From a virus: a stretch of 64,000 nt of DNA. Every line of letters begins with the position of its first letter. Positions within the stretch are counted from its first letter, which is position 1. A program made the translations under genes and the position numbers. This document shows positions 1 to 64,000 of this stretch, piece after piece. The notes under the pieces were generated by a model. It did no database searches and was not told the origin of the DNA. It was given only the letters and a program-made list of their open reading frames with translations. Location: positions 186,001 to 250,000 of the IMG/VR virus record IMGVR_UViG_3300046787_000408; one strand, written 5' to 3'.

Positions 1-1
1 T

Positions 2-91
2 GAGTTGGTCTATAACGGTTACCAAGCACACAATGTGCCCACAGACCAGTTGGAAAACAGCTTGGAATTTCGCGACATTGAATTTGGTTGA
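2..91 (+). CDS. 3' end of an unidentified gene (partial)
   Basis: The frame is open from the window edge to a TGA at 89-91 and encodes 29 C-terminal residues ending in LEFRDIEFG. The stop overlaps the -35 box of the promoter for the next gene, which fits a real gene end in this compact genome. The visible part is too short to assign a family. Confidence 0.5.
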   Translation, partial: ELVYNGYQAHNVPTDQLENSLEFRDIEFG

Positions 92-116
92 CCAATAATT
101 CGCAAAATGCTATAAT
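88..116 (+). promoter_or_regulatory. Early-type sigma70 promoter P1
   Basis: TTGACC (88-93), 17-nt spacer, TATAAT (111-116) preceded by TGC (extended -10). Only five bases separate the -10 box from the ATG at 122, so the expected start point lies at or next to the start codon and the transcript would be leaderless or nearly so. Confidence 0.85.
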
Positions 117-121
117 ACAGC

Positions 122-352
122 ATGAAAAAAGATTTAAACTGGTATCTAAAGTGGATCGGAACTGTGATCCTGATTGTGGGCACGGCTGTCAACAGCATGG
201 GATTTTATCCCGAAGGCCCAATAATTCTAGCCCTGGGCGGGGTAATTTGGTTGGTGGTTAGCATACGTTGGCGCGAAGCCAGTTTGATTGTGACTAATGC
301 CGTAATGTTGTCCACAGGACTTGCAGGTCTTGCTTGGCACTATTTTAAGTAA
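122..352 (+). CDS. Small two-helix membrane protein
   Basis: 76 residues with two hydrophobic segments (about residues 10-28 and 32-48) and a third weaker one near the C-terminus. No signal peptidase or lipobox motif is visible, so it is probably an inner-membrane protein. No Shine-Dalgarno precedes the ATG; translation probably relies on a leaderless transcript from P1. It is the first of a run of short early genes. Function not recognised. Confidence 0.75.
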   Translation: MKKDLNWYLKWIGTVILIVGTAVNSMGFYPEGPIILALGGVIWLVVSIRWREASLIVTNAVMLSTGLAGLAWHYFK

Positions 353-372
353 AAAGTACTAGTTTTTTCTGG

Positions 373-401
373 TTGACCAAAATTTGCCTTTTTGCTATAA
401 T
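373..401 (+). promoter_or_regulatory. Early-type sigma70 promoter P2
   Basis: TTGACC (373-378), 17-nt spacer, TATAAT (396-401) with TGC before it. It shares TGGTTGACCAAAATTT and TATAATATACACATA with the promoter at 1294, so similarity extends beyond the hexamers. An A-run/T-run stretch just upstream (about 353-369) may end the previous transcript. Confidence 0.9.
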
Positions 402-432
402 ATACACATACAGCAACAAACAGGAGTAATTC

Positions 433-879
433 ATGGGCACTCGTAGTCGTATCGGCGTTATGCATGGTGACAAGTGTAAATCAGTTTACTGCCACTGGGA
501 TGGTTATCTGGATCATAACGGCAAGATCCTGCAAGAGCACTTTGACAGTGCCAAGGCCAATCATTTAGTAGCCTTAGGTGACGTTTCTAGCCTGGACCGC
601 AACGTTGAGATTCCCGAAGGCGTAGAACACACATTTGACAACCCGGTCAAAGGCATCACTAGTTTTTACGGTCGTGACCGTGGCGAGACTGGTGTTGAGT
701 TCCGAGTGGATCACACCTTTGAAGATTTTCTGCGCCGTGCCGAAGGTTGTGGTGCCGAGTACTACTACATCATGAAAGACGGTGTATGGTATGTTGGCGA
801 CACCTACAGCGGCACCCACTTGAGCAACAAGCTGACTCCACTGAGCGAAGCACTGGTGTGGGAGGCAATTGCTCGATGA
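433..879 (+). CDS. Conserved phage protein of the TRSRIG/CHWDGY type
   Basis: 148 residues. The N-terminus MGTRSRIGVMHGDK followed by SVYCHWDGYLDHNG matches a small protein family common in tailed phages that I recognise by sequence but for which I know no function. Aromatic and acidic residues are abundant, with three cysteines and no membrane segment. A clear Shine-Dalgarno (CAGGAG, 421-426) lies seven bases before the ATG, downstream of P2. The next gene starts at an overlapping ATGA. Confidence 0.85.
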   Translation: MGTRSRIGVMHGDKCKSVYCHWDGYLDHNGKILQEHFDSAKANHLVALGDVSSLDRNVEIPEGVEHTFDNPVKGITSFYGRDRGETGVEFRVDHTFEDFLRRAEGCGAEYYYIMKDGVWYVGDTYSGTHLSNKLTPLSEALVWEAIAR

Positions 880-1268
880 GCGGATATCAAACAATCCTGC
901 GTATTCGACGCATTGAAGAAACTGTAAACAAACTTGGGTTCATGTTGTCTAATTCCCGGCATGGATGGGACAACAGCAATCCTGACATGGTGGCCCTCAA
1001 ACCACGTGACGAAGATGCAGTGCCAATCTACAGCCGAGATGCTGAGGTGTTTCGTGGTACTCTAGAAGAGCTGGAAGTTTGGTTGCGAGGTGTGGAGTGG
1101 GCACGGGAGTATGACACCCATCTGCGAATCAGTGACAACGAAAAGCGAGCCAAGCACGAGGATCGTGAGCGCCGCAGAATTGCAGAAATGCGCAAGCAGG
1201 AACAACAGAAAATGATCTTGGGTGTGCTAAAGGCATCAGACCGCGAAAACAGCCGGGTAAAAAAGTAA
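876..1268 (+). CDS. Charged early protein with basic coiled-coil C-terminus
   Basis: The ATG at 876 overlaps the previous stop (ATGA), which is why this start is preferred over an upstream in-frame one. 130 residues; the last third (KRAKHEDRERRRIAEMRKQE) is highly charged and probably a single alpha helix or coiled coil. The N-terminal part contains a KLGFMLSNSRHGW segment also seen in small phage proteins of unknown role. It is co-transcribed with the preceding gene from P2. Confidence 0.75.
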   Translation: MSGYQTILRIRRIEETVNKLGFMLSNSRHGWDNSNPDMVALKPRDEDAVPIYSRDAEVFRGTLEELEVWLRGVEWAREYDTHLRISDNEKRAKHEDRERRRIAEMRKQEQQKMILGVLKASDRENSRVKK

Positions 1269-1293
1269 TACTTTATAGTACTACTTTTTCTGG

Positions 1294-1322
1294 TTGACCA
1301 AAATTTCCCAATTTGTTATAAT
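1294..1322 (+). promoter_or_regulatory. Early-type sigma70 promoter P3
   Basis: TTGACC (1294-1299), 17-nt spacer, TATAAT (1317-1322). Nearly identical to P2 over about 40 bases, including TATAATATACACATA. A preceding AAAAAGTA...ACTTTTT stretch (1259-1290) may act as a weak terminator. Confidence 0.9.
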
Positions 1323-1354
1323 ATACACATAGCAAAGCAAAACAGGAGTTTGAA

Positions 1355-1561
1355 ATGGGTTTTGAAACAGTGGTTCTTGACAAGGTTGCAAAGGTTCTCA
1401 AATCTGACAACCGAGCTGAGTTCTTTTGTGGTACGCTCAGCGTGATTTGCACTACGCCAGAAGCTCTCAAAATCTTCAAACAACTAAACAAAGAATACAA
1501 CAACAAGGTCCAAATGAATCCCGATGGGTCTTATGGTTATACCTTTGACTTCACTGCTTGA
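1355..1561 (+). CDS. Small early protein, unknown
   Basis: 68 residues, first gene after P3, with AGGAG (1344-1348) upstream of the ATG. Mixed alpha/beta composition with one cysteine pair (FFCGTLSVIC) and an aromatic C-terminus (YGYTFDFTA). No membrane segment and no family recognised. Confidence 0.7.
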   Translation: MGFETVVLDKVAKVLKSDNRAEFFCGTLSVICTTPEALKIFKQLNKEYNNKVQMNPDGSYGYTFDFTA

Positions 1562-1570
1562 GAGACTGTG

Positions 1571-1834
1571 ATGAACATTGAAATTGAATACGATCTAACA
1601 GGCAGTGTTGTGCCCGACTATAGCATGTACTCTGAAATTGGCAATGTTGCAGTGCATGCCGTTGTGGTGGCTGCTAGAGCCAACCAGTTGACTTGGGCCC
1701 AGACCGTCCAGGCACTGCGTCTGCTGGCCGAGCAGGATCATTTTGGTGAGGCCATGGACACTGCGGTTCGCGAGTGCGTTTACGATGCCTTGGGCATTGA
1801 AGATCAACCTTTTTACGTAATTGGGAAAGTTTAA
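1571..1834 (+). CDS. Small early protein, unknown
   Basis: 87 residues. The ATG at 1571 is chosen over a GTG three bases earlier. The protein is acidic and soluble, with an alanine-rich helix in the middle (VVVAARANQLTWAQTVQALR) and a conserved-looking RECVYDALGI segment. It lies nine bases after the previous stop, so it is in the same P3 transcript. Confidence 0.7.
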   Translation: MNIEIEYDLTGSVVPDYSMYSEIGNVAVHAVVVAARANQLTWAQTVQALRLLAEQDHFGEAMDTAVRECVYDALGIEDQPFYVIGKV

Positions 1835-1835
1835 C

Positions 1836-1964
1836 ATGCGAAATTTAATCATTGGTTTTGTTCTGGGCCTGATCGTGGCCACTGTGGGCTTTGGTGGTAT
1901 CGCCCGTATCCTGGACAATGGTGTGGAAACAATCAAACACCAAAGCAAAGAATTGGCTCAATAA
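1836..1964 (+). CDS. 42-residue single-helix membrane peptide
   Basis: A short gene starting directly after the previous stop: ATG 1836, TAA 1962-1964. The N-terminus MRNLIIGFVLGLIVATVGFG is a strong transmembrane segment or signal anchor, followed by a charged tail ending QSKELAQ. Spacing and composition fit a real small membrane protein at the end of the P3 operon. Function unknown. Confidence 0.65.
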   Translation: MRNLIIGFVLGLIVATVGFGGIARILDNGVETIKHQSKELAQ

Positions 1965-2001
1965 TTTGAGCAAAAAGAATCAAAATTCTAGCAAAAAGTG
2001 G

Positions 2002-2030
2002 TTGACCAATAAACACTCTTTTGCTATAAT
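2002..2030 (+). promoter_or_regulatory. Early-type sigma70 promoter P4
   Basis: TTGACC (2002-2007), 17-nt spacer, TATAAT (2025-2030) with TGC upstream of the -10. It drives the gene at 2095 with a leader of about 60 bases. Confidence 0.88.
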
Positions 2031-2094
2031 ATTGATATGTTGTGCAAGAACACAGCATTTTTGTAACTTGATAGGCAATTTGAAAGGCAACTTT

Positions 2095-2469
2095 ATGACA
2101 AACGAAAAGACTTTTTCCGTGGCAGGTACTGCAACTAACCCTGATGGTACAACTAAGGCTCGCTTTGCGAACGACTTGGTTGCACGTATCAAGATTCTTA
2201 ACAAGGCAGGCTGCACCAATATCAACTTGGTTGAACTCCCACGTGAGATGACCAAGCTGGAAGCTCTGCAGTATTTGACTGAACAAGGTATCACACAAGG
2301 TGATGCCGGCTATGCCGTGTCAGCTAAACTGGCAGAGAAAAGCAAGGTAGCAAAAAAGGGCGAGGTCAAAGTCAAGGCCGAAGCTCCCAGCATGAGCAAG
2401 ATCCGTGCTCGCAAAAAGGATGTTACTCCCGAACAGATCCTGGCCGCAGTAGAAGACGCCCCACTCTAA
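2095..2469 (+). CDS. Lysine-rich early protein, unknown
   Basis: 124 residues from the ATG at 2095, preceded by GAAAGG; an upstream in-frame start would cross promoter P4 and is rejected. The C-terminal third is rich in K, A and V (KVAKKGEVKVKAEAP, IRARKK) and looks nucleic-acid binding; the N-terminal half looks like a small alpha/beta fold. Single-gene transcription unit: own promoter and a strong intrinsic terminator 22 bases after the stop. Confidence 0.75.
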   Translation: MTNEKTFSVAGTATNPDGTTKARFANDLVARIKILNKAGCTNINLVELPREMTKLEALQYLTEQGITQGDAGYAVSAKLAEKSKVAKKGEVKVKAEAPSMSKIRARKKDVTPEQILAAVEDAPL

Positions 2470-2490
2470 TACTATAACCAGTATCACAAA

Positions 2491-2513
2491 GCGGCCCAAG
2501 AGGCCGCTTTTTT
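2491..2513 (+). terminator. Intrinsic terminator
   Basis: GCGGCC (2491-2496), loop CAAGA, GGCCGC (2502-2507), then six T (2508-2513). A textbook rho-independent terminator closing the P4 unit. Confidence 0.95.
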
Positions 2514-2550
2514 CATTATCAAGATAATTACAGTATGCGCGGCAAGAGCT

Positions 2551-2556
2551 TAAATA
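2551..2556 (+). promoter_or_regulatory. Possible late-type TAAATA promoter
   Basis: CTTAAATATC lies 34 bases upstream of the next ATG. It matches the core of the TAAATA hexamer found before many late genes here. There is no convincing -35 box. Weak on its own. Confidence 0.35.
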
Positions 2557-2589
2557 TCTTGACACCTGGGAAACCAGCGCATCTGTTTA

Positions 2590-2838
2590 ATGACTATAAC
2601 AAGCTATCGTTCAGTGGAACCACTGTACATTTTGACCCTACGAAATCACACACAGGCCGAACAAATGTTCAAGACCTGGGTCCGTGACCACCGTGTTGAA
2701 CATGTTCACATCTCTGGTAACAAGATGATGTTGCATGCTCAATCAGCGTTTGACAATTTTCTGATAACTTGGCGGCATGGCATGGCGCTGATCACAGTGT
2801 GGGACACCTGGAATCGACGGCATATCTATCTAGACTAG
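2590..2838 (+). CDS. Small protein, unknown
   Basis: 82 residues; basic and aromatic with several histidines (DHRVEHVHISG) and a tryptophan-rich C-terminus (VWDTWNRRHIYLD). No clear Shine-Dalgarno. It is isolated between the terminator at 2513 and the promoter at 2862. Resembles no family I can name. Confidence 0.65.
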   Translation: MTITSYRSVEPLYILTLRNHTQAEQMFKTWVRDHRVEHVHISGNKMMLHAQSAFDNFLITWRHGMALITVWDTWNRRHIYLD

Positions 2839-2861
2839 AGTGCCAAAATACCAGCTATTCG

Positions 2862-2890
2862 TTGACATTGCCGTTACAGGCATGTATAAT
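2862..2890 (+). promoter_or_regulatory. Sigma70-type promoter P5
   Basis: TTGACA (2862-2867), 17-nt spacer, TATAAT (2885-2890), the only early promoter here with the exact -35 consensus. It drives the Hc1-like gene. Confidence 0.85.
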
Positions 2891-2916
2891 TGTTATTCTA
2901 ACATAAGGAAACTATC

Positions 2917-3102
2917 ATGACACAACATGAACAAATCGTCGCCGCTTACGAGCAATACATTGCTGAGAATGAAAAATTCACTGGCAAGGGCGTGAAGGCC
3001 GCGGCTGCTCGTGCTCGCAAGGCATTGCAAGAAATGAGCAAGGGCATCAAAGAGCGCCGCAAAGAAATCACAGCAGAAAAAGAAGCACTAGCAGCAAAAT
3101 GA
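2917..3102 (+). CDS. Histone H1-like (Hc1-type) DNA-binding protein
   Basis: 61 residues with the pattern EKFTGKGVKAAAARARKALQ followed by KGIKERRKEI. This is the lysine/arginine-rich helix pair of bacterial and phage Hc1-like proteins, which coat and condense DNA. In a phage it may help reorganise host or phage DNA. Shine-Dalgarno ATAAGG precedes the ATG. The next gene overlaps at ATGA. Confidence 0.75.
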   Translation: MTQHEQIVAAYEQYIAENEKFTGKGVKAAAARARKALQEMSKGIKERRKEITAEKEALAAK

Positions 3103-3278
3103 AATTTCATGAACACGACCGCCACCAACCAATCCAAACTCAGGACTGGCCTTTGGTACTGACTCCTGAACTAAGACAACAACTTATTCAAGAAAAAATT
3201 CGTCGTGTTCGTGAGTTTGTGCGGCACAGAGATCAACCAGTACACACATGCAATGAAACATCTTGTGAATGTAATTGA
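3099..3278 (+). CDS. Small protein with Cys-rich tail, overlapped at both ends
   Basis: 59 residues. ATG 3099 overlaps the previous stop and TGA ends at 3278. The N-terminus is rich in His and Gln; the C-terminus CNETSCECN carries three cysteines that could bind a metal. It overlaps the next gene, which starts at 3253 in another frame, by 26 bases. Support comes from the ATGA coupling and codon content. Confidence 0.6.
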   Translation: MKFHEHDRHQPIQTQDWPLVLTPELRQQLIQEKIRRVREFVRHRDQPVHTCNETSCECN

Positions 3279-3435
3279 TGATCCTGACCATCCAGGAGAG
3301 TACCTCCTGGATCTAGGTCCAGAATTGTGTGCTAGTCTTGGTTGGCACACTGGTGATACCATGCTCTGGACTGATAACAAGGACGGAACATGGACCCTAC
3401 AGAAACAAACAACACCATTGACACCATCAGCATAA
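3253..3435 (+). CDS. AbrB/MazE-like small protein
   Basis: 60 residues. The segment LDLGPELCASLGW followed by GDTMLW and DGTWTLQK resembles the swapped-hairpin beta fold of AbrB/MazE proteins, which are dimeric DNA-binding or antitoxin-like proteins. The internal ATG at 3253 is chosen because the upstream in-frame extension would lie fully inside the previous gene. It overlaps genes on both sides, by 26 and 46 bases. No toxin partner is seen. Confidence 0.65.
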   Translation: MKHLVNVIDDPDHPGEYLLDLGPELCASLGWHTGDTMLWTDNKDGTWTLQKQTTPLTPSA

Positions 3436-3848
3436 CTGGTGCTCAAGGAAGTGCTATCAGTGGCGGCACTAGTCCCTGGACTATAAGTGCAGGACCATAT
3501 ATTTCTAGTATTGATACCAGCAATGTTATGTGGGCATCAACTCCCAACACTGTATGGACTACCAACACAACTGCGGACTGGTCAATTGGCAGTGCTACTC
3601 CCAGTGCCACGCTAGAACTAAAAGGCGACAATGCCGATGTTGTAGTCAATGGCGAAAGCCTGATGCAGACTTTGCAGGTGCTAAAAGAGCGACTAAACTG
3701 GTTGCAACCCAATCCTGACATGGAATCAGAATGGGACGAACTGCGTGAACTAGGCGAACGATATCGTGAACTAGAAAAACAATGCCAGGAAAAATCTCAG
3801 GTCTGGAATACATTGAAAAAAATGCCTGACCCTTTAGGAAAAAAATGA
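3390..3848 (+). CDS. Phage structural-type protein with coiled-coil C-terminus
   Basis: 152 residues. The N-terminal half is Ser/Thr/Gly-rich with repeated TW motifs (SPWTISAG, NTVWTTNTTADW), typical of virion surface proteins. The C-terminal half (ELKGDNADVVVNGESL, then RELGERYRELEKQ) is a motif and coiled coil found in many T4-like phage proteins of unknown role. It overlaps the AbrB-like gene and its stop overlaps the nadE start (AAAAATGA). Confidence 0.75.
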   Translation: MDPTETNNTIDTISITGAQGSAISGGTSPWTISAGPYISSIDTSNVMWASTPNTVWTTNTTADWSIGSATPSATLELKGDNADVVVNGESLMQTLQVLKERLNWLQPNPDMESEWDELRELGERYRELEKQCQEKSQVWNTLKKMPDPLGKK

Positions 3849-4672
3849 CATCCAAACAACGAATAAATCACATTGTTAAATGGCTAAAGGCCTATGCCAA
3901 GAGTGCCAATATCTCCACTTTTGTAGTGGGTATTTCAGGCGGTATTGACTCCAGCGTGGTCAGTGCCTTGTGCGCTCGAACTGGACTCAAGACCATTGTG
4001 GTACAGATGCCCATACGCCAGAACAAGAAACTAGACAATCGCAGCTCAATGCAGGCCACTTGGTTGCTGGAACACCACAAGGAAACAGTCACACACATGA
4101 GCGTGGACTTGACTCCTGTGTTTACAGCATTTGAAAAGAAGGTAGAACCCTTGTGCGGTGCTGAAGAATACAACCACGAAACATATTTGTTGGCTAGTGC
4201 TAACTCACGTGCTCGTTTGCGCATGATGACCTTGTATCAAATTGCACAATGTCACAACGGCCTGGTAGTAGGTACAGGCAACAAAGTGGAAGACTTTGGT
4301 GTGGGCTTCTTTACCAAGTATGGGGATGGTGGTGTGGATATCAGCCCTATTGGCGATTGCCTCAAGACAGAAGTTTGGGACATGGGCAGAGAATTTGGAC
4401 TCCCACAAGAGATCATTGATGCGCCGCCAACCGATGGACTTTGGGCTGATGATCGCACCGACGAAGATCAGTTGGGTATGACATACCCTGAACTTGAGCG
4501 AGCTATGGACAACGATCGCCTGGATCGTGAGTGTGTGTATCAAACTTTGACTATCCCGATGAACAAGGATGAAAAAGCACAACTCAAGAAGTATCGTGAA
4601 ATCCGTCGGCGCAACTTGCACAAAATGACACCCATTCCAGTGTGTGTTTTTCGCAACACTCAGGTTGGCTAA
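3845..4672 (+). CDS. nadE: Ammonia-dependent NAD+ synthetase
   Basis: 275 residues, the normal length of the single-domain ammonia-dependent enzyme, which turns nicotinic acid adenine dinucleotide into NAD+ using ATP. The PP-loop is SGGIDSS near residue 31; the NaAD/ATP-binding region TGNKVEDFGVGFFTKYGDG and the P2-like loop LWADDRTDEDQLG are present. There is no N-terminal glutaminase domain. The phage could use it to restore NAD+ drained by host defence or by its own metabolism. No NAD salvage gene sits beside it; a nucleotidyltransferase at 42.8 kb may be related. Confidence 0.93.
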   Translation: MTSKQRINHIVKWLKAYAKSANISTFVVGISGGIDSSVVSALCARTGLKTIVVQMPIRQNKKLDNRSSMQATWLLEHHKETVTHMSVDLTPVFTAFEKKVEPLCGAEEYNHETYLLASANSRARLRMMTLYQIAQCHNGLVVGTGNKVEDFGVGFFTKYGDGGVDISPIGDCLKTEVWDMGREFGLPQEIIDAPPTDGLWADDRTDEDQLGMTYPELERAMDNDRLDRECVYQTLTIPMNKDEKAQLKKYREIRRRNLHKMTPIPVCVFRNTQVG

Positions 4673-4693
4673 TATCTAAAATTCGTGTATAAT
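4665..4693 (+). promoter_or_regulatory. Sigma70-type promoter P6
   Basis: TTGGCT (4665-4670), 17-nt spacer, TATAAT (4688-4693) with GTG before it. The -35 lies over the end of nadE. It serves the gene at 4722 and probably the cell-wall hydrolase after it. Confidence 0.7.
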
Positions 4694-4721
4694 ACACTTG
4701 TGTTCAACAACGCAGGGTATT

Positions 4722-4967
4722 ATGCTTAAAACACAAGATTATTTTGCCCCCGGGCTAAGTAAAAGCGCTGGTAACACTGCCAGCAATCACAACAAGTTGG
4801 CCTTGCCAGCTTTGTCCATTAGAGATCCTCGGCAGATCTCTTCGTTGACAACTAGAATTGGACGGTGCTTTGCACTGTCCCAGACGAGTATGCCAAAGAG
4901 GCCCGAGGTCTTTCAGCTTTCTTTACTCACTTTTGTCAACGGCGTCACCATAGGCGCAGCCGTGTGA
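4722..4967 (+). CDS. Small protein, unknown
   Basis: 81 residues starting 28 bases after the P6 -10 box. Basic and Ser/Leu-rich, with LSIRDPRQISSLTTRIGR in the middle and a hydrophobic end (LLTFVNGVTIGAAV). The leader has only a weak ribosome site (CAGGG). The frame is plausible but has no recognised relatives; the segment could instead be a transcribed leader of the hydrolase gene. Confidence 0.45.
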   Translation: MLKTQDYFAPGLSKSAGNTASNHNKLALPALSIRDPRQISSLTTRIGRCFALSQTSMPKRPEVFQLSLLTFVNGVTIGAAV

Positions 4968-4995
4968 TCTTGGATCACCTTGAAAGGAGAAAAAT

Positions 4996-5544
4996 ATGGA
5001 ACGAGTTATCAAACTCACTTTGAGTATAGTAGGACTTCTGGTACTGATTACTTTGGTACAAGCAGTTACACAATACAAATTTCTAAAACTCACGGACTTT
5101 GTAAGTAATCGTCCCACAGTTACAGCCGCAGAGCGCCAGCGACAACTGGATTGCTTGGCTATCAACATTTACCGCGAAGCCGGGCATGAACCGTTTGAAG
5201 GCAAGGTAGGAGTAGCACAGGTCACGTTAAATCGTTCTGAGCACCCGGACTTTCCCAAAGACATTTGTGCTGTGGTGTACCAAAAGAACAAGATCATGGA
5301 ACGAGTAGTATGCCAGTTCTCATGGTACTGTGATTCAGCACACCGTGCTAGAGCCATCAATAAACCAGCTTACGATGAAAGTATGGAAGTGGCCAAAAAG
5401 GTCCTGCTTGAAGGATTTAGACTTCCTAGTCTAGAACCAGCCCTGTATTACCATGCTGATTATGTAAACCCACAGTGGCGCCTGGATCGCATTACCAAGA
5501 TTGGTGCCCATATCTTTTATAAACCACGTGAACGGAACATCTAA
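4996..5544 (+). CDS. SleB-type cell wall hydrolase, signal-anchored
   Basis: 182 residues. An N-terminal hydrophobic anchor (about residues 5-27) places the enzyme in the periplasm. The core REAGHEPFEGKVGVAQVTLNR, then CAVVYQ and a later YYHADYVNPQW, is the cell wall hydrolase SleB family (lytic transglycosylase-like, acting on peptidoglycan); the Glu of REAG and its neighbours form the expected active site. Strong Shine-Dalgarno AAAGGAG at 4983-4989. The anchor suggests a SAR-type endolysin or a wall-remodelling role separate from the GH19 endolysin at 33 kb. A small membrane protein follows. Confidence 0.85.
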   Translation: MERVIKLTLSIVGLLVLITLVQAVTQYKFLKLTDFVSNRPTVTAAERQRQLDCLAINIYREAGHEPFEGKVGVAQVTLNRSEHPDFPKDICAVVYQKNKIMERVVCQFSWYCDSAHRARAINKPAYDESMEVAKKVLLEGFRLPSLEPALYYHADYVNPQWRLDRITKIGAHIFYKPRERNI

Positions 5545-5545
5545 C

Positions 5546-5857
5546 ATGAACTACAATCAATTTGATATCGAAACATTCAAAGAACGAGCACAACAGATCT
5601 TTAGCAAAGTCAGCACTGAAACAGTAGGTTGGCTGGCTGTAGTGGTAATGCATGCTGCCACCATTCCCAGTTTGCTGGCTGTAATGAACGGTCTCACCGA
5701 CGTGATGTTGCCAGTTGACATGGTGCTGTTGGTGTGGTCTGCTCTGGTTCTGTTGTTTGTGAAAGCGGCTATCCAGCGTGATTTGCTGAACATGATCACT
5801 ATTGGCCTGGGATTCTTTGTGCAAGCGGCACTGATGGCCTTGATCTTTTTTAAGTAA
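5546..5857 (+). CDS. Small three-helix membrane protein
   Basis: 103 residues from the ATG at 5546, one base after the hydrolase stop. A soluble N-terminus is followed by three hydrophobic segments (about residues 27-48, 52-72, 80-102). Position right behind a wall hydrolase and the multi-helix topology would suit a holin-like or accessory membrane protein, but there is no family match; a clearer holin candidate lies at 34.6 kb. Confidence 0.7.
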   Translation: MNYNQFDIETFKERAQQIFSKVSTETVGWLAVVVMHAATIPSLLAVMNGLTDVMLPVDMVLLVWSALVLLFVKAAIQRDLLNMITIGLGFFVQAALMALIFFK

Positions 5858-5868
5858 AAAGTACTACA

Positions 5869-5897
5869 TTGACCAATAATTCCAGATCTGCTATAAT
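5869..5897 (+). promoter_or_regulatory. Early-type sigma70 promoter P7
   Basis: TTGACC (5869-5874), 17-nt spacer, TATAAT (5892-5897) with TGC upstream. The ATG at 5904 sits exactly seven bases past the -10 box, where transcription normally starts, so a leaderless mRNA is predicted. Confidence 0.88.
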
Positions 5898-5903
5898 ATA
5901 CAC

Positions 5904-6128
5904 ATGTTTAAAGCAAATCGATCCTATGTAACACTGCGCCCGGGGCACGAGGACTTTTCGTTCAGCCCCAATGGCATCACTGTTGTGCCCCGTGCCGCAA
6001 TTGAAATCAGTCAACGATGCCCAGAAAATTATCGTAGTCTGATTGCAGAATGCCTCAATCAAGGTTGGATCAAAGTTGTTGCCAACATGCGCGAAACTGA
6101 ATACACCATGGAGTTACTGAAAAAATGA
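5904..6128 (+). CDS. Small early protein, unknown
   Basis: 74 residues. No Shine-Dalgarno exists because the promoter abuts the start codon. The sequence MFKANRSYVTLRPG...ISQRCPENY looks like a small beta-rich domain with a helical tail ending in ELLKK. Same transcript as the next gene, with which it overlaps at ATGA. Confidence 0.7.
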   Translation: MFKANRSYVTLRPGHEDFSFSPNGITVVPRAAIEISQRCPENYRSLIAECLNQGWIKVVANMRETEYTMELLKK

Positions 6129-6520
6129 GCATGCATTTACATCACCCCAGTCTCAGCATGAGCGGCAAGCGCAAAGGCAAGGTCAAGTTTCGCAACGCTG
6201 CCGAGGCTGCTCGTGCCCGCGAGCTTGACGCTAGCTGGAAAGAACTGTTGAAGTCACAAGGTATTCAAGCAGAAGAAAAGCGCCGTGCTCGTGCCATGAA
6301 GGCTGAGCCCTTGCAATACAAGTTGACAGCACCTGTGGGCCGCGAGACTGCTCACATTGCCAGTCGCGACACAGGACATTCTGGTGCTGTGCGTACCAAG
6401 GACATTCCACAGTACACAGGCACAAAAATTCTGGGTATTGGTACCATGCACAAGAGCAACGCTGTGCCAGTGTTCAGCGACCAAGAAGCCCACGACATTG
6501 CAACCATGCGCCGCGGATGA
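6125..6520 (+). CDS. Conserved basic phage protein (RKGKVKFRNAAEAARAR family)
   Basis: 131 residues. The pattern KRKGKVKFRNAAEAARAR, APVGRETAHIASRDTGH and a C-terminal ATMRRG belongs to a protein widespread in tailed phages that I recognise by sequence but for which I know no function. It is very basic and may bind nucleic acid or ribosomes. The start could be the first ATG or a Met at residue 12; the first is favoured by the overlap. Confidence 0.8.
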   Translation: MSMHLHHPSLSMSGKRKGKVKFRNAAEAARARELDASWKELLKSQGIQAEEKRRARAMKAEPLQYKLTAPVGRETAHIASRDTGHSGAVRTKDIPQYTGTKILGIGTMHKSNAVPVFSDQEAHDIATMRRG

Positions 6521-6521
6521 C

Positions 6522-6977
6522 ATGAACTACAACTCTATGAGTGACCAGGAACTGTTGCATTACTTGGACTTGTCGTCCAACGATCCCTTGATTCGTAGAC
6601 TGATCAATGTGCTTGCAAAAACTCGCGGAGCCCTGATTGATGATCTAGAAGACGCTGGCATGGATTCGCAGTCTTGGACCTTTGGTGAGGGTTGGAACAA
6701 GTATTCCCCGGGACAGTATATCGAAGAACTTCGTAATGATGTAAGACATGCCGAAAGCGAACTTGAGCTGGCACAGGAAGAACTCGAACAAGCCATCAAC
6801 GAAAGAGACCAGCTCAAAACTCGTACTATCATGCAGTTCATTGCTGAAGTTCAGAAAGAACAGAACGCGGCTGCTAGTAGAGAAAACGCAGCCTATAAAG
6901 AATCCAACCGAGTGCGTGAAGAAAATGACAAACTGCGAGAACAGATCGACATGTGGGGTGCGATGAACCGCGTATGA
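6522..6977 (+). CDS. Coiled-coil protein, unknown
   Basis: 151 residues from the ATG at 6522. A globular N-terminal part (MSDQELLHYLDLSSNDPLIR) is followed by two long coiled-coil stretches (about 70-105 and 115-145) rich in Glu and Asn. One base separates it from the previous stop; the following gene starts at ATGA. No membrane segment. Function unknown. Confidence 0.75.
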   Translation: MNYNSMSDQELLHYLDLSSNDPLIRRLINVLAKTRGALIDDLEDAGMDSQSWTFGEGWNKYSPGQYIEELRNDVRHAESELELAQEELEQAINERDQLKTRTIMQFIAEVQKEQNAAASRENAAYKESNRVREENDKLREQIDMWGAMNRV

Positions 6978-7228
6978 TCACTTATAAAACAAACGATAAA
7001 TTTCCTGGCATCAAGTTTCCTGTATTGCACAAGGTTGTTTATGCACATACCACAGACGATGTGCAGGCCATGTACCAGCGCAGTTACCGAGATCACTTGG
7101 TAGATACATGGCTAGGATCTAATTGCCGCCACGGTTATTATCACAGTCCAGGATATCTTAAAGAAAAGTTTATTCAGTTTGAATGCGACGAAGAAGCTGT
7201 GATGTTTGCTATGAAATGGGCCAAATGA
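6974..7228 (+). CDS. Small early protein, unknown
   Basis: 84 residues from the ATG overlapping the previous stop. Aromatic and His-rich (CRHGYYHSPGYL), ending in an acidic/hydrophobic helix EEAVMFAMKWAK. No family recognised. Translationally coupled on both sides. Confidence 0.7.
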   Translation: MITYKTNDKFPGIKFPVLHKVVYAHTTDDVQAMYQRSYRDHLVDTWLGSNCRHGYYHSPGYLKEKFIQFECDEEAVMFAMKWAK

Positions 7229-7488
7229 AGTATTACTATATGCCCGGATATACTGGCAATTCTGTGTTCAATTCCATGGCCCAACAATTAGCCCAGCCCA
7301 GCGTGATAGTACTGGATCAGGCTCAGGTAGATGAGAATCAATGGTACACCATTAACACTGACCCTGTAATTGCTGCCTGGATTCGACAGCAACCTAAAGA
7401 ACACTGGTACGAGCATCCAAATCACGCATTCAGATCGCTGATGGACATACACGAACATCTGTACACTATGTTGAGGTTAAGAACTTGA
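7225..7488 (+). CDS. Small early protein, unknown
   Basis: 87 residues from the ATG at 7225, overlapping the previous TGA. MKYYYMPGYTGNSVFN start and a Trp/His-rich middle (EHWYEHPNHAFR). Last gene before promoter P8, whose -35 overlaps its stop codon. Function unknown. Confidence 0.7.
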   Translation: MKYYYMPGYTGNSVFNSMAQQLAQPSVIVLDQAQVDENQWYTINTDPVIAAWIRQQPKEHWYEHPNHAFRSLMDIHEHLYTMLRLRT

Positions 7489-7517
7489 TTGACCGCAATA
7501 ACTGTTTATGCTATAAT
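7489..7517 (+). promoter_or_regulatory. Early-type sigma70 promoter P8
   Basis: TTGACC (7489-7494), 17-nt spacer, TATAAT (7512-7517) with TGC before the -10. It precedes the WYL_2-like gene and could also transcribe infA. Confidence 0.88.
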
Positions 7518-7543
7518 AATATATTCACACCAAAGGGAACATC

Positions 7544-7936
7544 ATGACTCTAGACGATACAGTGGCAACATGGAATCAAGCCGAACTTGTGCGCTTGCTA
7601 AAAAATGCACCCGGTACTCAATATCAAGAATCCGACGATGCCAACAAGGCAATCATGCGTGACTGGGTTCGAAGTTTGCTACAAAAAGGACCTGTCACTG
7701 TGATCTTTACCAAAGCAGACGGCACCGATCGTGAAATGCGCTGTACCTTGAACCCAGAACAATTACCCGAAGTCGTGCAAACAGTACCAGTTGATGGCAT
7801 TGTGCTTGAAAGCCGAAAGTCTCGCAAAGAACCAGATCCTCACAGTATTCGAGTGTTTGATCTTGACAAAAACGAATGGCGCAGTTTCCGTTTTGAACGG
7901 TTGCGCAAAGTCAGCGCCGAAATTGTGTTCGGCTAA
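7544..7936 (+). CDS. SH3-barrel (WYL_2/DUF2693-like) protein
   Basis: 130 residues. The segments PVTVIFTKADGTDREMRCTL and VFDLDKNEWRSFRFERLRKV are the two signature parts of the small phage SH3-like beta-barrel family PF10902. A variable N-terminal helix precedes them. Such proteins are frequent early-region genes of T4-like phages and may bind nucleic acid or regulators; the role is unproven. Shine-Dalgarno AAAGGGA. Confidence 0.8.
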   Translation: MTLDDTVATWNQAELVRLLKNAPGTQYQESDDANKAIMRDWVRSLLQKGPVTVIFTKADGTDREMRCTLNPEQLPEVVQTVPVDGIVLESRKSRKEPDPHSIRVFDLDKNEWRSFRFERLRKVSAEIVFG

Positions 7937-7946
7937 GTAATTGCTT

Positions 7947-8165
7947 ATGGCCAAAGAAGAAACTATTAACATGCAAGGAACTGTGGAGGAAATTCTCCCA
8001 GCCGCTATGTTCCGTATCAAGCTAGATAACATAAACACTGTTATACTAGGACATTTATCAGGAAGAATGAGAACCAACAACATCAAGGTGTTGCTTGGGG
8101 ATCGAGTAGAAATGGAACTAAGTCCATATGATTTAACTCGGGGACGTATAACTCGTCGAAAATAA
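7947..8165 (+). CDS. infA: Translation initiation factor IF-1
   Basis: 72 residues, exactly the bacterial IF-1 length. [20 protein letters not shown] corresponds to E. coli [20 protein letters not shown], and [35 protein letters not shown] follow in register: a complete S1/OB fold. IF-1 blocks the ribosomal A site and tunes IF-2 and IF-3 during initiation. A TTG six bases upstream is a less likely start. There is no Shine-Dalgarno; a TAAGTA hexamer ends seven bases before the ATG. A phage copy could bias initiation toward phage mRNAs. Confidence 0.95.
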
Positions 8166-8168
8166 ATA
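8163..8168 (+). promoter_or_regulatory. Late-type TAAATA promoter, leaderless spacing
   Basis: AAATAAATACTGGCATG: the hexamer ends exactly five bases before the ATG at 8174. In T4 late promoters the start point is six bases past the final A, which here is the A of ATG. The same string TAAATACTGGCATG precedes the gene at 42765. Confidence 0.6.
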
Positions 8169-8173
8169 CTGGC

Positions 8174-8722
8174 ATGGACTTACGCAACACAATTGATCTA
8201 GTAGAAGCTAGCACTAAACCAGCAAAGCTGGAAACTACACCTTTACCTTACGGCGTCAAAGATCTTGAACCTGTAATGAGCAAAGAAACTATTGATTATC
8301 ACTACGAGCACTTGGCCAAAGGATATGCCAAGCGCTACAACGCAGGAGAAGGTAATGCAGATTTTAATCGTGCTGGCAGTTTTTTACACAATAAGTTCTT
8401 CCCTCAGCTTAGGGCTCCTAAAGGTGCCAACCGCCCCCGTGGTGCAGTACTCGCGCTGATAGAAGAACATTTCAAAACATACGAAGACTTCCGAGAAGAA
8501 TTCAAACAAGCAGCCATGAAGATTCAAGGATCTGGATGGGTGTATTTGAGCACTGGTGGGGCAATCAAAACCATTGCCAATCATGCTGTGCGCACAGACA
8601 TCTGTGTGTTGGTTGACTGGTGGGAGCATGCCTGGGCCCTGGACTATCAAAGCGACAAAGAAAAATATCTGGACAATATCTTCAAGATTATTGACTGGGA
8701 TGTTTGCAACGAAAGATTATAA
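8174..8722 (+). CDS. Fe/Mn superoxide dismutase family protein
   Basis: 182 residues. The helical N-domain has HYEHLAKGY (first metal His), then [12 protein letters not shown] (second His), GSGWVYLST and VDWWEHAW (Asp and last His): all four metal ligands of Fe/Mn superoxide dismutases seem present, so it should dismutate superoxide. A 20-residue N-terminal extension, [14 protein letters not shown], is not part of the usual enzyme and contains LVE|A, a match to the T4 prohead-protease rule, so it may be a packaging tag. No Shine-Dalgarno; a late hexamer abuts the start. The Fe-S carrier gene follows immediately. Confidence 0.85.
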
Positions 8723-9042
8723 TGAAACTAGATACAAGTGCCGTTACCAAGTTGAAAGATATCTTGGCAGAAGAAAACAACCCCAATGCAAAACTTCGTG
8801 TGTTTGTACAAGGTGGTGGCTGCTCAGGTTTTCAATATGGCTTTACTCTAGATGAAGCCAAGAACGAAGATGACTTTGACTTTAACTATGATCAAGTTAC
8901 TGTTCTAGTAGATGCCATGAGCATGCAGTATCTTGACAATGCTACAATACGTTGGGATGAATCTGACATGGGCTCAAGCTTTGTAATTGACAATCCACAG
9001 GCACAAAGCACTTGTGGATGTGGTAGTAGCTTTAGCGTATAA
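8722..9042 (+). CDS. A-type iron-sulfur carrier (IscA/ErpA-like)
   Basis: 106 residues from the ATG at 8722, sharing its first base with the last base of the dismutase gene. The conserved cysteines are present: [11 protein letters not shown] and the C-terminal CGCGSSF, plus the [13 protein letters not shown] region. Such proteins carry Fe-S clusters to apo-enzymes; the phage encodes two radical SAM proteins that need 4Fe-4S clusters. Convergent with the next gene, overlapping 11 bases at their 3' ends. Confidence 0.92.
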
Positions 9043-9412
9043 TTGAATTGGCGGCTTGATTTCGACTTAGTTCAAGATCAAGGTATTCAGCTTCAGAAAG
9101 GCTTGTGGGCAACCCCAGAGCCTTTTGTCTTATGTGTCGCAGTACTTGCCAATCAGTGTTGTTCAGCAGGTGTTGGTGTGCTTTGTTTGATTGTTCTTGT
9201 GCTCGGGTGTTAATTACTGTGTTGCTATAAGGTAACACTGTTTTGGTAGGAATATCAAAATAGTGACTTCGACTGGTCAACAATGCATAGTCACTGTTGC
9301 TGATTTCTACGATTGACACTGTGTCAGGCACAGCAGGTTGATAATCAAGTACGTTGACCACACGGTCATCTTCAATACAAACATAATACATAATTGTCTT
9401 TGTTAATTCCAT
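9032..9412 (-). CDS. Tail fibre assembly-like protein
   Basis: 126 residues. The C-terminal half ([20 protein letters not shown], then [15 protein letters not shown]) follows the TDWxVLR...R pattern of phage tail-fibre assembly chaperones, which bind the fibre C-terminus during trimerisation. It lies directly downstream of the collagen-like fibre gene in the same strand with overlapping stop and start, the standard arrangement for such chaperones. Confidence 0.7.
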
Positions 9413-11367
9413 AATGCAATGTAGTTACCAGCTGGTATGGCTCGTTGTTCAGTATTTTGAACCCACACTCTAACACGATCTGCTAGCACTGACCATTGAG
9501 TTCTCATGCTGTCGTTGTTGTCAACAACGCCAGCAAAATACACTTTGCTCAAACTAGCCATGAATCCCGCAAGATTTGACATGGTTTTTCCTGATGGTGG
9601 GAATACGTCAAAGTAATTGGTAGTATCGTCAAAGCTATTGCTGTTTGAGTATCCTACGCATTGCACTGCACTAGCATAGGTAATCTGATACGTGGTGGCT
9701 GAGGCTGATAGTACTCCGCTACTGATGCTTAAACCTGATCCAACCTTGACGCCGCCTAGAGTGCTGGCGCTAGCAGTTGGTAGTACATATGTGGTTCCTG
9801 GCACACCCTGTGGCCCTTGTGGCCCAGTTAGTCCTTGTGGTCCAGTAGGACCGGTCGGTCCCACAGGCCCTTGATTTCCTGGAGTTCCTTGCGGACCTTG
9901 AGTGCCAGTAGGTCCGCGTTCGCCTGGCTCGCCTTGTGGACCTTGAGCACCTGTACTTGTAAATGTAAACACGTTACCAGATTGCAATACGCCAATACCA
10001 GCAAATGTAACTCCGCCAGTGACAGCAGCGTTGGGTCCTTGGATTCGAGTAAGACCAGTGTTGGTAATAGTAATGGTTGACGCAGTGGTAACAGGGTTTG
10101 TGCCTGTGATAGCAATAGCATTGCCTGCTTCAAAAGTGATGCTGGTTACTGTACCGCCAGCATCAGGAAACTGTTGAGATTGCCATGTAGACCCAGTGCT
10201 GATCAACACATTACCTGCGGCTCCCGGAGCTATGGTATTCAGCGGGCTGGTTCCGTTGCCCACTACCAGTGCGTTTGTGGCCAAGCTATTGACACCAGTG
10301 CCACCAAACACCACTGCCAACGGAGTAGTAAGTCCAGTCAATGATGTAATGTCAGAGTTGTTGCCTTGTGACGCAGCAAACAAATTGGTTCTGGCTCCAG
10401 CAATGGTATTTGCTCCTGTGCCGCCTGATGTTATAGCAATAGGGGTAATACCTGTAATAGTTCCGCCTGTTATGGTCACTGCGTCAGAGTTCTGAGATGC
10501 AATAGTGCCCACATTGGTAGTGGCACCTGTACCCAAGCCCAGGTTGGTTCTTGCACCCGCTGCGGTGTTTGCCCCAGTGCCGCCTAGCACAATAGGTAAT
10601 GTGGCGCTAGCAGCCAATGTACCACTGGTACTAACCACAACACCAGTAGTGGTATTGTTCAAGCTTAGAACGCCAATGTTGGCAATGTCGCCTCCAGTGA
10701 TAGACACTGCATTGGCATCTTGAGTAGCAATAGATCCTAACCCTAGATTCAGTCTTGCGCCTGGCGCAGTTGATGCTCCAGTACCTCCTGATGCCAGTGG
10801 AATAGGAGCACTGAGTCCTGATATTGTGCCACCTGTGATAGATACAGCATTGGAGTTTTGCTGGCTCATGGTGCCCAAACTGCCAGTGGCTGCTTGCACA
10901 AATTCTGTGGTTGCTATCTGTGTAGTGCTAGTTCCCAGGGCCGCAGTGGGTGCTCTAGGAGTGCCAGAAAATATAGGACTATTACTAACAAACGCTGTGG
11001 TAGCTAGTTGTGTGGTTGCTGTGCCCGATGCCGCGGTGGGCGCCACAGGAACACCAGTAAACACAGGACTGATTTTTTGAGCTTGCACATACGTTTCTGA
11101 CGCAAATCCTGCCCAGACGTTGGCAGTGTTGTATGCAGACATAGAGTCTGTTGCACTATTGTACCACAATTGCCCCAACACAGGTCTACTAGGAGCTGTG
11201 GGACTGGCAAAGTTTTCCAGCAAATATACCAAGTTTTCGTTTTGGTCAGTACCATAATTGGTTACGCCTTGCCCCACAAGTGCAAGGTTTGTGGCGCTGG
11301 TATTCACTGTGCCGTCAGGTACTACTGCAACGATGTTCCCGCGACTGTTGTTGATGATATAACTCAT
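9403..11367 (-). CDS. Collagen-like tail fibre protein
   Basis: 654 residues. The N-terminal part ([20 protein letters not shown]...[12 protein letters not shown]) looks like a virion attachment domain. It is followed by several [20 protein letters not shown]-type repeats typical of tail fibres, then about 20 Gly-X-Y triplets ([13 protein letters not shown]...), a collagen-like triple helix near residues 475-525, and a C-terminal globular tip. A GGAG ribosome site lies just upstream, and a TAAATA late hexamer at 11387-11392. Likely receptor-binding or long fibre. Confidence 0.88.
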
Positions 11368-11386
11368 TGATCACTCCGATTATGAA

Positions 11387-11392
11387 TATTTA
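11387..11392 (-). promoter_or_regulatory. Late-type TAAATA promoter for the collagen-like fibre
   Basis: Read on the minus strand, GGCTAAATATTC lies 19 bases before the ATG. It is back to back with the plus-strand hexamer at 11431, so the divergent fibre genes each have a late-type hexamer. Confidence 0.55.
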
Positions 11393-11430
11393 GCCCAGAT
11401 CCAAGTGTGTGGCCTAGTCTAGGCTTTTGG

Positions 11431-11436
11431 TAAATA
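11431..11436 (+). promoter_or_regulatory. Late-type TAAATA promoter for the fibre cluster
   Basis: GGTAAATACAGC, 21 bases upstream of the ATG at 11458, with a purine-rich AAGAGGA ribosome site in between. Start of the 9-kb plus-strand fibre cluster. Confidence 0.55.
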
Positions 11437-11457
11437 CAGCTAAGAGGACTCTAATTT

Positions 11458-14073
11458 ATGGTACAGCAAGTAATCAACATAGGAAACGTGGCCAACGATG
11501 GCGACGGCGATCCGTTACGCACTGCATTCGAAAAAACAAACGAAAATTTTACAGAATTGTTCAACATTGGCGGTATTACTGGCATTGCAAACGGTACCAG
11601 CAATATAAGTATTCTTGAAGATTCTACAATCAACATGAGCAGCGCCAACGTGGCCAACGTGATAATTGTGTCAGGAACTGGCGCAACTGTGCGAGGCACA
11701 ATGGCTGCAAACATCATAAGTGCATCTGGAAACGTGGTATCTAGTGGCTTGTTTGTGGGCAACGGTGCTTTGCTAACAGGTGTAACTTCTAGTGCGCCAG
11801 CTAATGCTATTATTGGTAATACTCTCAGTGCCAACGTGGTTAATTCAAGCTTGGAAACTGTTGGGGTATTGACCAGTGTAAGTGTAAGCGGAAACGTTGT
11901 TGGTGGCAACATTCGAACTGCTGGACAAATATCAGCCACCGGCAACATTTTTGGCAGTAATCTTGACGCAGACGGTGTAGTACGTGCTACTGGAAACATC
12001 ACAGGTGGCAACTTGGTCACCAGTGGGGATATTGTAGTAAGCGGTGCAGCATCTGTAGTTGGTAACATAAACGCTAGCTTTTTTGTAGGTAACGGGCGTC
12101 AGTTAACTGGTATCATTGTTAGTGCCGATGCTGCACTTATTTCAGGAACCACACTCAGCGCCAACGTAATCAACTCTAGTTTGCAAACTGTGGGTTCTCT
12201 CAACAGCTTGATAGTAAGCAATGCGTTGGGCGGCAGTGGCAATATTACCAGCAATAACATGTCAGCTCTGGCTGAAATATCAGCATTTGGCAATGTTACT
12301 GGCGGCAACTTGGTTACTGTAGGCAAGTTACAATCAGCCAGTATAGATACTGGTGACATAGTTGGAGGCAACTTGAGCTTGCCTGGCGGGGATATTGGAA
12401 CAGCCAACGTTACTGCAACTGCCCGAGTCCAAGGAGCAGTGCTAACAGCATCAGGTAATATCACTGGTGGCAACGTATACACTGCTGGGTTGATCAGTGC
12501 AGCAGGTAATATCACGGGCGGCAATTTGAATATCAACGGATTGGTCACCATTGGTAATCTTGACCTTGCTAACATGACTGCTGCGGGTAATGTATCCGCT
12601 GGCAACTTGACCACTGGTGGATTTGTTAGTGCTACAGGCAACATCACTGGTGGTAACATCAACTCTGGTGGGTTGGTCAGTGTTACCGGTGCAGTCACAT
12701 CAGGGGGCAACGTTACTGGTGCCAATATCATTACTGGTGGGCTGATTACGGCTACTGGAAACATCACAGGTGGCAACATTGCTACAGCTGGTTTGATCAC
12801 TGTTACAGGAACAGTAACTGGAGGCAACTTGCTCACTGCTGGCTCACTCAGTGCTGGGGGCAACGCAATCATTGGCGGCAACTTGACAGTCAATGGCGAC
12901 TTGGTTTACAACAACGTAACTACCCTAGCCATTGAAGACCCTGTTGTGGGAATTGGCCGCGGTGCCAACAACGCTCCGTTAACCAGTAATGATGGCAAAG
13001 ACCGAGGTATTGAGCTTTGGTACTACAGCGGCAGTGAAAGCTCTGCTTTTGTTGGATACGATAACTCTGCAGGCAAATTGATTGCTGCCACTTCAGTTAG
13101 TATCACAAACGAGTTGGTCACAGTTAATTCTTACGGCAACATGATTGTGGGCGGGCTTGAGTCAACTACTGTTAGTGCATCAGGCAATATAACTAGTGGT
13201 AATTTGGTCACAGGCGGAGTTGTAAGCGCAAGTGGCAATATCTCTGGTGGCAACATAAATGCAACTGGACTGAGTCTTAGCGGAAACGTAGTATCTGCGT
13301 TCTCTGTCACTAGTAACATCACAGGTGGTAACATCACCACTCCTGGTAGAGTTAGTGCTACTGGTAATTTAATTGGCAGCAGTATCAATACTGGCGATAT
13401 CAGCTTGACTGGCAATGTAATCACAGCGCTTAATGTTAGCGGCAATATCACAGGACCAAACTTGTTCAGTACTGGCATACTCAGTGCTACAGGAAACATC
13501 ACAGGTGGCAACGTTAGTGCTACTGAATACACTGGTGTCACTTCTAGTGTAAGCGGCAACGTCACAGGCGGTAACATTGTTACTGTGGGTGTTGTAACTT
13601 CAGTTGGCACAGTTACTGGCGGTAATTTGGTCACTGGTGGATTTGTTAGTGCCACAGGAAACATCACAGGTGGCAACGTTAACACTGGTGCTATCAGCTT
13701 GAGCGGCAATATTATTTCAGCGCTTAACGTAACTGGCAACGTAACTGGCGGCAACATTACTACCCCTGGTAGAGTTAGTGCTACTGGTAACCTAGTAGGC
13801 GGAAACTTACAAGCTGCTGGCCTAAGCCTGTCAGGCAACGTAGTTTCAGCACTGAATGTTACTGGCAACGTAACTGGTGGCAACGTTATTGCACCTGGAC
13901 AAATCAGTGCTACTGGTAACGTAAATGGTGGCAACGTTAACGTAACTACAGGCATGTTGACTCTGGCATCTCTTGCAGCAGATCCTGGCGGTGTGCCAGT
14001 TGGATCTATATACTATAATACCAGTCTTGGTCGCATCAGAGGCTTGCAAGCATCTGGTTGGACTAGTCTATAA
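11458..14073 (+). CDS. Large tail fibre with SATGNITGGN repeats
   Basis: 871 residues. The N-terminal module NIGNVANDGDGDPLRTAFEK...NFTELF is a fibre attachment domain common in T4-like phages. More than 30 copies of a roughly 15-18-residue unit (S-A-T-G-N-I-T-G-G-N plus a hydrophobic linker) follow, most easily read as a beta-solenoid shaft. A central globular insert (about 470-540, VTTLAIEDPVVGIG) and a short tip (GSIYYNTSLGRIRGL) interrupt and end it. The internal DNA repeats make this gene prone to length change by recombination. Confidence 0.88.
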   Translation: MVQQVINIGNVANDGDGDPLRTAFEKTNENFTELFNIGGITGIANGTSNISILEDSTINMSSANVANVIIVSGTGATVRGTMAANIISASGNVVSSGLFVGNGALLTGVTSSAPANAIIGNTLSANVVNSSLETVGVLTSVSVSGNVVGGNIRTAGQISATGNIFGSNLDADGVVRATGNITGGNLVTSGDIVVSGAASVVGNINASFFVGNGRQLTGIIVSADAALISGTTLSANVINSSLQTVGSLNSLIVSNALGGSGNITSNNMSALAEISAFGNVTGGNLVTVGKLQSASIDTGDIVGGNLSLPGGDIGTANVTATARVQGAVLTASGNITGGNVYTAGLISAAGNITGGNLNINGLVTIGNLDLANMTAAGNVSAGNLTTGGFVSATGNITGGNINSGGLVSVTGAVTSGGNVTGANIITGGLITATGNITGGNIATAGLITVTGTVTGGNLLTAGSLSAGGNAIIGGNLTVNGDLVYNNVTTLAIEDPVVGIGRGANNAPLTSNDGKDRGIELWYYSGSESSAFVGYDNSAGKLIAATSVSITNELVTVNSYGNMIVGGLESTTVSASGNITSGNLVTGGVVSASGNISGGNINATGLSLSGNVVSAFSVTSNITGGNITTPGRVSATGNLIGSSINTGDISLTGNVITALNVSGNITGPNLFSTGILSATGNITGGNVSATEYTGVTSSVSGNVTGGNIVTVGVVTSVGTVTGGNLVTGGFVSATGNITGGNVNTGAISLSGNIISALNVTGNVTGGNITTPGRVSATGNLVGGNLQAAGLSLSGNVVSALNVTGNVTGGNVIAPGQISATGNVNGGNVNVTTGMLTLASLAADPGGVPVGSIYYNTSLGRIRGLQASGWTSL

Positions 14074-14085
14074 GGTTCAAAGAAC

Positions 14086-17000
14086 ATGGCACAACCTGTT
14101 TGGCAAACTGCTTCTGGCAGCTTAGGCGTTATACCTGAAGGGGTATTTTTTCAACAGACACTAACTGCAACTGATGCAGATCTTGGTCCTGTTACCTACA
14201 CAGTGATTGCAGGTTCTTTGCCAGCTGGCGTACAATGTACTACTTCAGGACAAATTGTTGGAGTTCCTACTGCTACTGCAAGTTTACAAGGTGTACCAAC
14301 ATCTGTAAACCAAGACGTTACTAGCAAATTTGTAGTACGTGCAACTGCTTCTGGGCGTATTGCAGACAGAACTTTCACACTAACTATAACAGGCAATGAT
14401 ATTCCATTGTTTATTACCCCTGCTGGCAGCATTGGCACATTCTACGACGGCGACGAAGTCAGCATTCAGATTCAATACACTGACGACGATCCTGACGACA
14501 CCATAGTGGTAAGTCTAGCATCAGGGCTATTACCTCCTGGACTCACAATCAGTTCCACTGGCGCAATTTCTGGTTATATTCGCCCCGCTACCCCCTTGGA
14601 TCAAACTCCAGGGTTTGACGAAACTGCGGCTGACGCTGAGCCATATGACTTTGTGGTAGATTTTGTCAGCAGAAACTATCAATTTACTCTAGAAGTCAGC
14701 GATGGCAAAAGTCGCGACCTACGGCAGTTTACTATATTTGTGTATTCCCGTAATGAAATCACAGCAGATACTACCCAAATCACTGCTGACAATGATTTTG
14801 TAACTGCTGACGAAACCAACAATCGTGCGCCGTTCTTGACCAATGCTGTGCCCAGTGATTTGGGTCGAGTGCGCAGTGACAACTATTTCTCCTATCAGTT
14901 TGTTGGTGACGACTACGACACTGAAGATATTTCATATGCCATCAGTGTCAATACTGGATTTGGACTGCCACCTGGACTAGAACTAGATCCTGCCACTGGT
15001 TGGTTGTACGGCGTACTGCCAGACCAAGGAACTACTGAAGTTGAATACAGTTTCAACATCACAGTGTATCAGACACAGCCAGTAGAGTCATCTGTGGAAT
15101 GTACTGCAACCACAGCTGGCACCAACAGAATAACATGTACCAGTACCACTTCGCTTGGGGTAGGCGAACCGCTAAAGTTTTCAGGTACTGCACTTGGTGG
15201 CATCAGTCTAGCTGACAACACCTTGTACTATGTGCTGAGCATAGTTGACCAGTATAGATTTACTATTGCTGCTAGCCCAACCTCTACGGTGCCAGTAACA
15301 TTAACAACCAGTTCAGGGTCAATGACTGCTAGTCCAGTAATTGCTAGTCGTCCTTATCCTTTCTCGCTGACCATTGTGGGAGCTATTGATAGTGAAATCA
15401 CTTGGCTTACTGACAGCAACCTTGGTACTATTGTCAACGGTTCCACAAGTCTGCTGCGAGTAGATGCTGTGAACCGAGGAGGTCGAGAATTACAATATCG
15501 CTTGGCATCAGGTGAGTTCAATAGTTTACCACAAGGTCTTGAATTGCTACCATCTGGAGACATTGCTGGCCGTGTAACGTTTAACACTTTTGCTATTGAC
15601 CTTGGTGATACTACATTTGATTCCAACCAGACTATATGGGATAGCGAATTTGATTTTGTGGTCAATGCTTATGCTCCAGACACACAACAATTGCTTTACA
15701 ACGTTTCAGAAATTTTGATTACTGACGGTGGCAGTGGGTATAACGATCTAAGTCCTCCTACAATTGTGTTTGAAACACCAATTGGCGCTAGTGCTGTGCA
15801 GGCCTTGGTCGGAAACGTTACTATTGTTGATGGTGCAATCACTGCGGTACAAGTCAGCAACAGCGGAGCTGGGTACACTGGACCTGCCAATATTACTATC
15901 ACAGAAGGCTTTGGCGGATCTGGTGCAGTATTGACACCGGTTATGCAAGTTACTGGCACTAGAGACGTTGTTAGTGTGTTCAAGTCATTCACGCTCAAAG
16001 TGATCCGAGAATACAATGCGCCTTATCAGAATCTATATGTGCAGGCTATGCCACCCGAAGCTGACCGTGCCTTGATTGCAACATTGCTAGACAATCCAAA
16101 CATCTTTGTACCAGACTATCTGTACAGACCTACTGATCCCAACTTTGGTCTTAGCACTAGAGTCACATATCAACATGCTTTTGGTCTTGCACCTGATGCA
16201 CTAGAAGTCTATGTCGAAAGTTTGTATTTCAATCACTACTGGAAGAACTTGGTTCTGGGGTCTATTGAAACTGCTGTGGCTCGTGATGCCAATGACAATA
16301 TTGTGTATGAAGTAGTATACAGCAAGATTATTGATAACTTGGTAAATGATGCTGGACAAAGTGTGAGCAAAATTGTAACACTGCCATATGCTATCATTGA
16401 TCCTGCTGATGGCAGCTCAGAAATACGCGAAGTATACCCCAACAGCTTGATCAACATGCGTGACCAAGTTATTGATACTGTGGGACAAATTTCTCCTGGA
16501 TTGCCTTTGTGGATGACGTCAAAACAAATTGACGGCAGAGTGCTGGGCTTTACTCCAGCATGGGTAATTGCTTATGTCAAGCCTGGACGTGGACGACAAA
16601 TTGCATATTACTTGCAGACACAATTTGGCGAACAACTAAACAAAGTAGACTTCAAGGTTGATCGATATATTCTTGATCGTTCCTTGAGTTTGAACTGGGA
16701 CACTGCCACACAAGACTGGACTCCTGAACCCAGTCTCACCACATTTGATAGATTTGATACATCAGGGTATGAATTCTATGGCAACGTTAGTATTGCGACC
16801 AACCTAGCTTATAGTGACGTTAACGAACGCACCCTAGACTACATCAATTCTCTTGGAGGCCTTGATGGTGAAATTTCACAAGTCAATGGTGACACTATAG
16901 TATTTGTCAAGCAGGAAGATTACACTATACCTGGCGGAAGCTCTTATTCTACAGTGGATGCTGCCTGGCAAGAATACGTGACTGTGTATGATGTTCCTGA

Positions 17001-17856
17001 AGAATATGACCTTGACGGGTTTGAATACGACGAAAGCTATACTGTGTCAGGTGGAGAAGAGATTGAATGTATTGAAACAGATGCAGCAACAAATCGTGTG
17101 ACTTATGTTAACACCACTGGTGCAATAAAGGTCTATCCTAACTTGCCTATCACACTATCTACTCCTATTGGAGGGCTCAGTGCTGGATTACATGTTGTGT
17201 TAACTACTCCTAGTACCACCACATTTACTCTAGCTCGTGCTGCCACTGTTACCGCAGTTGAGGGTAGTACAGATTTGATTACTATCAGTAGCGGCACAGG
17301 GTTTTCAGTAGGTTCGGCAGTGACGTTCTATCCCACAACATTTGGTAGTCTGGTTGCTGGAACTACCTATTACATTCTTACTATCAACGCAATTACAGGT
17401 GGCGCACAAATCACTGTGTCCTTGACCCCAGGTGGCCCTAGAGAAACACTAAGCTCTGGCACCGGTACCTGCATCATGCGTGGCACTACTCTGGCATTGT
17501 CTAATGACACCGGCTCCATGAGTGCTATCACTTATAACGAACGTTTAGCAGTGTATCAGATCACAGTGGACCCAATAAGTACAGTGGTTAGATTAAACGT
17601 TGTTGGACAAACTGCCGCTGGCGACTTTGTACAAGTAACCCGTGGTAGTAGATATCGTAGTGCGCAGTTGTACGTGCCCAATTCTCCAGGTCCTGAACTG
17701 ACCAGGATCAGCTGGCTACCATTGACCACTGTGGTCACAGAAGAAACAACGTTTGATCAAGGCAGCGTTGAATTTATCGAACCAGTGGATATGTACAATC
17801 CTGGTGAAATCAACGATAAATATCTGGTATTTCCCAGAACCAATATATTGGTCTAA
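14086..17856 (+). CDS. Giant tail or baseplate protein with Ig-like domains
   Basis: 1256 residues, the second largest protein here. Several putative-Ig (He_PIG) domains can be read from the pattern LPPGL-x-x-S-x-G-x-IxG (near 40-60, 140-160, 290-310, 480-500), a fold used in adhesion. The middle part has Gly-rich turns (GGSGYNDLSPPTI, GAGYTGPANITI) and the C-terminal half contains mixed beta domains ending in YLVFPRTNILV. Position between fibre genes suggests a baseplate-attached or distal-fibre protein. Shine-Dalgarno AAGG. Confidence 0.8.
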   Translation: MAQPVWQTASGSLGVIPEGVFFQQTLTATDADLGPVTYTVIAGSLPAGVQCTTSGQIVGVPTATASLQGVPTSVNQDVTSKFVVRATASGRIADRTFTLTITGNDIPLFITPAGSIGTFYDGDEVSIQIQYTDDDPDDTIVVSLASGLLPPGLTISSTGAISGYIRPATPLDQTPGFDETAADAEPYDFVVDFVSRNYQFTLEVSDGKSRDLRQFTIFVYSRNEITADTTQITADNDFVTADETNNRAPFLTNAVPSDLGRVRSDNYFSYQFVGDDYDTEDISYAISVNTGFGLPPGLELDPATGWLYGVLPDQGTTEVEYSFNITVYQTQPVESSVECTATTAGTNRITCTSTTSLGVGEPLKFSGTALGGISLADNTLYYVLSIVDQYRFTIAASPTSTVPVTLTTSSGSMTASPVIASRPYPFSLTIVGAIDSEITWLTDSNLGTIVNGSTSLLRVDAVNRGGRELQYRLASGEFNSLPQGLELLPSGDIAGRVTFNTFAIDLGDTTFDSNQTIWDSEFDFVVNAYAPDTQQLLYNVSEILITDGGSGYNDLSPPTIVFETPIGASAVQALVGNVTIVDGAITAVQVSNSGAGYTGPANITITEGFGGSGAVLTPVMQVTGTRDVVSVFKSFTLKVIREYNAPYQNLYVQAMPPEADRALIATLLDNPNIFVPDYLYRPTDPNFGLSTRVTYQHAFGLAPDALEVYVESLYFNHYWKNLVLGSIETAVARDANDNIVYEVVYSKIIDNLVNDAGQSVSKIVTLPYAIIDPADGSSEIREVYPNSLINMRDQVIDTVGQISPGLPLWMTSKQIDGRVLGFTPAWVIAYVKPGRGRQIAYYLQTQFGEQLNKVDFKVDRYILDRSLSLNWDTATQDWTPEPSLTTFDRFDTSGYEFYGNVSIATNLAYSDVNERTLDYINSLGGLDGEISQVNGDTIVFVKQEDYTIPGGSSYSTVDAAWQEYVTVYDVPEEYDLDGFEYDESYTVSGGEEIECIETDAATNRVTYVNTTGAIKVYPNLPITLSTPIGGLSAGLHVVLTTPSTTTFTLARAATVTAVEGSTDLITISSGTGFSVGSAVTFYPTTFGSLVAGTTYYILTINAITGGAQITVSLTPGGPRETLSSGTGTCIMRGTTLALSNDTGSMSAITYNERLAVYQITVDPISTVVRLNVVGQTAAGDFVQVTRGSRYRSAQLYVPNSPGPELTRISWLPLTTVVTEETTFDQGSVEFIEPVDMYNPGEINDKYLVFPRTNILV

Positions 17857-17869
17857 TTAGGACTCATTA

Positions 17870-18763
17870 ATGACAAGTGCAATCAACCCCAACAACATCA
17901 ACGGCGAATACCCAGTGGCCGGACAAGACAACAACACACAGGGGTTTCGTGATAACTTTACCAACATCAAGGTAAACTTTCAGTACGCCGAAACCGAAAT
18001 TACCAACTTGCAGGCCAACTCTATTTCAAAGGTCAGTACGTCTATAAATGAGTTTAATGACAGCGTGGTGTATGGTGCCAGACTACAAAATACTGGGTAC
18101 ATTCAATTAAATCGTGGTAATGTAGCCCCTGTGGCCAACATCAACTATGCTGCTGGTTCATTCCAAACCATCACTGCCAATGCTGCTACAACCCTGAATT
18201 TTACCAATCTTCCTGCCGCAGGTAACACCGCAGTAATAACTCTAGCAATCAATGCTGTGGCAGCAAATACCACATCTGATCCTTACAACTTGGTGGTTCC
18301 TAACGTGAACTTGTCAAGTTCAGGAATAGTGGGTTACAGCAGTGGTAACTTGTATTTCCCAAGAACCAATTCCACAGTTGCTGGCACACATACCTATCAG
18401 TTTGTGACTGACGACAATGGCAGTTCGTTTACAGTGACTCCATTAGCTACCTTGGCATCACCATTGAATGCCAGCTCAGAAGATGTAGCCAACGTGGGTG
18501 TGGTTAATCTAGGTGTAAGCGACAGCTACTTTAGCACTTCTGCAGCAGAAGTTGCTACCTTGCCAGCAGGAGTTAATGGACAAGTCAAGGTTCTTGCTAT
18601 GTTGGCTGATGGCGGAGACATGGTAATCACTGTGACCAATGCAGGATGGAAAACTTCAGGTACTGGCACCGTAACGTTTGATACCATTGGCGATGCTTGT
18701 ACTCTCAAATACATCAACTCAAAATGGTTCTGTATTGGCAACAACGGTTGCACATTCGCATAA
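17870..18763 (+). CDS. Tail fibre/adhesin paralogue A
   Basis: 297 residues. The N-terminus MTSAINPNNINGEYPVAGQD...GFRDNFTNIKVNFQ is nearly identical to that of the next gene and related to the start of the 871-residue fibre, so it is a shared docking module. The rest is a beta-rich body (AATTLNFTNLPAAGNTAVIT) with a compact cysteine-containing end (DACTLKYINSKWFCIGNNG). Confidence 0.8.
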   Translation: MTSAINPNNINGEYPVAGQDNNTQGFRDNFTNIKVNFQYAETEITNLQANSISKVSTSINEFNDSVVYGARLQNTGYIQLNRGNVAPVANINYAAGSFQTITANAATTLNFTNLPAAGNTAVITLAINAVAANTTSDPYNLVVPNVNLSSSGIVGYSSGNLYFPRTNSTVAGTHTYQFVTDDNGSSFTVTPLATLASPLNASSEDVANVGVVNLGVSDSYFSTSAAEVATLPAGVNGQVKVLAMLADGGDMVITVTNAGWKTSGTGTVTFDTIGDACTLKYINSKWFCIGNNGCTFA

Positions 18764-18778
18764 ACACAAGGACAATAG

Positions 18779-20308
18779 ATGACAAGTGCAATTAACCCTA
18801 ACAACATTGACGGTGCATATCCCGTAACTGGCCAAGACAACAACAGTCAAGGCTTTCGTGATAACTTTACCAACATCAAGGTAAACTTTCAAGACGCAGC
18901 CGCTGAAATTACTGACTTACAAAACAAGGTGTTGCTAAAAGCACCTTTGACTGGCTCTAACGTATCCTTGAGCATCAGCAATGACATGAACGGTACTGCG
19001 CCAATTATTGGTGCATTGATCAGAAACTTTGGCGCTAATCGAGTTGGCGTTTCTGCCACTAGCGGTGCTATTGCTATCAACTACACACAAGGTCATTATC
19101 AAAGTATTACTACTAGTGGAAGCATTACACTGAGTTTTACTAACTTTCCAGCGTCGGGCACATACGGATATATCAAGTTACAAATCAACATTACCAACAC
19201 TGCACACACTGTAACGCTACCAGCTGCGGTCACACTGGGGCTTGCTGGTCTGCAAGGTTACAGCGGCAATACCATAAGTTTTGGTGCCACAGGTGTGTAT
19301 GAGTTTGCGTTTGGTACATACGACAGCGGTACAACTATTACAATTTTTGACCTAAACCGTGCGTTAACAAACTTCACAGCAGCTGATTTGCAAGTAGATG
19401 ACGTTACTGCTACAGGTAACGTTGTTGCTGGTTTTGGCGGTGTGGGTTATGTCAGTGCTACTGGTAACGTTCTAGCTGGGCAACAGATCATTGCGTCAGG
19501 CAATGTGGTTGGTAGCAACATTATCACAGCTGGCATTGTAAGCTCTACAGGCAACGTAGCTGGCGGCAATATTACCACCAATGGTACTGTTAGTGCGGTA
19601 GGCAACGTTAACTCTAACTTTTCAAATTCTCGAGTTAGACCCACTGCTGGTACTGGATCTATTGCTGCACTGCAATTCACAGCAGGTGATGTTCTAACTA
19701 CTCCAGCCGCTGGTGCGTTTGAATATGACGGGGTATCTTTTTACGCCGCTGCAACTGCAAACCAACGTGCCTTGGTGCCGGGCTTGCAGTTTGTTATGAC
19801 ACCTGGCCTAACTCCGTATACACTGACTCAAAACACAACAGCACAAAAAATATTTGGTAGCCCTTCTAATGGTACTGTTACCCTGGATGCCAGTACTACC
19901 TACATGTTTGAAGCTATGTACACTATCTCTAATACTGCTACCCCTAGTGCAGCCCATTCTGTAAGTTTGTTGTTTGCGCTGGGCGGAAGCATTTCAAGTA
20001 TCAGTTACGCCGCTGACGTAACCACCAGTTCAGGTGCTCCATCAGCAGGTGCAACCAGCTTGACCAGAACATTTTCAACATCAGTAGGCGCCACACAAAT
20101 CACGCCATCTGGTACTACTACCAATTCGGAATTTATTACTGTGCGACTGCAAGGTGTTGTGAGAACCAACGCTGCTGGAACATTCACTCCACAGATCAGA
20201 TACAACACCAACGCACCCGGTGGTAACAGTACTGTGCAGGGCAATAGCTATTTCAAGCTAATTCCTGTGGGCACCAGTTCGGTTATTTCTGTAGGCAACT
20301 GGAATTGA
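18779..20308 (+). CDS. Tail fibre/adhesin paralogue B
   Basis: 509 residues. It shares the docking module of the preceding protein, also at DNA level (the stretch coding GFRDNFTNIKVNFQ). It then has a similar beta domain, a block of SATGN-type repeats like those of the 871-residue fibre (about 200-285), and a unique C-terminal domain with many Thr and Ser. It looks like a recombination mosaic of the other two fibre genes. Confidence 0.82.
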   Translation: MTSAINPNNIDGAYPVTGQDNNSQGFRDNFTNIKVNFQDAAAEITDLQNKVLLKAPLTGSNVSLSISNDMNGTAPIIGALIRNFGANRVGVSATSGAIAINYTQGHYQSITTSGSITLSFTNFPASGTYGYIKLQINITNTAHTVTLPAAVTLGLAGLQGYSGNTISFGATGVYEFAFGTYDSGTTITIFDLNRALTNFTAADLQVDDVTATGNVVAGFGGVGYVSATGNVLAGQQIIASGNVVGSNIITAGIVSSTGNVAGGNITTNGTVSAVGNVNSNFSNSRVRPTAGTGSIAALQFTAGDVLTTPAAGAFEYDGVSFYAAATANQRALVPGLQFVMTPGLTPYTLTQNTTAQKIFGSPSNGTVTLDASTTYMFEAMYTISNTATPSAAHSVSLLFALGGSISSISYAADVTTSSGAPSAGATSLTRTFSTSVGATQITPSGTTTNSEFITVRLQGVVRTNAAGTFTPQIRYNTNAPGGNSTVQGNSYFKLIPVGTSSVISVGNWN

Positions 20309-20318
20309 ACCAAACCTG

Positions 20319-20348
20319 TTGACTTCTTGACCTTGTCTGTATTATAAT
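20319..20348 (+). promoter_or_regulatory. Sigma70-type promoter P9
   Basis: TTGACT (20319-20324), 18-nt spacer, TATAAT (20343-20348). The ATG at 20355 is seven bases beyond the -10 box, again predicting a leaderless transcript. It starts the replication/chaperone block. Confidence 0.78.
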
Positions 20349-20354
20349 TGCAGC

Positions 20355-20591
20355 ATGGAACATCCTTTAATTGGTAATCTTGACGAGTACACTGAGGAAC
20401 AGCTCAGTGCTCGTATCAATGAGTTAAACAACAAACTGGGCATTGCTGCCCGAACTGGTAACGGCCATTTGTGTAATCAACTACGCATGGCAATTGAAAC
20501 ATATCAATCCAAATATCGCCAAAAGGTGCAGGAAAATCTAGCCAAGCACTTGAAAGGCACTAACTTTGACGACAAGATCAACATCAAATGA
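20355..20591 (+). CDS. Small helical protein, unknown
   Basis: 78 residues, predominantly helical and charged (EEQLSARINELNNKLGIAAR; KYRQKVQENLAKHLKG). First gene after P9, no Shine-Dalgarno, overlapping the next gene at ATGA. Possibly a regulatory or adaptor protein of the replication genes; no family named. Confidence 0.7.
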   Translation: MEHPLIGNLDEYTEEQLSARINELNNKLGIAARTGNGHLCNQLRMAIETYQSKYRQKVQENLAKHLKGTNFDDKINIK

Positions 20592-21184
20592 ACGTTAGAC
20601 TACAATACGACTTAGAATTCTTGGGTGGTATCTACTACCAAGAACTGTTGCAACTCAATCAATACCGCGTGAGTTTGAGTCTTACTACTCAGACCAAGAA
20701 CCCTGCTGACACCAATATTGCCATGGACAGGCTCAAGTGCTTTGTACTTGGCGAATTGGAGAGCACAGTGTTTATCAACCAGTCTATGTTGGAACGCGGT
20801 GAGCTCATGAGCATGATGGGTATAAACATTACCACCTTGCCCGAAGAACCAGTAGATCAAATTATTGGTATCATGTTGTTTCAAAAGCTCAATGCTATCA
20901 TGGAAGGACGCATGACTGTGGACAGTCTAGATATCTCCAGTAGTCTAGGCGACAATGTATGGTATCAACACGACATTGAAGATGCGCTGGGTCCATTTAA
21001 TCAACCAGGCTGGTGGGACGATCCAGGTCCCGGACACTCACTATTGCCATTGAACAATACTGATAATGTGGTCAAGATCACTGACAATCAATGGCGAGAA
21101 TACGATCTTGAATGGCCTGAAGAAACAGCCGAGCATTCTGGTAACACTGTGGTATTTGCAAATTTTCCAAAAAATGAGAACTGA
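20588..21184 (+). CDS. Protein coupled to a DnaE-like fragment, unknown
   Basis: 198 residues. It includes CFVLGELESTVFINQSM, then EEPVDQIIGIMLFQKLNAIM, a helical segment that suggests protein-protein contact, and an acidic C-terminal tail. It overlaps the next gene by 11 bases, so the two products are probably made in step. No known domain. Confidence 0.7.
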   Translation: MNVRLQYDLEFLGGIYYQELLQLNQYRVSLSLTTQTKNPADTNIAMDRLKCFVLGELESTVFINQSMLERGELMSMMGINITTLPEEPVDQIIGIMLFQKLNAIMEGRMTVDSLDISSSLGDNVWYQHDIEDALGPFNQPGWWDDPGPGHSLLPLNNTDNVVKITDNQWREYDLEWPEETAEHSGNTVVFANFPKNEN

Positions 21185-21692
21185 CAAATTTGGCCAAATG
21201 ATATTTGGTGAACAAGATGTCATGAACCTGTACTTACAAGGTCATGACTTTGAAATCTTGAATCACTTGTTGGTAGACAACAGCATTGACCTAGAAACTG
21301 CTGCACACATTCTTGACAACGTGCCTGCGTTTGTTCGCTACGACGAGCTGGCACAGCAACAATCAGTAGAAGAATGGGATCATCGTTGTCAAGCCAACTG
21401 GTACATGCCTCAAGAGTACAAAGATCTTGACATTGCTGCTCATGTGCTGAGCTTGTGTCACAGCGATGTTGAATTACAACGTTGTGGACAGGAACTCATG
21501 TTGTTTCAAGAACGCAACTTGTTTGATCTGTTACGATATCTCAAGTACCTAGTAGATGTAATGACTCACAATAGACTGATTTGGGGTGTGGGTCGCGGAA
21601 GCAGCGTGGCCAGTTATGTGTTATACAAACTGGGCGTACACAGAATAGACAGCTTGTACTACGAATTAGATCCTGCTGAGTTTCTGCGTTAA
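21174..21692 (+). CDS. DnaE-like (C-family polymerase) fragment protein
   Basis: 172 residues from the ATG at 21174. The last 35 residues, WGVGRGSSVASYVLYKLG followed by IDSLYYELDPAEFLR, match the GRGSxxGSLVAYALGITDxDPLxxxLLFERFL motif at the start of the palm of bacterial DNA polymerase III alpha. The upstream part is helical. No catalytic Asp triad or PHP domain follows: the frame stops right after the motif. It may be a split or degenerate polymerase piece, or a nucleotide-binding domain reused for another job. An intact family-B polymerase seems to start at 63.9 kb. Confidence 0.65.
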   Translation: MRTDKFGQMIFGEQDVMNLYLQGHDFEILNHLLVDNSIDLETAAHILDNVPAFVRYDELAQQQSVEEWDHRCQANWYMPQEYKDLDIAAHVLSLCHSDVELQRCGQELMLFQERNLFDLLRYLKYLVDVMTHNRLIWGVGRGSSVASYVLYKLGVHRIDSLYYELDPAEFLR

Positions 21693-21695
21693 ATA
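21690..21695 (+). promoter_or_regulatory. Late-type TAAATA promoter
   Basis: GTTAAATATTG overlaps the stop of the DnaE-like gene, 19 bases before the ATG at 21715, with a good AAGGAG site between. Confidence 0.5.
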
Positions 21696-21714
21696 TTGTT
21701 TTAAGGAGATGGTT

Positions 21715-21918
21715 ATGACCAGCAAAGTATACAAAACAGCACAGGGTAAAACTGTGGACATGGGTCGCTTGGCCTTGCAAAATGAAAATGTACGGGCAGT
21801 AGGCAACATGAAAGTCAACGCTCGCGGAGACATTGTGGATGACATGAACCGTGTGATTTCTAAAAAGACTGACCAAGTGCAAAAACAGTACAACAATCAA
21901 ACCAGCAACAGAAAGTAA
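21715..21918 (+). CDS. Conserved small T4-like protein
   Basis: 67 residues. ATG 21715 is preferred over the ATG at 21709 because AAGGAG (21703-21708) is then six bases away. The sequence VYKTAQGKTVDMGRLALQNE...VRAVGNMKVNARGD is a small protein I recognise from T4-like phages, usually near co-chaperonin or structural genes. Highly charged, soluble. Function unknown. Confidence 0.78.
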   Translation: MTSKVYKTAQGKTVDMGRLALQNENVRAVGNMKVNARGDIVDDMNRVISKKTDQVQKQYNNQTSNRK

Positions 21919-21920
21919 TT

Positions 21921-22325
21921 ATGACGGCTAAAGCAGCTTTTTCAGCACATCGTATCGATCGATCACAACTCAAGCCCTTGCGAGACGCTGTGATTGTGAG
22001 TGAAATGAATTTTGAGGAACGACTTTCAAATGGTGGCATTGTACTGGTCAAAGACAATGGCAAAAGCTCAGGTATTCGTCCACGGTGGGGCAAGGTATAC
22101 GCCGTGGGACCTGACCAACATGAGGTCAAAGTTGGTACCTGGATCTGTGTAGAACATGGCCGTTGGACACGTGGAATCGACATTGAAGACGAAACAGGCA
22201 AGCAAACACTACGCAGAGTTGACCCCAAAGACATCATGATGGAGTCTGATGACATGCCAGCAGATGTTACCTTTTCGGATGCTATTCATGTGGAAGCCAA
22301 ACCAGACTGGATGCAGCATAATTGA
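21921..22325 (+). CDS. GroES/gp31-like co-chaperonin
   Basis: 134 residues. LKPLRDAVIVSEMNFEERLS, then GGIVL, GKVYAVGPDQ and VKVGTWICVEHGRWTRG follow the GroES plan: N-terminal beta strands, mobile-loop region around the NGGIVLV segment, GxVxAVGxG. In T4, gp31 replaces GroES on GroEL so that the large capsid protein can fold. The C-terminal extension (MESDDMPADV...) is phage specific. Confidence 0.8.
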   Translation: MTAKAAFSAHRIDRSQLKPLRDAVIVSEMNFEERLSNGGIVLVKDNGKSSGIRPRWGKVYAVGPDQHEVKVGTWICVEHGRWTRGIDIEDETGKQTLRRVDPKDIMMESDDMPADVTFSDAIHVEAKPDWMQHN

Positions 22326-22364
22326 TTATCAAATCGATAGACACAAAATAGGAATTAATGTAAA

Positions 22365-22556
22365 ATGAGTAAAGGATCAAGACCACGTCCATTGAGTATT
22401 CCCATTGCGGAACTCAACAACAGACTGGACACTATCTTTGGCGAGAAGCCACCAAAGCCGCGCTGGGTGCCACCACCTTTGCCGGAAGACATGCAAAATA
22501 TCGAATCATCATTTGAAAAGCAACTTGGTAAAAATATCCCACAAGGAAGAACATGA
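22365..22556 (+). CDS. Small proline-rich conserved phage protein
   Basis: 63 residues: MSKGSRPRPLSIPIAELNN then IFGEKPPKPRWVPPPLP. The MSKGSRxRPxS...FxxNxDxIFG pattern is a small phage protein I recognise without a known function. Weak TAGGAA ribosome site. It overlaps the clamp-loader start at ATGA. Confidence 0.7.
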   Translation: MSKGSRPRPLSIPIAELNNRLDTIFGEKPPKPRWVPPPLPEDMQNIESSFEKQLGKNIPQGRT

Positions 22557-23476
22557 AACAATTATGGGTAGAACAGTATAGGCCAAACACCGTAGACGGA
22601 TATGTGTTTGTTGATGACTCGCAACGAGAACAAGTACAGGCCTGGATTCGTGATGGATCCATTCCGCACTTGATGTTGTCGGGGTCAGCAGGCACAGGTA
22701 AAACTACTCTAGCCAAGCTCTTGATCAACGAGCTGGGAGTAGACGAGTACGATGTGATGTATGCTAACGGTTCTAAAGAAGCTCGCAAGGTAGAGTGGGT
22801 AGACAAGCTGATCAGCTTTTGCCAAACCATGCCGTTTGGCAAGTTCAAGGTGGTGCTTATTGACGAAGCAGACTACATGAACCCAAACTCGGTGCAGCCT
22901 GCCTTGCGTAATCTAATGGAAGACTATTCCGCTAGTGTGCGCTTTATTCTAACTTGCAACTTTCCCAACAAGATTATTGCTCCTTTACACAGTCGTTGTC
23001 AAGGTTTTCACATTACCAAGACTGATCACACAGAATTCACTGCTAGAGTTGCCACTGTGCTGGTAACTGAAGGCGTAGAGTTTGATCTTGATGTACTAGA
23101 CACTTATGTCAAAGCAACTTATCCTGATTTGCGTAAGTGTTTGAATCTCACACAAATGAACAGTCAGACAGGTACATTGAGTGCTCCTGGTGACAGTGAT
23201 AAGTCAGTCCGTGACTGGAAGCTGGACTGTGTGGACTTGTTCAAACGTGGCAAGGTACGTGAGGCTCGCACCTTGTTGTGCCAAAGCTCTAGTCCAGAAG
23301 AAGCAGAAGAAGTGTTCCGCTGGATGTATGACAACTTGGATTTGTGGGGTGACACTGTGGAGCGACAGGATCAAGCTATTGTGATCATCCGTAACGGACT
23401 CGTAAACAACAACGCTGTGGCAGATGTAGAGATCAACTTGAGCGCTACACTAATTGAACTGGGACAAATTGAATGA
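22553..23476 (+). CDS. Clamp-loader AAA+ ATPase subunit (gp44-like)
   Basis: 307 residues, close to T4 gp44 (319). WVEQYRPNTVDGYVF opens the domain; Walker A is SGSAGTGKTT (about 43-52), Walker B VVLIDEAD (about 99-106), sensor ILTCNFPNKI and the SRC arginine-finger motif HSRCQGF follow. Together with a small partner it would load the sliding clamp on primed DNA for the phage polymerase. Confidence 0.9.
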   Translation: MKQLWVEQYRPNTVDGYVFVDDSQREQVQAWIRDGSIPHLMLSGSAGTGKTTLAKLLINELGVDEYDVMYANGSKEARKVEWVDKLISFCQTMPFGKFKVVLIDEADYMNPNSVQPALRNLMEDYSASVRFILTCNFPNKIIAPLHSRCQGFHITKTDHTEFTARVATVLVTEGVEFDLDVLDTYVKATYPDLRKCLNLTQMNSQTGTLSAPGDSDKSVRDWKLDCVDLFKRGKVREARTLLCQSSSPEEAEEVFRWMYDNLDLWGDTVERQDQAIVIIRNGLVNNNAVADVEINLSATLIELGQIE

Positions 23477-23787
23477 GATATTTACTGTTAACTTATTATA
23501 CCAAACCTGATGGAAAAATTGACGAGTCCATGGCTGTGAGCAAGCGGGTCAAGACCAGCGATTTACAAACAGCCAGCGTGATCTTGGACTTTAAAAAACT
23601 GCAAGTGGTCAAGGCCAGCATGGGCGGTACTACTGTACCACGTGACTGGGATCGAATTGTGAGTTATTATCATCAGCACTATGCATCAACAATCGAACGA
23701 TTGTTCAAAGAAAACGGCTACGAAATTGTCAAGCCCGAAACTGCAACGCAAGATACTGTTGCAGTAACATCTGATCAACCAGCTTGA
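23473..23787 (+). CDS. Small conserved protein after the clamp loader
   Basis: 104 residues, overlapping the ATPase gene at ATGA. MRYLLLTYYTKPDGKIDESM...TASVILDFKKLQVVKA resembles a small protein that follows the clamp-loader gene in many T4-like phages. It does not look like T4 gp62 (187 residues), so the small clamp-loader subunit is either elsewhere or replaced. Confidence 0.75.
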   Translation: MRYLLLTYYTKPDGKIDESMAVSKRVKTSDLQTASVILDFKKLQVVKASMGGTTVPRDWDRIVSYYHQHYASTIERLFKENGYEIVKPETATQDTVAVTSDQPA

Positions 23788-23816
23788 TCAATACTTTTAA
23801 AATATCAAGTAAACCC

Positions 23817-24704
23817 ATGATTAAAAAACTTCTATCCATCGCAGTGCTGCTAACATCGTTGGCAGCAAATGCACAAGAAAAAATCACAGTGCAATGGGCG
23901 TTTAGTCCAAGCTCTACCTCAGCAAACTCAGTGCGTGTTATATGCGATGAGTTGAACAAAATGCAAAACAAATATACATTTTTGTTTTCAAACAAACCAG
24001 GTGCTGGCGGAACTATTGCTGCCAATGCAGTAACTGCTAGCCCAGAAAATACCTTGGTTGCAATGAGTTCAAGTTTTATTGTTAGGCCTTACTTTGAAAA
24101 GACCGAACCCACACACAACTTGGACAATTTTGTGCCGGTACTGGTACAAGGTATTGGCAGTCCGTTGTCAATCGCTAGCGCCAAACACACCACAATGGCC
24201 GAAGTGTATGCCAACCCCAAACTCACTATTGGTGTAAGTGGAGTTGGTAGTATTGGACACTTGACTGCTAATGAAATCACAAATGTCAACAAAACAGCAA
24301 CTATTGCAAACTTCAAGAGCAATATTGAAGCTGCCACTGCGGTTGCAGGTGGTCATGTGGACATTTCTGTAACGTTTGCTTCAGATGTAGCACCGTTTGT
24401 GGAGTCTAATAAACTTGCTGTGCTGGGACGAACTGGTCCAGGGACTCAACTCAAACAGATTCCCGACGCAGAAAAACTAGCGGCAAACTATGCTATTTTT
24501 GCCAGTACTGCAATGAGTGCTGATAGGTTTAAAGAACTACATCAGTTGTTGGCCACAGTAAATGCCAGCCCAGCAGTGGTCAACAGTTATAAATCAGATC
24601 AATTGCATCCAGTGGCGCTTAACATTGATCAGTCTCGTGCCTGGTACACAAACGAACGTGCTTTTTGGAAAAAGCAGGTTGACAAGATTTCTAAAACAAA
24701 ATAA
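23817..24704 (+). CDS. TctC/Bug-type periplasmic binding protein 1
   Basis: 295 residues. The N-terminus MIKKLLSIAVLLTSLAANA|QEK is a clear Sec signal peptide with an AxA cleavage site. The mature part has the Bug fold markers NKPGAGGTIAAN, LTIGVSGVGSIGHL, GGHVDISVTFASDVAPFV and KLAVLGRTG. Bug proteins capture carboxylates for tripartite tricarboxylate transporters. No membrane TctAB genes are seen, so the product would have to work with the host permease or as a scavenger. It lies among replication genes, which is odd. Confidence 0.87.
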   Translation: MIKKLLSIAVLLTSLAANAQEKITVQWAFSPSSTSANSVRVICDELNKMQNKYTFLFSNKPGAGGTIAANAVTASPENTLVAMSSSFIVRPYFEKTEPTHNLDNFVPVLVQGIGSPLSIASAKHTTMAEVYANPKLTIGVSGVGSIGHLTANEITNVNKTATIANFKSNIEAATAVAGGHVDISVTFASDVAPFVESNKLAVLGRTGPGTQLKQIPDAEKLAANYAIFASTAMSADRFKELHQLLATVNASPAVVNSYKSDQLHPVALNIDQSRAWYTNERAFWKKQVDKISKTK

Positions 24705-24721
24705 CTTATCTATAGTGTAAA

Positions 24722-24747
24722 ACTTGCACATCCTAGGATGTGCAAGT
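24722..24747. terminator. Perfect palindrome, likely bidirectional terminator
   Basis: ACTTGCACATCC followed by its mirror around TA gives a 26-base perfect inverted repeat between two convergent genes (TctC plus strand, PhoH minus strand). There are no long T-runs, so efficiency is uncertain. Confidence 0.6.
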
Positions 24748-24754
24748 GTATAGG

Positions 24755-25492
24755 TTATTTGCTGTATAACTTTAGTACATCTCCTATGATCTTGTGTCGC
24801 TGTACATCACGTGCTTCCATAGCACAAACAGCGATACCGTTAACTTGATATCTTTGCAGACGATCACACAAGTCCATCAAGCCGTTGTCGCCATTGTTGC
24901 GATCAGCTTGCTCAACGTCTCCTGTTATCACAATCTTGCTATTCGTACCTATGCGGGTCATTAACATCTTGGCCTGGGCTGGAGTTGCATTTTGCATTTC
25001 GTCAGCTATAATCCACGAGTTTTTAAAGGTGCGGCCGCGCATGAATGCCAGAGGCGCAATTTCCACTACCTGATCTTCTATCATGGCTGCAATGTCCTGG
25101 GCGCGATAATATTCACGCATGACATCCAGCAAAGGACGAGTCCATGGTTCCATTTTGGCCACTAGGTTGCCGGGGAGGAAACCGTGTTGTTCCCCTTCTA
25201 CGCCTACCGCAGGGCGTGTCATAACGATTCTATCACAAGTTCCTTCTCTAAGTGCTTTTACTGCTGCTTGCATGGCTAGATAAGTTTTGCCAGTACCTGC
25301 AGGGCCAGTTGTGACTACAATATGTTGCGCTGGATCTAAGAGAGCCATTACCAAGCGTTCTTGATTTCGTGTTCGAGGGATCAAGTCTATGCGGCGCTGT
25401 GCCACTTTAGGTGCTTGGTTAAAACTAATGGTGTTTTCTTGGGTCTGCGTCATACGTTTGTTGTGTGCCTTGGCGGCGCGGTTTCTACTCAA
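24755..25492 (-). CDS. phoH: PhoH-like ATPase
   Basis: 245 residues. The Walker A motif GPAGTGKTYLAM, TRPAVGVEGEQHGFLPG, the Walker B region WIIADEMQNAT and VITGDVEQAD are the PhoH family. PhoH proteins are ATPases linked to RNA metabolism and common in marine and freshwater phages. A TTG start at 25492 is supported by AGGAG eight bases upstream; the alternative ATG at 25453 has a poorer site. A late-type hexamer lies at 25531. Confidence 0.92.
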   Translation of the reverse strand: MSRNRAAKAHNKRMTQTQENTISFNQAPKVAQRRIDLIPRTRNQERLVMALLDPAQHIVVTTGPAGTGKTYLAMQAAVKALREGTCDRIVMTRPAVGVEGEQHGFLPGNLVAKMEPWTRPLLDVMREYYRAQDIAAMIEDQVVEIAPLAFMRGRTFKNSWIIADEMQNATPAQAKMLMTRIGTNSKIVITGDVEQADRNNGDNGLMDLCDRLQRYQVNGIAVCAMEARDVQRHKIIGDVLKLYSK

Positions 25493-25530
25493 AGTGTGTA
25501 CTCCTAGTTGTGTCCTTGCTTGGACCTAGA

Positions 25531-25536
25531 TATTTA
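25531..25536 (-). promoter_or_regulatory. Late-type TAAATA promoter for phoH
   Basis: Minus-strand CGTAAATATCTAG, 38 bases upstream of the TTG start. Confidence 0.45.
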
Positions 25537-25643
25537 CGGTCACAAAAAAATCAAGATATGTGGACACATTTCTCCTGTTTGTTCGACTAAGTATTAGGCT
25601 GTCCACAGTCAAATATCAAATTCTACCACTGTAGCCATTTGAC

Positions 25644-25649
25644 TAAATA
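25644..25649 (+). promoter_or_regulatory. Late-type TAAATA promoter close to the start codon
   Basis: GACTAAATATACGACCATG: seven bases between the hexamer and the ATG at 25657, and no Shine-Dalgarno. Confidence 0.5.
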
Positions 25650-25656
25650 TACGACC

Positions 25657-26256
25657 ATGGACAAAGAACTTTTTAAGAACAATGAAGATTATTGGCAGGT
25701 CGCCGACAACATCCGCGACATCTACATGTCAGAAGGAACTATTACCACACTACTTGACTTTGAGCGAGTGCTTGATGAAGTAGATGTGTATGCGTTCAAG
25801 AACTGGGAAATTGGTGAACTAGTTGCTGGTCCTGAAATCTCAAAGTACAGAGTGGCTTGCACCTTTATGTGGCCTGAAAAACTCATGCCTGATCCACGTG
25901 GCGGCCGTAGACTGTTACCGTTTGATTGTGAAGTCAGTTATCGCAAGGTAGAAATGAAAATACCAATCAAGATTGAGGACCCGTCAGACTACCGCGAAGG
26001 CACCAAAAAAGCTCGCATTATTGAAAAGCCTGTGTGGCTGGTAGAAATAGTCATGCCCAAGAGTCTCATGAGTGATATTCGTACTGGTAGTATTGAAATG
26101 GAAGACCAAGACATTGATCTTGAAGAATTGGATCAAGCCTATGAGCAGGATCTTGACAAGGAAGAGTCACAAAGCGATGAGCAAGCACAAGATGCACAAG
26201 CAGACTTGACAGCTCAACCAGGACAAGCCCCACAACCCGCAGCAGGAGCAATTTGA
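25657..26256 (+). CDS. Conserved T4-like protein, head-region neighbour
   Basis: 199 residues; ATG 25657 is used in preference to an in-frame TTG at 25639 that overlaps the promoter. YWQVADNIRDIYMSEGTI, LDFERVLDEVDVYAFKNWE, and MPDPRGGRRLLPFDCEVSYRK look well conserved, and a long acidic, Gln-rich tail follows. I recall similar proteins in T4-like cyanophages but not their role. It overlaps the next gene as TGATG. Confidence 0.75.
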   Translation: MDKELFKNNEDYWQVADNIRDIYMSEGTITTLLDFERVLDEVDVYAFKNWEIGELVAGPEISKYRVACTFMWPEKLMPDPRGGRRLLPFDCEVSYRKVEMKIPIKIEDPSDYREGTKKARIIEKPVWLVEIVMPKSLMSDIRTGSIEMEDQDIDLEELDQAYEQDLDKEESQSDEQAQDAQADLTAQPGQAPQPAAGAI

Positions 26257-26795
26257 TGTTTGAACATTTATTAGAAGGTCTGCAATACAAAGACCTAGAC
26301 GGCATGATGAAGAGCACCGTTCACATTGATGAATTTGCCAGCAAAATGGGCGATGATGATGACATCATTGTACTGAGCTTTTTTGTACGTGATCTACAAG
26401 CAGCCAAGGATCTTGTAAACTGGTTTGAAAAGGGCTATGACTTTGTGTTGGACGCTGATCGCTCACCAGGTGAAATCAAACCCAGTCGCTACTTGGTGTA
26501 TGTAGAGATTCGTCGTCGCTCAAGTGCGCCCGGAGCTGTACAAACATTGTTGGACGATCTTGGCACCTTGACAGAATTTGAACCCGGTGACTGGCAGATG
26601 CGTTACCAAGGTCGCACACAGCCCTGGAGCGAAGAAGCATTTGCCAAAGCAGTGCCCTTGACTCCCAATGCATACAGACAAGCCAATCAAGGCGAACTAA
26701 ACGAAATGCGAGCAGCAGCAGGCTTGGCACATCGTCCAGTACATGTACCTTCAGCAGAAGTACGTTCACTACAAAGTATGGCAGGCATCCGATGA
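26256..26795 (+). CDS. Conserved protein, possible capsid-associated
   Basis: 179 residues. The start MFEHLLEGLQYKDL contains LLE|G, compatible with the T4 prohead-protease rule (L/I-x-E before A, G or S), so the first seven residues might be trimmed. The core (IIVLSFFVRDLQAAKDLVNWFEKGYDF...PSRYLVYVEIRRR) is alpha/beta. It sits between a conserved T4-like gene and two genes with capsid-targeting N-termini, which favours a head role. The following gene overlaps at ATGA. Confidence 0.72.
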   Translation: MFEHLLEGLQYKDLDGMMKSTVHIDEFASKMGDDDDIIVLSFFVRDLQAAKDLVNWFEKGYDFVLDADRSPGEIKPSRYLVYVEIRRRSSAPGAVQTLLDDLGTLTEFEPGDWQMRYQGRTQPWSEEAFAKAVPLTPNAYRQANQGELNEMRAAAGLAHRPVHVPSAEVRSLQSMAGIR

Positions 26796-27928
26796 GAGCA
26801 AACCAATTTATATCCAATGATAGTGACGCAATGCGCAAACCAACTTCAGAGTCTGTGGCAGGACCTGAAAAGTGCTGGCCCGGATACCGCAAGGTAGGAA
26901 CACAACCTGGCACAGGTAAGAACGCTGGCAAGCGTGTGAACGACTGCGAAAAGATCAAAGAAGATGACGTGGCTGAAGGCATTCTTAATAAAATTGCCAA
27001 CAAAGTAATGGGTGCTGCTCCGGAACAACCAAAGTACAAAGTTGGCCAACGAGTCAAGTACGAAACAAGTCCGCAGCAACCTGATTGGGAAGATGGCGGC
27101 AGTGGCGTCGGCGTAATAACTTCTTACAAGAATGGTCACTATATGATTAACGGTAATCCAGTTAATCACTTTGAGATTAAAGGTGTGGTAGAGCAAGGCG
27201 TGGCGGAAGGCTGGGTTGATACTATCAAAAATATATTCAAGCGTAAACCAAAGGACAATCGAACCGTGTTTGACAGAGATCCAGAAGCAATGCGTGAATT
27301 TGAACGATCAGGTGGATACGAAGCCGGCTTAGATATCATGGGTTGGCAAATAGGTTGGTTTGCTGCCGAACACGCCCAAGGTGATACGATGCAACAAGCG
27401 TTTTCAAAGTTATATTACGGCGGCGGTAGCCCAATGCCGTTTGATAATCGTTCATTCAAGCTAGCATGGGTAGCATACAACAAACACCACGGTCCTCAAA
27501 TAGCAGAGCAAGGTGTGGCGGAAGGCAACTATGACAGAGATGACTACTACAATGCACGTCAAGGTAGAGAATACGGCAAAGACCTAACTGCCACAGGCTA
27601 TGGCGGTGATGGATCAAAAACTCGTCGAGATGACATCTTCAAAGGACAAAGCAAACGCTTGCCCGCAGATCCTTTTGCTCGTACCAGTGGTGCTGTGCCA
27701 AAAAGTGGTACAGGACGAATTCACAGCAATGCACTACCTGGCGAAATGGATGAAGCCAACGATCAAAAGATTGGTGGACGTTATGATGCTGACGACTTTG
27801 ATGACATGGTGTCAAGACTGAAAAAATTAGCGGGCGCAGGTCCCATGAAAACAGTATACGATCCTAACCGTCGCGTGTACCGCAACATGCCCACAGCACA
27901 ACAACCTGCACAACAGCCCAAAAAATGA
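26792..27928 (+). CDS. Capsid-targeted polyprotein with three VAE|G sites
   Basis: 378 residues. The N-terminus MRANQFISND is a variant of the MRAxEF[I/V]xE tag found on four other proteins here and similar to the T4 capsid-targeting peptide. Internal putative prohead-protease sites are VAE|G at residues 62/63, 139/140 and 244/245; the last two are QGVAEG encoded by a near-identical 21-nt repeat. Cutting would release pieces of about 62, 77, 105 and 134 residues: a Cys- and Lys-containing CWPGYRKVG peptide, an SH3-like piece (YKVGQRVKY...GVGVIT), a helical piece, and a tail. No enzyme motif is seen. Confidence 0.75.
   Translation: MRANQFISNDSDAMRKPTSESVAGPEKCWPGYRKVGTQPGTGKNAGKRVNDCEKIKEDDVAEGILNKIANKVMGAAPEQPKYKVGQRVKYETSPQQPDWEDGGSGVGVITSYKNGHYMINGNPVNHFEIKGVVEQGVAEGWVDTIKNIFKRKPKDNRTVFDRDPEAMREFERSGGYEAGLDIMGWQIGWFAAEHAQGDTMQQAFSKLYYGGGSPMPFDNRSFKLAWVAYNKHHGPQIAEQGVAEGNYDRDDYYNARQGREYGKDLTATGYGGDGSKTRRDDIFKGQSKRLPADPFARTSGAVPKSGTGRIHSNALPGEMDEANDQKIGGRYDADDFDDMVSRLKKLAGAGPMKTVYDPNRRVYRNMPTAQQPAQQPKK
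27191..27211 (+). repeat. GVAEG-coding 21-nt repeat, copy 1
   Basis: GAGCAAGGCGTGGCGGAAGGC, in frame, encoding EQGVAEG. One T-to-C difference from the most common form (copies 2 and 5). Confidence 0.85.
27506..27526 (+). repeat. GVAEG-coding 21-nt repeat, copy 2
   Basis: Encodes EQGVAEG in frame; base-for-base identical to copy 5 at 59964. Confidence 0.87.
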
Positions 27929-28212
27929 GAGCTAACGAATTCATTTCAGAAAAATGGAGCAAAAAGTACAAACGCTCCATTGACTGTTCACGACCACAAG
28001 GATTTAGCCAACGTGCGCATTGCCAGGGTCGTGCAAAAAATGAAGATGAACAACTGGATGAGTTGCAATTTCTAGGTTCTGAATGCACCAAGGACTGTTC
28101 AGGACACCGTGCAGGCTACGACTGGTCAGCACGTAAAGGCAACATTCAAGGCAACAGTCCTTATAGCCCAAGTTTCAATAAAGGCGCTAATCTCCGCGCT
28201 GCTGGGAAGTAA
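27925..28212 (+). CDS. Capsid-targeted small Cys-rich protein
   Basis: 95 residues, overlapping the polyprotein gene at ATGA. The tag MRANEFISE|K fits I-x-E cleavage, leaving a mature peptide with SIDCSRPQGFSQRAHCQGR and CTKDCSGHRAGYDWS. Both Cys motifs recur in small T4-like phage proteins I recognise by sequence but cannot name. The mature product would be basic, with five Cys in spaced groups, perhaps metal-binding. Ends in a terminator. Confidence 0.78.
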   Translation: MRANEFISEKWSKKYKRSIDCSRPQGFSQRAHCQGRAKNEDEQLDELQFLGSECTKDCSGHRAGYDWSARKGNIQGNSPYSPSFNKGANLRAAGK

Positions 28213-28947
28213 TCACCGTTTGGTATACACAAAATACAACCTACCTAGTTCGGTAGGTTCTTTTTTGAATGTGTCTAAAGTTAGGTCGTAGCGTTCAGCA
28301 AACTGATTCACAATTTCAAATGTCCAAGGAAAGATATCCACATACGGACCTGTCTTGTGTGGAATACCTGGGTTGGCTCGCAAAAAGAACTTGCCTCCGG
28401 GACGTAACAGATTTACACAATGCGCAAATCGTGCTTCAATTTCGTCTTGTGAATTAAAGTTAATGCTGCCCAAGGCAATGATCACATCATGTGATTCAGG
28501 CTTGACTTTGTAGTCCAAGATATCTACTTCGTAATCTGCTGCATCATTGTAAGGATCAATGCCAATAATGTTGTTGATGCGTCCCTTGAATGGATGGTAT
28601 CCGCAGCCCACATCCAGTACCTTTTCAGGGTTGAGTTTGTTTACTTCTTCTACCAGAGCCCAACCTGAGTGATCGTACTCGCCTGTTCTAGGACGCCAGA
28701 TTTCACTAAAGAAACGATGTGTGTAACGTTCACTTAGATCCGCAACAATATCTTGTAGTGTACCGCGATACTCGCAAGGTAAAGCAAGCTCTGCTTCTAC
28801 TGCATCCTTGAACTTTGAGTATCGTGCTGGGGTCCATGGTAGCAAATTAACCACAGTGTCTGACGTGATAGAAATATCTGCATACTTGGGCAAATTAAAT
28901 GCTTCTTGCAAATTTTTTGTAATTAGGTTAAAAATTTTGGTATTCAT
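28213..28947 (-). CDS. SAM-dependent methyltransferase
   Basis: 244 residues. Motif I VLDVGCGYHPF, then IIGIDPYNDAADYEVDI, the motif IV region HDVIIALGSINF and LLRPGGKFFLRANPG form a class I Rossmann methyltransferase. The N-terminal 90 residues are helical and may bind the substrate. The target cannot be read from sequence; neighbours encode sulfotransferase-like and amidinotransferase proteins, which hints at small-molecule or surface-glycan modification. A late-type hexamer lies 35 bases upstream. Confidence 0.85.
   Translation of the reverse strand: MNTKIFNLITKNLQEAFNLPKYADISITSDTVVNLLPWTPARYSKFKDAVEAELALPCEYRGTLQDIVADLSERYTHRFFSEIWRPRTGEYDHSGWALVEEVNKLNPEKVLDVGCGYHPFKGRINNIIGIDPYNDAADYEVDILDYKVKPESHDVIIALGSINFNSQDEIEARFAHCVNLLRPGGKFFLRANPGIPHKTGPYVDIFPWTFEIVNQFAERYDLTLDTFKKEPTELGRLYFVYTKR
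28238..28266 (+). terminator. Intrinsic terminator after the Cys-rich gene
   Basis: AACCTACC (28238-28245), loop TAGTTC, GGTAGGTT (28252-28259), C, then six T. It lies within the 3' end of the convergent methyltransferase gene. Confidence 0.85.
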
Positions 28948-28981
28948 AGGAAATTTTGATATATAAGTTAGATTTCAGTAC

Positions 28982-28987
28982 TATTTA
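28982..28987 (-). promoter_or_regulatory. Late-type TAAATA promoter for the methyltransferase
   Basis: Minus-strand CCTTAAATAGTAC, 34 bases upstream of the ATG. Confidence 0.4.
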
Positions 28988-28997
28988 AGGAGTTTGC

Positions 28998-29960
28998 ATG
29001 AACATCAAAAAAATTATAGCCATACTAGCACTTGTACCAGGACTGTCACTAGCCTGGCAACCTACAAAACCTGTTACAGTGGTATTCCCCAACGGACCGG
29101 GTGCTGGCAACGAAATCTCATTCCGCATTGCAGCTGATATTGTAGAAAAGTCCACTGGTGTAGTGTTCAAGCCCGAGTATCGTCCAGGTGCTGATGGCAA
29201 CATTGCTATGAATCACTTTGTAACAGTACCGCGTGACGGGCATACCATTAGTGTACCTGCTTGCCAATCAAATTGGGTAACTCCTGAAATCTGGTATCCC
29301 AACATGATCAAGTACAGCCCTATGGATCTAGAACCTGTTGCTAACATTGCTCGTAGTCCTCTAGCGTTCTGGGCACACCCTAGCAGCCGGATCAATACGC
29401 CAGAAGAATTTGTGGCTGCTATTCGTAATCGGCAACGAATGACCGTGGCCATTGGCGGTGGCGGGCACAAACTGGCTGTAGAATATCTTGTGGATAAAGT
29501 AAGTGTAGCAGGCAGTGATAATCTGCAAACTGTTTCTTACAAAGGTCCTGCACAGGCTCTATTAGATGTCATGGGCGGACATGTAGAATTTGGGGTAACA
29601 CCTGTAGCAGTGGGCTATCCGCATGTGCAAACTGGCAAGCTCAAATTCATTGGTATAGCTGATACCCGCACTTTGCCCGGGCTTGAACACATTCCTTTGA
29701 TGAGCAAGGCTGCTCCAGGACTCAGCATACATGGCTGCTGGAACTTGGCCTTGCCGCCAGGCACCCCACAAGAGATTCAAACTTGGTATCGTGATCAGTT
29801 TGTACCAGCAATTCGTTCAGCTGAAGCTGCTGCCAAGTTCAAAGAAAACATGATGTATACTACTCCTGCTGAGCACAGTGCTGCAGGTGTTAGAGCCAGC
29901 ATGGCACGCCTGCAACAGACATGGCAACCAATTGCTCGCAGAATTGATCCTAACAAATGA
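28998..29960 (+). CDS. TctC/Bug-type periplasmic binding protein 2
   Basis: 320 residues. The signal peptide MNIKKIIAILALVPGLSLA precedes WQPTKPVTVVFPNGPGAGNE, the standard Bug opening. YRPGADGNIAMNHF, VAIGGGGHKLAVEYL, VMGGHVEFGVTPVAVG and KLKFIGIADTRTLPGLE complete the family pattern. Only moderately similar to the copy at 23.8 kb, so it is probably a separate acquisition or an old duplication. Shine-Dalgarno AAGGAG. No transporter membrane subunits nearby. Confidence 0.92.
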   Translation: MNIKKIIAILALVPGLSLAWQPTKPVTVVFPNGPGAGNEISFRIAADIVEKSTGVVFKPEYRPGADGNIAMNHFVTVPRDGHTISVPACQSNWVTPEIWYPNMIKYSPMDLEPVANIARSPLAFWAHPSSRINTPEEFVAAIRNRQRMTVAIGGGGHKLAVEYLVDKVSVAGSDNLQTVSYKGPAQALLDVMGGHVEFGVTPVAVGYPHVQTGKLKFIGIADTRTLPGLEHIPLMSKAAPGLSIHGCWNLALPPGTPQEIQTWYRDQFVPAIRSAEAAAKFKENMMYTTPAEHSAAGVRASMARLQQTWQPIARRIDPNK

Positions 29961-30568
29961 AATACATCTTTGTAGCCGGTGCTCCGGGCTCTAAATGGAG
30001 CAGTGTGGTCAAAAACATCTACTACAGTGCAGACATTGATCGCAGTGACCACACAGACCAACGCACCTACGAACACAACGGGCAACACCAACTGCATCTA
30101 GGTGCGTACTGGGATCCAGGCATGGAGTTTGGCAATTTTTTTGACCAGCTAGATCAATACACCAAGGAACAATGTGAACATGAATTTGATAAGCCATTTT
30201 CAGGTACAGGAATACGTATCATCAAAAGTCACTCGTTTGCGCATCATGTGGCAACGCTTAGAGAACGATGGCCTGACTGTGCCATTGTACTGGTTCATCG
30301 CAGCAGTGATTCTTGCCTGGGTTGGTGGGTAAGATGCGGCGGCTTTGATATCCAGTATCCTAGTTATCGCGGTTACTACAAAGATTTGCCTACCATAGGC
30401 AGAATTATTGACGAACAAAATGCCAGCATTGAACAAGCAATGTACGACTATGACGGCACAGAACCACTATCCAATCGTGCATTAGCACAGCAACTGGGAT
30501 TAGAACCGCCACCACTGCAATATGCACAAAACTATGCTGTAGCAGACATACGGGTAAAAGTGATATAA
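29957..30568 (+). CDS. Sulfotransferase-like P-loop protein
   Basis: 203 residues. FVAGAPGSKWSSV near the N-terminus resembles the 5'-phosphosulfate loop, and IRIIKSHSFAHHV plus CAIVLVHRSSDSCLGWW the 3'-phosphate-binding part of PAPS-dependent sulfotransferases. Similar small proteins occur in T4-like cyanophages. Likely sugar or small-molecule sulfation, not proven. Overlaps the TctC gene at ATGA. Confidence 0.7.
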   Translation: MKYIFVAGAPGSKWSSVVKNIYYSADIDRSDHTDQRTYEHNGQHQLHLGAYWDPGMEFGNFFDQLDQYTKEQCEHEFDKPFSGTGIRIIKSHSFAHHVATLRERWPDCAIVLVHRSSDSCLGWWVRCGGFDIQYPSYRGYYKDLPTIGRIIDEQNASIEQAMYDYDGTEPLSNRALAQQLGLEPPPLQYAQNYAVADIRVKVI

Positions 30569-30594
30569 CATATCGCAGTGGGTTAAAAACTTCT

Positions 30595-30600
30595 TAAATA
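30595..30600 (+). promoter_or_regulatory. Late-type TAAATA promoter
   Basis: TTCTTAAATACG, 24 bases upstream of the amidinotransferase ATG, with AGAAAGAAG in between. Confidence 0.5.
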
Positions 30601-30624
30601 CGTTGCAACAAGAAAGAAGTTTTA

Positions 30625-31692
30625 ATGTCCTTACCCATAATCAATAGTTACACCAACTGGGCACCTTTAGAAGAAGTCTGGTTAGGGGATGTGTACCCAG
30701 CCAGTTGGTACGATCACTTGTCGTCAGAAGTGCGCGATTGTTTTCATGAGATTACTGAAAAAACACAGCAAGACCTTGCTGTGATTCATCACAAGCTAGA
30801 AGAACTAGGTGTCCATGTGGTAAGGCCAGAGTACCACAACATTGAAGACTTCATGGATCCTCGTGGCTATTTGCGCAAGCCTGATATTACTCCCAGGGAC
30901 AATTTTCTAGTTTATCAAAATACACTATTGGGCAACGTGATGTCATGGAAAAACCCATGGAAATCAGCACTGGATCGATATCGTCGAGACTCACGCTGTC
31001 ACATTGCCCAGCCGCCAGAATTTGAACATTTGGGTTGGATGTGCGGTGCTAACACTGTGAGAGTTGGGAACGATCTTTATTTGGACATAATGCCCTGTCA
31101 CAGTAAATCCACCAATGAACAAAAACACCAAGAGTTTGTTGACAAAGTTGCACCCCTGTGGCCCAACAGCAGAATACATTTGCTGGCCAACGGCGGACAT
31201 GTTGACGGTTGTTTTGCTGTGGCCAAACCAGGTGTGCTGATCACCAGCAGATATTTTGATGCTTATGATAGAACATTTCCTGGTTGGTATTGTTTAAATA
31301 TTGCCAAGCCTGAATTTTTTGATCGTCGGCATGCTGCATTTAGAGCAGGTCCCGGACATAATGGCAAATGGTTCGTGCAGGGCATGGCCGATCGATTGGC
31401 ATTTCAAGAGCATGTTATCAAGCATGCACTGGACTGGATTGGTGACTACACTGAAACGTTCTTTGAAGTCAATTGTTTGGTGGTTGACGAAAAGAATATT
31501 CTTATGCTGGGCGAAAACGAAAAAGTTGCTAGAGAACTTGAACGCCAAGGTATCACTGTGCATTGGATGCCGTTTAGAACTCGCACATTCTGGGATGGTG
31601 GCTTGCACTGTTTGACTCTGGACATACGTCGTCGAGACTCCGCTGTGGACTTGTTTCCTGAACGTGGTTCGCAACAGGTGTTTACCTACTGA
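30625..31692 (+). CDS. Amidinotransferase (GATM/StrB-like)
   Basis: 355 residues, a full-length enzyme. NGGHVDGCF carries the catalytic His region and WDGGLHCLTLDIRRR the catalytic Cys, matching GG(F/L)HCxTxDxRR of glycine and inosamine amidinotransferases; the N-terminal WAPLEEVWLGD and CGANTVRVGNDLYL also fit. The family moves an amidino group from arginine to an amine acceptor. The acceptor here is unknown. Followed with a one-base overlap by a P-loop-like gene. Confidence 0.88.
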   Translation: MSLPIINSYTNWAPLEEVWLGDVYPASWYDHLSSEVRDCFHEITEKTQQDLAVIHHKLEELGVHVVRPEYHNIEDFMDPRGYLRKPDITPRDNFLVYQNTLLGNVMSWKNPWKSALDRYRRDSRCHIAQPPEFEHLGWMCGANTVRVGNDLYLDIMPCHSKSTNEQKHQEFVDKVAPLWPNSRIHLLANGGHVDGCFAVAKPGVLITSRYFDAYDRTFPGWYCLNIAKPEFFDRRHAAFRAGPGHNGKWFVQGMADRLAFQEHVIKHALDWIGDYTETFFEVNCLVVDEKNILMLGENEKVARELERQGITVHWMPFRTRTFWDGGLHCLTLDIRRRDSAVDLFPERGSQQVFTY

Positions 31693-32264
31693 TGACACCA
31701 GTAGTGATCAGTTATTATCCTGGCTCGGGCGGTAATCGCTTGGCATGGCACCTGTTGAATCTTGACTGGAAGTCCAGCCCAGACTCTTCACTGCATGCTA
31801 GTCCTCACCCTATACCGTCTATAAACTACAGCGATCGAGACATTAGGCCTTATCCTGTTGCAAGCACTCGTGTGGTAACATGCACTAATTTCATCGAACT
31901 TACTCATTGTGTCAACAGCGAGTTATTGAAATATCATTTTCCCGGCCGACGAATTATCAAGATAAAAAGTCATTTAGCCAGTAGTCTTAGTCGTCATTGG
32001 CAAGTTTTTGGCCAAGGCTTTTTTGAACAAGAAATTAGAAAGATAGGCAAATCTTTTGCATTAACATTGAGCATAGACTGGCACTGGAAATATTATCAAC
32101 AAACTGGAGTAGACTGGGAAGCGGATCAATTGTACGACTTGACCAATCCTTCTGATGAATTCAGCATGTTCATGCAAGAAAATATTGCACAAAATCGCAG
32201 TCAGGACTTTGACGACTTTGTTTTTACCTGGCAAAAGTTCAAAAAACGCAGCTTAGATTTTTAA
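31692..32264 (+). CDS. Sulfotransferase-like protein, divergent
   Basis: 190 residues. VISYYPGSGGNRLAWHLL is a glycine-rich loop like that of sulfotransferases and IIKIKSHLASSLSRHW resembles the IIKSHSF segment of the protein at 29957. The rest is helical and Trp-rich. Start overlaps the amidinotransferase stop (TGATGA). Substrate unknown; could equally be another nucleotide-binding fold. Confidence 0.6.
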   Translation: MTPVVISYYPGSGGNRLAWHLLNLDWKSSPDSSLHASPHPIPSINYSDRDIRPYPVASTRVVTCTNFIELTHCVNSELLKYHFPGRRIIKIKSHLASSLSRHWQVFGQGFFEQEIRKIGKSFALTLSIDWHWKYYQQTGVDWEADQLYDLTNPSDEFSMFMQENIAQNRSQDFDDFVFTWQKFKKRSLDF

Positions 32265-32274
32265 CTGCAAAGTT

Positions 32275-32282
32275 TATAAATA
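32275..32282 (+). promoter_or_regulatory. Late promoter, full TATAAATA
   Basis: TATAAATA is the exact T4 late-promoter octamer, 19 bases before the ATG at 32302, with TAGGGGG as ribosome site. It opens the lysis/adhesin block. Confidence 0.7.
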
Positions 32283-32301
32283 AAACATAGGGGGTAGTCC
32301 C

Positions 32302-32778
32302 ATGTGGCTAATAACATTTTTACCTGACGCTATGGTAGCATTTGTGGTTTATACCATAATTGCTGTGGGTGCAGGCTTGATTACAGCAAGTGTGTTGACT
32401 CGTTGGATTCCAGGCATTAGTGGGTATCAAACACCATTGCAAGTGTTTGGTGCAGTGATACTGATGTTTGGTGTGTACTTGCAAGGTGGCAGAGCCAACG
32501 AAGCTGAATGGCAAGATCGTGTACAACAGCTTGAATCAAAGCTGGCCCAAGCACAAGTAGATTCCAGCAACAAAAATCTTGAAGTTCAAACGCAAGTGGT
32601 TACTAAAACACGAGTGGTTCGAGAAAAAGGCAACGACATTATTCAGTATATTGATCGTGAAATTGTCAAGAATCAAGAAGTGGTGCGTTACATTGAACAA
32701 TGTCCTGTACCTAAAGAAATTATAGGCGCACATAATGCTGCGGCTGTGTTAAACCAAGCAGCACAAGGGGGCAAATAA
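32302..32778 (+). CDS. Inner-membrane coiled-coil protein, i-spanin-like
   Basis: 158 residues. Two hydrophobic segments (about 10-32 and 45-62) are followed by a long coiled coil (EWQDRVQQLESKLAQAQ...) and a C-terminal part with VVREKGNDIIQYIDREIVKN. With the lipoprotein gene directly behind and an endolysin after that, it fits the inner spanin of an Rz/Rz1 pair that fuses inner and outer membranes at lysis. Two N-terminal helices rather than one is unusual. Confidence 0.72.
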   Translation: MWLITFLPDAMVAFVVYTIIAVGAGLITASVLTRWIPGISGYQTPLQVFGAVILMFGVYLQGGRANEAEWQDRVQQLESKLAQAQVDSSNKNLEVQTQVVTKTRVVREKGNDIIQYIDREIVKNQEVVRYIEQCPVPKEIIGAHNAAAVLNQAAQGGK

Positions 32779-33047
32779 TGAAAATAACTGTGTTGTTATT
32801 TGCAGTAGTGTTGTGTGGATGTACCACAGTGGTACCTGTGCGACAACAGTTTCCTGACGCTGTGCCAGAACTAAAGCAATCTTGCGAAGCATTGATGACT
32901 ATCAAAGGTGATTCTGCCAGCATTACTGAACTGTTAAAAACTGTAGTGGAAAATTACACAAGGTATCATCAATGTGCTGCTCGTGTTGACGGATGGCAAG
33001 CATGGTATGATGCACAAAGAAAAATATTTGAAGGGTCTAACAAATGA
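32778..33047 (+). CDS. Lipoprotein, o-spanin-like
   Basis: 89 residues. MKITVLLFAVVLCGC|TT is a lipoprotein signal with lipobox LCGC, so the mature protein would be lipid-anchored at Cys15. The mature part is helical (TITELLKTVVENYTRYHQ-like region with CAARVDGWQAWYDAQR). It shares one base with the i-spanin-like gene and overlaps the endolysin gene at ATGA. Probably the outer spanin. Confidence 0.75.
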   Translation: MKITVLLFAVVLCGCTTVVPVRQQFPDAVPELKQSCEALMTIKGDSASITELLKTVVENYTRYHQCAARVDGWQAWYDAQRKIFEGSNK

Positions 33048-33667
33048 GTTCAATACTCACATTACAACAACTAAAACAACTGGTACCAGGAAATCCCTAT
33101 ATTGACGACTGGCATGAAGCACTTGATCAGTTGCTGGATGATTACGGAATTGATACTCCCCAGAGAGTAGCACACTTCATTGCACAATGCGCCCACGAAT
33201 CAGGCGGGTTCAAGTTCATTAAAGAAAACTTGAACTACTCAGCAGCAGGACTCAACAACACTTTCCGTAAGTATTTTCCCACACTGGAATCTGCCAAGCC
33301 TTATGAACGCCGGCCCGAAATGATTGCCAACAAGGTGTATGCCAACAGAATGGGCAACGGTGACGAAGCTTCGGGTGATGGCTGGCGCTATTGCGGACGT
33401 GGGCTAATTCAGCTTACAGGCAAAGACAACTACACATTCTTTGCAGGCAGTCTAGGTATTCCTGTAGAAGAAGCTGCTGACTATTTGGCCACGTTTGAAG
33501 GTGCAGCACAAAGTGCCTGCTTCTTCTGGGAACAAAACAACTTGAATCGCTTTGCTGATGCCAATGACGTCAAGGGCTTGACTCGTGCTATCAATGGTGG
33601 ACAGATTGGCCTAGCAGATAGACAAAAACACACTGAACATGCACTGCACGTTTTAGGAATGCATTAA
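33044..33667 (+). CDS. GH19-type endolysin
   Basis: 207 residues. FIAQCAHESGGFKFIKENLNYSA has the catalytic Glu of glycoside hydrolase family 19; RYCGRGLIQLTGKDNY and the second acidic region (RRPEMIANKVYANRMGNGDE) fit phage lysozyme/chitinase-type endolysins that cut peptidoglycan. No signal peptide, so export needs a holin (candidate at 34597). Overlaps the o-spanin-like gene. Confidence 0.92.
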   Translation: MSSILTLQQLKQLVPGNPYIDDWHEALDQLLDDYGIDTPQRVAHFIAQCAHESGGFKFIKENLNYSAAGLNNTFRKYFPTLESAKPYERRPEMIANKVYANRMGNGDEASGDGWRYCGRGLIQLTGKDNYTFFAGSLGIPVEEAADYLATFEGAAQSACFFWEQNNLNRFADANDVKGLTRAINGGQIGLADRQKHTEHALHVLGMH

Positions 33668-34545
33668 TGGCCATTGTAGTAGGACCAGGAATCACAATTG
33701 GCAACGGAATTACCGTACAGAGTATAGCCGTTGCCGGCCAACAGGCTTTTACCACAGCAGGTACATTTTCATGGACCGCACCAGCAGGTGTTACGTCAGT
33801 GTCTGTAGTAGCTGTTGGCGGTGGTGGAGGTGGGACCAGAAGCACTTCTGGCGGAGCAGGTGACGGTGGTAATAGTTATTTTATTGATACCAGCACAGTA
33901 GCAGGACTTGGCGGCTCACGGGGAGGTGGCAGTTTTACTACAGGTGCTAATGCTTTCCCATATGGACAAGGTGGCGGGTTCGCAGGCGACGGTGGCGGCA
34001 ATGGTGGTTTCAGTTTAGGTGGCACTAGCGTATTCTATGGCGGTGGCGGTGCAGGCGGTTACTCAGGCAATGGCGGCAACGGTGGCGCAGGCAATGGATC
34101 TGGTGTAATTACTGTTGCAGGCGGCAACGGCACAGGCGGTGCTGCGGGTGGTGGTGCTTGGGGTTCCGGCGGCGGAGTTGGCATATTAGGCGAAGGCACA
34201 AGTGGAGCTGGTAGCACAACAGGAAGTGCAACGCCATTGAAGAACGCTAAAGGCGGCTCAGGTGGAGCCAATGGTAATACATATACTACTACCAACTTTA
34301 CAGGCGCCTTATACGGTGGTGGCGCTTGCGGTACTTACACTACTAGTGGCGGTGGTGGCGGATTAGGGTGGAAGAACAGCATAGCAGTAACACCCGGACA
34401 ATCATACACTGTTGTAGTTGGAGCCGGTGGTACAGGCGAAGCATCATCTGGGACAAATTTCTGCGGACCGGGTGGCGGAGGTGCTGTACGTATTATTTGG
34501 GGCGATGGTCGTGCGTTCCCTGCAACAAACACAGGAGACGTTTAA
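33667..34545 (+). CDS. Glycine-rich tail adhesin
   Basis: 292 residues. The N-terminal module VVGPGITIGNGITVQS resembles the start of the lectin-like protein at 35122 (GGGITIGGGISFVS), indicating a shared docking tag. The body is dominated by Gly runs (GGGGGGT, GGNGGAGNGSG) like T4-like gp38-type adhesins, which form polyglycine sandwiches with variable loops for receptor binding, and ends in GGGGAVRIIWGDGRAFP. Confidence 0.82.
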   Translation: MAIVVGPGITIGNGITVQSIAVAGQQAFTTAGTFSWTAPAGVTSVSVVAVGGGGGGTRSTSGGAGDGGNSYFIDTSTVAGLGGSRGGGSFTTGANAFPYGQGGGFAGDGGGNGGFSLGGTSVFYGGGGAGGYSGNGGNGGAGNGSGVITVAGGNGTGGAAGGGAWGSGGGVGILGEGTSGAGSTTGSATPLKNAKGGSGGANGNTYTTTNFTGALYGGGACGTYTTSGGGGGLGWKNSIAVTPGQSYTVVVGAGGTGEASSGTNFCGPGGGGAVRIIWGDGRAFPATNTGDV

Positions 34546-34596
34546 TGTCAACAATAAAAGTAGATACTGAATATAAGTATATAAAAGGAAATTAGA

Positions 34597-35106
34597 ATGG
34601 CAAAAAAAGAATTACCCCCAAGTAAAATTACCAAAACAGAAGAAGACTGGATGACAAAAAAATGGCGTCCCATGATGGCTATTATGTACATGACTGCCTG
34701 CTTGTTTGACTTTGTGTTCTTCCCAATCATGTTTACTGTGGTGCAGTTCTGGGAAGTGTCAGCTGCCAACGATGCATTCCGTCAGTGGGCACCAATCACA
34801 CTGCAAGGCGGTGGCTTGTTCCACGTGGCCATGGGTGCTGTGTTGGGCGTTAGCGCATGGAGTCGTGGACAAGAAAAAATGGCTGGTGTAACTGGCGGCG
34901 CTGCTGCTCCAACACCTGCAGTGGGAATGAGTCCAGCACAACCCACCAGCTTTGGTGCACCAGTTGCACAAACTGCGGCATATACATCAGCACCTAGTTG
35001 GGGATCGACTACAGTAGCCAGCAACAGCTGGGGCAGCGCACCGGTACAAACAGGTTGGGGCGGCAAAAAAGCTCCACCTGAAGCTGAGTTTCCGCTAGTT
35101 AGTTAA
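34597..35106 (+). CDS. Holin-like three-helix protein (GTA_holin_3TM type)
   Basis: 169 residues. KKWRPMMAIMYMTACLFDFV is the entry to the first of two to three membrane segments, followed by WAPITLQGGGLFHVAMGAVLGVSAW. This resembles the GTA_holin_3TM family. A Pro/Ala/Gly-rich cytoplasmic tail follows. Shine-Dalgarno AAAGGAA. Proximity to endolysin and spanin genes supports a holin role. Confidence 0.75.
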   Translation: MAKKELPPSKITKTEEDWMTKKWRPMMAIMYMTACLFDFVFFPIMFTVVQFWEVSAANDAFRQWAPITLQGGGLFHVAMGAVLGVSAWSRGQEKMAGVTGGAAAPTPAVGMSPAQPTSFGAPVAQTAAYTSAPSWGSTTVASNSWGSAPVQTGWGGKKAPPEAEFPLVS

Positions 35107-35121
35107 CAACAGGAACAACAG

Positions 35122-37212
35122 ATGACAATTTCAATTGGTGGTGGCATTACTATCGGCGGCGGTATCTCATTTGTTAGTGGTACCACACCAACGCCAACAC
35201 CACCAGGCTACTTTGATTATGTGACTGCTTTGTTGTCTGGTTCAGGAACTGACAACACTGACAACAATACATTTTTAGACTCTAGTACCAACAATTTTAC
35301 TGTAAAACGTAACGGCAATCCTACTCAAGGTTCATTTGGACCTTATGGCGGTGGTTGGAGCAACTATTTTGATGGCACCGGTGACTTTTTAACACTTTCA
35401 TCAGCTCCAGTTGCTGCCACTGGAACGTTTACGATTGAGTGTTGGGTATACGTCACTGGTACTGCGGTCGCACAAAGTATATACGGTCAATATCTTGGTA
35501 ACCCTAGCCCTGCTGCAGGTAGATGGAACATGTTATGGAATGATGCAGCTAATAAATTTAGTTTTAGCATTGCATCAACAAGTTACGAATCTACGTCTAC
35601 TTACTCAGCAAATACTTGGTATCACATAGCATGGGTTCGTGATGGATCAAACAATTTATCACTATATGTCAATGGTGTAAGAGATAGTACAAGGGCTAAT
35701 ATAACAGCGTCATTGTATACTGGTAATCCAATAATTGGTGCCAGAAGCGATGGTACAACCCCATACACAGGTTATATCTCAAATTTTAGAGTCACTAATA
35801 CAGTTGTTTACTCTGGTACAACTTACACTGTTCCGACTGGACCACTTACTGCTATTACTGGAACAACGCTATTAACTTGCCAAAGCAATCGTTTCATTGA
35901 TAACTCAACCAATAACTTTACTATCACACGTAGTGGTAATGTTGCAGTTGAAAAATTTAATCCTTTTGGAATAATCAACAACAGCGGTGTTCCAGAAGCG
36001 TACACACCAAGTGTGTATGGCGGCAGTGCGTACTTGGATGGCACAGGAGACTACCTAACAGTAGCAACCAATACTGCTCTTGACTTTGAAAATAGTGACT
36101 TCACTGCTGAGTGTTGGATATATCCAATATTATTCAACGCTTCGGGTGGCGGATTTATGGGGGTCGGTGCGCAGAGTGGAAGTGCGTCATGGATCTTGCG
36201 AGGAAACAGTTCAGGTACTTTGACTTTTTCAGCTTGGTACAGTCCTGGTGGTGGCGCTGACGTCACAACAATTACTAGCACAACTGGTGTTCTCCGATTT
36301 ACCGCCTGGAACCACGTGGCCGTTACTCGTCAAGGTACTTCATGGAACATATGGTGCAACGGAATATCAGTTGCATCTGGTACTCGAAGCACTGCTATTG
36401 CAAACACAGGCAGACCTGCACAAATTGGATATGACTATAGCAGCTCGACTGTTCGAACACAAAATGCGTATATTTCTGACGTAAGATGGGTCAAAGGCAC
36501 AGCGGTTTATACTTCGGCCTTTACACCGCCTACTGCACCGTTGACAGCAATCACAAATACATCGTTGCTGCTGAATGGAACCAACGCAGGCATATACGAT
36601 TCGACCACCATAAGCGATTATGAAACAGCGGGCAATGCAAAAATTTCCACAGCAGTCAGCAAGTGGGGCACAGGCAGTATGTATTTTGACGGGACAGGTG
36701 GTTACCTGTACTCTCCTAATCTCACGCTAAATGCCAACAAAGACTATACATTAGAATGCTGGGTGTATATAGCAGCGTTTGATGCTGTGCAACCCAGTGG
36801 TATTTTCTTTAGTGGCACTGGTTCTTCGGACCTTCAACGGGTACAACTATCGATAAATCCTGCTGGTTCTGTTTCTTTCACTATGCAAACCACTGCAGGC
36901 GTTTCAAACGGAGTCACAAGCGCAACTGGATTGATTACTGCAGGCAACTGGTACTATCTGACTGTTGTTCGTGACGGCAACCTGGTCACAGTGTACGTAA
37001 ATGGAACTAGTGTTGCAACTCTAACCGTTACGTTGTCGATCACAGTAGCTGATACCACTTACATAGGATTTGTAAGAAGCGGTGCCGCACTAAGATATCT
37101 CAACGGATACATCAACGATTTTAGAATCACCAACGGAGTTGCCCGTTACACTAGCAATTTTACTCCCCCAGACGCACCTTTACCGGCTATCCCCCCGGTT
37201 GAACCTGCTTAA
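35122..37212 (+). CDS. Tail protein with three LamG/ConA-like lectin domains
   Basis: 696 residues. A docking tag (SIGGGITIGGGISF) leads into three similar domains of about 200 residues, each with YFDGTGD-like start, FTIECWVY/FTAECWIY/YTLECWVY, a W-H-x-A-W/V-T-R strand, VNG, and GYI-x-x-R/D-(F/W)R-x-(T/V) near the end: concanavalin A/laminin-G beta-sandwich folds that bind sugars. The repeat structure suggests internal duplication. Probably a tail spike or fibre for polysaccharide attachment. Confidence 0.88.
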   Translation: MTISIGGGITIGGGISFVSGTTPTPTPPGYFDYVTALLSGSGTDNTDNNTFLDSSTNNFTVKRNGNPTQGSFGPYGGGWSNYFDGTGDFLTLSSAPVAATGTFTIECWVYVTGTAVAQSIYGQYLGNPSPAAGRWNMLWNDAANKFSFSIASTSYESTSTYSANTWYHIAWVRDGSNNLSLYVNGVRDSTRANITASLYTGNPIIGARSDGTTPYTGYISNFRVTNTVVYSGTTYTVPTGPLTAITGTTLLTCQSNRFIDNSTNNFTITRSGNVAVEKFNPFGIINNSGVPEAYTPSVYGGSAYLDGTGDYLTVATNTALDFENSDFTAECWIYPILFNASGGGFMGVGAQSGSASWILRGNSSGTLTFSAWYSPGGGADVTTITSTTGVLRFTAWNHVAVTRQGTSWNIWCNGISVASGTRSTAIANTGRPAQIGYDYSSSTVRTQNAYISDVRWVKGTAVYTSAFTPPTAPLTAITNTSLLLNGTNAGIYDSTTISDYETAGNAKISTAVSKWGTGSMYFDGTGGYLYSPNLTLNANKDYTLECWVYIAAFDAVQPSGIFFSGTGSSDLQRVQLSINPAGSVSFTMQTTAGVSNGVTSATGLITAGNWYYLTVVRDGNLVTVYVNGTSVATLTVTLSITVADTTYIGFVRSGAALRYLNGYINDFRITNGVARYTSNFTPPDAPLPAIPPVEPA

Positions 37213-37239
37213 CTCTACTATTTGACAAAAGGAACTATC

Positions 37240-37461
37240 ATGAAATCATTAATCTTAGCAATCACCTTGGCTCTAGGTACTTCGCTGGCGTATGCTGAAG
37301 AGCCCAAAGAAACCACCAAAGTCTGTGTTGACGTAAAAGACAAAGCAGGACAAACTGTAATTGATCCCAAGACCAAGCAGCCCAAACAAAACTGCAAGAC
37401 TGTGAAAAAGCACAAGAAACTAGAAGGCGCTGAAAAAGTGCCCGAAGGCAAGAAAAAATAA
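37240..37461 (+). CDS. Small exported basic protein
   Basis: 73 residues from the ATG at 37240, preceded by AAAGGAA. MKSLILAITLALGTSLAYA|EEP is a signal peptide with an AxA site. The mature 54 residues have two Cys and many Lys (CKTVKKHKKLEGAEKV...). Likely periplasmic; function unknown. Confidence 0.75.
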   Translation: MKSLILAITLALGTSLAYAEEPKETTKVCVDVKDKAGQTVIDPKTKQPKQNCKTVKKHKKLEGAEKVPEGKKK

Positions 37462-37494
37462 TCAAGTCACACTAGTTTGCTTGTAAGTAACACT

Positions 37495-38031
37495 ATGAGC
37501 AAACTTATTTTTTTCAGCGGCGGTGTAGAAAGTACTGCACTACTCAATGATGCAGACCCCATGGAAGATGTGCTGGTCACTGTGCTACCAACATTTCCAA
37601 AAGACATGGTAACTTCCAAATTGCAATCAGCTCAAGCTATTGCACAACGGTTTGGTTTCACTGTGAACTATGCACGAATTCAGTTGCCAGTAGAACCTGA
37701 TCCCTACAACTTTGTACACCAAGCTCGCACGTTTCTTAGTGTGGCTAATCTCTGGGTAGCTAAAGATACTAGAATAACAGAACTTTGGTTTGGTCGCTGT
37801 CTTGAAGACGTTAGCCCACCTAGTCGACCAGCCAATATTGTAGAAGCCTGGAACTTGTTGTATCCTAACATACCATGGACTAGACCGCTAGAACATGTGT
37901 CCAAGTGGGATCAATGGACGTCTATTCCAGTAGATGTGAGGTCCATGGTTAGCAGTTGTGTTACCTACAACAACTGCGGCAAGTGCTACAAATGCCAAGA
38001 AGTGCAAAAACTAATAATACAACATGCTTGA
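37495..38031 (+). CDS. QueC-like PP-loop enzyme
   Basis: 178 residues from the ATG at 37495. FFSGGVESTALL is an ATP pyrophosphatase loop and the C-terminal CVTYNNCGKCYKCQE is a zinc-cysteine cluster like that of 7-cyano-7-deazaguanine synthase (QueC), which makes preQ0. The usual SGGxDS Asp is Glu here, and the protein is shorter than QueC (about 220-230), so the substrate may differ. No other queuosine or archaeosine gene is in the window. Overlaps dnaJ by eight bases. Confidence 0.72.
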   Translation: MSKLIFFSGGVESTALLNDADPMEDVLVTVLPTFPKDMVTSKLQSAQAIAQRFGFTVNYARIQLPVEPDPYNFVHQARTFLSVANLWVAKDTRITELWFGRCLEDVSPPSRPANIVEAWNLLYPNIPWTRPLEHVSKWDQWTSIPVDVRSMVSSCVTYNNCGKCYKCQEVQKLIIQHA

Positions 38032-38794
38032 TCACTACGCTACCTTGGGCGTGAGCCGAACTGCTTCCGCGGATGAAATCAAACGAGCATTTAGAAAGCT
38101 GGCTAGCCAACACCATCCAGACAAGGGTGGGGACACTGCCAAGTTTCAACAGATACAAGCTGCCTACGACACACTTGGTGATGCCAACAAACGTGCTGCT
38201 TACGACAATCCTGCTCCGCAATTTTCAGGATTTGGCGGCAGCACACAGTTCAACAACATACATGACATATTCAACATGTTTGGGCAAGGCTTTCCAGGCC
38301 AACAGCGCCGTAATCATGTTCGCATGAGCTTGTGGATCACGTTGCGTGATGTAGCAACAGGTGGCCGGCGTCCTGTGAGTTTGAGCACTGGGCAAGGTCA
38401 AAACACTGTGGAAATTGAGATTCCGTTAGGTCTCAATGACAATGACTCTATTCAGTATTCTGGCTTGGCACCAGGTGGACAAGATCTAGTGGTCACTTTT
38501 AGAATACAACCAGATGCAAATTGGTCTAGATCTGCCCTAAATCTTGCTACTGAACAAACTGTTAGTATTTGGGATTTGATACTAGGCGGAGACCTAGTGG
38601 TCAAAAGTATAACTGGGGAGAGTTTGACTGTGACTATCCCTGTAAATACTCAACCTGGCACAGTATTACGGCTACGAACACAAGGGTTAAGAGATCAACA
38701 AGGACGGCAAGGCGATTTGCATGTGAAACTGGCAGCTCGAATTCCACAACCTATACCACCCGAACTAGCCGCAGCAATACAACAGTACCGATAA
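38024..38794 (+). CDS. DnaJ/CbpA-like co-chaperone
   Basis: 256 residues. A J domain (YATLGVSRTASADEIKRAFR...HHPDKGG, residues 3-65) with the HPD motif, then a Gly/Phe segment (FSGFGG), then two beta-sandwich C-domains (VEIEIPLGLNDNDSIQYSG; LVVKSITGESLTVTIP...GTVLRLRTQGL). No Cys zinc finger, so it is the CbpA type. It would feed substrates to host DnaK. Confidence 0.92.
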   Translation: MLDHYATLGVSRTASADEIKRAFRKLASQHHPDKGGDTAKFQQIQAAYDTLGDANKRAAYDNPAPQFSGFGGSTQFNNIHDIFNMFGQGFPGQQRRNHVRMSLWITLRDVATGGRRPVSLSTGQGQNTVEIEIPLGLNDNDSIQYSGLAPGGQDLVVTFRIQPDANWSRSALNLATEQTVSIWDLILGGDLVVKSITGESLTVTIPVNTQPGTVLRLRTQGLRDQQGRQGDLHVKLAARIPQPIPPELAAAIQQYR

Positions 38795-38803
38795 CCAAAA
38801 TAC

Positions 38804-38832
38804 TTGCGTTTATTGGGCAGATATCTTATAAT
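38804..38832 (+). promoter_or_regulatory. Sigma70-type promoter P10
   Basis: TTGCGT (38804-38809), 17-nt spacer, TATAAT (38827-38832), 27 bases before the clpA-like ATG at 38860. Confidence 0.65.
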
Positions 38833-38859
38833 GTAACATACGCATCATTTAGGAACCAA

Positions 38860-41133
38860 ATGCAAAACAATCCCGAAATTGAACAACTGGTAGACCAAGC
38901 AGTAAAAATTGCTCGCACCAAACAGCACGAATATGTGCTGACTGAACATCTTTTGCTGGCCATGATTCAACACGTGCCGTTTCGCAAAGTGGTGGAAAAA
39001 TACGGTGTAGAAGTAGAAATGATGGAAGCAGAACTGGATGCTTATCTTGACAGCCAGATGAATCTTGTACGGGATCGAGCAGATCTTCAGCCCAGAAAAA
39101 CACAAACACTGGAACGAATTTTTAACCGTGCCAATGTGCAGGCAATGTTTACTGGTCGCCGTAGTCTTAGTGTAATCGATCTTTATCTTTCAATCATGGC
39201 CGAAACCAACAGCCATGCACACTACTATTTGCTAAAGTACGGCATTCGCAAAAGTGAGTTTGTGGAGTTCTATCAAAAGACTTATTCTCAGTCCGACGTC
39301 AAGTTGAGTACACAACAAGCTGACGATATCCTAACTGAACATTGCACCAATATCACTGCACAAGCCGCTGCCAATCAGTTGGAGCCCATGATTGGTCGTG
39401 CCACTGAGTTGCAGGAAATGATCACAGTGATGGCACGACGATTCAAAGCCAACGTTCTCATGGTAGGCGACCCAGGTGTGGGCAAAACTGCTATCATTGA
39501 TGGCTTGGCCCAAGAGATTTTGGCTGGACGTGTTCCCGAGTTCTTGAAGGGTCATGAAGTATGGAGCCTAGAAGTTGGCTCCCTGCTGGCAGGAAGCAAG
39601 TATCGCGGTGAGTTTGAAGAAAAGTTCAAGCAAGTTATTGCTGCCTTGGAAGCCAAAAAGAACTGTATCTTGTTTGTTGACGAAGCACACACCATGAAAG
39701 GTGCAGGAGCCGGATCACAAAGCAGCTTGGACTTTGCCAACATGCTGAAACCAGCTATTACCAAAGGTCATTTGAAAGTTGTTGCAAGTACTACCTGGGA
39801 AGAGTTCTACGAAAGCTTTGAAAAGGATCGTGCGCTAATGCGTCGATTCCATCGCTTGAGTATTGATGAGCCAAATGCCAGCACTACTGAGCAAATCTTG
39901 ATTGGCTTGAGTCCTAGGCTGGAACAGTTTCACAATGTGTTAATTGATACAGAAGCCATGACAGCCGCAGTTGAACTGAGTGGACGTTACATTCATGATC
40001 GCAAGAACCCTGACAAATCAATTGACTTGTTGGACGGTGCTTGTGCTAGAGAACGTGTGAAAGATGCAGGTACTGTTACAATCACACGAGACATGATCAT
40101 GGCGCAAGTTAGTAAAATAGCCAATGTGCCCATGGATCGACTGCAAAACGAACGCAGTACCAAGATTCTTGAACTGGAAAACAACATCAAGCAAAAGCTG
40201 TATGGACAGGATGCTGCTGTGGATGCTGTGCTGGAACGAGTGTACATCAACTTTTCAGGCATTGGTAACGAGACTCGCCCCATGGCCAGCTTCTTGTTCC
40301 TGGGCCCAACTGGTACTGGTAAAACAGAACTGGCCAAACTGTTGAGCGATAACTTGGACATGAAACTACTCAAGTACGACATGAGTGAGTATCAAGAAAA
40401 GCACACAGTATCTAGCTTGATTGGCGCACCTCCGGGCTATGTGGGCTTTGAAGATGGCAACGTGGGCGGCGGCAAACTGATCAGTGACATTACTAAAAAT
40501 CCATTCAGTATCATCTTGTTTGACGAGATTGAAAAAGCACACCCAGATGTATCAAACATCTTGTTGCAGATGCTGGACGAAGGTCATATCACAAGCTCTG
40601 CAGGCAAACGAGTAGATGTCAAAAACACCATTATTATCCTGACTTCAAACTTGGGTGCCCGAGACAACGAAGGCAATGCTATTGGCTTTGGATCACAAGA
40701 AAAAACCGGCAACGAAGACAAAGCCATGAAAGAGTTCTTCAAGCCTGAACTGCGAAATCGTATTGATCAGATCTGCAGATTCAACAAGCTGGACCAGTTG
40801 GCTATCAAGAAGATCGTGGTCAAGTTTGTGGATCAACTCAAAGCAAGTTTGTCCAACAAAAACATTCGACTCAACATGAGCGAAGCAGTAATTGACTTGC
40901 TGGCCGAACAAGGCTATGATCCTAAAATGGGTGCTCGTCCCTTGAGTCGCAAAATTGATGAACTGATTCGTGTGCCACTTTCAAAGAAGATCCTGTTTGA
41001 TCGACTTAGCGATTGCACCGTGACTGCACACTTGGTTGACAAACAAGTAACATTTGAAGTAGATGCATTACCAGTTACTGGTGCGGACGCTGACGGATTT
41101 ATTCAGGTGGATCATGGTAACATCGGCATTTGA
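38860..41133 (+). CDS. clpA: ClpA-like AAA+ unfoldase
   Basis: 757 residues from the ATG at 38860, essentially ClpA length. An in-frame extension to 38569 lies inside dnaJ and is rejected. N-domain (EIEQLVDQAVKIARTKQHEY), first ATPase (GDPGVGKTAIIDGLA; ILFVDEAHTM), no ClpB middle coiled coil, second ATPase (LGPTGTGKTELAKLL; IILFDEIEKAH; GAPPGYVGFE; FKPELRNRID). NAIGFGSQ sits where ClpA has its ClpP-binding IGL/IGF loop, so the protein probably works with host ClpP as a protease. Confidence 0.93.
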   Translation: MQNNPEIEQLVDQAVKIARTKQHEYVLTEHLLLAMIQHVPFRKVVEKYGVEVEMMEAELDAYLDSQMNLVRDRADLQPRKTQTLERIFNRANVQAMFTGRRSLSVIDLYLSIMAETNSHAHYYLLKYGIRKSEFVEFYQKTYSQSDVKLSTQQADDILTEHCTNITAQAAANQLEPMIGRATELQEMITVMARRFKANVLMVGDPGVGKTAIIDGLAQEILAGRVPEFLKGHEVWSLEVGSLLAGSKYRGEFEEKFKQVIAALEAKKNCILFVDEAHTMKGAGAGSQSSLDFANMLKPAITKGHLKVVASTTWEEFYESFEKDRALMRRFHRLSIDEPNASTTEQILIGLSPRLEQFHNVLIDTEAMTAAVELSGRYIHDRKNPDKSIDLLDGACARERVKDAGTVTITRDMIMAQVSKIANVPMDRLQNERSTKILELENNIKQKLYGQDAAVDAVLERVYINFSGIGNETRPMASFLFLGPTGTGKTELAKLLSDNLDMKLLKYDMSEYQEKHTVSSLIGAPPGYVGFEDGNVGGGKLISDITKNPFSIILFDEIEKAHPDVSNILLQMLDEGHITSSAGKRVDVKNTIIILTSNLGARDNEGNAIGFGSQEKTGNEDKAMKEFFKPELRNRIDQICRFNKLDQLAIKKIVVKFVDQLKASLSNKNIRLNMSEAVIDLLAEQGYDPKMGARPLSRKIDELIRVPLSKKILFDRLSDCTVTAHLVDKQVTFEVDALPVTGADADGFIQVDHGNIGI

Positions 41134-41776
41134 ACCGGTTGATCGAAGCTGTTTGTTCTTTGACCAGTTCGAGTACAGTGTAGCGTTTCACATGCGATAC
41201 GCTCACCTGGCAAGATGTCGGTCAGGACAGGAGATCGTAAAAGCAGCCGCGACGCGAAATCAATGGGCTCGTAATACTGGTTGGGGCCGCGGATCCAATA
41301 TTGATCCCATCACTAATACACATATTAGTCAGGCCCAGGACATGCACTACCATTTGACCAACCTTGGTATCGAACACAAGCAGGTTATACATAGCCATTC
41401 AATACATGTGTATGCCAACAACCCTGCTGCTTTGTGTAGACTGGCCAAGGCTGGCGATGACTATATTTGGGGCGTACAATTCCAACAAGCACGACTCACA
41501 CTCCCACAAGGTGTAGTGCAGTTAAAAGAGTCCAAGTATCAGTATCGTACCTATTTCAAAGAACGATATCAAAACACTGAATCTTTGCGTAAATTTTTAA
41601 AGGATCGAACAGACTGCTTTGGTTACACTAAAGAATTCAAATTGCGTTTGAACGATTTCAAGTTCTATCTACAGCGCCATCACTTTGTGGACCATCACAA
41701 TGCTGCTGATGCACTCATGTTGAATCTAGTGTGTGCAGACGTTGTGCGTGAAACATTACCTATACAGACTAAATAA
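41114..41776 (+). CDS. Unknown protein overlapping the clpA-like gene
   Basis: 220 residues from the ATG at 41114, overlapping the ClpA 3' end by 20 bases. Rich in His, Tyr and Arg (YNHH-like: RHHFVDHHNAADALMLNLV; HYHLTNLGIEHKQVIHSHSIHVYA). No membrane segment. The middle GDDYIWGVQFQQARLTLP looks like a beta domain. I have seen similar proteins in T4-like phages but cannot name them; possible partner or substrate of the unfoldase. Confidence 0.7.
   Translation: MVTSAFEPVDRSCLFFDQFEYSVAFHMRYAHLARCRSGQEIVKAAATRNQWARNTGWGRGSNIDPITNTHISQAQDMHYHLTNLGIEHKQVIHSHSIHVYANNPAALCRLAKAGDDYIWGVQFQQARLTLPQGVVQLKESKYQYRTYFKERYQNTESLRKFLKDRTDCFGYTKEFKLRLNDFKFYLQRHHFVDHHNAADALMLNLVCADVVRETLPIQTK
41770..41775 (+). 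promoter_or_regulatory. Late-type TAAATA promoter close to the start codon
   Basis: GACTAAATAATACACTATG: seven bases to the ATG at 41783, no Shine-Dalgarno. Confidence 0.5.
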
Positions 41777-41782
41777 TACACT

Positions 41783-41956
41783 ATGGCAAAAATACACGAA
41801 GAAACTATCAGTATCAAATTCAGCAAGATGGTCAAGGACTCAGATCCTGTTGGCCCTGGCACCATTGCTTCCGAAGAAGTAGTACTAGCACTAACTTCAG
41901 TAAGTGAAGAACTAGTGGGTCCAGGTGTGGTAGTTGAAATAGACTGGCCAAAATGA
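41783..41956 (+). CDS. Small acidic structural-region protein
   Basis: 57 residues, ATG 41783, TGA 41954-41956. HEETISIKFSKMVKDSD followed by VALTSVSEELVGPGVVVEIDW-like beta sequence; acidic. It overlaps the next gene at ATGA and is placed behind a late-type hexamer, suggesting a virion-related role. Unknown. Confidence 0.65.
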   Translation: MAKIHEETISIKFSKMVKDSDPVGPGTIASEEVVLALTSVSEELVGPGVVVEIDWPK

Positions 41957-42312
41957 CTACATCAACAGTAATGCTAGGGACCACAGTGCATGGTACTCCT
42001 TCAGGCAACTACGATGGTAGTAGTCAAGACTGGAGTAGCGATGCTGCCCAAGCGGCCAACTACTACTGGGGTCGGGGCAGTGTCCAAACTATTGCATTTG
42101 ACCTTACTGGATTTGTAGGCGATATGCGACTAGAAGCCACACTGGATTCTGACGCCAACAGCGCTACTTGGTTTGAAACTTACGACATTCTGGCCCCTAC
42201 TGCATTAACACAACGACAGGTTGCTACCATCACAGGCAACTTTACCTGGATGCGTGTGCGTGTGGTAGAGTTTGATAGTGGTACTATTAATTCTGTAACC
42301 ATTACTTTTTGA
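41953..42312 (+). CDS. Beta-rich virion-type protein
   Basis: 119 residues, Thr/Ser/Gly-rich with alternating beta pattern (SVQTIAFDLTGFVGDMRLEA; ITGNFTWMRVRVVEFD). The composition is that of a small tail or head decoration protein. One base gap to the next gene. No family named. Confidence 0.72.
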   Translation: MTTSTVMLGTTVHGTPSGNYDGSSQDWSSDAAQAANYYWGRGSVQTIAFDLTGFVGDMRLEATLDSDANSATWFETYDILAPTALTQRQVATITGNFTWMRVRVVEFDSGTINSVTITF

Positions 42313-42313
42313 C

Positions 42314-42751
42314 ATGGCCGATACTGTTGCTATTTCTGGGACCATCTCTCCTTCTTTCTCTAGTGCTGCTATTGGTGCAGAAGTCTGGATTGATCAACAC
42401 TGTGTGATCAATTGCGAACATGTAGACAGTGTAATCTCGTTTGAACACACACTTGACAACGGTGGCAGTGAGCACGAACTGCGAATTGTAATGAAACACA
42501 AACAAGCAGATCACACTCGCTTGGACGAACAAGGCAACATAGTTCAAGATGCTGTGTTCACAGTATCTGACCTAGAACTTGACGGTATCAACATCATGCA
42601 GATTGTTGTAGATCGTTCAGAATATACCCACGATTTTAATGGTTCTCAACCAACCAGTGTTCATCGATTCTACGGCGAAATGGGTTGCAATGGGACTGTG
42701 AGCATGAAGTTCTCTACTCCTGTTTACCTTTGGCTGTTGGAAAACATGTAA
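42314..42751 (+). CDS. Beta-rich virion-type protein
   Basis: 145 residues. MADTVAISGTISPSF start, then HCVINCEHVDSVISFEHTLDNG and a His-rich middle. Pattern of beta strands without membrane or catalytic signature; probably structural. The stop is three bases before the next late-type hexamer. Confidence 0.7.
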   Translation: MADTVAISGTISPSFSSAAIGAEVWIDQHCVINCEHVDSVISFEHTLDNGGSEHELRIVMKHKQADHTRLDEQGNIVQDAVFTVSDLELDGINIMQIVVDRSEYTHDFNGSQPTSVHRFYGEMGCNGTVSMKFSTPVYLWLLENM

Positions 42752-42753
42752 AC

Positions 42754-42759
42754 TAAATA
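42754..42759 (+). promoter_or_regulatory. Late-type TAAATA promoter, leaderless spacing
   Basis: TAAATACTGGCATG, five bases from hexamer to ATG, identical over 14 bases to the site before the superoxide dismutase gene. Confidence 0.6.
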
Positions 42760-42764
42760 CTGGC

Positions 42765-43562
42765 ATGACCACAATTGTAATCATGCCTGGCGGCTTCCAT
42801 CCCTATCACGCAGGGCATCACGCCCTTTATCAAAGTGCGCAACGCACATTTCCTGATGCCGAAGTGTATGTTGCTGCAACCAACGATACCAGTTCAAGAC
42901 CTTTTCCGTTTGCTGTAAAAGAAAAACTAGCCCGATTAGCCGGAGTTGAAACTGGGCACTTTGTACAAGTAAGTTCGCCATTTCGTGCGGCCGAAATAAC
43001 CAGCAAGTACAATCCTGAAAAAGACGTCTTGATCTTTGTGCGCAGTGAAAAAGACGCCAACTCGCAACCACAACCTGGCGGAGTCAAAAAAGACGGGTCA
43101 CCTAGTTACCTACAACCTTTGTTGGGTGCTCGAAAGCTAGAGCCATTTGCCAAGCATGCTTACATGGCCTACTTGCCCACAGTAGAGTTTGGTCCAGGTA
43201 TGACGTCGGCCACACAGATTCGTAGTGCTTGGCCCAGTTTAGACGAACGCCGCAAAACAGCTCTTGTGATGAGCCTGTACCCCAAGACGCAAAGCAACAC
43301 CAAGTTAGCTGCCACAGTGGTCAAACTGTTGGACACAGCCATTGGCAGTGAGCATGGTGTGGCGGAAGGTGCTCCGATTGTGGTAGCACAGGCTCCTATC
43401 GATATTCGCAATCCTAAAAAGGCTCCACAGCCATATAGAAATCAGGGCGACATTGTTCCGCCAACAACCCCGCCAAGCACTGAGAAGCGTGGCGTTAAAG
43501 GTCGTCCTGGTCAAAGACCTATGCCTCAACACAACGAAAACAACGATTACCTAGATGAATGA
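42765..43562 (+). CDS. Nucleotidyltransferase with GVAE|G-linked tail
   Basis: 265 residues. MPGGFHPYHAGHHALYQSA is the HxGH-type ATP site of the nucleotidylyl transferase superfamily (NMN or cytidylyl transferases), and MTSATQIRSAWPS the second ATP-binding ISSTxIR motif. Substrate not certain: NMN adenylyltransferase would connect to nadE. Residues 199-202 are VAEG, a putative prohead-protease site after Glu201, followed by a 64-residue Pro-rich tail that would be split off. This suggests a capsid-associated enzyme. Confidence 0.82.
   Translation: MTTIVIMPGGFHPYHAGHHALYQSAQRTFPDAEVYVAATNDTSSRPFPFAVKEKLARLAGVETGHFVQVSSPFRAAEITSKYNPEKDVLIFVRSEKDANSQPQPGGVKKDGSPSYLQPLLGARKLEPFAKHAYMAYLPTVEFGPGMTSATQIRSAWPSLDERRKTALVMSLYPKTQSNTKLAATVVKLLDTAIGSEHGVAEGAPIVVAQAPIDIRNPKKAPQPYRNQGDIVPPTTPPSTEKRGVKGRPGQRPMPQHNENNDYLDE
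43350..43370 (+). repeat. GVAEG-coding 21-nt repeat, copy 3
   Basis: GAGCATGGTGTGGCGGAAGGT, in frame, encoding EHGVAEG; two differences from copies 2 and 5. Confidence 0.83.
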
Positions 43563-44691
43563 CGTGTACTGCCCTTTGATATTCAAAGGTATGTATTTGG
43601 AACGGCACAGTGCTGATACCAGTTTAGTTGCACCTTGTTGCGCTGCAACTGGAGAATTGGTCAACAACTCTCAGGTTAATTTTAACACTAATCCTTTTTT
43701 GTCAAGGCTTCGTAAAGAAAACCAAGACGGCATTGCCAGCAAAGAATGCAATGTGTGTTGGGATCAAGAGAAATATACTGGCCGTAGCCTTAGAACCAGT
43801 TCAGTTGAGTACTATGCTAATTTCAAAGATAGTCCGTTACAAACAACAGAATTAAAAAATCTAGACTGGAACGTAGAACCAATATGCAACGCCAAATGCG
43901 TTATATGCAGTAGTTACCACAGTAGCGCTTGGGCCGCTGAAGATCAAAAATTTATACCCGGTGCTGCTTTGCCTATACGAACAGCCTCACTAGCAAAAAG
44001 CAACAGTATTATTGATGCTGTGGATTTTTCAACTGTAAAAAGAGTTTATTTCAACGGTGGGGAACCAGTACTAAGTCAGGACCCTGAATTTATTTTACAA
44101 AAATTAGCAGATTCTGGAAACCTTGAAAACACTCAAATAGCATTCAACATGAACGGCAGTCGTATGCCTTCAAAGAATCTAATTGATTTGCTCAAGAGAG
44201 CAGAACATGTTACTGTGTTTTTGAGTATTGACGGCACCGATCAACAATTTGAATACATACGGTATCCTCTGAACTGGATCCAGGTCATGTCCAATATTGA
44301 TCAAATAATGCAAATGGGATTCGACGAGGTCTGCATGACCACTGCACTGGGTATTCATAATATTCATATTGCCCAGAGCACCGAAGATTGGTGGAATGAT
44401 TATACAAAAAGTTATCGTGATCAAATTGGTATAAACAATACGTATCAACTTGTGGTTGGGTTGCTTGGTATCAACTCAGCTAGTAGCACTCTTAAAGATC
44501 AACTGTTGATAGATTTTCAGGGACAGCCTGGGAGGGTCGCTGAGCTAGTAATCAATTGTTTGGAATCATGCACAGGTAGCAACCAATGGATTGATTGGTT
44601 AGATACGTTGGATCGTCGGAGAGCTTTGAGTTGGCGTCAAACTTTTCCTGAGCTATATCTAGCTGTGCAGCGAGAAGGGGCTGCAAAATAA
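43555..44691 (+). CDS. Radical SAM protein (twitch/SPASM type) 1
   Basis: 378 residues. CNAKCVIC (about residues 112-119) is the CX3CX2C cluster motif and VYFNGGEPVL the SAM-binding GGEP; FLSIDGTDQQFEYIR follows. N-terminal CPLIF...APCCAATGE and CNVCWDQEK look like auxiliary Cys motifs. Similar proteins occur in T4-like cyanophages, with unknown substrates, often near glycosyltransferases as here. It overlaps the nucleotidyltransferase gene by eight bases. Confidence 0.88.
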   Translation: MNDVYCPLIFKGMYLERHSADTSLVAPCCAATGELVNNSQVNFNTNPFLSRLRKENQDGIASKECNVCWDQEKYTGRSLRTSSVEYYANFKDSPLQTTELKNLDWNVEPICNAKCVICSSYHSSAWAAEDQKFIPGAALPIRTASLAKSNSIIDAVDFSTVKRVYFNGGEPVLSQDPEFILQKLADSGNLENTQIAFNMNGSRMPSKNLIDLLKRAEHVTVFLSIDGTDQQFEYIRYPLNWIQVMSNIDQIMQMGFDEVCMTTALGIHNIHIAQSTEDWWNDYTKSYRDQIGINNTYQLVVGLLGINSASSTLKDQLLIDFQGQPGRVAELVINCLESCTGSNQWIDWLDTLDRRRALSWRQTFPELYLAVQREGAAK

Positions 44692-44713
44692 TTGTCATGA
44701 TCAACTGAGCCGT

Positions 44714-44719
44714 TAAATA
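44714..44719 (+). promoter_or_regulatory. Late-type TAAATA promoter
   Basis: CGTTAAATATG, 26 bases upstream of the glycosyltransferase ATG, with TGGAGA as ribosome site. Confidence 0.5.
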
Positions 44720-44745
44720 TGTCTATAATTTAACTGGAGAACCCA

Positions 44746-45594
44746 ATGGCTGAACAGCAAATCCAAGTCAATATTGACTACCTTCGCACTACTCGTGTAC
44801 ACATCTGCATGCCCTGTTATGGTGGTATGCTAACTGAACAAACTTTCATGAGCTTTGTTAAATGGGCCAACACATGCCGCCAGTTGGGCATTGACTGGAC
44901 TGTGGAAACCATGACCAACGAAAGCTTGATTAGTCGAGCACGTAATACTCTTTCTGCTAAGTTTTTACATACAGAAGGCTCAACACACTTGATGTTTATT
45001 GACGCAGACATTGGTTGGGAACCCTGGCATCTGTTGGCTTTGCTGAACGCAGACAAAGATGTGATTGGTGGTTTGTACCCCATGAAGAGCTTGCCTGTGA
45101 AATGGTGCGTGAACGGTATTCCTGGACAAGTGGAAGACCCTGAATCCAACTTGATTGAAGTTACCAAGACTGGTACTGGTTTCTTGTTGATCAAACGTGA
45201 AGTATTTGACAAACTCAATGCACACCCTGCTGTGCGTCCTTTCAGCAATGACATTGGCCTGGACCCTGCACTGAATCAGTACATGAAAACCTACTTTGAT
45301 ACTGCTGTGCGTGAAGGCCGCTACTACTCAGAAGACTGGACATTCTGTGAAAACTGGCGTGACATTGGCGGACAAGTGTTTGTGGACAAACGTATTTTGC
45401 TCAAGCACGTGGGCACATACACATTTGATTACGGCACACACGAAAAGCTCTACAAAGATCTTGGCGAAATGTTCAATCCCAAGGCCACTGTGGTTACTGC
45501 ACCAGTACTAACTGCTGCTACAACACCGCATGACTTGGCTGCACAACCTGCTCCTGCCATGGAGACTGAAGTGCTGGCATCTAGCAAGAAATAA
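44746..45594 (+). CDS. GT-A glycosyltransferase-like protein
   Basis: 282 residues. RVHICMPCYGGMLTEQ, SLISRARNTLSAKFL, and HLMFIDADIGWEP with the DxD metal motif are a GT-A fold nucleotide-sugar transferase; GLYPMK and YYSEDWTFCENWR complete the pattern common in myoviruses. Ala/Pro-rich C-terminal tail. It could glycosylate DNA, virion protein or a host polymer. Confidence 0.82.
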   Translation: MAEQQIQVNIDYLRTTRVHICMPCYGGMLTEQTFMSFVKWANTCRQLGIDWTVETMTNESLISRARNTLSAKFLHTEGSTHLMFIDADIGWEPWHLLALLNADKDVIGGLYPMKSLPVKWCVNGIPGQVEDPESNLIEVTKTGTGFLLIKREVFDKLNAHPAVRPFSNDIGLDPALNQYMKTYFDTAVREGRYYSEDWTFCENWRDIGGQVFVDKRILLKHVGTYTFDYGTHEKLYKDLGEMFNPKATVVTAPVLTAATTPHDLAAQPAPAMETEVLASSKK

Positions 45595-45612
45595 CACATT
45601 CTAACTCAGCGG

Positions 45613-45618
45613 TAAATA
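45613..45618 (+). promoter_or_regulatory. Late-type TAAATA promoter, leaderless spacing
   Basis: GGTAAATACATTCATG: five bases to the ATG at 45624, no Shine-Dalgarno. Confidence 0.6.
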
Positions 45619-45623
45619 CATTC

Positions 45624-48600
45624 ATGAATACCGCTGAGTTAGATTCCTATAGCCTTGACGATGCCGTCAAGTTCAACCAAGACTTGAACCCCCGCCTGTG
45701 GCACAAACAGCGCATGCGACCTGAGGTGCGTGAAAAGCTGTTGGAGATTGCAGCAGACTTCAAACAAAGCCTGGGACTGTCAGACCTTGAAGTCAAAGAC
45801 ATCACAGTATCAGGGTCCAACGCAGGTTTTACCTATACTCCACACTCAGACATTGATCTGCATCTTGTGGTAGACATTCCCCAAGCAGACACTAGCGATG
45901 TTTATCGTGAACTGTTTGACGCCAAGAAATACCAATACAACGCTGAACACAATATCACCATTGGTGGATATGATGTAGAGTTGTATGTGGAAAATGCCAA
46001 TCAACCACCAGTTAGTCAAGGTATGTACAGCCTTGTAAAAGATGACTGGATCAACATTCCCAAGCGTAGACGCAGCACTGTAAACGACGATGCTGTGCGC
46101 AGCAAGTATGGGGATCTCAAGCACAGAATACAAACTGCTGTAGACAGCAAAGATCACGAACAGATTTCTGCTATGGCAGCAAAGATCAAAAAAATGCGCC
46201 AAACTGGCCTGGCTCGCAGTGGTGAGATGGGTCCTGAGAATTTGGCTTACAAGATGCTCCGAGCACAAGGCTACATCAAGAAACTGTACGATGCTAGAAC
46301 TGCTGCTCGCGATCTTGAACTCAGTTTGACTGAGCGCAAGAAAAAGAAAAAGCGAGTTCGCTACGGTTTCTGGAGTCCAGGTTTTGCATTTGGAGACGGC
46401 GACAGCGGAGATGGCGGAGGCGGTGGTGAAAGTATTCAAGAAGTATCAGTTACCCCAGACGGTGTTAGTCCCAGTACCAAGATGTTTTTGGAACAAGATT
46501 CTGCCAAAGATGTTGATGTTCTAAAAAGTTTTGCACGTTACGTAAGCGGTGAGCTAGGCCTTGCTAAAATACCCAAGATTATTATCAAGCGCAAGCCTGA
46601 GTGGTCTGAACAAAATGGCAGCTTTGGACAGTATGTGCCTGAGCTCAATCAACTCACACTGAGTCTGCATGGTCGTCACATTGTGGATGTGTTGCGTACC
46701 TTGGCTCATGAGCTTACACATGCGCATCAACAACAGACCACAGGTATTCCTGACAACGGCGGCGATACCGGCAGTGAATTTGAAAACGAAGCCAATGCTC
46801 GTGCAGGCGAATTCATGCGTCATTTTGCTGATACCCACCCTGAATACTTTGATTCACGAACACTAGGCGAAAGCTCAGGCTACATTCCTACTGCTGCTGA
46901 AAAGAACGATCCACGTTTTGTAATGGCACTGAGTCCCGACGTTCAGCCAGGGGCAACTGGCAAGAATGCCAACCGCATGAGCTTGAAAACTGATGCACAG
47001 GGCCGTCCACAGCAGGCTCGTACAAACGGGCTAGTAGAATCCATGTCTCGAGAATTTGCCAAATTCCAATCAAAAGAAGAACCCTGGGACAGAGATAGCT
47101 ACGAGCCGCCAGGCCCAGAGTTTGAACCACAGATGCCAGCGGGCACAACTGAGATTGACGTAAAAGATCTTACAGACTGGTACAGACTTGGCATGGATAT
47201 CAGCGACATGGATGATGCCAAACCTGAAGATTACAATCAAGGTCCTCCAGATACTGTGGTAACATTTGCCAGCGACGAACTAGAACAGACCTATCTAAAA
47301 CAAATGAAGAGACTGGGGCTAAAGACAAAAGATCTAGATCCTGATGTCAAGGGTGGCGTGGACGTATCCGACCAGCATCAGCCCAAAGAAGACTTGTTGG
47401 AAATCAAAATGACCGGCAAAAACCTGCGAGCCGAAGCTGCCAAGACAGGCGCACAAGCTGGTATGGAATTTGAAATGATTGTGCCCAACACCGAAACCGA
47501 TGTTGAACCAGAATACGAACCTGACATGGATCAGGATCAACGTACTAGAAGTTTCAGTGACATTCGCGACTTCTTTCATGATGGTGACTACAATGGACGT
47601 AGACAAGTAGATAACCTGATGGATGAGTTAATTGGTGAGTACGAAGAATGGAAGCAGGAACAAACTGCTGAGCAATGGGATCGTGACGGTGTAGATTACA
47701 TGCGTGACTTTATTGAAGTCAATGAGTTGTTTGATCGCGACGAAGCCATGCTTCAAGCTAGAGCTGATGTTGTTGCAGCCAATCCTGACCTGCCGCCAGA
47801 GTCAGAAGACTTCACACAATTACTCACTGCCAGACTTGATGAACTACAAGAACAGTTTGTGCTAGAATCGTTTGAAGCTGGTGGCCGTATCTACAATGAC
47901 GCATTTGAAACATTTGCAGAAGAACAAAACGAAGAATACGACGAACGCAGTTTCTTGGATGACCGATATACCTACATGAGTGACATTCAAAGCAACTTTG
48001 ATATCAGCTGGCCCTATTACATTGACATCAACGATGGCCAAGGTGGAGATATGGACATTGATCAAGTGGCAGATGAGTTCAGTTCTTACATGGGCAAGCC
48101 TGTTAATGCCAGTCGCCAGTATCATGGTGGTCGTCGTGAAGCAGGAACTTATGTTGTGGAACCTGATGGTAGTCTAGAAGGCGACAATCCTGGCGATGGT
48201 GGCTTGGAATTTGTTAGCCCGCCCATGCCTATAGATGAAATGATTTCAGACTTGAACAAGGTCAAGTCCTGGGCAGACAAGACTGGTTGCTACACCAACG
48301 ACTCAACTGGCTTGCATATCAACATTTCGGTGCCCGACTATTCAATTGACAAGCTGGACTATGTTAAACTGGCCATACTCATGGGCGACGAATACATTCT
48401 GGACTTGTTTGGCCGCTCGGGCAACACCTATGCTAAATCAGCCATGGGCAAGATCAAATCAGCGCTGAAGCAAAAGCCTGAAGCCGCTGCACAAATCATG
48501 GACTTGATGAAACAAGGTCTGGACGGTGCTGCAACCAAGGCCATACACACAGGTATCACAGACAAGTATACTTCAATCAACACCAAGACTGGCTACATTG

Positions 48601-49814
48601 AATTCCGTAGCCCTGGTGGCGACTGGCTGGACAGCAACTTTGCCAATATTGAAAACACCCTGTTGCGTTTTACTGTGGCCCTGAGTGCTGCTATCAACCC
48701 CGAAGCGTACCGCAAAGAATACTTGACCAAGCTGTACAAGTTGTTGTCTGAAGGCATGGCGGACAAGAGTGACGTAAACGTTATTCAGTTGTTCTCCAAC
48801 TATTCGGCTGGCGAACTAGACAAACCTGCCTTGATACGTCAAGTGCGTCAAAAGCAATTGGCTCGCAATGTTGCCAAGGGCAAAACCACTGGACCAATGT
48901 GGTGGGATGTTTCTAGACCAGGATACATGAGCAGCATCGAAGTTGTTGCTAACAGCAAAGAAGAAGCCATTGATGTTGCATTACAGCCAGGCAATTATCC
49001 AGACTGGGCAAGTGCTAGAAATACATTACAAGCTAAACCATTACGTCCATACGAGGCACCCAAGACAAAAGCTGCTGAACCTGCTGCGGACAGTCAAGGC
49101 AACTGGGGACTCTGGATGGCTTACAACAATCGCTTTATTAGACAACCAGGACAGATAGACTATAACGTTATACGTAGATTCCCTAGCCAAGCGGCTGCAA
49201 TGGCGTTCTTGGAGAGAACACGAGAAGAAAATCCCAACATGCGAACAGACGTTGAAGTTCGCGAGATTCCTGCAGACTACCAGTTAATTAGTACACCTGC
49301 GGGCAGACCAGCTACACCGCCTGTTAACCGCAATACGCTAATGCCAACCGGCCCTGGACCTTGGGAAGTGTTTAGAATAAGCGATGGGTCAAGTGTAGCA
49401 GAATTGGGACAGACCAACCGTATGGGTGCTGAAGTAGAAGCTCGTAGAGTAATTGATCAACGTCGAGAAGCTCCAGAACTGTATGGTGTGCGAACCATTA
49501 GTACTCCAGTTCCTGGATCTACAGTAGATCTGCAACGTCAACGAGCAGCACAACAAAATGACCAAGCACAAGGTGGCATCGTTGATGTAGCTGGCGAACA
49601 GCCAACAGCACCACGCACATTAACTACTCCAGGACAAGCACAACAACAGTGGACCGGTGAGTGGTTGGTGCTAGATCCCAACGGTCGTGAATTACATAGA
49701 TTCAGTGGCATTGGCAATGTACAAGCTGATGCCAATAGACACGCTGTTAACTGGTTACGAGCACATCCTGGCGCCATGCAAGCAGGTGTTACAGTGGTTC
49801 CGGAGATGGCATAA
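45624..49814 (+). CDS. Giant multidomain protein: nucleotidyltransferase, HExxH protease, amidoligase-like
   Basis: 1396 residues. (1) A Pol-beta type nucleotidyltransferase: VSGSNAGFTYTPHSDIDLHL, about residues 55-150. (2) A basic linker KKKKKRVRYG near 240. (3) A zinc metallopeptidase-like region: VLRTLAHELTHAHQQ with HELTH at 362-366 and a downstream FENEANARAGEF. (4) A putative amidoligase: GMEFEMIVP at about 613, then LEFVSPPMP and TGLHINISVP, to about 1100. (5) Low-complexity Gln/Pro-rich C-terminal repeats. Candidate prohead-protease sites include LSE|G at 1043/1044 and LVE|S upstream. No Shine-Dalgarno. I infer a packaged polyprotein. Confidence 0.8.
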   Translation: MNTAELDSYSLDDAVKFNQDLNPRLWHKQRMRPEVREKLLEIAADFKQSLGLSDLEVKDITVSGSNAGFTYTPHSDIDLHLVVDIPQADTSDVYRELFDAKKYQYNAEHNITIGGYDVELYVENANQPPVSQGMYSLVKDDWINIPKRRRSTVNDDAVRSKYGDLKHRIQTAVDSKDHEQISAMAAKIKKMRQTGLARSGEMGPENLAYKMLRAQGYIKKLYDARTAARDLELSLTERKKKKKRVRYGFWSPGFAFGDGDSGDGGGGGESIQEVSVTPDGVSPSTKMFLEQDSAKDVDVLKSFARYVSGELGLAKIPKIIIKRKPEWSEQNGSFGQYVPELNQLTLSLHGRHIVDVLRTLAHELTHAHQQQTTGIPDNGGDTGSEFENEANARAGEFMRHFADTHPEYFDSRTLGESSGYIPTAAEKNDPRFVMALSPDVQPGATGKNANRMSLKTDAQGRPQQARTNGLVESMSREFAKFQSKEEPWDRDSYEPPGPEFEPQMPAGTTEIDVKDLTDWYRLGMDISDMDDAKPEDYNQGPPDTVVTFASDELEQTYLKQMKRLGLKTKDLDPDVKGGVDVSDQHQPKEDLLEIKMTGKNLRAEAAKTGAQAGMEFEMIVPNTETDVEPEYEPDMDQDQRTRSFSDIRDFFHDGDYNGRRQVDNLMDELIGEYEEWKQEQTAEQWDRDGVDYMRDFIEVNELFDRDEAMLQARADVVAANPDLPPESEDFTQLLTARLDELQEQFVLESFEAGGRIYNDAFETFAEEQNEEYDERSFLDDRYTYMSDIQSNFDISWPYYIDINDGQGGDMDIDQVADEFSSYMGKPVNASRQYHGGRREAGTYVVEPDGSLEGDNPGDGGLEFVSPPMPIDEMISDLNKVKSWADKTGCYTNDSTGLHINISVPDYSIDKLDYVKLAILMGDEYILDLFGRSGNTYAKSAMGKIKSALKQKPEAAAQIMDLMKQGLDGAATKAIHTGITDKYTSINTKTGYIEFRSPGGDWLDSNFANIENTLLRFTVALSAAINPEAYRKEYLTKLYKLLSEGMADKSDVNVIQLFSNYSAGELDKPALIRQVRQKQLARNVAKGKTTGPMWWDVSRPGYMSSIEVVANSKEEAIDVALQPGNYPDWASARNTLQAKPLRPYEAPKTKAAEPAADSQGNWGLWMAYNNRFIRQPGQIDYNVIRRFPSQAAAMAFLERTREENPNMRTDVEVREIPADYQLISTPAGRPATPPVNRNTLMPTGPGPWEVFRISDGSSVAELGQTNRMGAEVEARRVIDQRREAPELYGVRTISTPVPGSTVDLQRQRAAQQNDQAQGGIVDVAGEQPTAPRTLTTPGQAQQQWTGEWLVLDPNGRELHRFSGIGNVQADANRHAVNWLRAHPGAMQAGVTVVPEMA

Positions 49815-50623
49815 TGAGAGCACAAGAATTTGTAACAGAACTGTTCCAACCAGGCAAAGACTGGAAGTGGAGTTTTCAGGGCAGTGAAGAAGCAGTAGCA
49901 GTATTCCATGTAGGCGAAGTTCCATACATGTTTCATGCTTATGGCGCTGACGGTGAATGGGAAGCAGAGTTCAAACGACACGGTAGCAAACTGGATCGAT
50001 TGCAAAAATTTGGACTAACTGGTACTGGAAACTCAGCAGAAGTTATGAGCACAGTGGTTGACATTATGCGAGCGTTCCTGGAAAAGTACAAAGACAAGAT
50101 ACAAGTGTTGTCGTTCAGCGCCAAAGAAGATTCACGCCAGGGCCTATATGCTAGAATGGTCAAACGACTGTTACCTGACTGGACCATGAAACAATCTGGT
50201 GAGCACTTTGTTCTTGTGGCTCCCAGACAAGATGTTACAGAAACCTGGGGAATTGAAAAATACGCCATTCCCTTGCCCATTGGTGACTATCTTGATCATG
50301 ACGAACACGATTTTGCTCCCCCGGGCAATTACAAAGATGTCGGCATCCTGCACGACGAAGTGTTTGACTTGATTGATACTGGGGCAGAGCCAGACGTTGT
50401 GCCTGCTGACGCCAAACAGTTGCTGGCCACTCAAGACTGGCTGACCAATGCTGGTGGTGACGGACCGTTGTTTGACGAGTACCCGGACAAGCCTGTGGTA
50501 TATGAAAAAGCTGGTAAGTACTACATTCTCGACGGGCATCACAGAACCACACGAGCTTGGAAAATGGGCAGACCCATCTCAATATACCTGTTTAGGGACG
50601 AACAATTAAAGGAATTTACATGA
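49814..50623 (+). CDS. Capsid-targeted GNAT-like/ParB-like fusion protein
   Basis: 269 residues, starting on the last base of the giant gene. N-terminal tag MRAQEFVTE|L. Residues 30-140 resemble an acetyltransferase-like fold (VLSFSAKEDSRQGLYARMVKRLLPDW). A linker has VTE|T, another possible cut. The C-terminal domain contains YYILDGHHRTTRAWKMGRPI, the ParB/sulfiredoxin-fold motif GHHRxxAA-type found in ParB-like nucleases and kinases. Activity is not proven. Confidence 0.75.
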   Translation: MRAQEFVTELFQPGKDWKWSFQGSEEAVAVFHVGEVPYMFHAYGADGEWEAEFKRHGSKLDRLQKFGLTGTGNSAEVMSTVVDIMRAFLEKYKDKIQVLSFSAKEDSRQGLYARMVKRLLPDWTMKQSGEHFVLVAPRQDVTETWGIEKYAIPLPIGDYLDHDEHDFAPPGNYKDVGILHDEVFDLIDTGAEPDVVPADAKQLLATQDWLTNAGGDGPLFDEYPDKPVVYEKAGKYYILDGHHRTTRAWKMGRPISIYLFRDEQLKEFT

Positions 50624-51291
50624 ATCCAAATTTTGACAACGAAGAATACGATGACGAAGCCGGCATGGCTGACAACAATCTTGAAACATTAAAACGTGCA
50701 GTTGAAGGCATTGATGATGTAATCAATGCAGGCGATAACTTGCCCGAATGGTGCCAAGAAAAGATTGCTGTGGCCAAGTCAATGCTGGTTGCAGTATGGG
50801 ACTACATGCGAAGCGAAGAACAGCGTGGTGACGATTCTGATTCAGGACCTGACGAGTTAACTCGTGTGTTAGAACTTAGTGGTATTGGAATTACAGAAGA
50901 TCTCAATGCTGATCGACAATTTGATATCATTGAAGAAATGGTTGAGCAACTGGCACTAGAGCACGGAGTTGATGCTGAACAAATCTGGGAAGACTTTGAA
51001 TCAGTAGACGACCATGAACTGTACGAAACTGCTGCATGGAGACGCAAAGAAGGCAAGAGCAAGAGTGGCGGCCTCAATGCCAAAGGTGTTGCTAGCTATC
51101 GTAGAGAGAACCCTGGTTCAAAACTGCAAACTGCTGTGACTACCAAGCCAAGCAAACTCAAGCCAGGATCAAAAGCAGCCAAGCGCCGCAAATCATTCTG
51201 TGCTAGAATGGGCGGAGTCAAAGGTCCAATGAAGAAGCCCAATGGCAAACCTACACGTAAAGCTCTAGCTCTACGTAAATGGAACTGCTGA
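50620..51291 (+). CDS. Acidic-basic bipartite protein with conserved phage C-terminus
   Basis: 223 residues. The N-terminal 130 are acidic and helical (DEAGMADNNLETLKRAVEG). The C-terminal 85, from AWRRKEGKSKSGGLNAKGV through ENPGSKLQTAVTTKPSKL to a final ALRKWNC, is a strongly basic domain conserved in T4-like phages; it should bind DNA. It overlaps the previous gene at ATGA. Possibly a packaged DNA-binding protein, although it lacks the MRAxEF tag. Confidence 0.75.
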   Translation: MNPNFDNEEYDDEAGMADNNLETLKRAVEGIDDVINAGDNLPEWCQEKIAVAKSMLVAVWDYMRSEEQRGDDSDSGPDELTRVLELSGIGITEDLNADRQFDIIEEMVEQLALEHGVDAEQIWEDFESVDDHELYETAAWRRKEGKSKSGGLNAKGVASYRRENPGSKLQTAVTTKPSKLKPGSKAAKRRKSFCARMGGVKGPMKKPNGKPTRKALALRKWNC

Positions 51292-51292
51292 T

Positions 51293-51499
51293 ATGCGAGC
51301 AAGTGAATTTGTAACTGAAAACTTTGCTGATGGCAAAGTAAAGGGCAAAAGTAGGCCTGGACGTGTGAAACGTTCGGGCGCTAGCTGTTCAGGAAGTGTT
51401 ACAGATCTACGTGCAAGAGCCAAAAATGCATCAGGCGAAAAAGCCCGGATGTATCATTGGTGTGCAAACATGAAATCAGGTCGCAACAAAAATAAATAA
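51293..51499 (+). CDS. Capsid-targeted small basic protein
   Basis: 68 residues. Tag MRASEFVTE|N, then GKSRPGRVKRSGASCSGSVT and EKARMYHWCANMKSGRNKNK. The mature part is very basic, with two Cys, and resembles known small phage proteins ending in WCANMKSGR. Size, charge and tag recall T4 internal proteins that travel with the DNA. Confidence 0.78.
   Translation: MRASEFVTENFADGKVKGKSRPGRVKRSGASCSGSVTDLRARAKNASGEKARMYHWCANMKSGRNKNK
51493..51498 (+). promoter_or_regulatory. Late-type TAAATA promoter, leaderless spacing
   Basis: AATAAATAACACTATG overlaps the previous stop and leaves five bases to the ATG at 51504; no Shine-Dalgarno. Confidence 0.55.
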
Positions 51500-51503
51500 C
51501 ACT

Positions 51504-51704
51504 ATGCGAGCACAAGAATTTATTGCTGAATCGGTTGCCCCAGGGTTCAATGTGTACTCAGCTCGAGTACGAGTCAAGAATCCCATGTACAACACCAGCA
51601 TTGATGTGGCTGTGTTTGCAAAGAGCCCACAGATGGCTCGTGTATTGTTACAAGCTCAGTATGGCAAGGACAGTACAGTATCTGATGTGACCAAGATTGC
51701 TTGA
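51504..51704 (+). CDS. Capsid-targeted small protein, best T4-like tag
   Basis: 66 residues. MRAQEFIAE|S is the closest match in the window to the T4 capsid-targeting peptide MKTYQEFIAE, sharing QEFIAE. The mature part (NVYSARVRVKNPMYNTSIDV, then SPQMARVLLQAQYG) looks like a small alpha/beta domain of a type common in phages. Convergent and directly adjacent to the lipoprotein gene. Confidence 0.78.
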   Translation: MRAQEFIAESVAPGFNVYSARVRVKNPMYNTSIDVAVFAKSPQMARVLLQAQYGKDSTVSDVTKIA

Positions 51705-51944
51705 TTAAAAATTCTTGCAAACTGGTGTTGCTGCGGGTGTACGATGCGCTTGTATAACTTGTAACGCAACTATCTTGGCAGTTTCATTACCTGATTTAGC
51801 AATTTCTTGAAGTGCGTTCCACTTTGCAATTTCTGCCATAGAACTAGAATGTGCAATAGTCTTGGCAGTGTCAGCACATAGTTGTTGATTGGCACAACCT
51901 GACAAAATTGCTGTAAAAATCAATAAAAGTAATGTCTTTTTCAT
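51705..51944 (-). CDS. Small lipoprotein
   Basis: 79 residues. MKKTLLLLIFTAILSGC|ANQ is a lipoprotein signal with lipobox LSGC; the mature part is a short amphipathic helix region (SMAEIAKWNALQEIAKSGNE) ending CKNF. A TAAGTA hexamer (minus strand, 51950-51955) ends five bases before the ATG, a late-promoter variant at the leaderless spacing. Function unknown. Confidence 0.78.
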   Translation of the reverse strand: MKKTLLLLIFTAILSGCANQQLCADTAKTIAHSSSMAEIAKWNALQEIAKSGNETAKIVALQVIQAHRTPAATPVCKNF

Positions 51945-51978
51945 GCAAATACTTATTGCAAACTAAAGGCAAAGTTGA

Positions 51979-52020
51979 CCAAAATGATCAATTGTGATCA
52001 TTTTGGATACCCTGTATACT
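51979..52020 (+). promoter_or_regulatory. Candidate ncRNA promoter with 12-bp palindromic operator
   Basis: A perfect 12-bp inverted repeat, CCAAAATGATCA / TGATCATTTTGG (51979-52006, loop ATTG), overlaps a possible -35 TTGTGA (51992-51997), 17 nt before TATACT (52015-52020). This could be a promoter with an operator, or a hairpin ending transcripts from either side; no T-run follows. Confidence 0.45.
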
Positions 52021-52026
52021 ACAACA

Positions 52027-52480
52027 AGCGAGACACAAGGTTAGCAGGCCGGGATATAATACTGCTGGTGAATCCGTTCTGATGTGTGACGGCAACCAAT
52101 TCTTTTCCTCCGCAAAAGACTTCTATGCACTACCTCAAGCCACGGCTTGAGATGCCTTGAAATGTTGCCCCGCTGGGTTTTACGTTTGCATAGTCGTACA
52201 GGTTGAGTGCAGCGCGAGCTGACTTAGATGCAATATGTCCATGAGAACAAATGACACCGAAGTTCTCTTAAAAATCGTAGTAGGTGGGGTAAGGTACAGA
52301 GCCCAGAGACATGCAATCCAAATACCTACGGTCAAGAAGCGAAAGCAACTCAGATGAAAATCTCAATGACGCCTTGAGTGGGTGTCATTGTCGCTCTGCA
52401 ATCTAGATGAATTAAAAACCCGTAAGGATTTAAACAGCTCTGAGTGCAACGAAAGAGCAGATGTAGCGCAGCTACATCAA
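52027..52480 (+). ncRNA. Candidate large structured RNA in a 530-base gene-free gap
   Basis: 51945-52476 holds no credible gene on either strand. The plus strand can form many helices: CUCAAGC/GCUUGAG (52134-52151), GAGAAC/GUUCUC, AAUGACACC (52250-52258) with GGUGUCAUU (52381-52389), an alternative AAUGACGCC (52365-52373) with the same partner, GAUGUAGC/GCUACAUC (52460-52478). Three short hairpins carry GNRA loops: GC-GAAA-GC, AGAU-GAAA-AUCU, CC-GUAA-GG. That density resembles large phage RNAs such as GOLLD or ROOL or a degenerate intron; I cannot assign a class. Ends approximate. Confidence 0.5.
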
Positions 52481-53181
52481 GTCCTGATGACTACTAGGTT
52501 GCAGGATTTAAGCAATTTTACATACATCCAACCAATATCAAATTCCCATGTTTTGATGCTTAGTTTAGGACTTGCTGGGCTTAGGTGGTGATTGTTGTGC
52601 AGTTCTTCTCCGCCTATAATGATTCCCCACGGCGTGATGTTTCGACTGTGATCCTTGCTATCACCATTTCGATATCCCCACCAGTGTCCTAGACCATTAA
52701 CTACCCCTGCGGCCCAGAATGGTATCCAGGCCATTTGTATCAGCCAAATAACAATACCTGCCCAGCCAAACGCTGCTAGGTTGAACAAAAAGAGAATGCC
52801 AATGCCAAGTCTACTGTGACGAGTGTATACGTTGTGCTCCATCCAATCAGCAGGAGTACCGCGACCGTATGAATCAACCATGACTTTGTCTTTTGATGCT
52901 GCATGATATAATGCTGCTCCTTTGAATAACACACGCCAAAAACCATACACATGAGGACTGTGTGGATCACCTGCAACATCCGTACTGCGATGATGTTTGC
53001 GATGTATTGCTACCCACTGCTTGGTTACCATGCCTGTAGTAAGCCATAGCCAAGCTCGCATAAAGTGTTCTACTACAGGATGAAATGTCAAGGATTTGTG
53101 TGCTTGAGCACGGTGCAAAAACAAAGTCACGCACACTATGGTAATGTGCGTGACTATCAAGGTGTAAATCAAATAAGTCAT
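52477..53181 (-). CDS. Acyl-lipid/acyl-CoA fatty acid desaturase
   Basis: 234 residues from the ATG at 53181, which shares one base with the upstream stop (TAATG). The three histidine boxes are HRAQAH, HRKHH and HNNHH, all intact, between four or so membrane segments: a delta-9-type membrane desaturase. It would introduce a double bond in acyl chains and raise membrane fluidity. It needs host electron donors (none encoded nearby). Last gene of a five-gene minus-strand cluster of envelope proteins. Confidence 0.93.
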   Translation of the reverse strand: MTYLIYTLIVTHITIVCVTLFLHRAQAHKSLTFHPVVEHFMRAWLWLTTGMVTKQWVAIHRKHHRSTDVAGDPHSPHVYGFWRVLFKGAALYHAASKDKVMVDSYGRGTPADWMEHNVYTRHSRLGIGILFLFNLAAFGWAGIVIWLIQMAWIPFWAAGVVNGLGHWWGYRNGDSKDHSRNITPWGIIIGGEELHNNHHLSPASPKLSIKTWEFDIGWMYVKLLKSCNLVVIRT

Positions 53182-53729
53182 TACATACTTAGTGGTGCCC
53201 AGAGCCATATGCCCTGAGTCATTAACAGTAATCCCACTGCACCAACACCCAACGACCCCCAATACATGCGCATGTTCACAGCAAGAATACTAGCTGAAAG
53301 CAATACGATAGCAAGTTGAAACAACATGCCAGAGAACGTGAGCCATGGGCTGTGCAATCTAGCTTCGTCTCTTGCAGCTTCTTGTGCTCGGGCCTTGGCT
53401 AGTAGTTCTTTCTTGCCTTCGCCTGTTTCAGGTTCACTCTCGTAACGATCAATCTTGGCTTGTAGTTTTGCAGCACGTTCCCGGTTGCCGGCTATCTTGG
53501 CTTCTTCCAGTTGTCCTTCTGCTAGTGTTTGCTTGATACTCTTGCTTTGATAAAAGCCATAAGTGTTTGAGGCTTTTAGCAGATTGGTCTGTGCTGCACT
53601 GCTAAAGTTGTTGGCAATATAAGTGTTTGCTGCCAAGAACAAGGCCATTACAACAATAACCAAACCGGCTTTGTCTTTGATCTGTGCTTCACGTTCAGAA
53701 CGTGTGAGTGTTTTCTTTTCTTCTGTCAT
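53181..53729 (-). CDS. DUF4337-like membrane protein
   Basis: 182 residues. A charged N-terminus, a membrane helix (about 22-40), a coiled-coil loop (KSIKQTLAEGQLEEAKIAGN...KLQAKIDRYE) and two C-terminal helices match the plan of DUF4337 proteins. Role unknown. Coupled to the desaturase by TAATG overlap, suggesting a shared membrane function. Confidence 0.75.
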   Translation of the reverse strand: MTEEKKTLTRSEREAQIKDKAGLVIVVMALFLAANTYIANNFSSAAQTNLLKASNTYGFYQSKSIKQTLAEGQLEEAKIAGNRERAAKLQAKIDRYESEPETGEGKKELLAKARAQEAARDEARLHSPWLTFSGMLFQLAIVLLSASILAVNMRMYWGSLGVGAVGLLLMTQGIWLWAPLSM

Positions 53730-53744
53730 GTTGGTTCCTTTGAA

Positions 53745-54332
53745 TTATTTATTGGCCAAGGGGTTATCAATAGCCTTCTGGATTTTGCCGTCAACTTCGC
53801 GTTTGAGCTGTTCTACTTCACGGCTAATTTCCCTACGTGCATCTGCCATTTCCTTGCGGATAGAGTTGACTTCGCCACGTGCTTTGTCAAGATCTTCACG
53901 AACATCTTTACGGGCCTGTCGCATTTCTTGTTCAGTTTCACGTTGTGCTTGTTTAACACTGCGTTCCACTTGCTCAGTTACTGACTCGTTACGACGAATA
54001 TCGTTTTTCAAGTCAGTTTTGATGTCACGAGTGTAGTCTGCACCCTTTTGACTGTTTTCTTCAATCACAGCCAAGCGCTTGTCAAACTCACTCAAGTCTG
54101 GGGCTGAATACTCGGCAATCTTTTTCTTCATGCTTTGATAGTCTTTGTACACTTCAAAAGCACCATACAAGCCGCCTAGTGTTGAACTCACAATGGTAGC
54201 TGCTACCATGAGTTTGGCCGGAGTAAATTCGTAGCCGCCAATACTGATAACAGTATCCTTGCTGGCATACTTTTTCATGGCTGCTTCTGCTTCGTCAATC
54301 TTGGCGTTTACATTTTTGATTGGTTCTGTCAT
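53745..54332 (-). CDS. Membrane-anchored coiled-coil protein
   Basis: 195 residues. A short membrane segment (about 34-55, PAKLMVAATIVSSTLGGLYG) splits a small N-terminal part from a long, very charged coiled coil (about 75-185) full of R/E/K/Q. It would project a rod from the inner membrane. Between DUF4337 and two exported proteins. Unknown function. Confidence 0.75.
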   Translation of the reverse strand: MTEPIKNVNAKIDEAEAAMKKYASKDTVISIGGYEFTPAKLMVAATIVSSTLGGLYGAFEVYKDYQSMKKKIAEYSAPDLSEFDKRLAVIEENSQKGADYTRDIKTDLKNDIRRNESVTEQVERSVKQAQRETEQEMRQARKDVREDLDKARGEVNSIRKEMADARREISREVEQLKREVDGKIQKAIDNPLANK

Positions 54333-54342
54333 TTTAGTTTCC

Positions 54343-56619
54343 TTATTTGTATTGTAGGTTTACCAGATCTTGATGTAATCTATCGCTGGCTCCCTGGAGC
54401 AATCGCTGTGCTCTTGCATTGTCAACAGTGCGTTGATTCTTGTAAATTTCTCGAGGTGCATAAAATGCCACATCTGGCATGGTAGCAGAGTATGTTTGAT
54501 ACCCTTGTGGTTGTGTAGCCATACTGGCAATATTAACTCCAGCTGCTAATTCATTAGATTGCACATTGCGATTTACAGTGTCTGTGCGTGACTCTTGTGT
54601 GCTAGATTGCACTATAGGACGTTGTTCCATTGCGTCATTTAGGGCGGAACGACTGCCAATTTTGATGCCTTCCATCTGTGGTACTTCAGGCTCAGATTGT
54701 GTAGCATTGCGTCCTTGCGGTGCTTGCAAGCTGTACATATCAATTTGTCCCTGTGTCATACCTGACGGCAAAGCTGATCCTGGGTCTGCAATTACACTAG
54801 CACCAGGTGCTCGTAATCCACCAATATTGACCACGGAAGTTTGAGTAACGTTGGTTACGTTTACTGCTGCAATCTGTGATTGACTGGTATTTGCCAGCGA
54901 CACTGTAGAAGTAGCTGATGTTTGTGTCATGCTGGATGTGATACTTTGTGCAGTTAATGCACCAGCAACTGTTTCTGCTTGTTGTTGAGCCGATGTTGCT
55001 GCTTGCGTGGCCGATGATTCTGCGGCTTGTACCACTGACTTGGCTTCGTTGCCTATTCTAGCCTGGTTAGAGCTGATCATGCTCATAACTGATCCCAAGC
55101 TAGGTCCAGACGATGAACTGGATTTGCTGGTATCGCTTGCAGTTTTGACTTCACCAGCTCGGGGCTGCTGAGTGCTGCCACCTTGTGGGGGAGGTTGATT
55201 GGCAGGTGTTGTGCCGCCAGCTGCTGGTTGTCCAGGTGGCGGAGGTGGAGGTGGCGCACCTGGGGGAGGTTCTGTTCCAGGTGGAGGTGGTGGAGGAGAT
55301 CCTGGCGGTGGTGGTGGGGGCTGTGTTGGATCAAGTACCGGTGTGCCTGTGGTAGAGTCCAGCGTTGTTGATTGTGATCCGTCGTTGTAAGTAACAGTCG
55401 AAGCTGTGGTTGCAGAAGCTTGCAATTGTCTAGCCATTGCTTCGCCATACTTTTTGCAATCTGGACTGTATAAAGGATTAGCCACACAAGGATCAGCAGT
55501 GTAAATCAGTGTTGCCCAGGCACCTTCAATGGAAGAACCTGTGCCTCCAGCTGATCCTGTTATTCTACCAGTACCTAACATTGATTGATTCAAGCTGGTT
55601 GGTAACAAAAACTTGTCACTGACTGATCCACTAGTACCGTCGCTCGAGAAACTGTAATTTTTTGAGTACAACAAACTTGGCTTACCACTGTTGTTAGTAA
55701 GTGATACAGTAGCATTAGCATACGCAGGTATGTTCATGGTCCACGAACATGAACCGTCTTGATTCCAAGCAGTGCAACCAGAAAAACTTTGTCCAACTCT
55801 CCAGTTAAACCCGTAGTTGAATCCATGCACCATAGCACCTACTCCTGCATTCTGCAATGCGGTGTTAACAGCAAAGGCCTGATTTAGGCTAGTTCCGCCC
55901 TGAGTTGAATCCAACAAGTTGTTTGTATTAAGTATACCGCTAAATCCAGCACATGTAGCACTATACGCAGGATTGGTTGCACACGGATCTACTTTGTATT
56001 TTAGATCAAAGCTAACATTAATAATTTCTGGTCCATAGTTGCCAGCCCAGAAGTTATTGTCCCTACCTACAAACCCCACTTGTGCTGTGCTTAGTGATGA
56101 TGCTACATAAGGTGTTGCAAAAGTCTCACTAAATTTAAAGTTAGTCCAGTTGTATAGTTGATTAGTTGATGATGAGTAATCGTAATTTGCAATTTCATTA
56201 CCACCTGAACCGTACAACTTCACATACGCTGCCAAGTAGTCTTGTTGGCCACCATCCCAACCGTTGCCGTTCTTGGCGGTAAATCCAAAGTTGAATCCAC
56301 TTAATTGTACCCCAGTCCCACCAGCTGCTAGTGCTCGGTTGATGTTGACCACTTGATTAAGATCTGTTAGTCCATAACTGAAGTTGATACTACCACCGTT
56401 ACCGATACTAGGGTTAGGGCCGCAGTTACCTGGTTCGCCGGCATAAAAGCACAGTTGGTTAACATAAACACCGTTGTTCCAAGTACTAGTTGTATCCGTA
56501 GGTGTAGTACCGGTATTGATTAAATTACCGGTAGTGGGATCTACTGTTTGACTATTAGAATAACTTGTGGACAAGCACGCCAAGAATAGCGCCAATGCCA
56601 ATTTTCTTATAATTGTCAT
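54343..56619 (-). CDS. Large exported protein with Pro-rich linker
   Basis: 758 residues. The signal peptide MTIIRKLALALFLACLSTSYSNSQ is followed by two repeats of a beta domain (each with Gly-Phe-Asn-(F/Y)-G-F and DPCxxNPxYSxxC), a PPPPPPG linker (about 420-470), a Ser/Thr/Gln-rich stalk, and a helical C-terminus. It is exported to periplasm or surface. Two of the DPC...C repeats suggest disulfides. No family recognised. It overlaps the upstream gene by 65 bases in another frame. Confidence 0.8.
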   Translation of the reverse strand: MTIIRKLALALFLACLSTSYSNSQTVDPTTGNLINTGTTPTDTTSTWNNGVYVNQLCFYAGEPGNCGPNPSIGNGGSINFSYGLTDLNQVVNINRALAAGGTGVQLSGFNFGFTAKNGNGWDGGQQDYLAAYVKLYGSGGNEIANYDYSSSTNQLYNWTNFKFSETFATPYVASSLSTAQVGFVGRDNNFWAGNYGPEIINVSFDLKYKVDPCATNPAYSATCAGFSGILNTNNLLDSTQGGTSLNQAFAVNTALQNAGVGAMVHGFNYGFNWRVGQSFSGCTAWNQDGSCSWTMNIPAYANATVSLTNNSGKPSLLYSKNYSFSSDGTSGSVSDKFLLPTSLNQSMLGTGRITGSAGGTGSSIEGAWATLIYTADPCVANPLYSPDCKKYGEAMARQLQASATTASTVTYNDGSQSTTLDSTTGTPVLDPTQPPPPPPGSPPPPPPGTEPPPGAPPPPPPPGQPAAGGTTPANQPPPQGGSTQQPRAGEVKTASDTSKSSSSSGPSLGSVMSMISSNQARIGNEAKSVVQAAESSATQAATSAQQQAETVAGALTAQSITSSMTQTSATSTVSLANTSQSQIAAVNVTNVTQTSVVNIGGLRAPGASVIADPGSALPSGMTQGQIDMYSLQAPQGRNATQSEPEVPQMEGIKIGSRSALNDAMEQRPIVQSSTQESRTDTVNRNVQSNELAAGVNIASMATQPQGYQTYSATMPDVAFYAPREIYKNQRTVDNARAQRLLQGASDRLHQDLVNLQYK

Positions 56620-57682
56620 CTAGTTTTGCCTCATCTGGTTTTGGTAGCTTCTCTGGATTAGCTTCCCATGATGCTTTAGCCTGCTCGCCAATCTTGCCTT
56701 CGTATGGGCAAGGTGTACCTGCTGCTAGCATAGCATCAAACACTCTACGGTCCTGACACATAGTTGCCACAGCAGCTACTTTCATTCCCATGTCGTACAA
56801 AGTCTTGCTTAACTTCAAGCGTTCACAATTCATATCACGTACTGTTCCGCCTGAACTTACGCCAAACACTTGTGTTTGTACGCTACCGGAACTGCCTGTT
56901 GAACATAGATCAGCATTACCACCACTTAACATAGCAGGTGCTACAGCAGTTGGTGGAGGTTGAATTACTCGCTGAGTAATAGTGCTTTCGTTAATGTTAC
57001 GGTTGGTCATGTCACCAGTCTGCACGTTTTGATTCACTGCGGTACTGGTGTTAACGTTGTTGTTAACGTTGTTACTGGTTGACGTAGACGTGTTGATATT
57101 ACGGTTGGTCATGTCACCTGTGTTGACGTTGTTGTTGGTAGCCGTACTGGTGCTTACGTTGTTATTGTTGTTAGTAGCAGTGCTGACATTGTTGTTGTTG
57201 TAGGTCATTGTGCCACTATTGATATTGTGGTTGGTATTGGTGTTGTTGCTGGTACTAGAACTAACGTTGTTGTTGTTGTAGGTCATTGTGCCAGAGTTGA
57301 CATTGTTGTTGTTGTAGGTCATTGTGCCAGAGTTGACATTGTTGTTGTTGACCGTGCTGGTACCCGAGTTGATATTGTTGTTGGTGTTAACACTGGTACT
57401 GGTATTAGTATTGGTGTTAGCACTGGTGCTATTGACCTGGGCAGTACTGTTGCTGTTTGACGTGCTGTTGGTGTTGCTGTTTGACGTCACAGTGCTGGTA
57501 CTGTTGCTGGTACTGTTGGTATCAACCAAGGTTGATGAATCGTAGGTCCCTTGATTGATCAACTGAGTGTTGTTGGTAGTAGTGCCGCCTGTGCTAGTGG
57601 CAGTACTGGTGTTGGTGGTTTGTGCGCCGACGGCTGCTACAAACACCAGGCTGGCTAGGCCCATGGCAATTTTTCTTTTCAT
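56555..57682 (-). CDS. Exported Asn/Thr-repeat protein
   Basis: 375 residues; the ATG at 57682 (AAGGTG upstream) is chosen over a GTG nine bases earlier. Signal peptide MKRKIAMGLASLVFVAAVGA. Residues 20-240 are almost only N, S, T, V and G in imperfect repeats such as NNVNSGTMTYNNN and TGDMTNRNIN, reminiscent of beta-solenoid or curli-like fibres. A Cys-containing globular C-terminus (CSTGSS; MNCERLKLSK; CQDRRVFDAML; CPYEGKIG) follows and ends with a hydrophobic segment. Unknown function. Confidence 0.8.
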   Translation of the reverse strand: MKRKIAMGLASLVFVAAVGAQTTNTSTATSTGGTTTNNTQLINQGTYDSSTLVDTNSTSNSTSTVTSNSNTNSTSNSNSTAQVNSTSANTNTNTSTSVNTNNNINSGTSTVNNNNVNSGTMTYNNNNVNSGTMTYNNNNVSSSTSNNTNTNHNINSGTMTYNNNNVSTATNNNNNVSTSTATNNNVNTGDMTNRNINTSTSTSNNVNNNVNTSTAVNQNVQTGDMTNRNINESTITQRVIQPPPTAVAPAMLSGGNADLCSTGSSGSVQTQVFGVSSGGTVRDMNCERLKLSKTLYDMGMKVAAVATMCQDRRVFDAMLAAGTPCPYEGKIGEQAKASWEANPEKLPKPDEAKLDDNYKKIGIGAILGVLVHKLF

Positions 57683-57713
57683 TTTGCTCACCTTATGGTT
57701 ATTATTATGTTGA

Positions 57714-57719
57714 TATTTA
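57714..57719 (-). promoter_or_regulatory. Late-type TAAATA promoter for the envelope operon
   Basis: Minus-strand CAATAAATATC, 31 bases before the ATG at 57682; the likely promoter for all five genes down to the desaturase. Confidence 0.5.
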
Positions 57720-57800
57720 TTGCCCTAGAGCAAACAAATAGTGAGTACTGAATGTACAAAAGTACAGATTCAATAGCAGCGGTTAATCAAAATATCCCGC

Positions 57801-57806
57801 TAAATA
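57801..57806 (+). promoter_or_regulatory. Late-type TAAATA promoter, near-leaderless spacing
   Basis: CGCTAAATACCACATG: four bases to the ATG at 57811, no Shine-Dalgarno. Divergent from the promoter at 57714. Confidence 0.55.
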
Positions 57807-57810
57807 CCAC

Positions 57811-58101
57811 ATGAAGTTGCACAATATTCAAATACAATACGATGTTCACTGTGATTGGACAGACACTGCTCCAGTGTATCGTTTGTATGTCAACAATGAG
57901 TTGTTTACAGAACGCACTTATATTTGGCATGACCAGTATCTTGAAGAAGTTGTGGCTATTGATGCCGAACCTGGTGACTATACCATACGTTACGAACTTG
58001 TAGGGGCAGGTTCCTTGACTGCTAGTAACCCCCGAGTCAATCATGGTGCTGCACACTTTGTAGACAACTACACTCTAAGGATAATCAATGAAAATGCGTG
58101 A
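57811..58101 (+). CDS. Small beta-rich protein, unknown
   Basis: 96 residues. Beta-strand pattern with aromatics (IQIQYDVHCDWTDTAPVYR; EPGDYTIRYELVGAG) resembling an Ig-like or carbohydrate-binding small domain. No export signal. Overlaps the next gene by 14 bases. May be a virion decoration protein given the late-type promoter. Confidence 0.7.
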   Translation: MKLHNIQIQYDVHCDWTDTAPVYRLYVNNELFTERTYIWHDQYLEEVVAIDAEPGDYTIRYELVGAGSLTASNPRVNHGAAHFVDNYTLRIINENA

Positions 58102-58294
58102 TATAATGGAAACCACAACTGCTGGTTCAGTAGCCACTGTGAGCATGCCTTTAGGCGGAGTGAAAACAAGAAATGGTGGATCAATGTTAACAGGTAAATA
58201 TGTAACGGATTCGGACCCAACTCCAAATACGCCTAAAGAATACAAGAGGAATAAAAATGTTAGCGGACGCTTTAAAAACACTCCTGGCAACTGA
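58088..58294 (+). CDS. Small protein with cleavable-type N-terminus
   Basis: 68 residues (or 66 from the Met at residue 3). MRDIMETTTAGSVATVSMPL resembles the start of small T4-like phage proteins with a short N-terminal tag; IME|T fits I-x-E cleavage. The rest is basic and Asn/Lys-rich (TPKEYKRNKNVSGRFKN). It overlaps both neighbours, the Dps gene by 38 bases in another frame. Confidence 0.65.
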   Translation: MKMRDIMETTTAGSVATVSMPLGGVKTRNGGSMLTGKYVTDSDPTPNTPKEYKRNKNVSGRFKNTPGN

Positions 58295-58697
58295 GTACGC
58301 TTTTGTCACAAAAGCACAACAGTTCCACTGGAATGTGGAAGGACCAGACTTTGGCCAACTGCACAAGTTCTTTAACATGATCTACGATGATGTGTATGGT
58401 GCAATTGATCCCACAGCTGAATACATTCGTGCGCTGAACGAATATGCTCCTGGTAGTTTTGAGCGTTTTGCAGAGTTATCTCGTATTTCTGGACAAACAA
58501 AAATTCCACGTGCTCGACTCATGCTTGAAGAATTGCTGGCCAACAATGGTCAAATGATAGAACTATTAAATGAATGCTTTGGGGAAGCTGAACAAGAAAA
58601 CCAACAAGGCATCATGGACTTTTTGGCCTCGCGTATTGACGCTCATCAAAAGCATGGCTGGATGTTGAGAAGTTATTTGAAAGACCAACGAGCATGA
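58257..58697 (+). CDS. dps: Dps/ferritin-like DNA protection protein
   Basis: 146 residues. AQQFHWNVEGPDFGQLHKFFN with the ferroxidase His, then YDDVYGAIDPTAEYIRALN with the Asp/Glu ligands, is the Dps signature. It would form a 12-mer that stores iron and removes peroxide, and may bind DNA. Forms an oxidative-stress set with the superoxide dismutase and Fe-S carrier at 8 kb. Ribosome site AGAGGA. The start lies inside the previous gene. Confidence 0.92.
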   Translation: MLADALKTLLATEYAFVTKAQQFHWNVEGPDFGQLHKFFNMIYDDVYGAIDPTAEYIRALNEYAPGSFERFAELSRISGQTKIPRARLMLEELLANNGQMIELLNECFGEAEQENQQGIMDFLASRIDAHQKHGWMLRSYLKDQRA

Positions 58698-59425
58698 ATC
58701 ACGACATACGATCAATTCTAGATCGACTAGCCACAGTGGAGAGTCGTACTACTCCAGTTAATGTCAAGTCTGGGCTGAATGCACAACAAAAAAGTGTACC
58801 ACAATTACCAGCTTTGTTTCAGCCACGCAACATCAGCACAGTGCTCAAAAGTAAAAAAGACCCTGCTCATCCCATGAAGGGCGAATTTGTGGGAGACTCA
58901 GTTGAGCCACAAGCACCAAGTTTGGCAGAAACCATGCAGGCTGTGGAAGAAGACATGCTGGGCAAAGTCAAACGTGACTTTGTAGACTACCTAGAACGTC
59001 TAGAAGACAAAAACAAAATTGACAAGGCCTTGGTACACAAAGCCAAGCAAGAACTTGACATAGAAGATCCCATTGAAGAAGATCCCACACAAGCTGAACC
59101 AGCTGGCATAGCCCCACCTGCTCCAGCACAAGATCCTGTGTTGCCCGAAAGCGACTTTGAGGATTCAGAACTAGCACATGACATTGACCAAACTGCTGCA
59201 AGTCAAGCAGTAGCAGCGGAACAACCAGTCAAAACAGTGGCCATGGAAGATGGCGCTGTGTTAGAAATCTACGGCGACCAAGGTCGCGGGTTTGAAGTAC
59301 GACACGGTGGCCGTAGTTTGCCCACACGCTTTCCCAATATTGATCACGCTGACATGGCAGTGAAGATTTTCCAAAAACGCAGAAAAAACGCTGACTTGGA
59401 CCAAGATTACCTGGAAGAAAAATAA
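58694..59425 (+). CDS. Acidic scaffold-like head protein candidate
   Basis: 243 residues, overlapping dps at ATGA. MNHDIRSILDRLATVESR recalls the N-termini of small head-core proteins; a coiled, acidic middle (SLAETMQAVEEDMLG...KQELDIEDPIEEDP) and a small C-terminal domain (VLEIYGDQGRGFEVRHGGRS) follow. Glu- and Asp-rich composition fits prohead core proteins. Unproven. Confidence 0.65.
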   Translation: MNHDIRSILDRLATVESRTTPVNVKSGLNAQQKSVPQLPALFQPRNISTVLKSKKDPAHPMKGEFVGDSVEPQAPSLAETMQAVEEDMLGKVKRDFVDYLERLEDKNKIDKALVHKAKQELDIEDPIEEDPTQAEPAGIAPPAPAQDPVLPESDFEDSELAHDIDQTAASQAVAAEQPVKTVAMEDGAVLEIYGDQGRGFEVRHGGRSLPTRFPNIDHADMAVKIFQKRRKNADLDQDYLEEK

Positions 59426-59426
59426 A

Positions 59427-61454
59427 ATGTTTGTAGATGACCTCTTTGACCAAAAAACACTAACTGAAGCCCAAGGCGGCGGCAGTCCTTGGCACTCAGA
59501 ACCTGAGCAACAGACCATTGACGCTACTCGTCAGGCACGGTTGAATCGCGAGCGTGAACCTGCTGGCAGTGATGCTATTGATGCTAGACTACGAGCACAA
59601 AATGATCAGTTGGCACAGTATGCACAAACAGGCAACTTTTGGATCAAGCGCAAAGACACACAAGAACACATTAGTGATGCCATGGTAGGCAAGGCTGCTG
59701 CTGTGGCTGCTGCACAGGACATGTTGAAACAACAACCTGACTTGCGTGGCAACATTGTGATCACAGCATATGGTCCGGGTGAAACTCAAGGTGTGGCGGA
59801 AGGCGCCGGGATACCAACCGATTGGATGGGAGTCCCTACTAGATTGTCCAAGAACGACAAGAAGCCAATCAAGAGACCATCCGGGTATGATGAATATATC
59901 AAGCGCGGCGCCAAACAAGGATTCCAAGATGATCCTACTAATCCTTTGCGTAAAAAAGTCAAAGAGCAAGGTGTGGCGGAAGGCATGATGGATAATCCTG
60001 GTGAACAAGACTCGCCAGTAGCACAAGCTATCATTCGCAGAATTCTAATGCAGCGTACAGACCTGTTGGCCAAACACGGCCCAGAAAAAGTTGGACAGGC
60101 AGTAGACGAAGTTGCTGACTTTGTGGGCGATGTAGATGAAATTGGATCTAGCGATGTGTCAGGTTGGGTTCGTCATGTTGAGCAAATGCTGGGCAACATG
60201 GGCGAAGGTCTAGCAGAAGGCCAATTAGACGAACTTAGTTTCAAAGACATTCAAAAAAGCGCCAATAAGTTTGCCAAGGGCGCAAACAAGTTTACAAAAA
60301 ACGTAGCAGACACCGGTGCTGCCGTAGGCAATGCAGCTGGAGCATTAGGTGGTGCAATCAAACAAGTAGGCAAAACAGCTATTGCTGATCCAGTAGCTGC
60401 AACATACAATGCTACCAAGTCAGGCCTAGGTAAAGCATCCAATGTTGCTGCCAACACATACGGTGACCTAAAAAAAGGTGTACAAGCTGTTGGCAAAGCT
60501 GGGCAAACCGTTGGCACAGATATTGGAGCAGCAGGCACAGCCGTTGGTAAAGGCATACAAAGTGTAGGTCGTGGAGTTGCCAATGTTGCAGGCGGTACTG
60601 CTGGAGCATTAGGATCAGTTGCTGGTGGTGCTACTACTGGACTTGGTCGTGCAGCAGCTCGCGGATTCAATACCGGAGTACAAAATGTAGGCGGCGATGC
60701 CATTGACAAAATGCAAACCAACATAATGACTCCCAAAGCTGCTGACATACAGAAACAAATTGCTACCAAGCAAGATGAAATCAAAGCTTTGCAAGCAACA
60801 CTGGCTGGTGAACAATCTGCTGCTGCAACGGAACCCAAAGCTGGTATACAAACTGGTGCCACTGCATTAATTGATCCTGACACTAAGCGGCCTTACGAAA
60901 AAGACAAGCTGGCATCCATGTACGGATACAAAGAACCTGAAGCAGCCGATGCTGATAAAACTCCAGCAGCACCTGCTGCTCAGCCGCAAGGATTTAGTGC
61001 AGCCAATGTGATGAATTTGCCAGGCATGGCAAAGACTGCTGCTAAACCAGCAGCGCCTGCTAAAACAGCCAACTTTGCTGGCCCTGGCGGATACGGAGCA
61101 ACTACAACTGGCATCAAGGCTCCGGCTGCACCTAGCTCACCAGCGCTGGCAGCTCCTAAACTACCTGGTGCGCCTCGAGTTACTGCTGGTGGACCAACGC
61201 CAGCTGAAAAAGCCAATCTTGACAAGCGTATAGCAGCGGCAGCTCCGGCTGTGGCTGAAGCTTTGGCACAAGTTGAACGCATGTTGGAAAGTGTCAACAG
61301 CAAGAAAAGTGCGGAAATGGTCAAGGCTTATGTGGATCAGAGGTTTACAGAACTAGGCCTACGCAACACTACTGAATGCCGTAGCATCATGGCACGTGTG
61401 GTACAAGAATCAGCTATTCGTCGCAGACAATATGCGAAGAGTCTAGCAAAATAA
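59427..61454 (+). CDS. Capsid-targeted amphipathic polyprotein
   Basis: 675 residues. The N-terminus FDQKTLTE|AQG has a possible first cut. VAE|G sites follow at 125/126 and 185/186 (both from the 21-nt repeat), and LAE|G at 264/265. Residues 270-430 are Ala/Gly/Val/Lys-rich with an amphipathic, near 11-residue rhythm (AVGKGIQSVGRGVANVAGG), similar to LEA or apolipoprotein-like helices that lie on membranes. The C-terminal part is Ala/Pro-rich and ends in a helical domain. Possibly an ejected membrane-active protein. Confidence 0.75.
   Translation: MFVDDLFDQKTLTEAQGGGSPWHSEPEQQTIDATRQARLNREREPAGSDAIDARLRAQNDQLAQYAQTGNFWIKRKDTQEHISDAMVGKAAAVAAAQDMLKQQPDLRGNIVITAYGPGETQGVAEGAGIPTDWMGVPTRLSKNDKKPIKRPSGYDEYIKRGAKQGFQDDPTNPLRKKVKEQGVAEGMMDNPGEQDSPVAQAIIRRILMQRTDLLAKHGPEKVGQAVDEVADFVGDVDEIGSSDVSGWVRHVEQMLGNMGEGLAEGQLDELSFKDIQKSANKFAKGANKFTKNVADTGAAVGNAAGALGGAIKQVGKTAIADPVAATYNATKSGLGKASNVAANTYGDLKKGVQAVGKAGQTVGTDIGAAGTAVGKGIQSVGRGVANVAGGTAGALGSVAGGATTGLGRAAARGFNTGVQNVGGDAIDKMQTNIMTPKAADIQKQIATKQDEIKALQATLAGEQSAAATEPKAGIQTGATALIDPDTKRPYEKDKLASMYGYKEPEAADADKTPAAPAAQPQGFSAANVMNLPGMAKTAAKPAAPAKTANFAGPGGYGATTTGIKAPAAPSSPALAAPKLPGAPRVTAGGPTPAEKANLDKRIAAAAPAVAEALAQVERMLESVNSKKSAEMVKAYVDQRFTELGLRNTTECRSIMARVVQESAIRRRQYAKSLAK
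59784..59804 (+). repeat. GVAEG-coding 21-nt repeat, copy 4
   Basis: ACTCAAGGTGTGGCGGAAGGC, in frame, encoding TQGVAEG. The last 18 bases equal copies 2 and 5. Confidence 0.85.
59964..59984 (+). repeat. GVAEG-coding 21-nt repeat, copy 5
   Basis: Encodes EQGVAEG in frame; identical to copy 2, 32 kb away. Confidence 0.87.
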
Positions 61455-61567
61455 TCACCTTAGGACCGGTACTTGTTACCGCGGTGAGCCCGGCTGCTGG
61501 GCAGAGTAATCCGATTCGCTACCGGAACCTTTAAAGTGAGCACTATCAACTCTTAGATAAATTCATT
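61455..61567 (+). promoter_or_regulatory. Intergenic structured stretch with late-type hexamer variant
   Basis: 113 bases without a gene. GGTA/TACC (around 61476) and GCCC/GGGC (around 61490-61503) hairpins suggest a leader RNA or weak terminator, without a T-run. TAAATT (61558-61563) lies four bases before the next ATG, a variant of the TAAATA site. Confidence 0.4.
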
Positions 61568-62434
61568 ATGATATTGGAATTTGTCTTTCCCACAAACCGT
61601 ATTGAAGTGCAAGTTGACTTGTTGGAAAACCCAGGAGTGCAAGTCTGGACCAACAAGTTTCTAAATAACAATTACACCACCTCCGTGCTAGCACATGACC
61701 ACTTGTGGGTTCCCGAAATGGATACTACAAAGTTCAATCATGCTGTAGCTGAGTGTAGCCGCTTGATTGGTCAACTAGTGCAGTACGGCATAATATATTC
61801 AGGACCTGATATCAGCACTGTTGACCACAACACACTTAATCGTGTGCATAGATTTTTTACCCACAACCAGCAACGATGCAATGTTAGAGATTTTGGCAGC
61901 AACTTTGACTATGACTCAGTAATGAGCATGTTGGATAGAGTAAACACTCATGTGCATGAACTAGAAAGTTTTTTGCCACGTGGACCAGCTGATATTCCAG
62001 TTACACAAATTGAAGAAATAAAACTATATCATCCTACTCAGTATGGTACTTCTGATTGGATTGATTTGACTGGCTATCGTCAGTATCATAGTAGCCAACA
62101 CCATGACATAATACTCAGTTCAGAAGTACTGGGCAAGACTCTATTACAAAGCTACCTGGACCAAGACGATCCAACTGACTGGGATACCTCGGGACACTAT
62201 GTGTCTGCTGGTGGATTACAAATTGCTTACTTGCCAACCCGACAGCAAATCTATCAAAGCAACAGTTTCAAGCAATGGCTTGCCCAATACAATGCTGACC
62301 CAGTTGATCTAATGTATGATTTTCCTATTGGTAACATACAGGATCGGGACACGGGTCCATTCCAGCAAGTACTAGCTGAACTGGATCATTGCAAATTTAG
62401 CGATGTGACAGTGAATTACAGAAAGAAAACATGA
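61568..62434 (+). CDS. Unknown protein paired with radical SAM protein 2
   Basis: 288 residues. His/Tyr/Asp-rich with repeated QYH-type segments (YRQYHSSQHHDIIL) and FLPRGPADIPVTQIEEIKLYH. No known domain. The gene overlaps the radical SAM gene at ATGA, so it may be the substrate-binding partner or its modified protein substrate. No Shine-Dalgarno. Confidence 0.7.
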   Translation: MILEFVFPTNRIEVQVDLLENPGVQVWTNKFLNNNYTTSVLAHDHLWVPEMDTTKFNHAVAECSRLIGQLVQYGIIYSGPDISTVDHNTLNRVHRFFTHNQQRCNVRDFGSNFDYDSVMSMLDRVNTHVHELESFLPRGPADIPVTQIEEIKLYHPTQYGTSDWIDLTGYRQYHSSQHHDIILSSEVLGKTLLQSYLDQDDPTDWDTSGHYVSAGGLQIAYLPTRQQIYQSNSFKQWLAQYNADPVDLMYDFPIGNIQDRDTGPFQQVLAELDHCKFSDVTVNYRKKT

Positions 62435-63519
62435 AATACTACTGCTCAGACCAGTTCAAGACCATGCATATACGCAGCACCAACTCAGGGCAAGTGCTTG
62501 TGAGTCCGTGTTGTGCAGCACAAACTGACCCAGTGGTGGCTGACAAATTTGATTTTGCTACCAACGAGTTTTTGCAGCAGACAAGACAACATGCTGTTGA
62601 TGATACTCCTGCGCCTGCTTGCAGCAACTGCTGGCGCCAAGAAGCACAAAATCCGCCTAGCCGTAGATTTTTCAGCAATCAAAACAAAAGCCAAGACATT
62701 CGTGTTGAACTCAATCGCATTGATGTGACCACGCAAAATGTATGCAATTTGGCTTGCATTATGTGCAGTAGCTACAGCAGCAGCACGTGGGCACGTGAAG
62801 AAGGCTTAACTGATCAAGACTACAGCTTTGAAGACAAGCTACAACTGTTTCGTAGACTGGACTTTTCTCATGTGTACCAAATGCATTTCACTGGTGGCGA
62901 ACCGCTAATGAGCACTGAGCATTTGAAAATGCTAGGCATCTATGCAGAATCTTCGCCACTAAGTCAACTGCACATCAGCTACAACACCAATGGTACATTC
63001 TTTCCTGATCAACGTGTGTTGGATACATGGAGTCAGGTTAAAGCCATAGATCTTGTGATCAGTTTAGACGCAACTGGTGCCGCATGCGAACTTATACGCT
63101 GGCCAGCTAAGTGGGAACAAATTGCTGCCAACATTGCTCAATTCTTTGAATTACGAACCCAAATGCCACACTTGAAAATTGGGTTCATTAGTTGTGCCAG
63201 TAACTACAATCTATTTGAGTTAGCAAATGTAATAGACTTTGTACACAGTCATGATCCTGATCTCACTGTGCATTTTCAAGTCAACCACAAGCCGTACTTT
63301 GCGCCAGCCTTGATTCCGCCCGAAATGGTGGAGCCAGTAATAGCTCGATTGGCGGCATATCCAGAATTAGCAAACTTGCTGCCCACAGCTCAGACTCAGT
63401 TGGATCATGCTCGTTATCAAAGAGAAATTACAACCTACCATCGATTAATGGCCGAAATGGAAACCAGACGTGGCACAGATTGGAGATCAGTGTTGCAAAT
63501 TGGCAAGTACATGAGTTGA
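62431..63519 (+). CDS. Radical SAM protein (twitch/SPASM type) 2
   Basis: 362 residues. CNLACIMC (about 107-114) is the 4Fe-4S cluster motif, MHFTGGEPLM the SAM site, and LVISLDATG a conserved strand. N-terminal CCAAQTDPV and CSNCWRQEA parallel the first copy at 43.6 kb (CCAATGE, CNVCW), so the two are paralogues with the same layout. Substrate unknown. Confidence 0.9.
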   Translation: MKYYCSDQFKTMHIRSTNSGQVLVSPCCAAQTDPVVADKFDFATNEFLQQTRQHAVDDTPAPACSNCWRQEAQNPPSRRFFSNQNKSQDIRVELNRIDVTTQNVCNLACIMCSSYSSSTWAREEGLTDQDYSFEDKLQLFRRLDFSHVYQMHFTGGEPLMSTEHLKMLGIYAESSPLSQLHISYNTNGTFFPDQRVLDTWSQVKAIDLVISLDATGAACELIRWPAKWEQIAANIAQFFELRTQMPHLKIGFISCASNYNLFELANVIDFVHSHDPDLTVHFQVNHKPYFAPALIPPEMVEPVIARLAAYPELANLLPTAQTQLDHARYQREITTYHRLMAEMETRRGTDWRSVLQIGKYMS

Positions 63520-63544
63520 TTTTGTTTAGCAATGATGCTACAAT
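63516..63544 (+). promoter_or_regulatory. Sigma70-type promoter P11
   Basis: TTGATT (63516-63521), 17-nt spacer, TACAAT (63539-63544), 22 bases before the ATG at 63567. Confidence 0.65.
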
Positions 63545-63566
63545 AGCAACTCACAAGGAGTATTCT

Positions 63567-63827
63567 ATGGAAGCAAAAACATTCAACGGTGATCAAAAGA
63601 TCAAACTGATTCAAATCATCAACGAGGGTATGCAAGTGACTCAAGAAATTGAAACACTCACAGGCGGACTCAATGATACAATCAAAGCAGTAGCAGAAGA
63701 ACTGGAAATCAAACCAGGTGTTTTGAAAAAGGCTATCAAGCTGGCACACAAGGCTGAATTTGGTAAAGCCAAGCAAGACCATGAGCTGCTGGAAACAATT
63801 TTGGAAACCGTTGGCAAAACACTATAA
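63567..63827 (+). CDS. Small DsbA-like (T4 dsDNA-binding) protein candidate
   Basis: 86 residues from the ATG at 63567, with AAGGAG at 63555-63560. LIQIINEGMQVTQEIETLTGG...DTIKAVAEELEIKPGVLKKA resembles the architecture of T4 DsbA (89 residues, binds DNA near late promoters): an N-terminal helix, a loop, then E-E-L-x-I/V-x-x-x-x-L/F-x-(K/R) and a helix. Identification is by pattern only. Confidence 0.6.
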   Translation: MEAKTFNGDQKIKLIQIINEGMQVTQEIETLTGGLNDTIKAVAEELEIKPGVLKKAIKLAHKAEFGKAKQDHELLETILETVGKTL

Positions 63828-63900
63828 GTACTGTTTTACACAGCGAGTCGCTCACGTTACGAGCATGAATCACGGCTTACCGGCCATAAACGGAGAACAA

Positions 63901-64000
63901 TGAGTTATATTGACGCACTATATGATCGTGAGCACGATCGCATCCACACAGTAGAACGCCGAGAAGGCAAGCGAGTGTATCGCGAATTCCCGGCCAACTA
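63901..64000 (+). CDS. 5' start of a probable family-B DNA polymerase (gp43-like), partial
   Basis: 33 residues reach the window edge, starting MSYIDALYDREHDRIHTVER then GKRVYREFPAN. The beginning resembles the N-terminus of T4-like phage DNA polymerases (a short beta segment, xxERxxGKRxxxEYPxxY). CGGAGAA precedes the ATG. The 73 bases before it hold no gene, only a small AGCG/CGCT hairpin. Too short to be certain. Confidence 0.5.

Follow-up and report, generated by a model that had tools for sequence, protein, structure and literature searches.

Introduction

Orphan Bugs, including TphC, are usually encoded apart from TctAB and beside the enzymes that use their substrate (PMC5812351, PMC8556258). 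In Bordetella, citrate-bound BctC acts on BctE, and it has been suggested that surplus Bugs serve signalling (PMC5812351). In cyanophages, PstS is an exported binding protein carried on a T4-like phage without its permease (PMC6359870), and tctA domain matches have been reported on SUP05 viral contigs that were called by non-reference methods (PMC4164917).

Here we describe two phage-encoded Bug-type proteins, Bug1 and Bug2. With the orphan Bugs of Burkholderiales and relatives (BugD, 2dvz, Bug27, TphC, and AdpC) they share the fold, the Pfam family TctC, a Sec signal, the PGAxG loop, and a location apart from TctAB and beside enzymes. They differ from these in showing only about 20-24% identity to them, in an altered PFxAGGxxD loop, in the absence from Bug2 of two residues at the position of TphC Thr155/Ser156, and in forming lineages of their own. 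Like cyanophage PstS, they are predicted to be exported and the permease is absent from the same record, but they belong to the TTT class and not to the ABC class, have no close host copy, and are linked to enzymes as well as, in certain relatives, to a permease that the phage itself encodes. A complete TctABC system is approached in five related phage contigs, where an intact TctA gene and a Bug-like gene stand in one cluster; however, TctB is missing, the phage cluster contains a PP-loop ATPase and often a porin, and the phage studied here has no TctA. The SUP05 contigs likewise carry a TTT permease domain on viral sequence, but only as a domain match, whereas here TctA is full-length and forms part of operons on contigs of jumbo phages.

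Databases already contain annotated phage Bugs: the UniProt/BFVD entry A0A6J5T247 from an uncultured Caudovirales (PBP2_Bug_TTT) belongs to the same family as Bug2, with 68% identity and a TM-score of 0.94. In open-licence PMC papers we found nothing on phage Bug/TctC proteins beyond the SUP05 tctA domain matches, and no description of a phage Bug/TctC cassette, pocket, or function. The modules, the frozen pocket, and the phage TctA operons reported below look undescribed.

Results

Two Bug genes in the record of a T4-like jumbo phage

The window, that is, the whole stretch of 64,000 nucleotides that was analysed, spans positions 186001-250000 of a virus record of 299,983 bp (IMG/VR IMGVR_UViG_3300046787_000408). 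Both Bug genes lie among phage genes, and the features relevant to Bug1 and to the phage setting are the following:

22553-23476, clamp loader, T4-type
23817-24704, plus strand, Bug1, TctC/Bug-type solute-binding protein of 295 aa, predicted to be exported (Pfam TctC)
23817-23873, plus strand, Sec-type signal peptide of Bug1, MIKKLLSIAVLLTSLAANA, followed by QEK, read from the sequence by inspection
24755-25492, minus strand, PhoH
33044-33667, endolysin

The clamp loader has its closest match, at 52%, in the Pseudomonas phages PA5oct, MIJ3, and Paride (285-288 kb), and for this reason we assign the record to a T4-like jumbo phage. The entire 299,983-bp record contains no TctC gene apart from Bug1 and Bug2, and no TctA, TctB, Porin_4 porin, or DctP was found in it.

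Bug1 starts with an ATG at 23817, with an in-frame TTG at 23784, and has no clear Shine-Dalgarno sequence upstream. It matches Pfam TctC (PF03401) with an E value of 1.5e-13 and 51 bits, the curated cut-off being 27 bits, and its sequence also matches solved Bug structures (Bug27, E 8.3e-10). Judged from these sequence matches, Bug1 is predicted to have the TctC/Bug fold. Bug2 and its immediate surroundings comprise the following features:

28213-28947, minus strand, methyltransferase-like gene of 244 aa, divergent from Bug2 (weak Pfam Methyltransf_25 match, 3.2e-4)
28987-28992, plus strand, strong Shine-Dalgarno sequence AAGGAG of Bug2, similar in relatives
28998-29960, plus strand, Bug2, TctC/Bug-type solute-binding protein of 320 aa, predicted to be exported (Pfam TctC, AlphaFold model)
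28998-29054, plus strand, Sec-type signal peptide of Bug2, MNIKKIIAILALVPGLSLA, followed by WQP, read from the sequence by inspection
29957-30568, plus strand, sulfotransferase-like P-loop protein of 203 aa, overlapping the Bug2 stop by ATGA
30625-31692, plus strand, amidinotransferase-like gene of 355 aa (phrog_25854, 3.1e-9)

Bug2 matches PF03401 with an E value of 3.5e-21 and 76 bits. A Bug2 AlphaFold model built from 34 phage sequences has a mean pLDDT of 91.8, and the eleven structures that match it best all belong to Bugs (Z 28-37.5 over about 290 residues), the next family following at Z 17. These eleven include TBP, TphC, BugD, 2dvz, Bug27, AdpC, MatC, and a Polaromonas TctC, and the top VIA matches are the terephthalate-binding TBP (Z 37.5), 2dvz (37.0), and 5oei (36.9). 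A promoter-like motif 5' of Bug2, TATATAAG at 28960, was also considered; it occurs only in close relatives and is unique in the window, so that no timing can be read from it.

The preliminary description of this stretch, which had reported two TctC/Bug genes on a phage with clean signal peptides, is borne out on both counts: the two ORFs are intact, both exceed the Pfam cut-off within a T4-like jumbo-phage record, and the Sec-type signal peptides of Bug1 and Bug2 are plain by inspection. By the same means, signal peptides were seen to be kept in nearly all phage Bugs examined.

Both proteins fall in phage-only lineages

Bug2 has 51 phage relatives in IMG/VR with 63-91% identity, many of them on contigs of 100-350 kb. 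The least diverged pairs have dN/dS values of 0.05-0.12, showing that Bug2 is under strong purifying selection. The Bug1-type lineage is represented by 52 viral loci. Among annotated phage genomes, Bug2 has a single distant match (25%) and Bug1 has none.

Both proteins were placed among bacterial Bugs, as had been proposed earlier. In a tree of 72 sequences, Bug1 falls in a phage-only clade of ten (SH-aLRT 99) and Bug2 in a separate phage-only clade (support 99), and a single phage clade for Bug1 and Bug2 is not rejected by the AU test (p 0.74), though the tree separates them. Identity to the nearest bacterial proteins is 25-33%, and the best 80 are mostly from Burkholderiales together with a block of Roseomonas-type Acetobacterales. 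From these comparisons, both Bugs are members of long-established phage-only lineages, and neither was recently captured.

The preliminary description had pointed to Burkholderiales as the host group and had considered that the closest relatives might lie in unrelated bacteria. As to the latter, no close relative was found in any bacterium searched. A host in the Burkholderiales remains plausible, since this order supplies the majority of the top 80 bacterial relatives and one Limnohabitans genome has 65 TctC genes, but an identity of 25-33% is too low to identify the host. The AhpC encoded in the record was also compared with 30 genomes of the Limnohabitans family; it gave one match of 66% and otherwise values below 40%, and was rejected as a host pointer. 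The porin of a relative matched only Burkholderiales plasmids (27-35%).

The signature loops are altered and the Bug2 pocket is frozen

The claim that both proteins carry full Bug signatures proved correct for one of the two loops. The PGAxG loop is kept, as PGAGG (PGAGGT) in Bug1 and as PGADG in Bug2, whose lineage has PGADGN in 49 of 50 sequences and PGVDGN in the remaining one. The PFxAGGxxD loop, in contrast, is altered in both. Its Gly34 and Asp37 (TphC numbering, PMC8556258) are invariant in all 43 sampled bacterial Bugs, but are replaced by Ala and Glu, respectively, in 50/50 phage Bug2 sequences; in the Bug1 lineage, Gly34 is mostly Asp and Asp37 is Ala in 8/9. This loop is described as highly conserved among the binding proteins of TTT systems, and with it altered, neither the binding of an ordinary dicarboxylate nor docking to a host TctA can be assumed.

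Pocket positions that vary among bacterial Bugs, for example TphC 30, 31, 36, 86, 150, 179, 197, and 242, correspond in Bug2 to residues fixed in all 50 sequences (Asn32, Gly33, Asn38, Ala88, Gly153, Pro184, Pro202, and Gly246). Altogether, 18 of 19 pocket-aligned positions of Bug2 are invariant, compared with 88 of 282 elsewhere (Fisher test, p 3e-8, a descriptive value because the positions were picked from the TphC mapping after viewing). Destruction of the ligand pocket, which the preliminary description had named as an argument against its proposal, is thus not what we observed; the residues are replaced and frozen instead. We read this frozen, non-canonical pocket as indicating that the Bug2 ligand is specific and probably other than the ligands of characterised Bugs.

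Bug2 stands in a constant cassette of putative enzymes

Bug2 is the central gene of a cassette in the order methyltransferase-like gene, Bug2, sulfotransferase-like gene, which is constant in loci whose contigs reach far enough and is kept even where the flanking genes are rearranged (for example, in loci L011, L027, L032, and L039). The methyltransferase-like gene adjoins Bug2 in every relative whose contig extends to it. The sulfotransferase-like gene is located 3' of Bug2 in 49 of 51 loci, and in the remaining two the contig end cuts the locus; this count, like the module counts given below, is inflated by near-copies among the contigs. Its four-base overlap with Bug2 is usual among relatives.

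Both enzyme assignments are weak. Pfam Sulfotransfer_3 gives a weak match, below the cut-off, in 10 of 16 family members of the sulfotransferase-like protein, and its model (pLDDT 82) has tyrosylprotein sulfotransferase as best VIA match with Z 10.7, with adenylate kinases just below at 9.3.

Further downstream, the gene content varies. Most relatives carry a 2OG-oxygenase-like gene, recognised by an HxD...H...R motif read from the sequence and giving no Pfam match, and about 16 related loci carry an APS-kinase-like gene, often with a fused nucleotidyltransferase-like domain. In some relatives, a glutamine-amidotransferase-type gene is inserted after Bug2. In the window, the 2OG-oxygenase-like series of the relatives is replaced by the amidinotransferase-like gene, which is 28% identical to an annotated glycine amidinotransferase of Synechococcus phage S-SCSM2R, and a second P-loop gene.

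Related phages encode PP-loop ATPases, TctA, and porins

Of the 52 Bug1-type loci, 27 encode in the fetched stretch a PP-loop ATPase that has the motif SGGxDS, and in 19 it lies less than 250 bp from a Bug. It has no significant Pfam or PDB match and only a faint likeness to QueC, ThiI, and PAPS reductase. In the phage of the window, one PP-loop gene occupies 285017-286162 of the record, and no Bug adjoins it. A DctP-type binding protein is found near Bug1-type genes in half of the loci (26/52). Those DctP proteins that were examined begin close to the mature N-terminus, and no convincing signal peptide is encoded in frame upstream. This loss suggests that import is not the only task of binding proteins in these modules.

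The preliminary description had stated that there are no TctA/TctB partners, which holds for this record but not for its relatives. Five related IMG/VR contigs encode a full-length TctA; those read are 433-441 aa long and have an AEAANN motif. Each of the five TctA genes shares a cluster with a Bug-like gene and a PP-loop gene, and on four of the contigs the cluster is preceded 5' by a Porin_4-type porin and followed 3' by a MoxR-type phage gene. Among the records tested, TctA was found in 3 of 26, Porin_4 in 6 of 22 related ones, and TctB in none of 21.

Discussion

The reading we lean towards, and consider reasonably probable, is that the exported Bugs pass a specific metabolite, probably an anion, to TctA, either that of the host or the phage's own, for use by neighbouring phage enzymes. 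A group of T4-like jumbo phages would have kept and remodelled both Bug proteins, and export would take these into the infected cell's periplasm. There, each Bug may capture a particular small metabolite that is probably a carboxylate or some other anion, and deliver it to a TctA-type permease, presumably the host TctAB in the present case and, for some relatives, a TctA that the phage encodes. Bacterial orphan Bugs, with genes apart from TctAB and beside substrate-using enzymes, provide a precedent (PMC5812351, PMC8556258). The ligand could support infection directly, or it could serve phage enzymes encoded beside the Bug, for which the sulfotransferase-like and methyltransferase-like proteins (Bug2) and the PP-loop ATPase (Bug1-type genes in relatives) are candidates. 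The role analogous to that of cyanophage PstS that was initially proposed fits this anatomy and gains strength from relatives in which TctA and a porin are also encoded; at the same time, some relatives bring their own permease, and a host transporter is a presumed partner.

A periplasmic role other than transport has to be weighed against uptake. A Bug might hold a metabolite or a modified product, buffer a toxin, or block the receptor or transporter of another phage, and the constant link to enzymes and not to permeases in most records, the frozen and non-canonical pocket, and the signal-less DctP proteins of the same modules would all suit such a function. We nevertheless think it unlikely, given that the Bugs keep their signal peptides while the adjoining enzymes appear cytoplasmic, and these would miss a periplasmic ligand unless it were imported. 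It is also conceivable, though in our view quite improbable, that the secreted Bug together with its metabolite engages a host sensor kinase or another periplasmic receptor and so alters host regulation. The BctC precedent and the signalling idea for surplus Bugs (PMC5812351) lend themselves to this view, as do the altered ligand loop and a record without a permease, but relatives that pair a Bug with TctA and a porin speak for uptake, and no sensor gene was seen adjoining a Bug.

That the genes are accidental passengers, either a recent functionless capture from the host or misassembled host DNA, deserves almost no credence. Bugs are certainly very abundant in Burkholderiales, with 65 TctC genes in one Limnohabitans genome, yet recent capture is ruled out by the identity of 25-33% to bacterial proteins and by the phage-only clades, and host DNA or an assembly error by the occurrence on about 99 distinct viral contigs and the phage core genes on both sides; purifying selection likewise argues against passengers.

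Beyond uptake by the two Bugs, it is possible, and we put this forward only tentatively, that T4-like jumbo phages carry exchangeable uptake-and-use modules composed of a porin, an exported Bug, TctA, and a dedicated PP-loop or other enzyme. Such modules would constitute a phage-built import route for a non-canonical ligand, of which the Bugs in the window would be the periplasmic parts, working via a host permease.

To our knowledge, the uptake genes known from phages, above all cyanophage pstS, are individual genes that resemble those of the host. In the present case, entire families of binding proteins have radiated within phages and are tied to specific enzymes, and some members come with an inner-membrane permease and an outer-membrane porin. 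The ligand should be findable by direct screening and, if our reading is true, nutrient import during infection would be a built-in phage trait that extends beyond cyanobacteria.

TctA permease operons and PP-loop ATPases in related phages

Across related phages, Bug genes and PP-loop (SGGxDS) ATPases form recurrent pairs. Members of this ATPase family, including that of the window's phage, comprise 330-440 aa (alignment A1), and Pfam and PDB gave no clear relative for them. On the same phage, genes for an AhpC-type peroxiredoxin, a class II aldolase-like protein and an AhpD-like protein are grouped at L068 12357-14461 (G000:282357-284461). In several phages, a Bug-like gene, TctA and a PP-loop ATPase form an operon, with additional cases at L288, L290, L291 and L292; in these operons and those listed below, TctB was not found, and a porin is located 5' of most of them.

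L068 15017-16162 (G000:285017-286162), PP-loop ATPase of the window's phage
L101 6982-10210, TctA operon
L102 6250-10599, TctA operon
L103 6908-10197, TctA operon

Porins of the Gram-negative Porin_4 type were identified on jumbo-phage contigs, and Burkholderiales porins weakly resemble the single phage Porin_4 porin compared.

L102 6250-7089, porin
L104 5106-5981, porin
L106 11649-12530, porin

G010, the record behind L032, carries, on opposite strands, Bug genes at 33698 and 83229 and porins at 7644 and 109109. Such a layout suggests that the contig is duplicated in inverted form, which probably arose in assembly; any gene count from it should be divided by two.

Enzymes and DctP proteins near the cassettes

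In L021 and about 15 relatives, a gene 3' of the sulfotransferase-like gene encodes a fusion of APS-kinase-like and nucleotidyltransferase-like domains, possibly a phage PAPS supply. The window's amidinotransferase-like gene, which has distant relatives in Campylobacter phages, one cyanophage and one marine single-cell virus, precedes a second P-loop gene, a pair that recurs in L025.

L021 2860-3663, fusion gene
Window 30625-32264, amidinotransferase-like and second P-loop genes

Bug and PP-loop genes also adjoin genes encoding DctP (TRAP-type) solute-binding proteins without signal peptides (further loci: L237, L248, L251, L267 and others), binding proteins that were apparently relocated to the cytoplasm.

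L039 677-1687 and 5209-6261, two DctP proteins
L055 9061-10014, DctP
L104 6945-7910, DctP

Follow-up and report, generated by a model that had tools for sequence, protein, structure and literature searches.

The gene P0001 raises the question of whether one phage gene could supply several internal head peptides, and of what the recurring tetrapeptide within its product represents. In the window, by which we mean the whole 64,000-nucleotide stretch of DNA analyzed, P0001 is an uninterrupted reading frame of 378 codons, with VAE/G (the slash marks the predicted cut) at residues 62/63, 139/140 and 244/245; re-reading the sequence bore out the preliminary description, which had reported a frame of this length with these three sites. 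As far as sequence comparison goes, our main finding is that there is a dispersed, codon-fixed DNA repeat that marks the junctions of module shuffling across many phages.

Sites 2 and 3 of P0001 are exact matches to the 20-nt pattern GAGCAAGGYGTGGCGGAAGG. The repeat is (GAG)CAAGGYGTGGCGGAAGGC, written out in full as GAGCAAGG(C/T)GTGGCGGAAGGC, and it is read in frame as (E)QGVAEG; the linker itself is ~18 to 20 nt long (CAAGGTGTGGCGGAAGGC, encoding QGVAEG). The window holds 5 copies with at most 3 mismatches, four of them exact, compared with 0 in 100 shuffles. Since sites 2 and 3 are exact copies of a repeat that occurs five times in the window and never in its shuffles, the VAE/G sites go beyond chance. 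All five copies share one strand, are in frame and are distributed over three genes unrelated to one another (P0001, 42765-43562 and 59427-61454; Table 1). Outside the window, the 299,983-base contig of this T4-like jumbo phage contains zero additional copies at two mismatches. As a separate observation, GTGATGTTGCCAGT and 14-mers related to it are themselves repeated in this phage's genome (contig G000), where they occupy several contexts. The DNA of site 1 (GATGACGTGGCTGAAGGC) shows no close copy of the linker repeat, and among the tails of module-1 homologues, 20 of 46 distinct ones carry [VI]xE/[GAS], the P2 residue varying among D, E, S, A and T; by this comparison, site 1 is a protein-level site.

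Table 1. Modules, linker copies and capsid-targeting-like genes in the window, in window coordinates.
Feature	Coordinates	Strand	Basis or remark
P0001, 378-aa modular polyprotein ORF	26792..27928	+	ATGA overlap with the ORF on either side
P0001 N-terminus MRANQFISND, capsid-targeting-like, Asn replacing P1 Glu	26792..26821	+	resemblance
Module 1, VAGPEKCWPGYRKVGT...VNDCEKIKEDDVAE, terminates in site 1 (VAE/G)	26855..26977	+	homologues
Module 2, residues 63-139; weakly predicted beta-rich segment 87-132	26978..27208	+	homologues, model
Site 2 linker repeat copy, GAGCAAGGCGTGGCGGAAGGC = EQGVAEG	27191..27211	+	exact pattern match
Module 3, residues 140-244, predicted helical	27209..27523	+	homologues, model
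Site 3 linker repeat copy, GAGCAAGGTGTGGCGGAAGGC = EQGVAEG	27506..27526	+	exact pattern match
Module 4, residues 245-378, predicted mostly unstructured	27524..27925	+	homologues, model
95-aa ORF, start MRANEFISE, second capsid-targeting-like gene in tandem	27925..28212	+	
Nucleotidyltransferase-like protein, GVAEG linker (repeat 43350-43369) preceding C-terminal tail	42765..43562	+	
Capsid-targeting-like ORF MRAQEFVTE	49814..50623	+	
Capsid-targeting-like ORF MRASEFVTE	51293..51499	+	
Capsid-targeting-like ORF MRAQEFIAE/S, near T4 IPIII MKTYQEFIAE/A	51504..51704	+	
675-aa modular protein (MFVDDLFDQKTLTEA...), linker cores at 59784-59804 and 59964-59984 (both exact), derived GLAEG site	59427..61454	+	

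In IMG/VR, CAAGGYGTGGCGGAAGGC was found in at least 119 contig stretches with at least 152 copies, compared with 0 matches for a backwards control (the same letters reversed). Because a 23-nt extension of the motif is present in 6 of the 152 copies among the matches listed and occurs in 81 stretches, we estimate that IMG/VR holds ~2,000 exact linker copies, with a wide error. Among the matches listed, 151 of the 152 phage copies are in the QGVAEG frame, and 149 of the 152 viral copies have T at the variable (Y) position. Bacterial and archaeal genomes (257 Gb) gave 99 matches, mostly in unrelated genes, with 37 in the QGVAEG frame and T at the Y position in 26 of 99; these look like chance occurrences. 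In a collection of 50,697 phage records the motif likewise gave chance matches only, and tblastn and blastn searches of these records found no relative of P0001 or of the 675-aa protein. The motif is present in 17 of 19 long contigs and the backwards control in 0 of 19, although 14 of the 19 had themselves been found through the motif. Among 58 loci chosen by similarity to P0001, blind to the motif, the linker motif tops all 14-mers in the number of independent contexts in which it recurs. A search of the open literature for QGVAEG and GVAEG returned nothing relevant, and we found no paper describing the linker repeat.

At the motif-blind loci, the alanine of the GVAEG site is encoded by GCG in 21 of 25 cases (84%), compared with 8% in the same genes, and the valine by GTG in 17 of 25, compared with a background of 19%. 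In pairs of sites with one flanking module in common, that module has a mean DNA identity of ~57% (ungapped) and the unrelated flank is near 27%, while the linker is 76-100% identical at every position and 76-96% at wobble positions. Judged by these values, the linker is conserved as DNA, beyond what is conserved as protein alone, with a codon choice fixed against local usage. Something besides recombination, for instance a pause in translation at the rare GCG, could also account for the fixed codons. We also considered an internal translation start after the GGAAGG of the linker and rejected it, because an in-frame ATG follows within 12 nt at only 22 of 237 sites.

For the shuffling of modules, we used a continuity test on pairs of sites that share homology, at less than 90% identity, over the module on one side (left or right) as far as the linker, and scored the opposite side. 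Homology carries on past the linker in 4 of 247 comparisons, compared with 4047 of 7489 (54%) at control points within modules of the same proteins; this matched-point test supersedes full-length comparisons, in which HSP ends were enriched only ~threefold close to the motif. Every recurrent module family (two or more members) has two or more partners, both on the left (32/32) and on the right (33/33). Site 2 of P0001 has its left side in common with L240 only and its right side with L239 only (L-numbers denote loci from other phage contigs). L240 is 82-97% identical to the window before the linker and 30-54% after it; L239 is 17-30% identical over the stretch from 180 to 6 bases before the linker and 77-100% after it. 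The module that follows the second linker of the 675-aa protein has unrelated left partners in L007, L038, L247 and L295, and modules preceded by a QGVAE/G linker in one phage are preceded in another by a targeting sequence with IIE/G at its end. In these alignments the linker repeat shows itself to be a junction at which modules have been shuffled. Since the reading phase is shared by all joints, module exchange preserves the frame. Many linker proteins (L044, L078, L091 and others) contain a second recurring segment, AANPAQQAAIAIAKKK. It frequently sits where a module ends and could represent a further shared module or joint.

Parts of P0001 turn up individually in other phages. Homologues of module 1 stand directly after a capsid-targeting-like N-terminus (e.g., MKATEFIIE/G) in ~30-40 loci, and after QGVAE/G in L262; those of module 2 are found in L240, L241 and L242 with differing neighbors, and those of module 3 in L239 (87% identity) and L288-L292, while parts of module 4 have homologues in L239, L088, L111 and L077. 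Domain searches of P0001 against Pfam, PHROGs and PADLOC gave no match. An AlphaFold model built from a seven-row alignment has a mean pLDDT of 45.5 (low confidence), with values of ~70 in places within segments ~80-132 and ~160-235; sites 2 and 3 fall within low-confidence stretches, and module 4 (pLDDT ~30) looks unstructured. Comparison of this poor model with the PDB gave nothing at E <= 0.1, the top entries being Tudor and ribosomal-protein folds.

Cleavage at these sites would call for a suitable protease, which the preliminary description had expected outside the window; a gp21-type prohead protease gene was indeed located there (contig 34640-35272, with PF03420 at 34694-35149, E = 8.4e-25). 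The contig also encodes, outside the window, a gp23 capsid protein that is 65.6% identical to the capsid protein of PA5oct-like jumbo phages, and LLE/G is kept in the propeptide of 8 of 8 gp23s from related phages. Among the 19 long contigs, gp21 was found in 7; the other 12, without a match, are linear records and may be incomplete. In T4, gp21 cuts after L/I-X-E, and the first ten residues of IPIII suffice for packaging (PMC9026906). At P3 the linker has Val, a neighbor of L and I; the P3 residues given for T4 gp21 are L and I, not V. In 280 degenerate linker copies, the P1 Glu is kept in 270 and V, M, I or L stands at P3 in 278; these two positions are the most conserved, and Gln, Ala and the last Gly drift. 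We consider gp21 cleavage at VAE/G plausible on this pattern.

The N-terminus of P0001 (MRANQFISND) resembles the capsid-targeting sequence of T4 IPIII, MKTYQEFIAE (from NC_000866), but has Asn where the P1 Glu would be expected, so that the first cut may be lost in P0001. Seven ORFs of this phage, P0001 included, begin with M-R-A-x-[EQ]-F-[ILV], and the six others share the pattern M[RK]AxEF[IV]xE with the start of P0001. Across linker carriers in other contigs, capsid-targeting-like N-termini were found in 40 of 78, compared with 104 of 690 control ORFs (p = 4e-12). The regular expression used for scoring is loose, and the real contrast could be different. A recognizable targeting N-terminus is missing from about half of the carriers, among them the nucleotidyltransferase-like protein of the window. 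Taken together, gp21, the enrichment of targeting sequences, the conservation of Glu and P3, and the separate occurrence of P0001 segments elsewhere lend partial support to the initial idea of a polyprotein cut into four peptides, which nevertheless missed the dispersed repeat.

Most modules match no known family, as judged from searches with 56 relatives. The relatives with matches gave sigma-70 region 4, the SutA RNAP-binding domain, GNAT, a ParB-like nuclease, a transcription-inhibiting kinase family and a cytidylyltransferase, and a "virion structural protein" family was matched in five members. These families would fit an injected cargo for host takeover, for which the evidence is thin.

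Several other genes of the window deserve mention. A 1396-aa polyvalent-like protein (45624-49814) has a weak amidoligase match, and a 1775-aa protein of L118 that bears a QGVAEG linker has a similar N-terminus. A Dps/ferritin-like ORF (MLADALKTLLATEYAFVTKAQQFHWNVEG..., identified by eye) adjoins linker-bearing polyprotein genes in the window (58257-58697), in L239 (7483-7965) and in L240 (5977-6417), possibly as part of a conserved neighborhood. The phage also encodes two TctC-type (tripartite tricarboxylate transporter receptor) proteins (23784-24704 and 28998-29960; Pfam E = 1.5e-13 and 3.5e-21), as well as two radical-SAM-like ORFs of similar layout with CxxxC motifs, recognized by eye (43555-44691 and 62431-63519).

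The explanation that we consider best, with a probability of roughly 0.6, is that these genes encode cargo polyproteins that are targeted to the head and cleavable by protease, and that a fixed linker with a dual role is the point at which their modules are exchanged. The alternative to be weighed most carefully is that the linker is only a flexible spacer between domains and a recombination joint, within intact, shuffled proteins of the polyvalent type, the likeness of VAE/G to a gp21 site being coincidental. The carriers that lack a capsid-targeting-like N-terminus, and the V rather than L or I at P3, would fit such a spacer, and phage polyvalent proteins are known as intact multidomain cargo (PMC5512222). 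A pure spacer would, however, need neither the P1 Glu nor the aliphatic P3 that are retained in degenerate copies while other positions drift; the end of module 1 retains [VI]xE/[GAS] with a variable P2 and different DNA, and modules of one and the same kind stand after either a targeting sequence ending in IIE/G or the linker. We therefore regard a mere spacer as unlikely. It is improbable, on the other hand, that selection for a protease site explains everything, with QGVAEG a preferred gp21 site kept by selection on the protein and its DNA identity a by-product of recent spread: the most conserved residues do fit gp21, but the codons oppose local usage (GCG 84% versus 8%) and stay fixed where flanking modules are at ~57% DNA identity, and site 1 and derived sites spell VxE/G without the DNA sequence of the linker.

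The fixed sequence, its single orientation relative to the gene and the exchange exactly at its edges could also mean that a site-specific recombinase or a homing endonuclease recognizes the linker and moves the modules as cassettes. The site is short and without evident symmetry, it is always in frame within a coding sequence, and neither free sites nor the ends of standalone cassettes turned up. These points count weakly against this reading, which we consider highly improbable. It is hardly credible that metagenome assemblies simply fused unrelated genes at a short repeat. The carriers do all come from metagenome assemblies, with no isolate among them, but the repeat itself would remain to be explained, it is nearly always in frame, and near-identical contigs of one phage retain both sides of the joint. 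Moreover, the modules common to one-sided pairs span 30% to 100% identity, from which it follows that most joints are old.

The head-targeted cargo polyproteins that we propose have parallels in known systems. The T4 proteins IPI, IPII, IPIII and Alt share with them an M[KR]xxxEF[IV]xE-like N-terminal targeting sequence, a gp21-type protease in the genome, a site of the (L/I/V)xE type and small, variable cargo; the T4 IPs are, however, single proteins with one cut near the N-terminus, whereas here a single gene encodes several modules, each separated from the next by a site that takes the form of a fixed DNA repeat. In phage tail-fibre adhesins, conserved short motifs are thought to be exchange points. 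The ejection cargo of phiKZ- and SPN3US-type giant phages generally consists of separate gene products, unlike the repeat-joined, shuffled modules described here. That cargo is reported to be packaged in the head and processed by a prohead protease (PMC5694885, PMC10052503), as we propose for the linker proteins. T4 gp21 also cuts the scaffold and core proteins gp22, gp67 and gp68 at several sites into fragments (PMC9026906), but these are conserved assembly proteins, whereas the linker proteins are variable and shuffled.

Polyvalent proteins (Iyer, Burroughs, Aravind 2017; PMC5512222) are likewise multidomain proteins of variable order, some with effector-like or ParB-like modules, and like the modular linker proteins they likely enter the host with the DNA. 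Several domains and a variable architecture are found here as well (32 left and 33 right families, each with several partners); searches of P0001 gave none of the characteristic polyvalent domains (MPTase, ART, PBECR, ParB-like and others), and the 56 relatives, most without a match, include ParB-like, GNAT, sigma-70 region 4 and SutA RBD ones. In the sections of that paper considered here, processing of polyvalent proteins is tied to internal metallopeptidase domains, and we did not find a fixed DNA linker or a gp21 site described at every junction (PMC5512222). A survey of phage protein mosaicism (Smug et al. 2023, PMC10684548) similarly describes ongoing exchange of fragments between phage genes, and no shared linker is reported in the parts of it that bear on this comparison; here, unlike in that survey, one identical sequence, which spells a likely protease site, joins modules from dozens of unrelated families across many different genes.

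Under the cargo-polyprotein explanation, P0001 would be a member of a large pool of modular phage proteins, which a T4-like N-terminal capsid-targeting sequence would carry into the prohead. As protein, the linker would be an (L/I/V)xE cleavage site for the phage's gp21 prohead protease, and we infer that cutting at the linkers would set the modules free as individual internal peptides to be injected, each with a function of its own. As DNA, the linker would offer every junction an identical sequence read in an identical phase, and recombination between linker copies could then swap whole modules without breaking the frame while keeping the linker uniform; homology at the linker would then drive the exchange. 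That one 18-nt sequence provides both the homology for in-frame module swaps and the protease site that separates the modules in the capsid is a more tentative proposal, to which we give somewhat less than an even chance. If true, such a dual-coded linker would give phages a counterpart to phase-matched exon shuffling, and any module that gained the linker would automatically be delivered and released as injected cargo.

If our explanation is right, uncultured giant phages would hold a standing system to build, exchange and deliver injected cargo proteins, readable from a single tag. This tag allows thousands of candidate injected modules to be listed, most of them without a known family, and marks module boundaries in proteins that domain databases miss. 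It would also bring two questions within reach of experiment: by what means phages vary their injected proteins at such speed, and whether prohead proteases, beyond trimming polyproteins, turn them into functional peptides.
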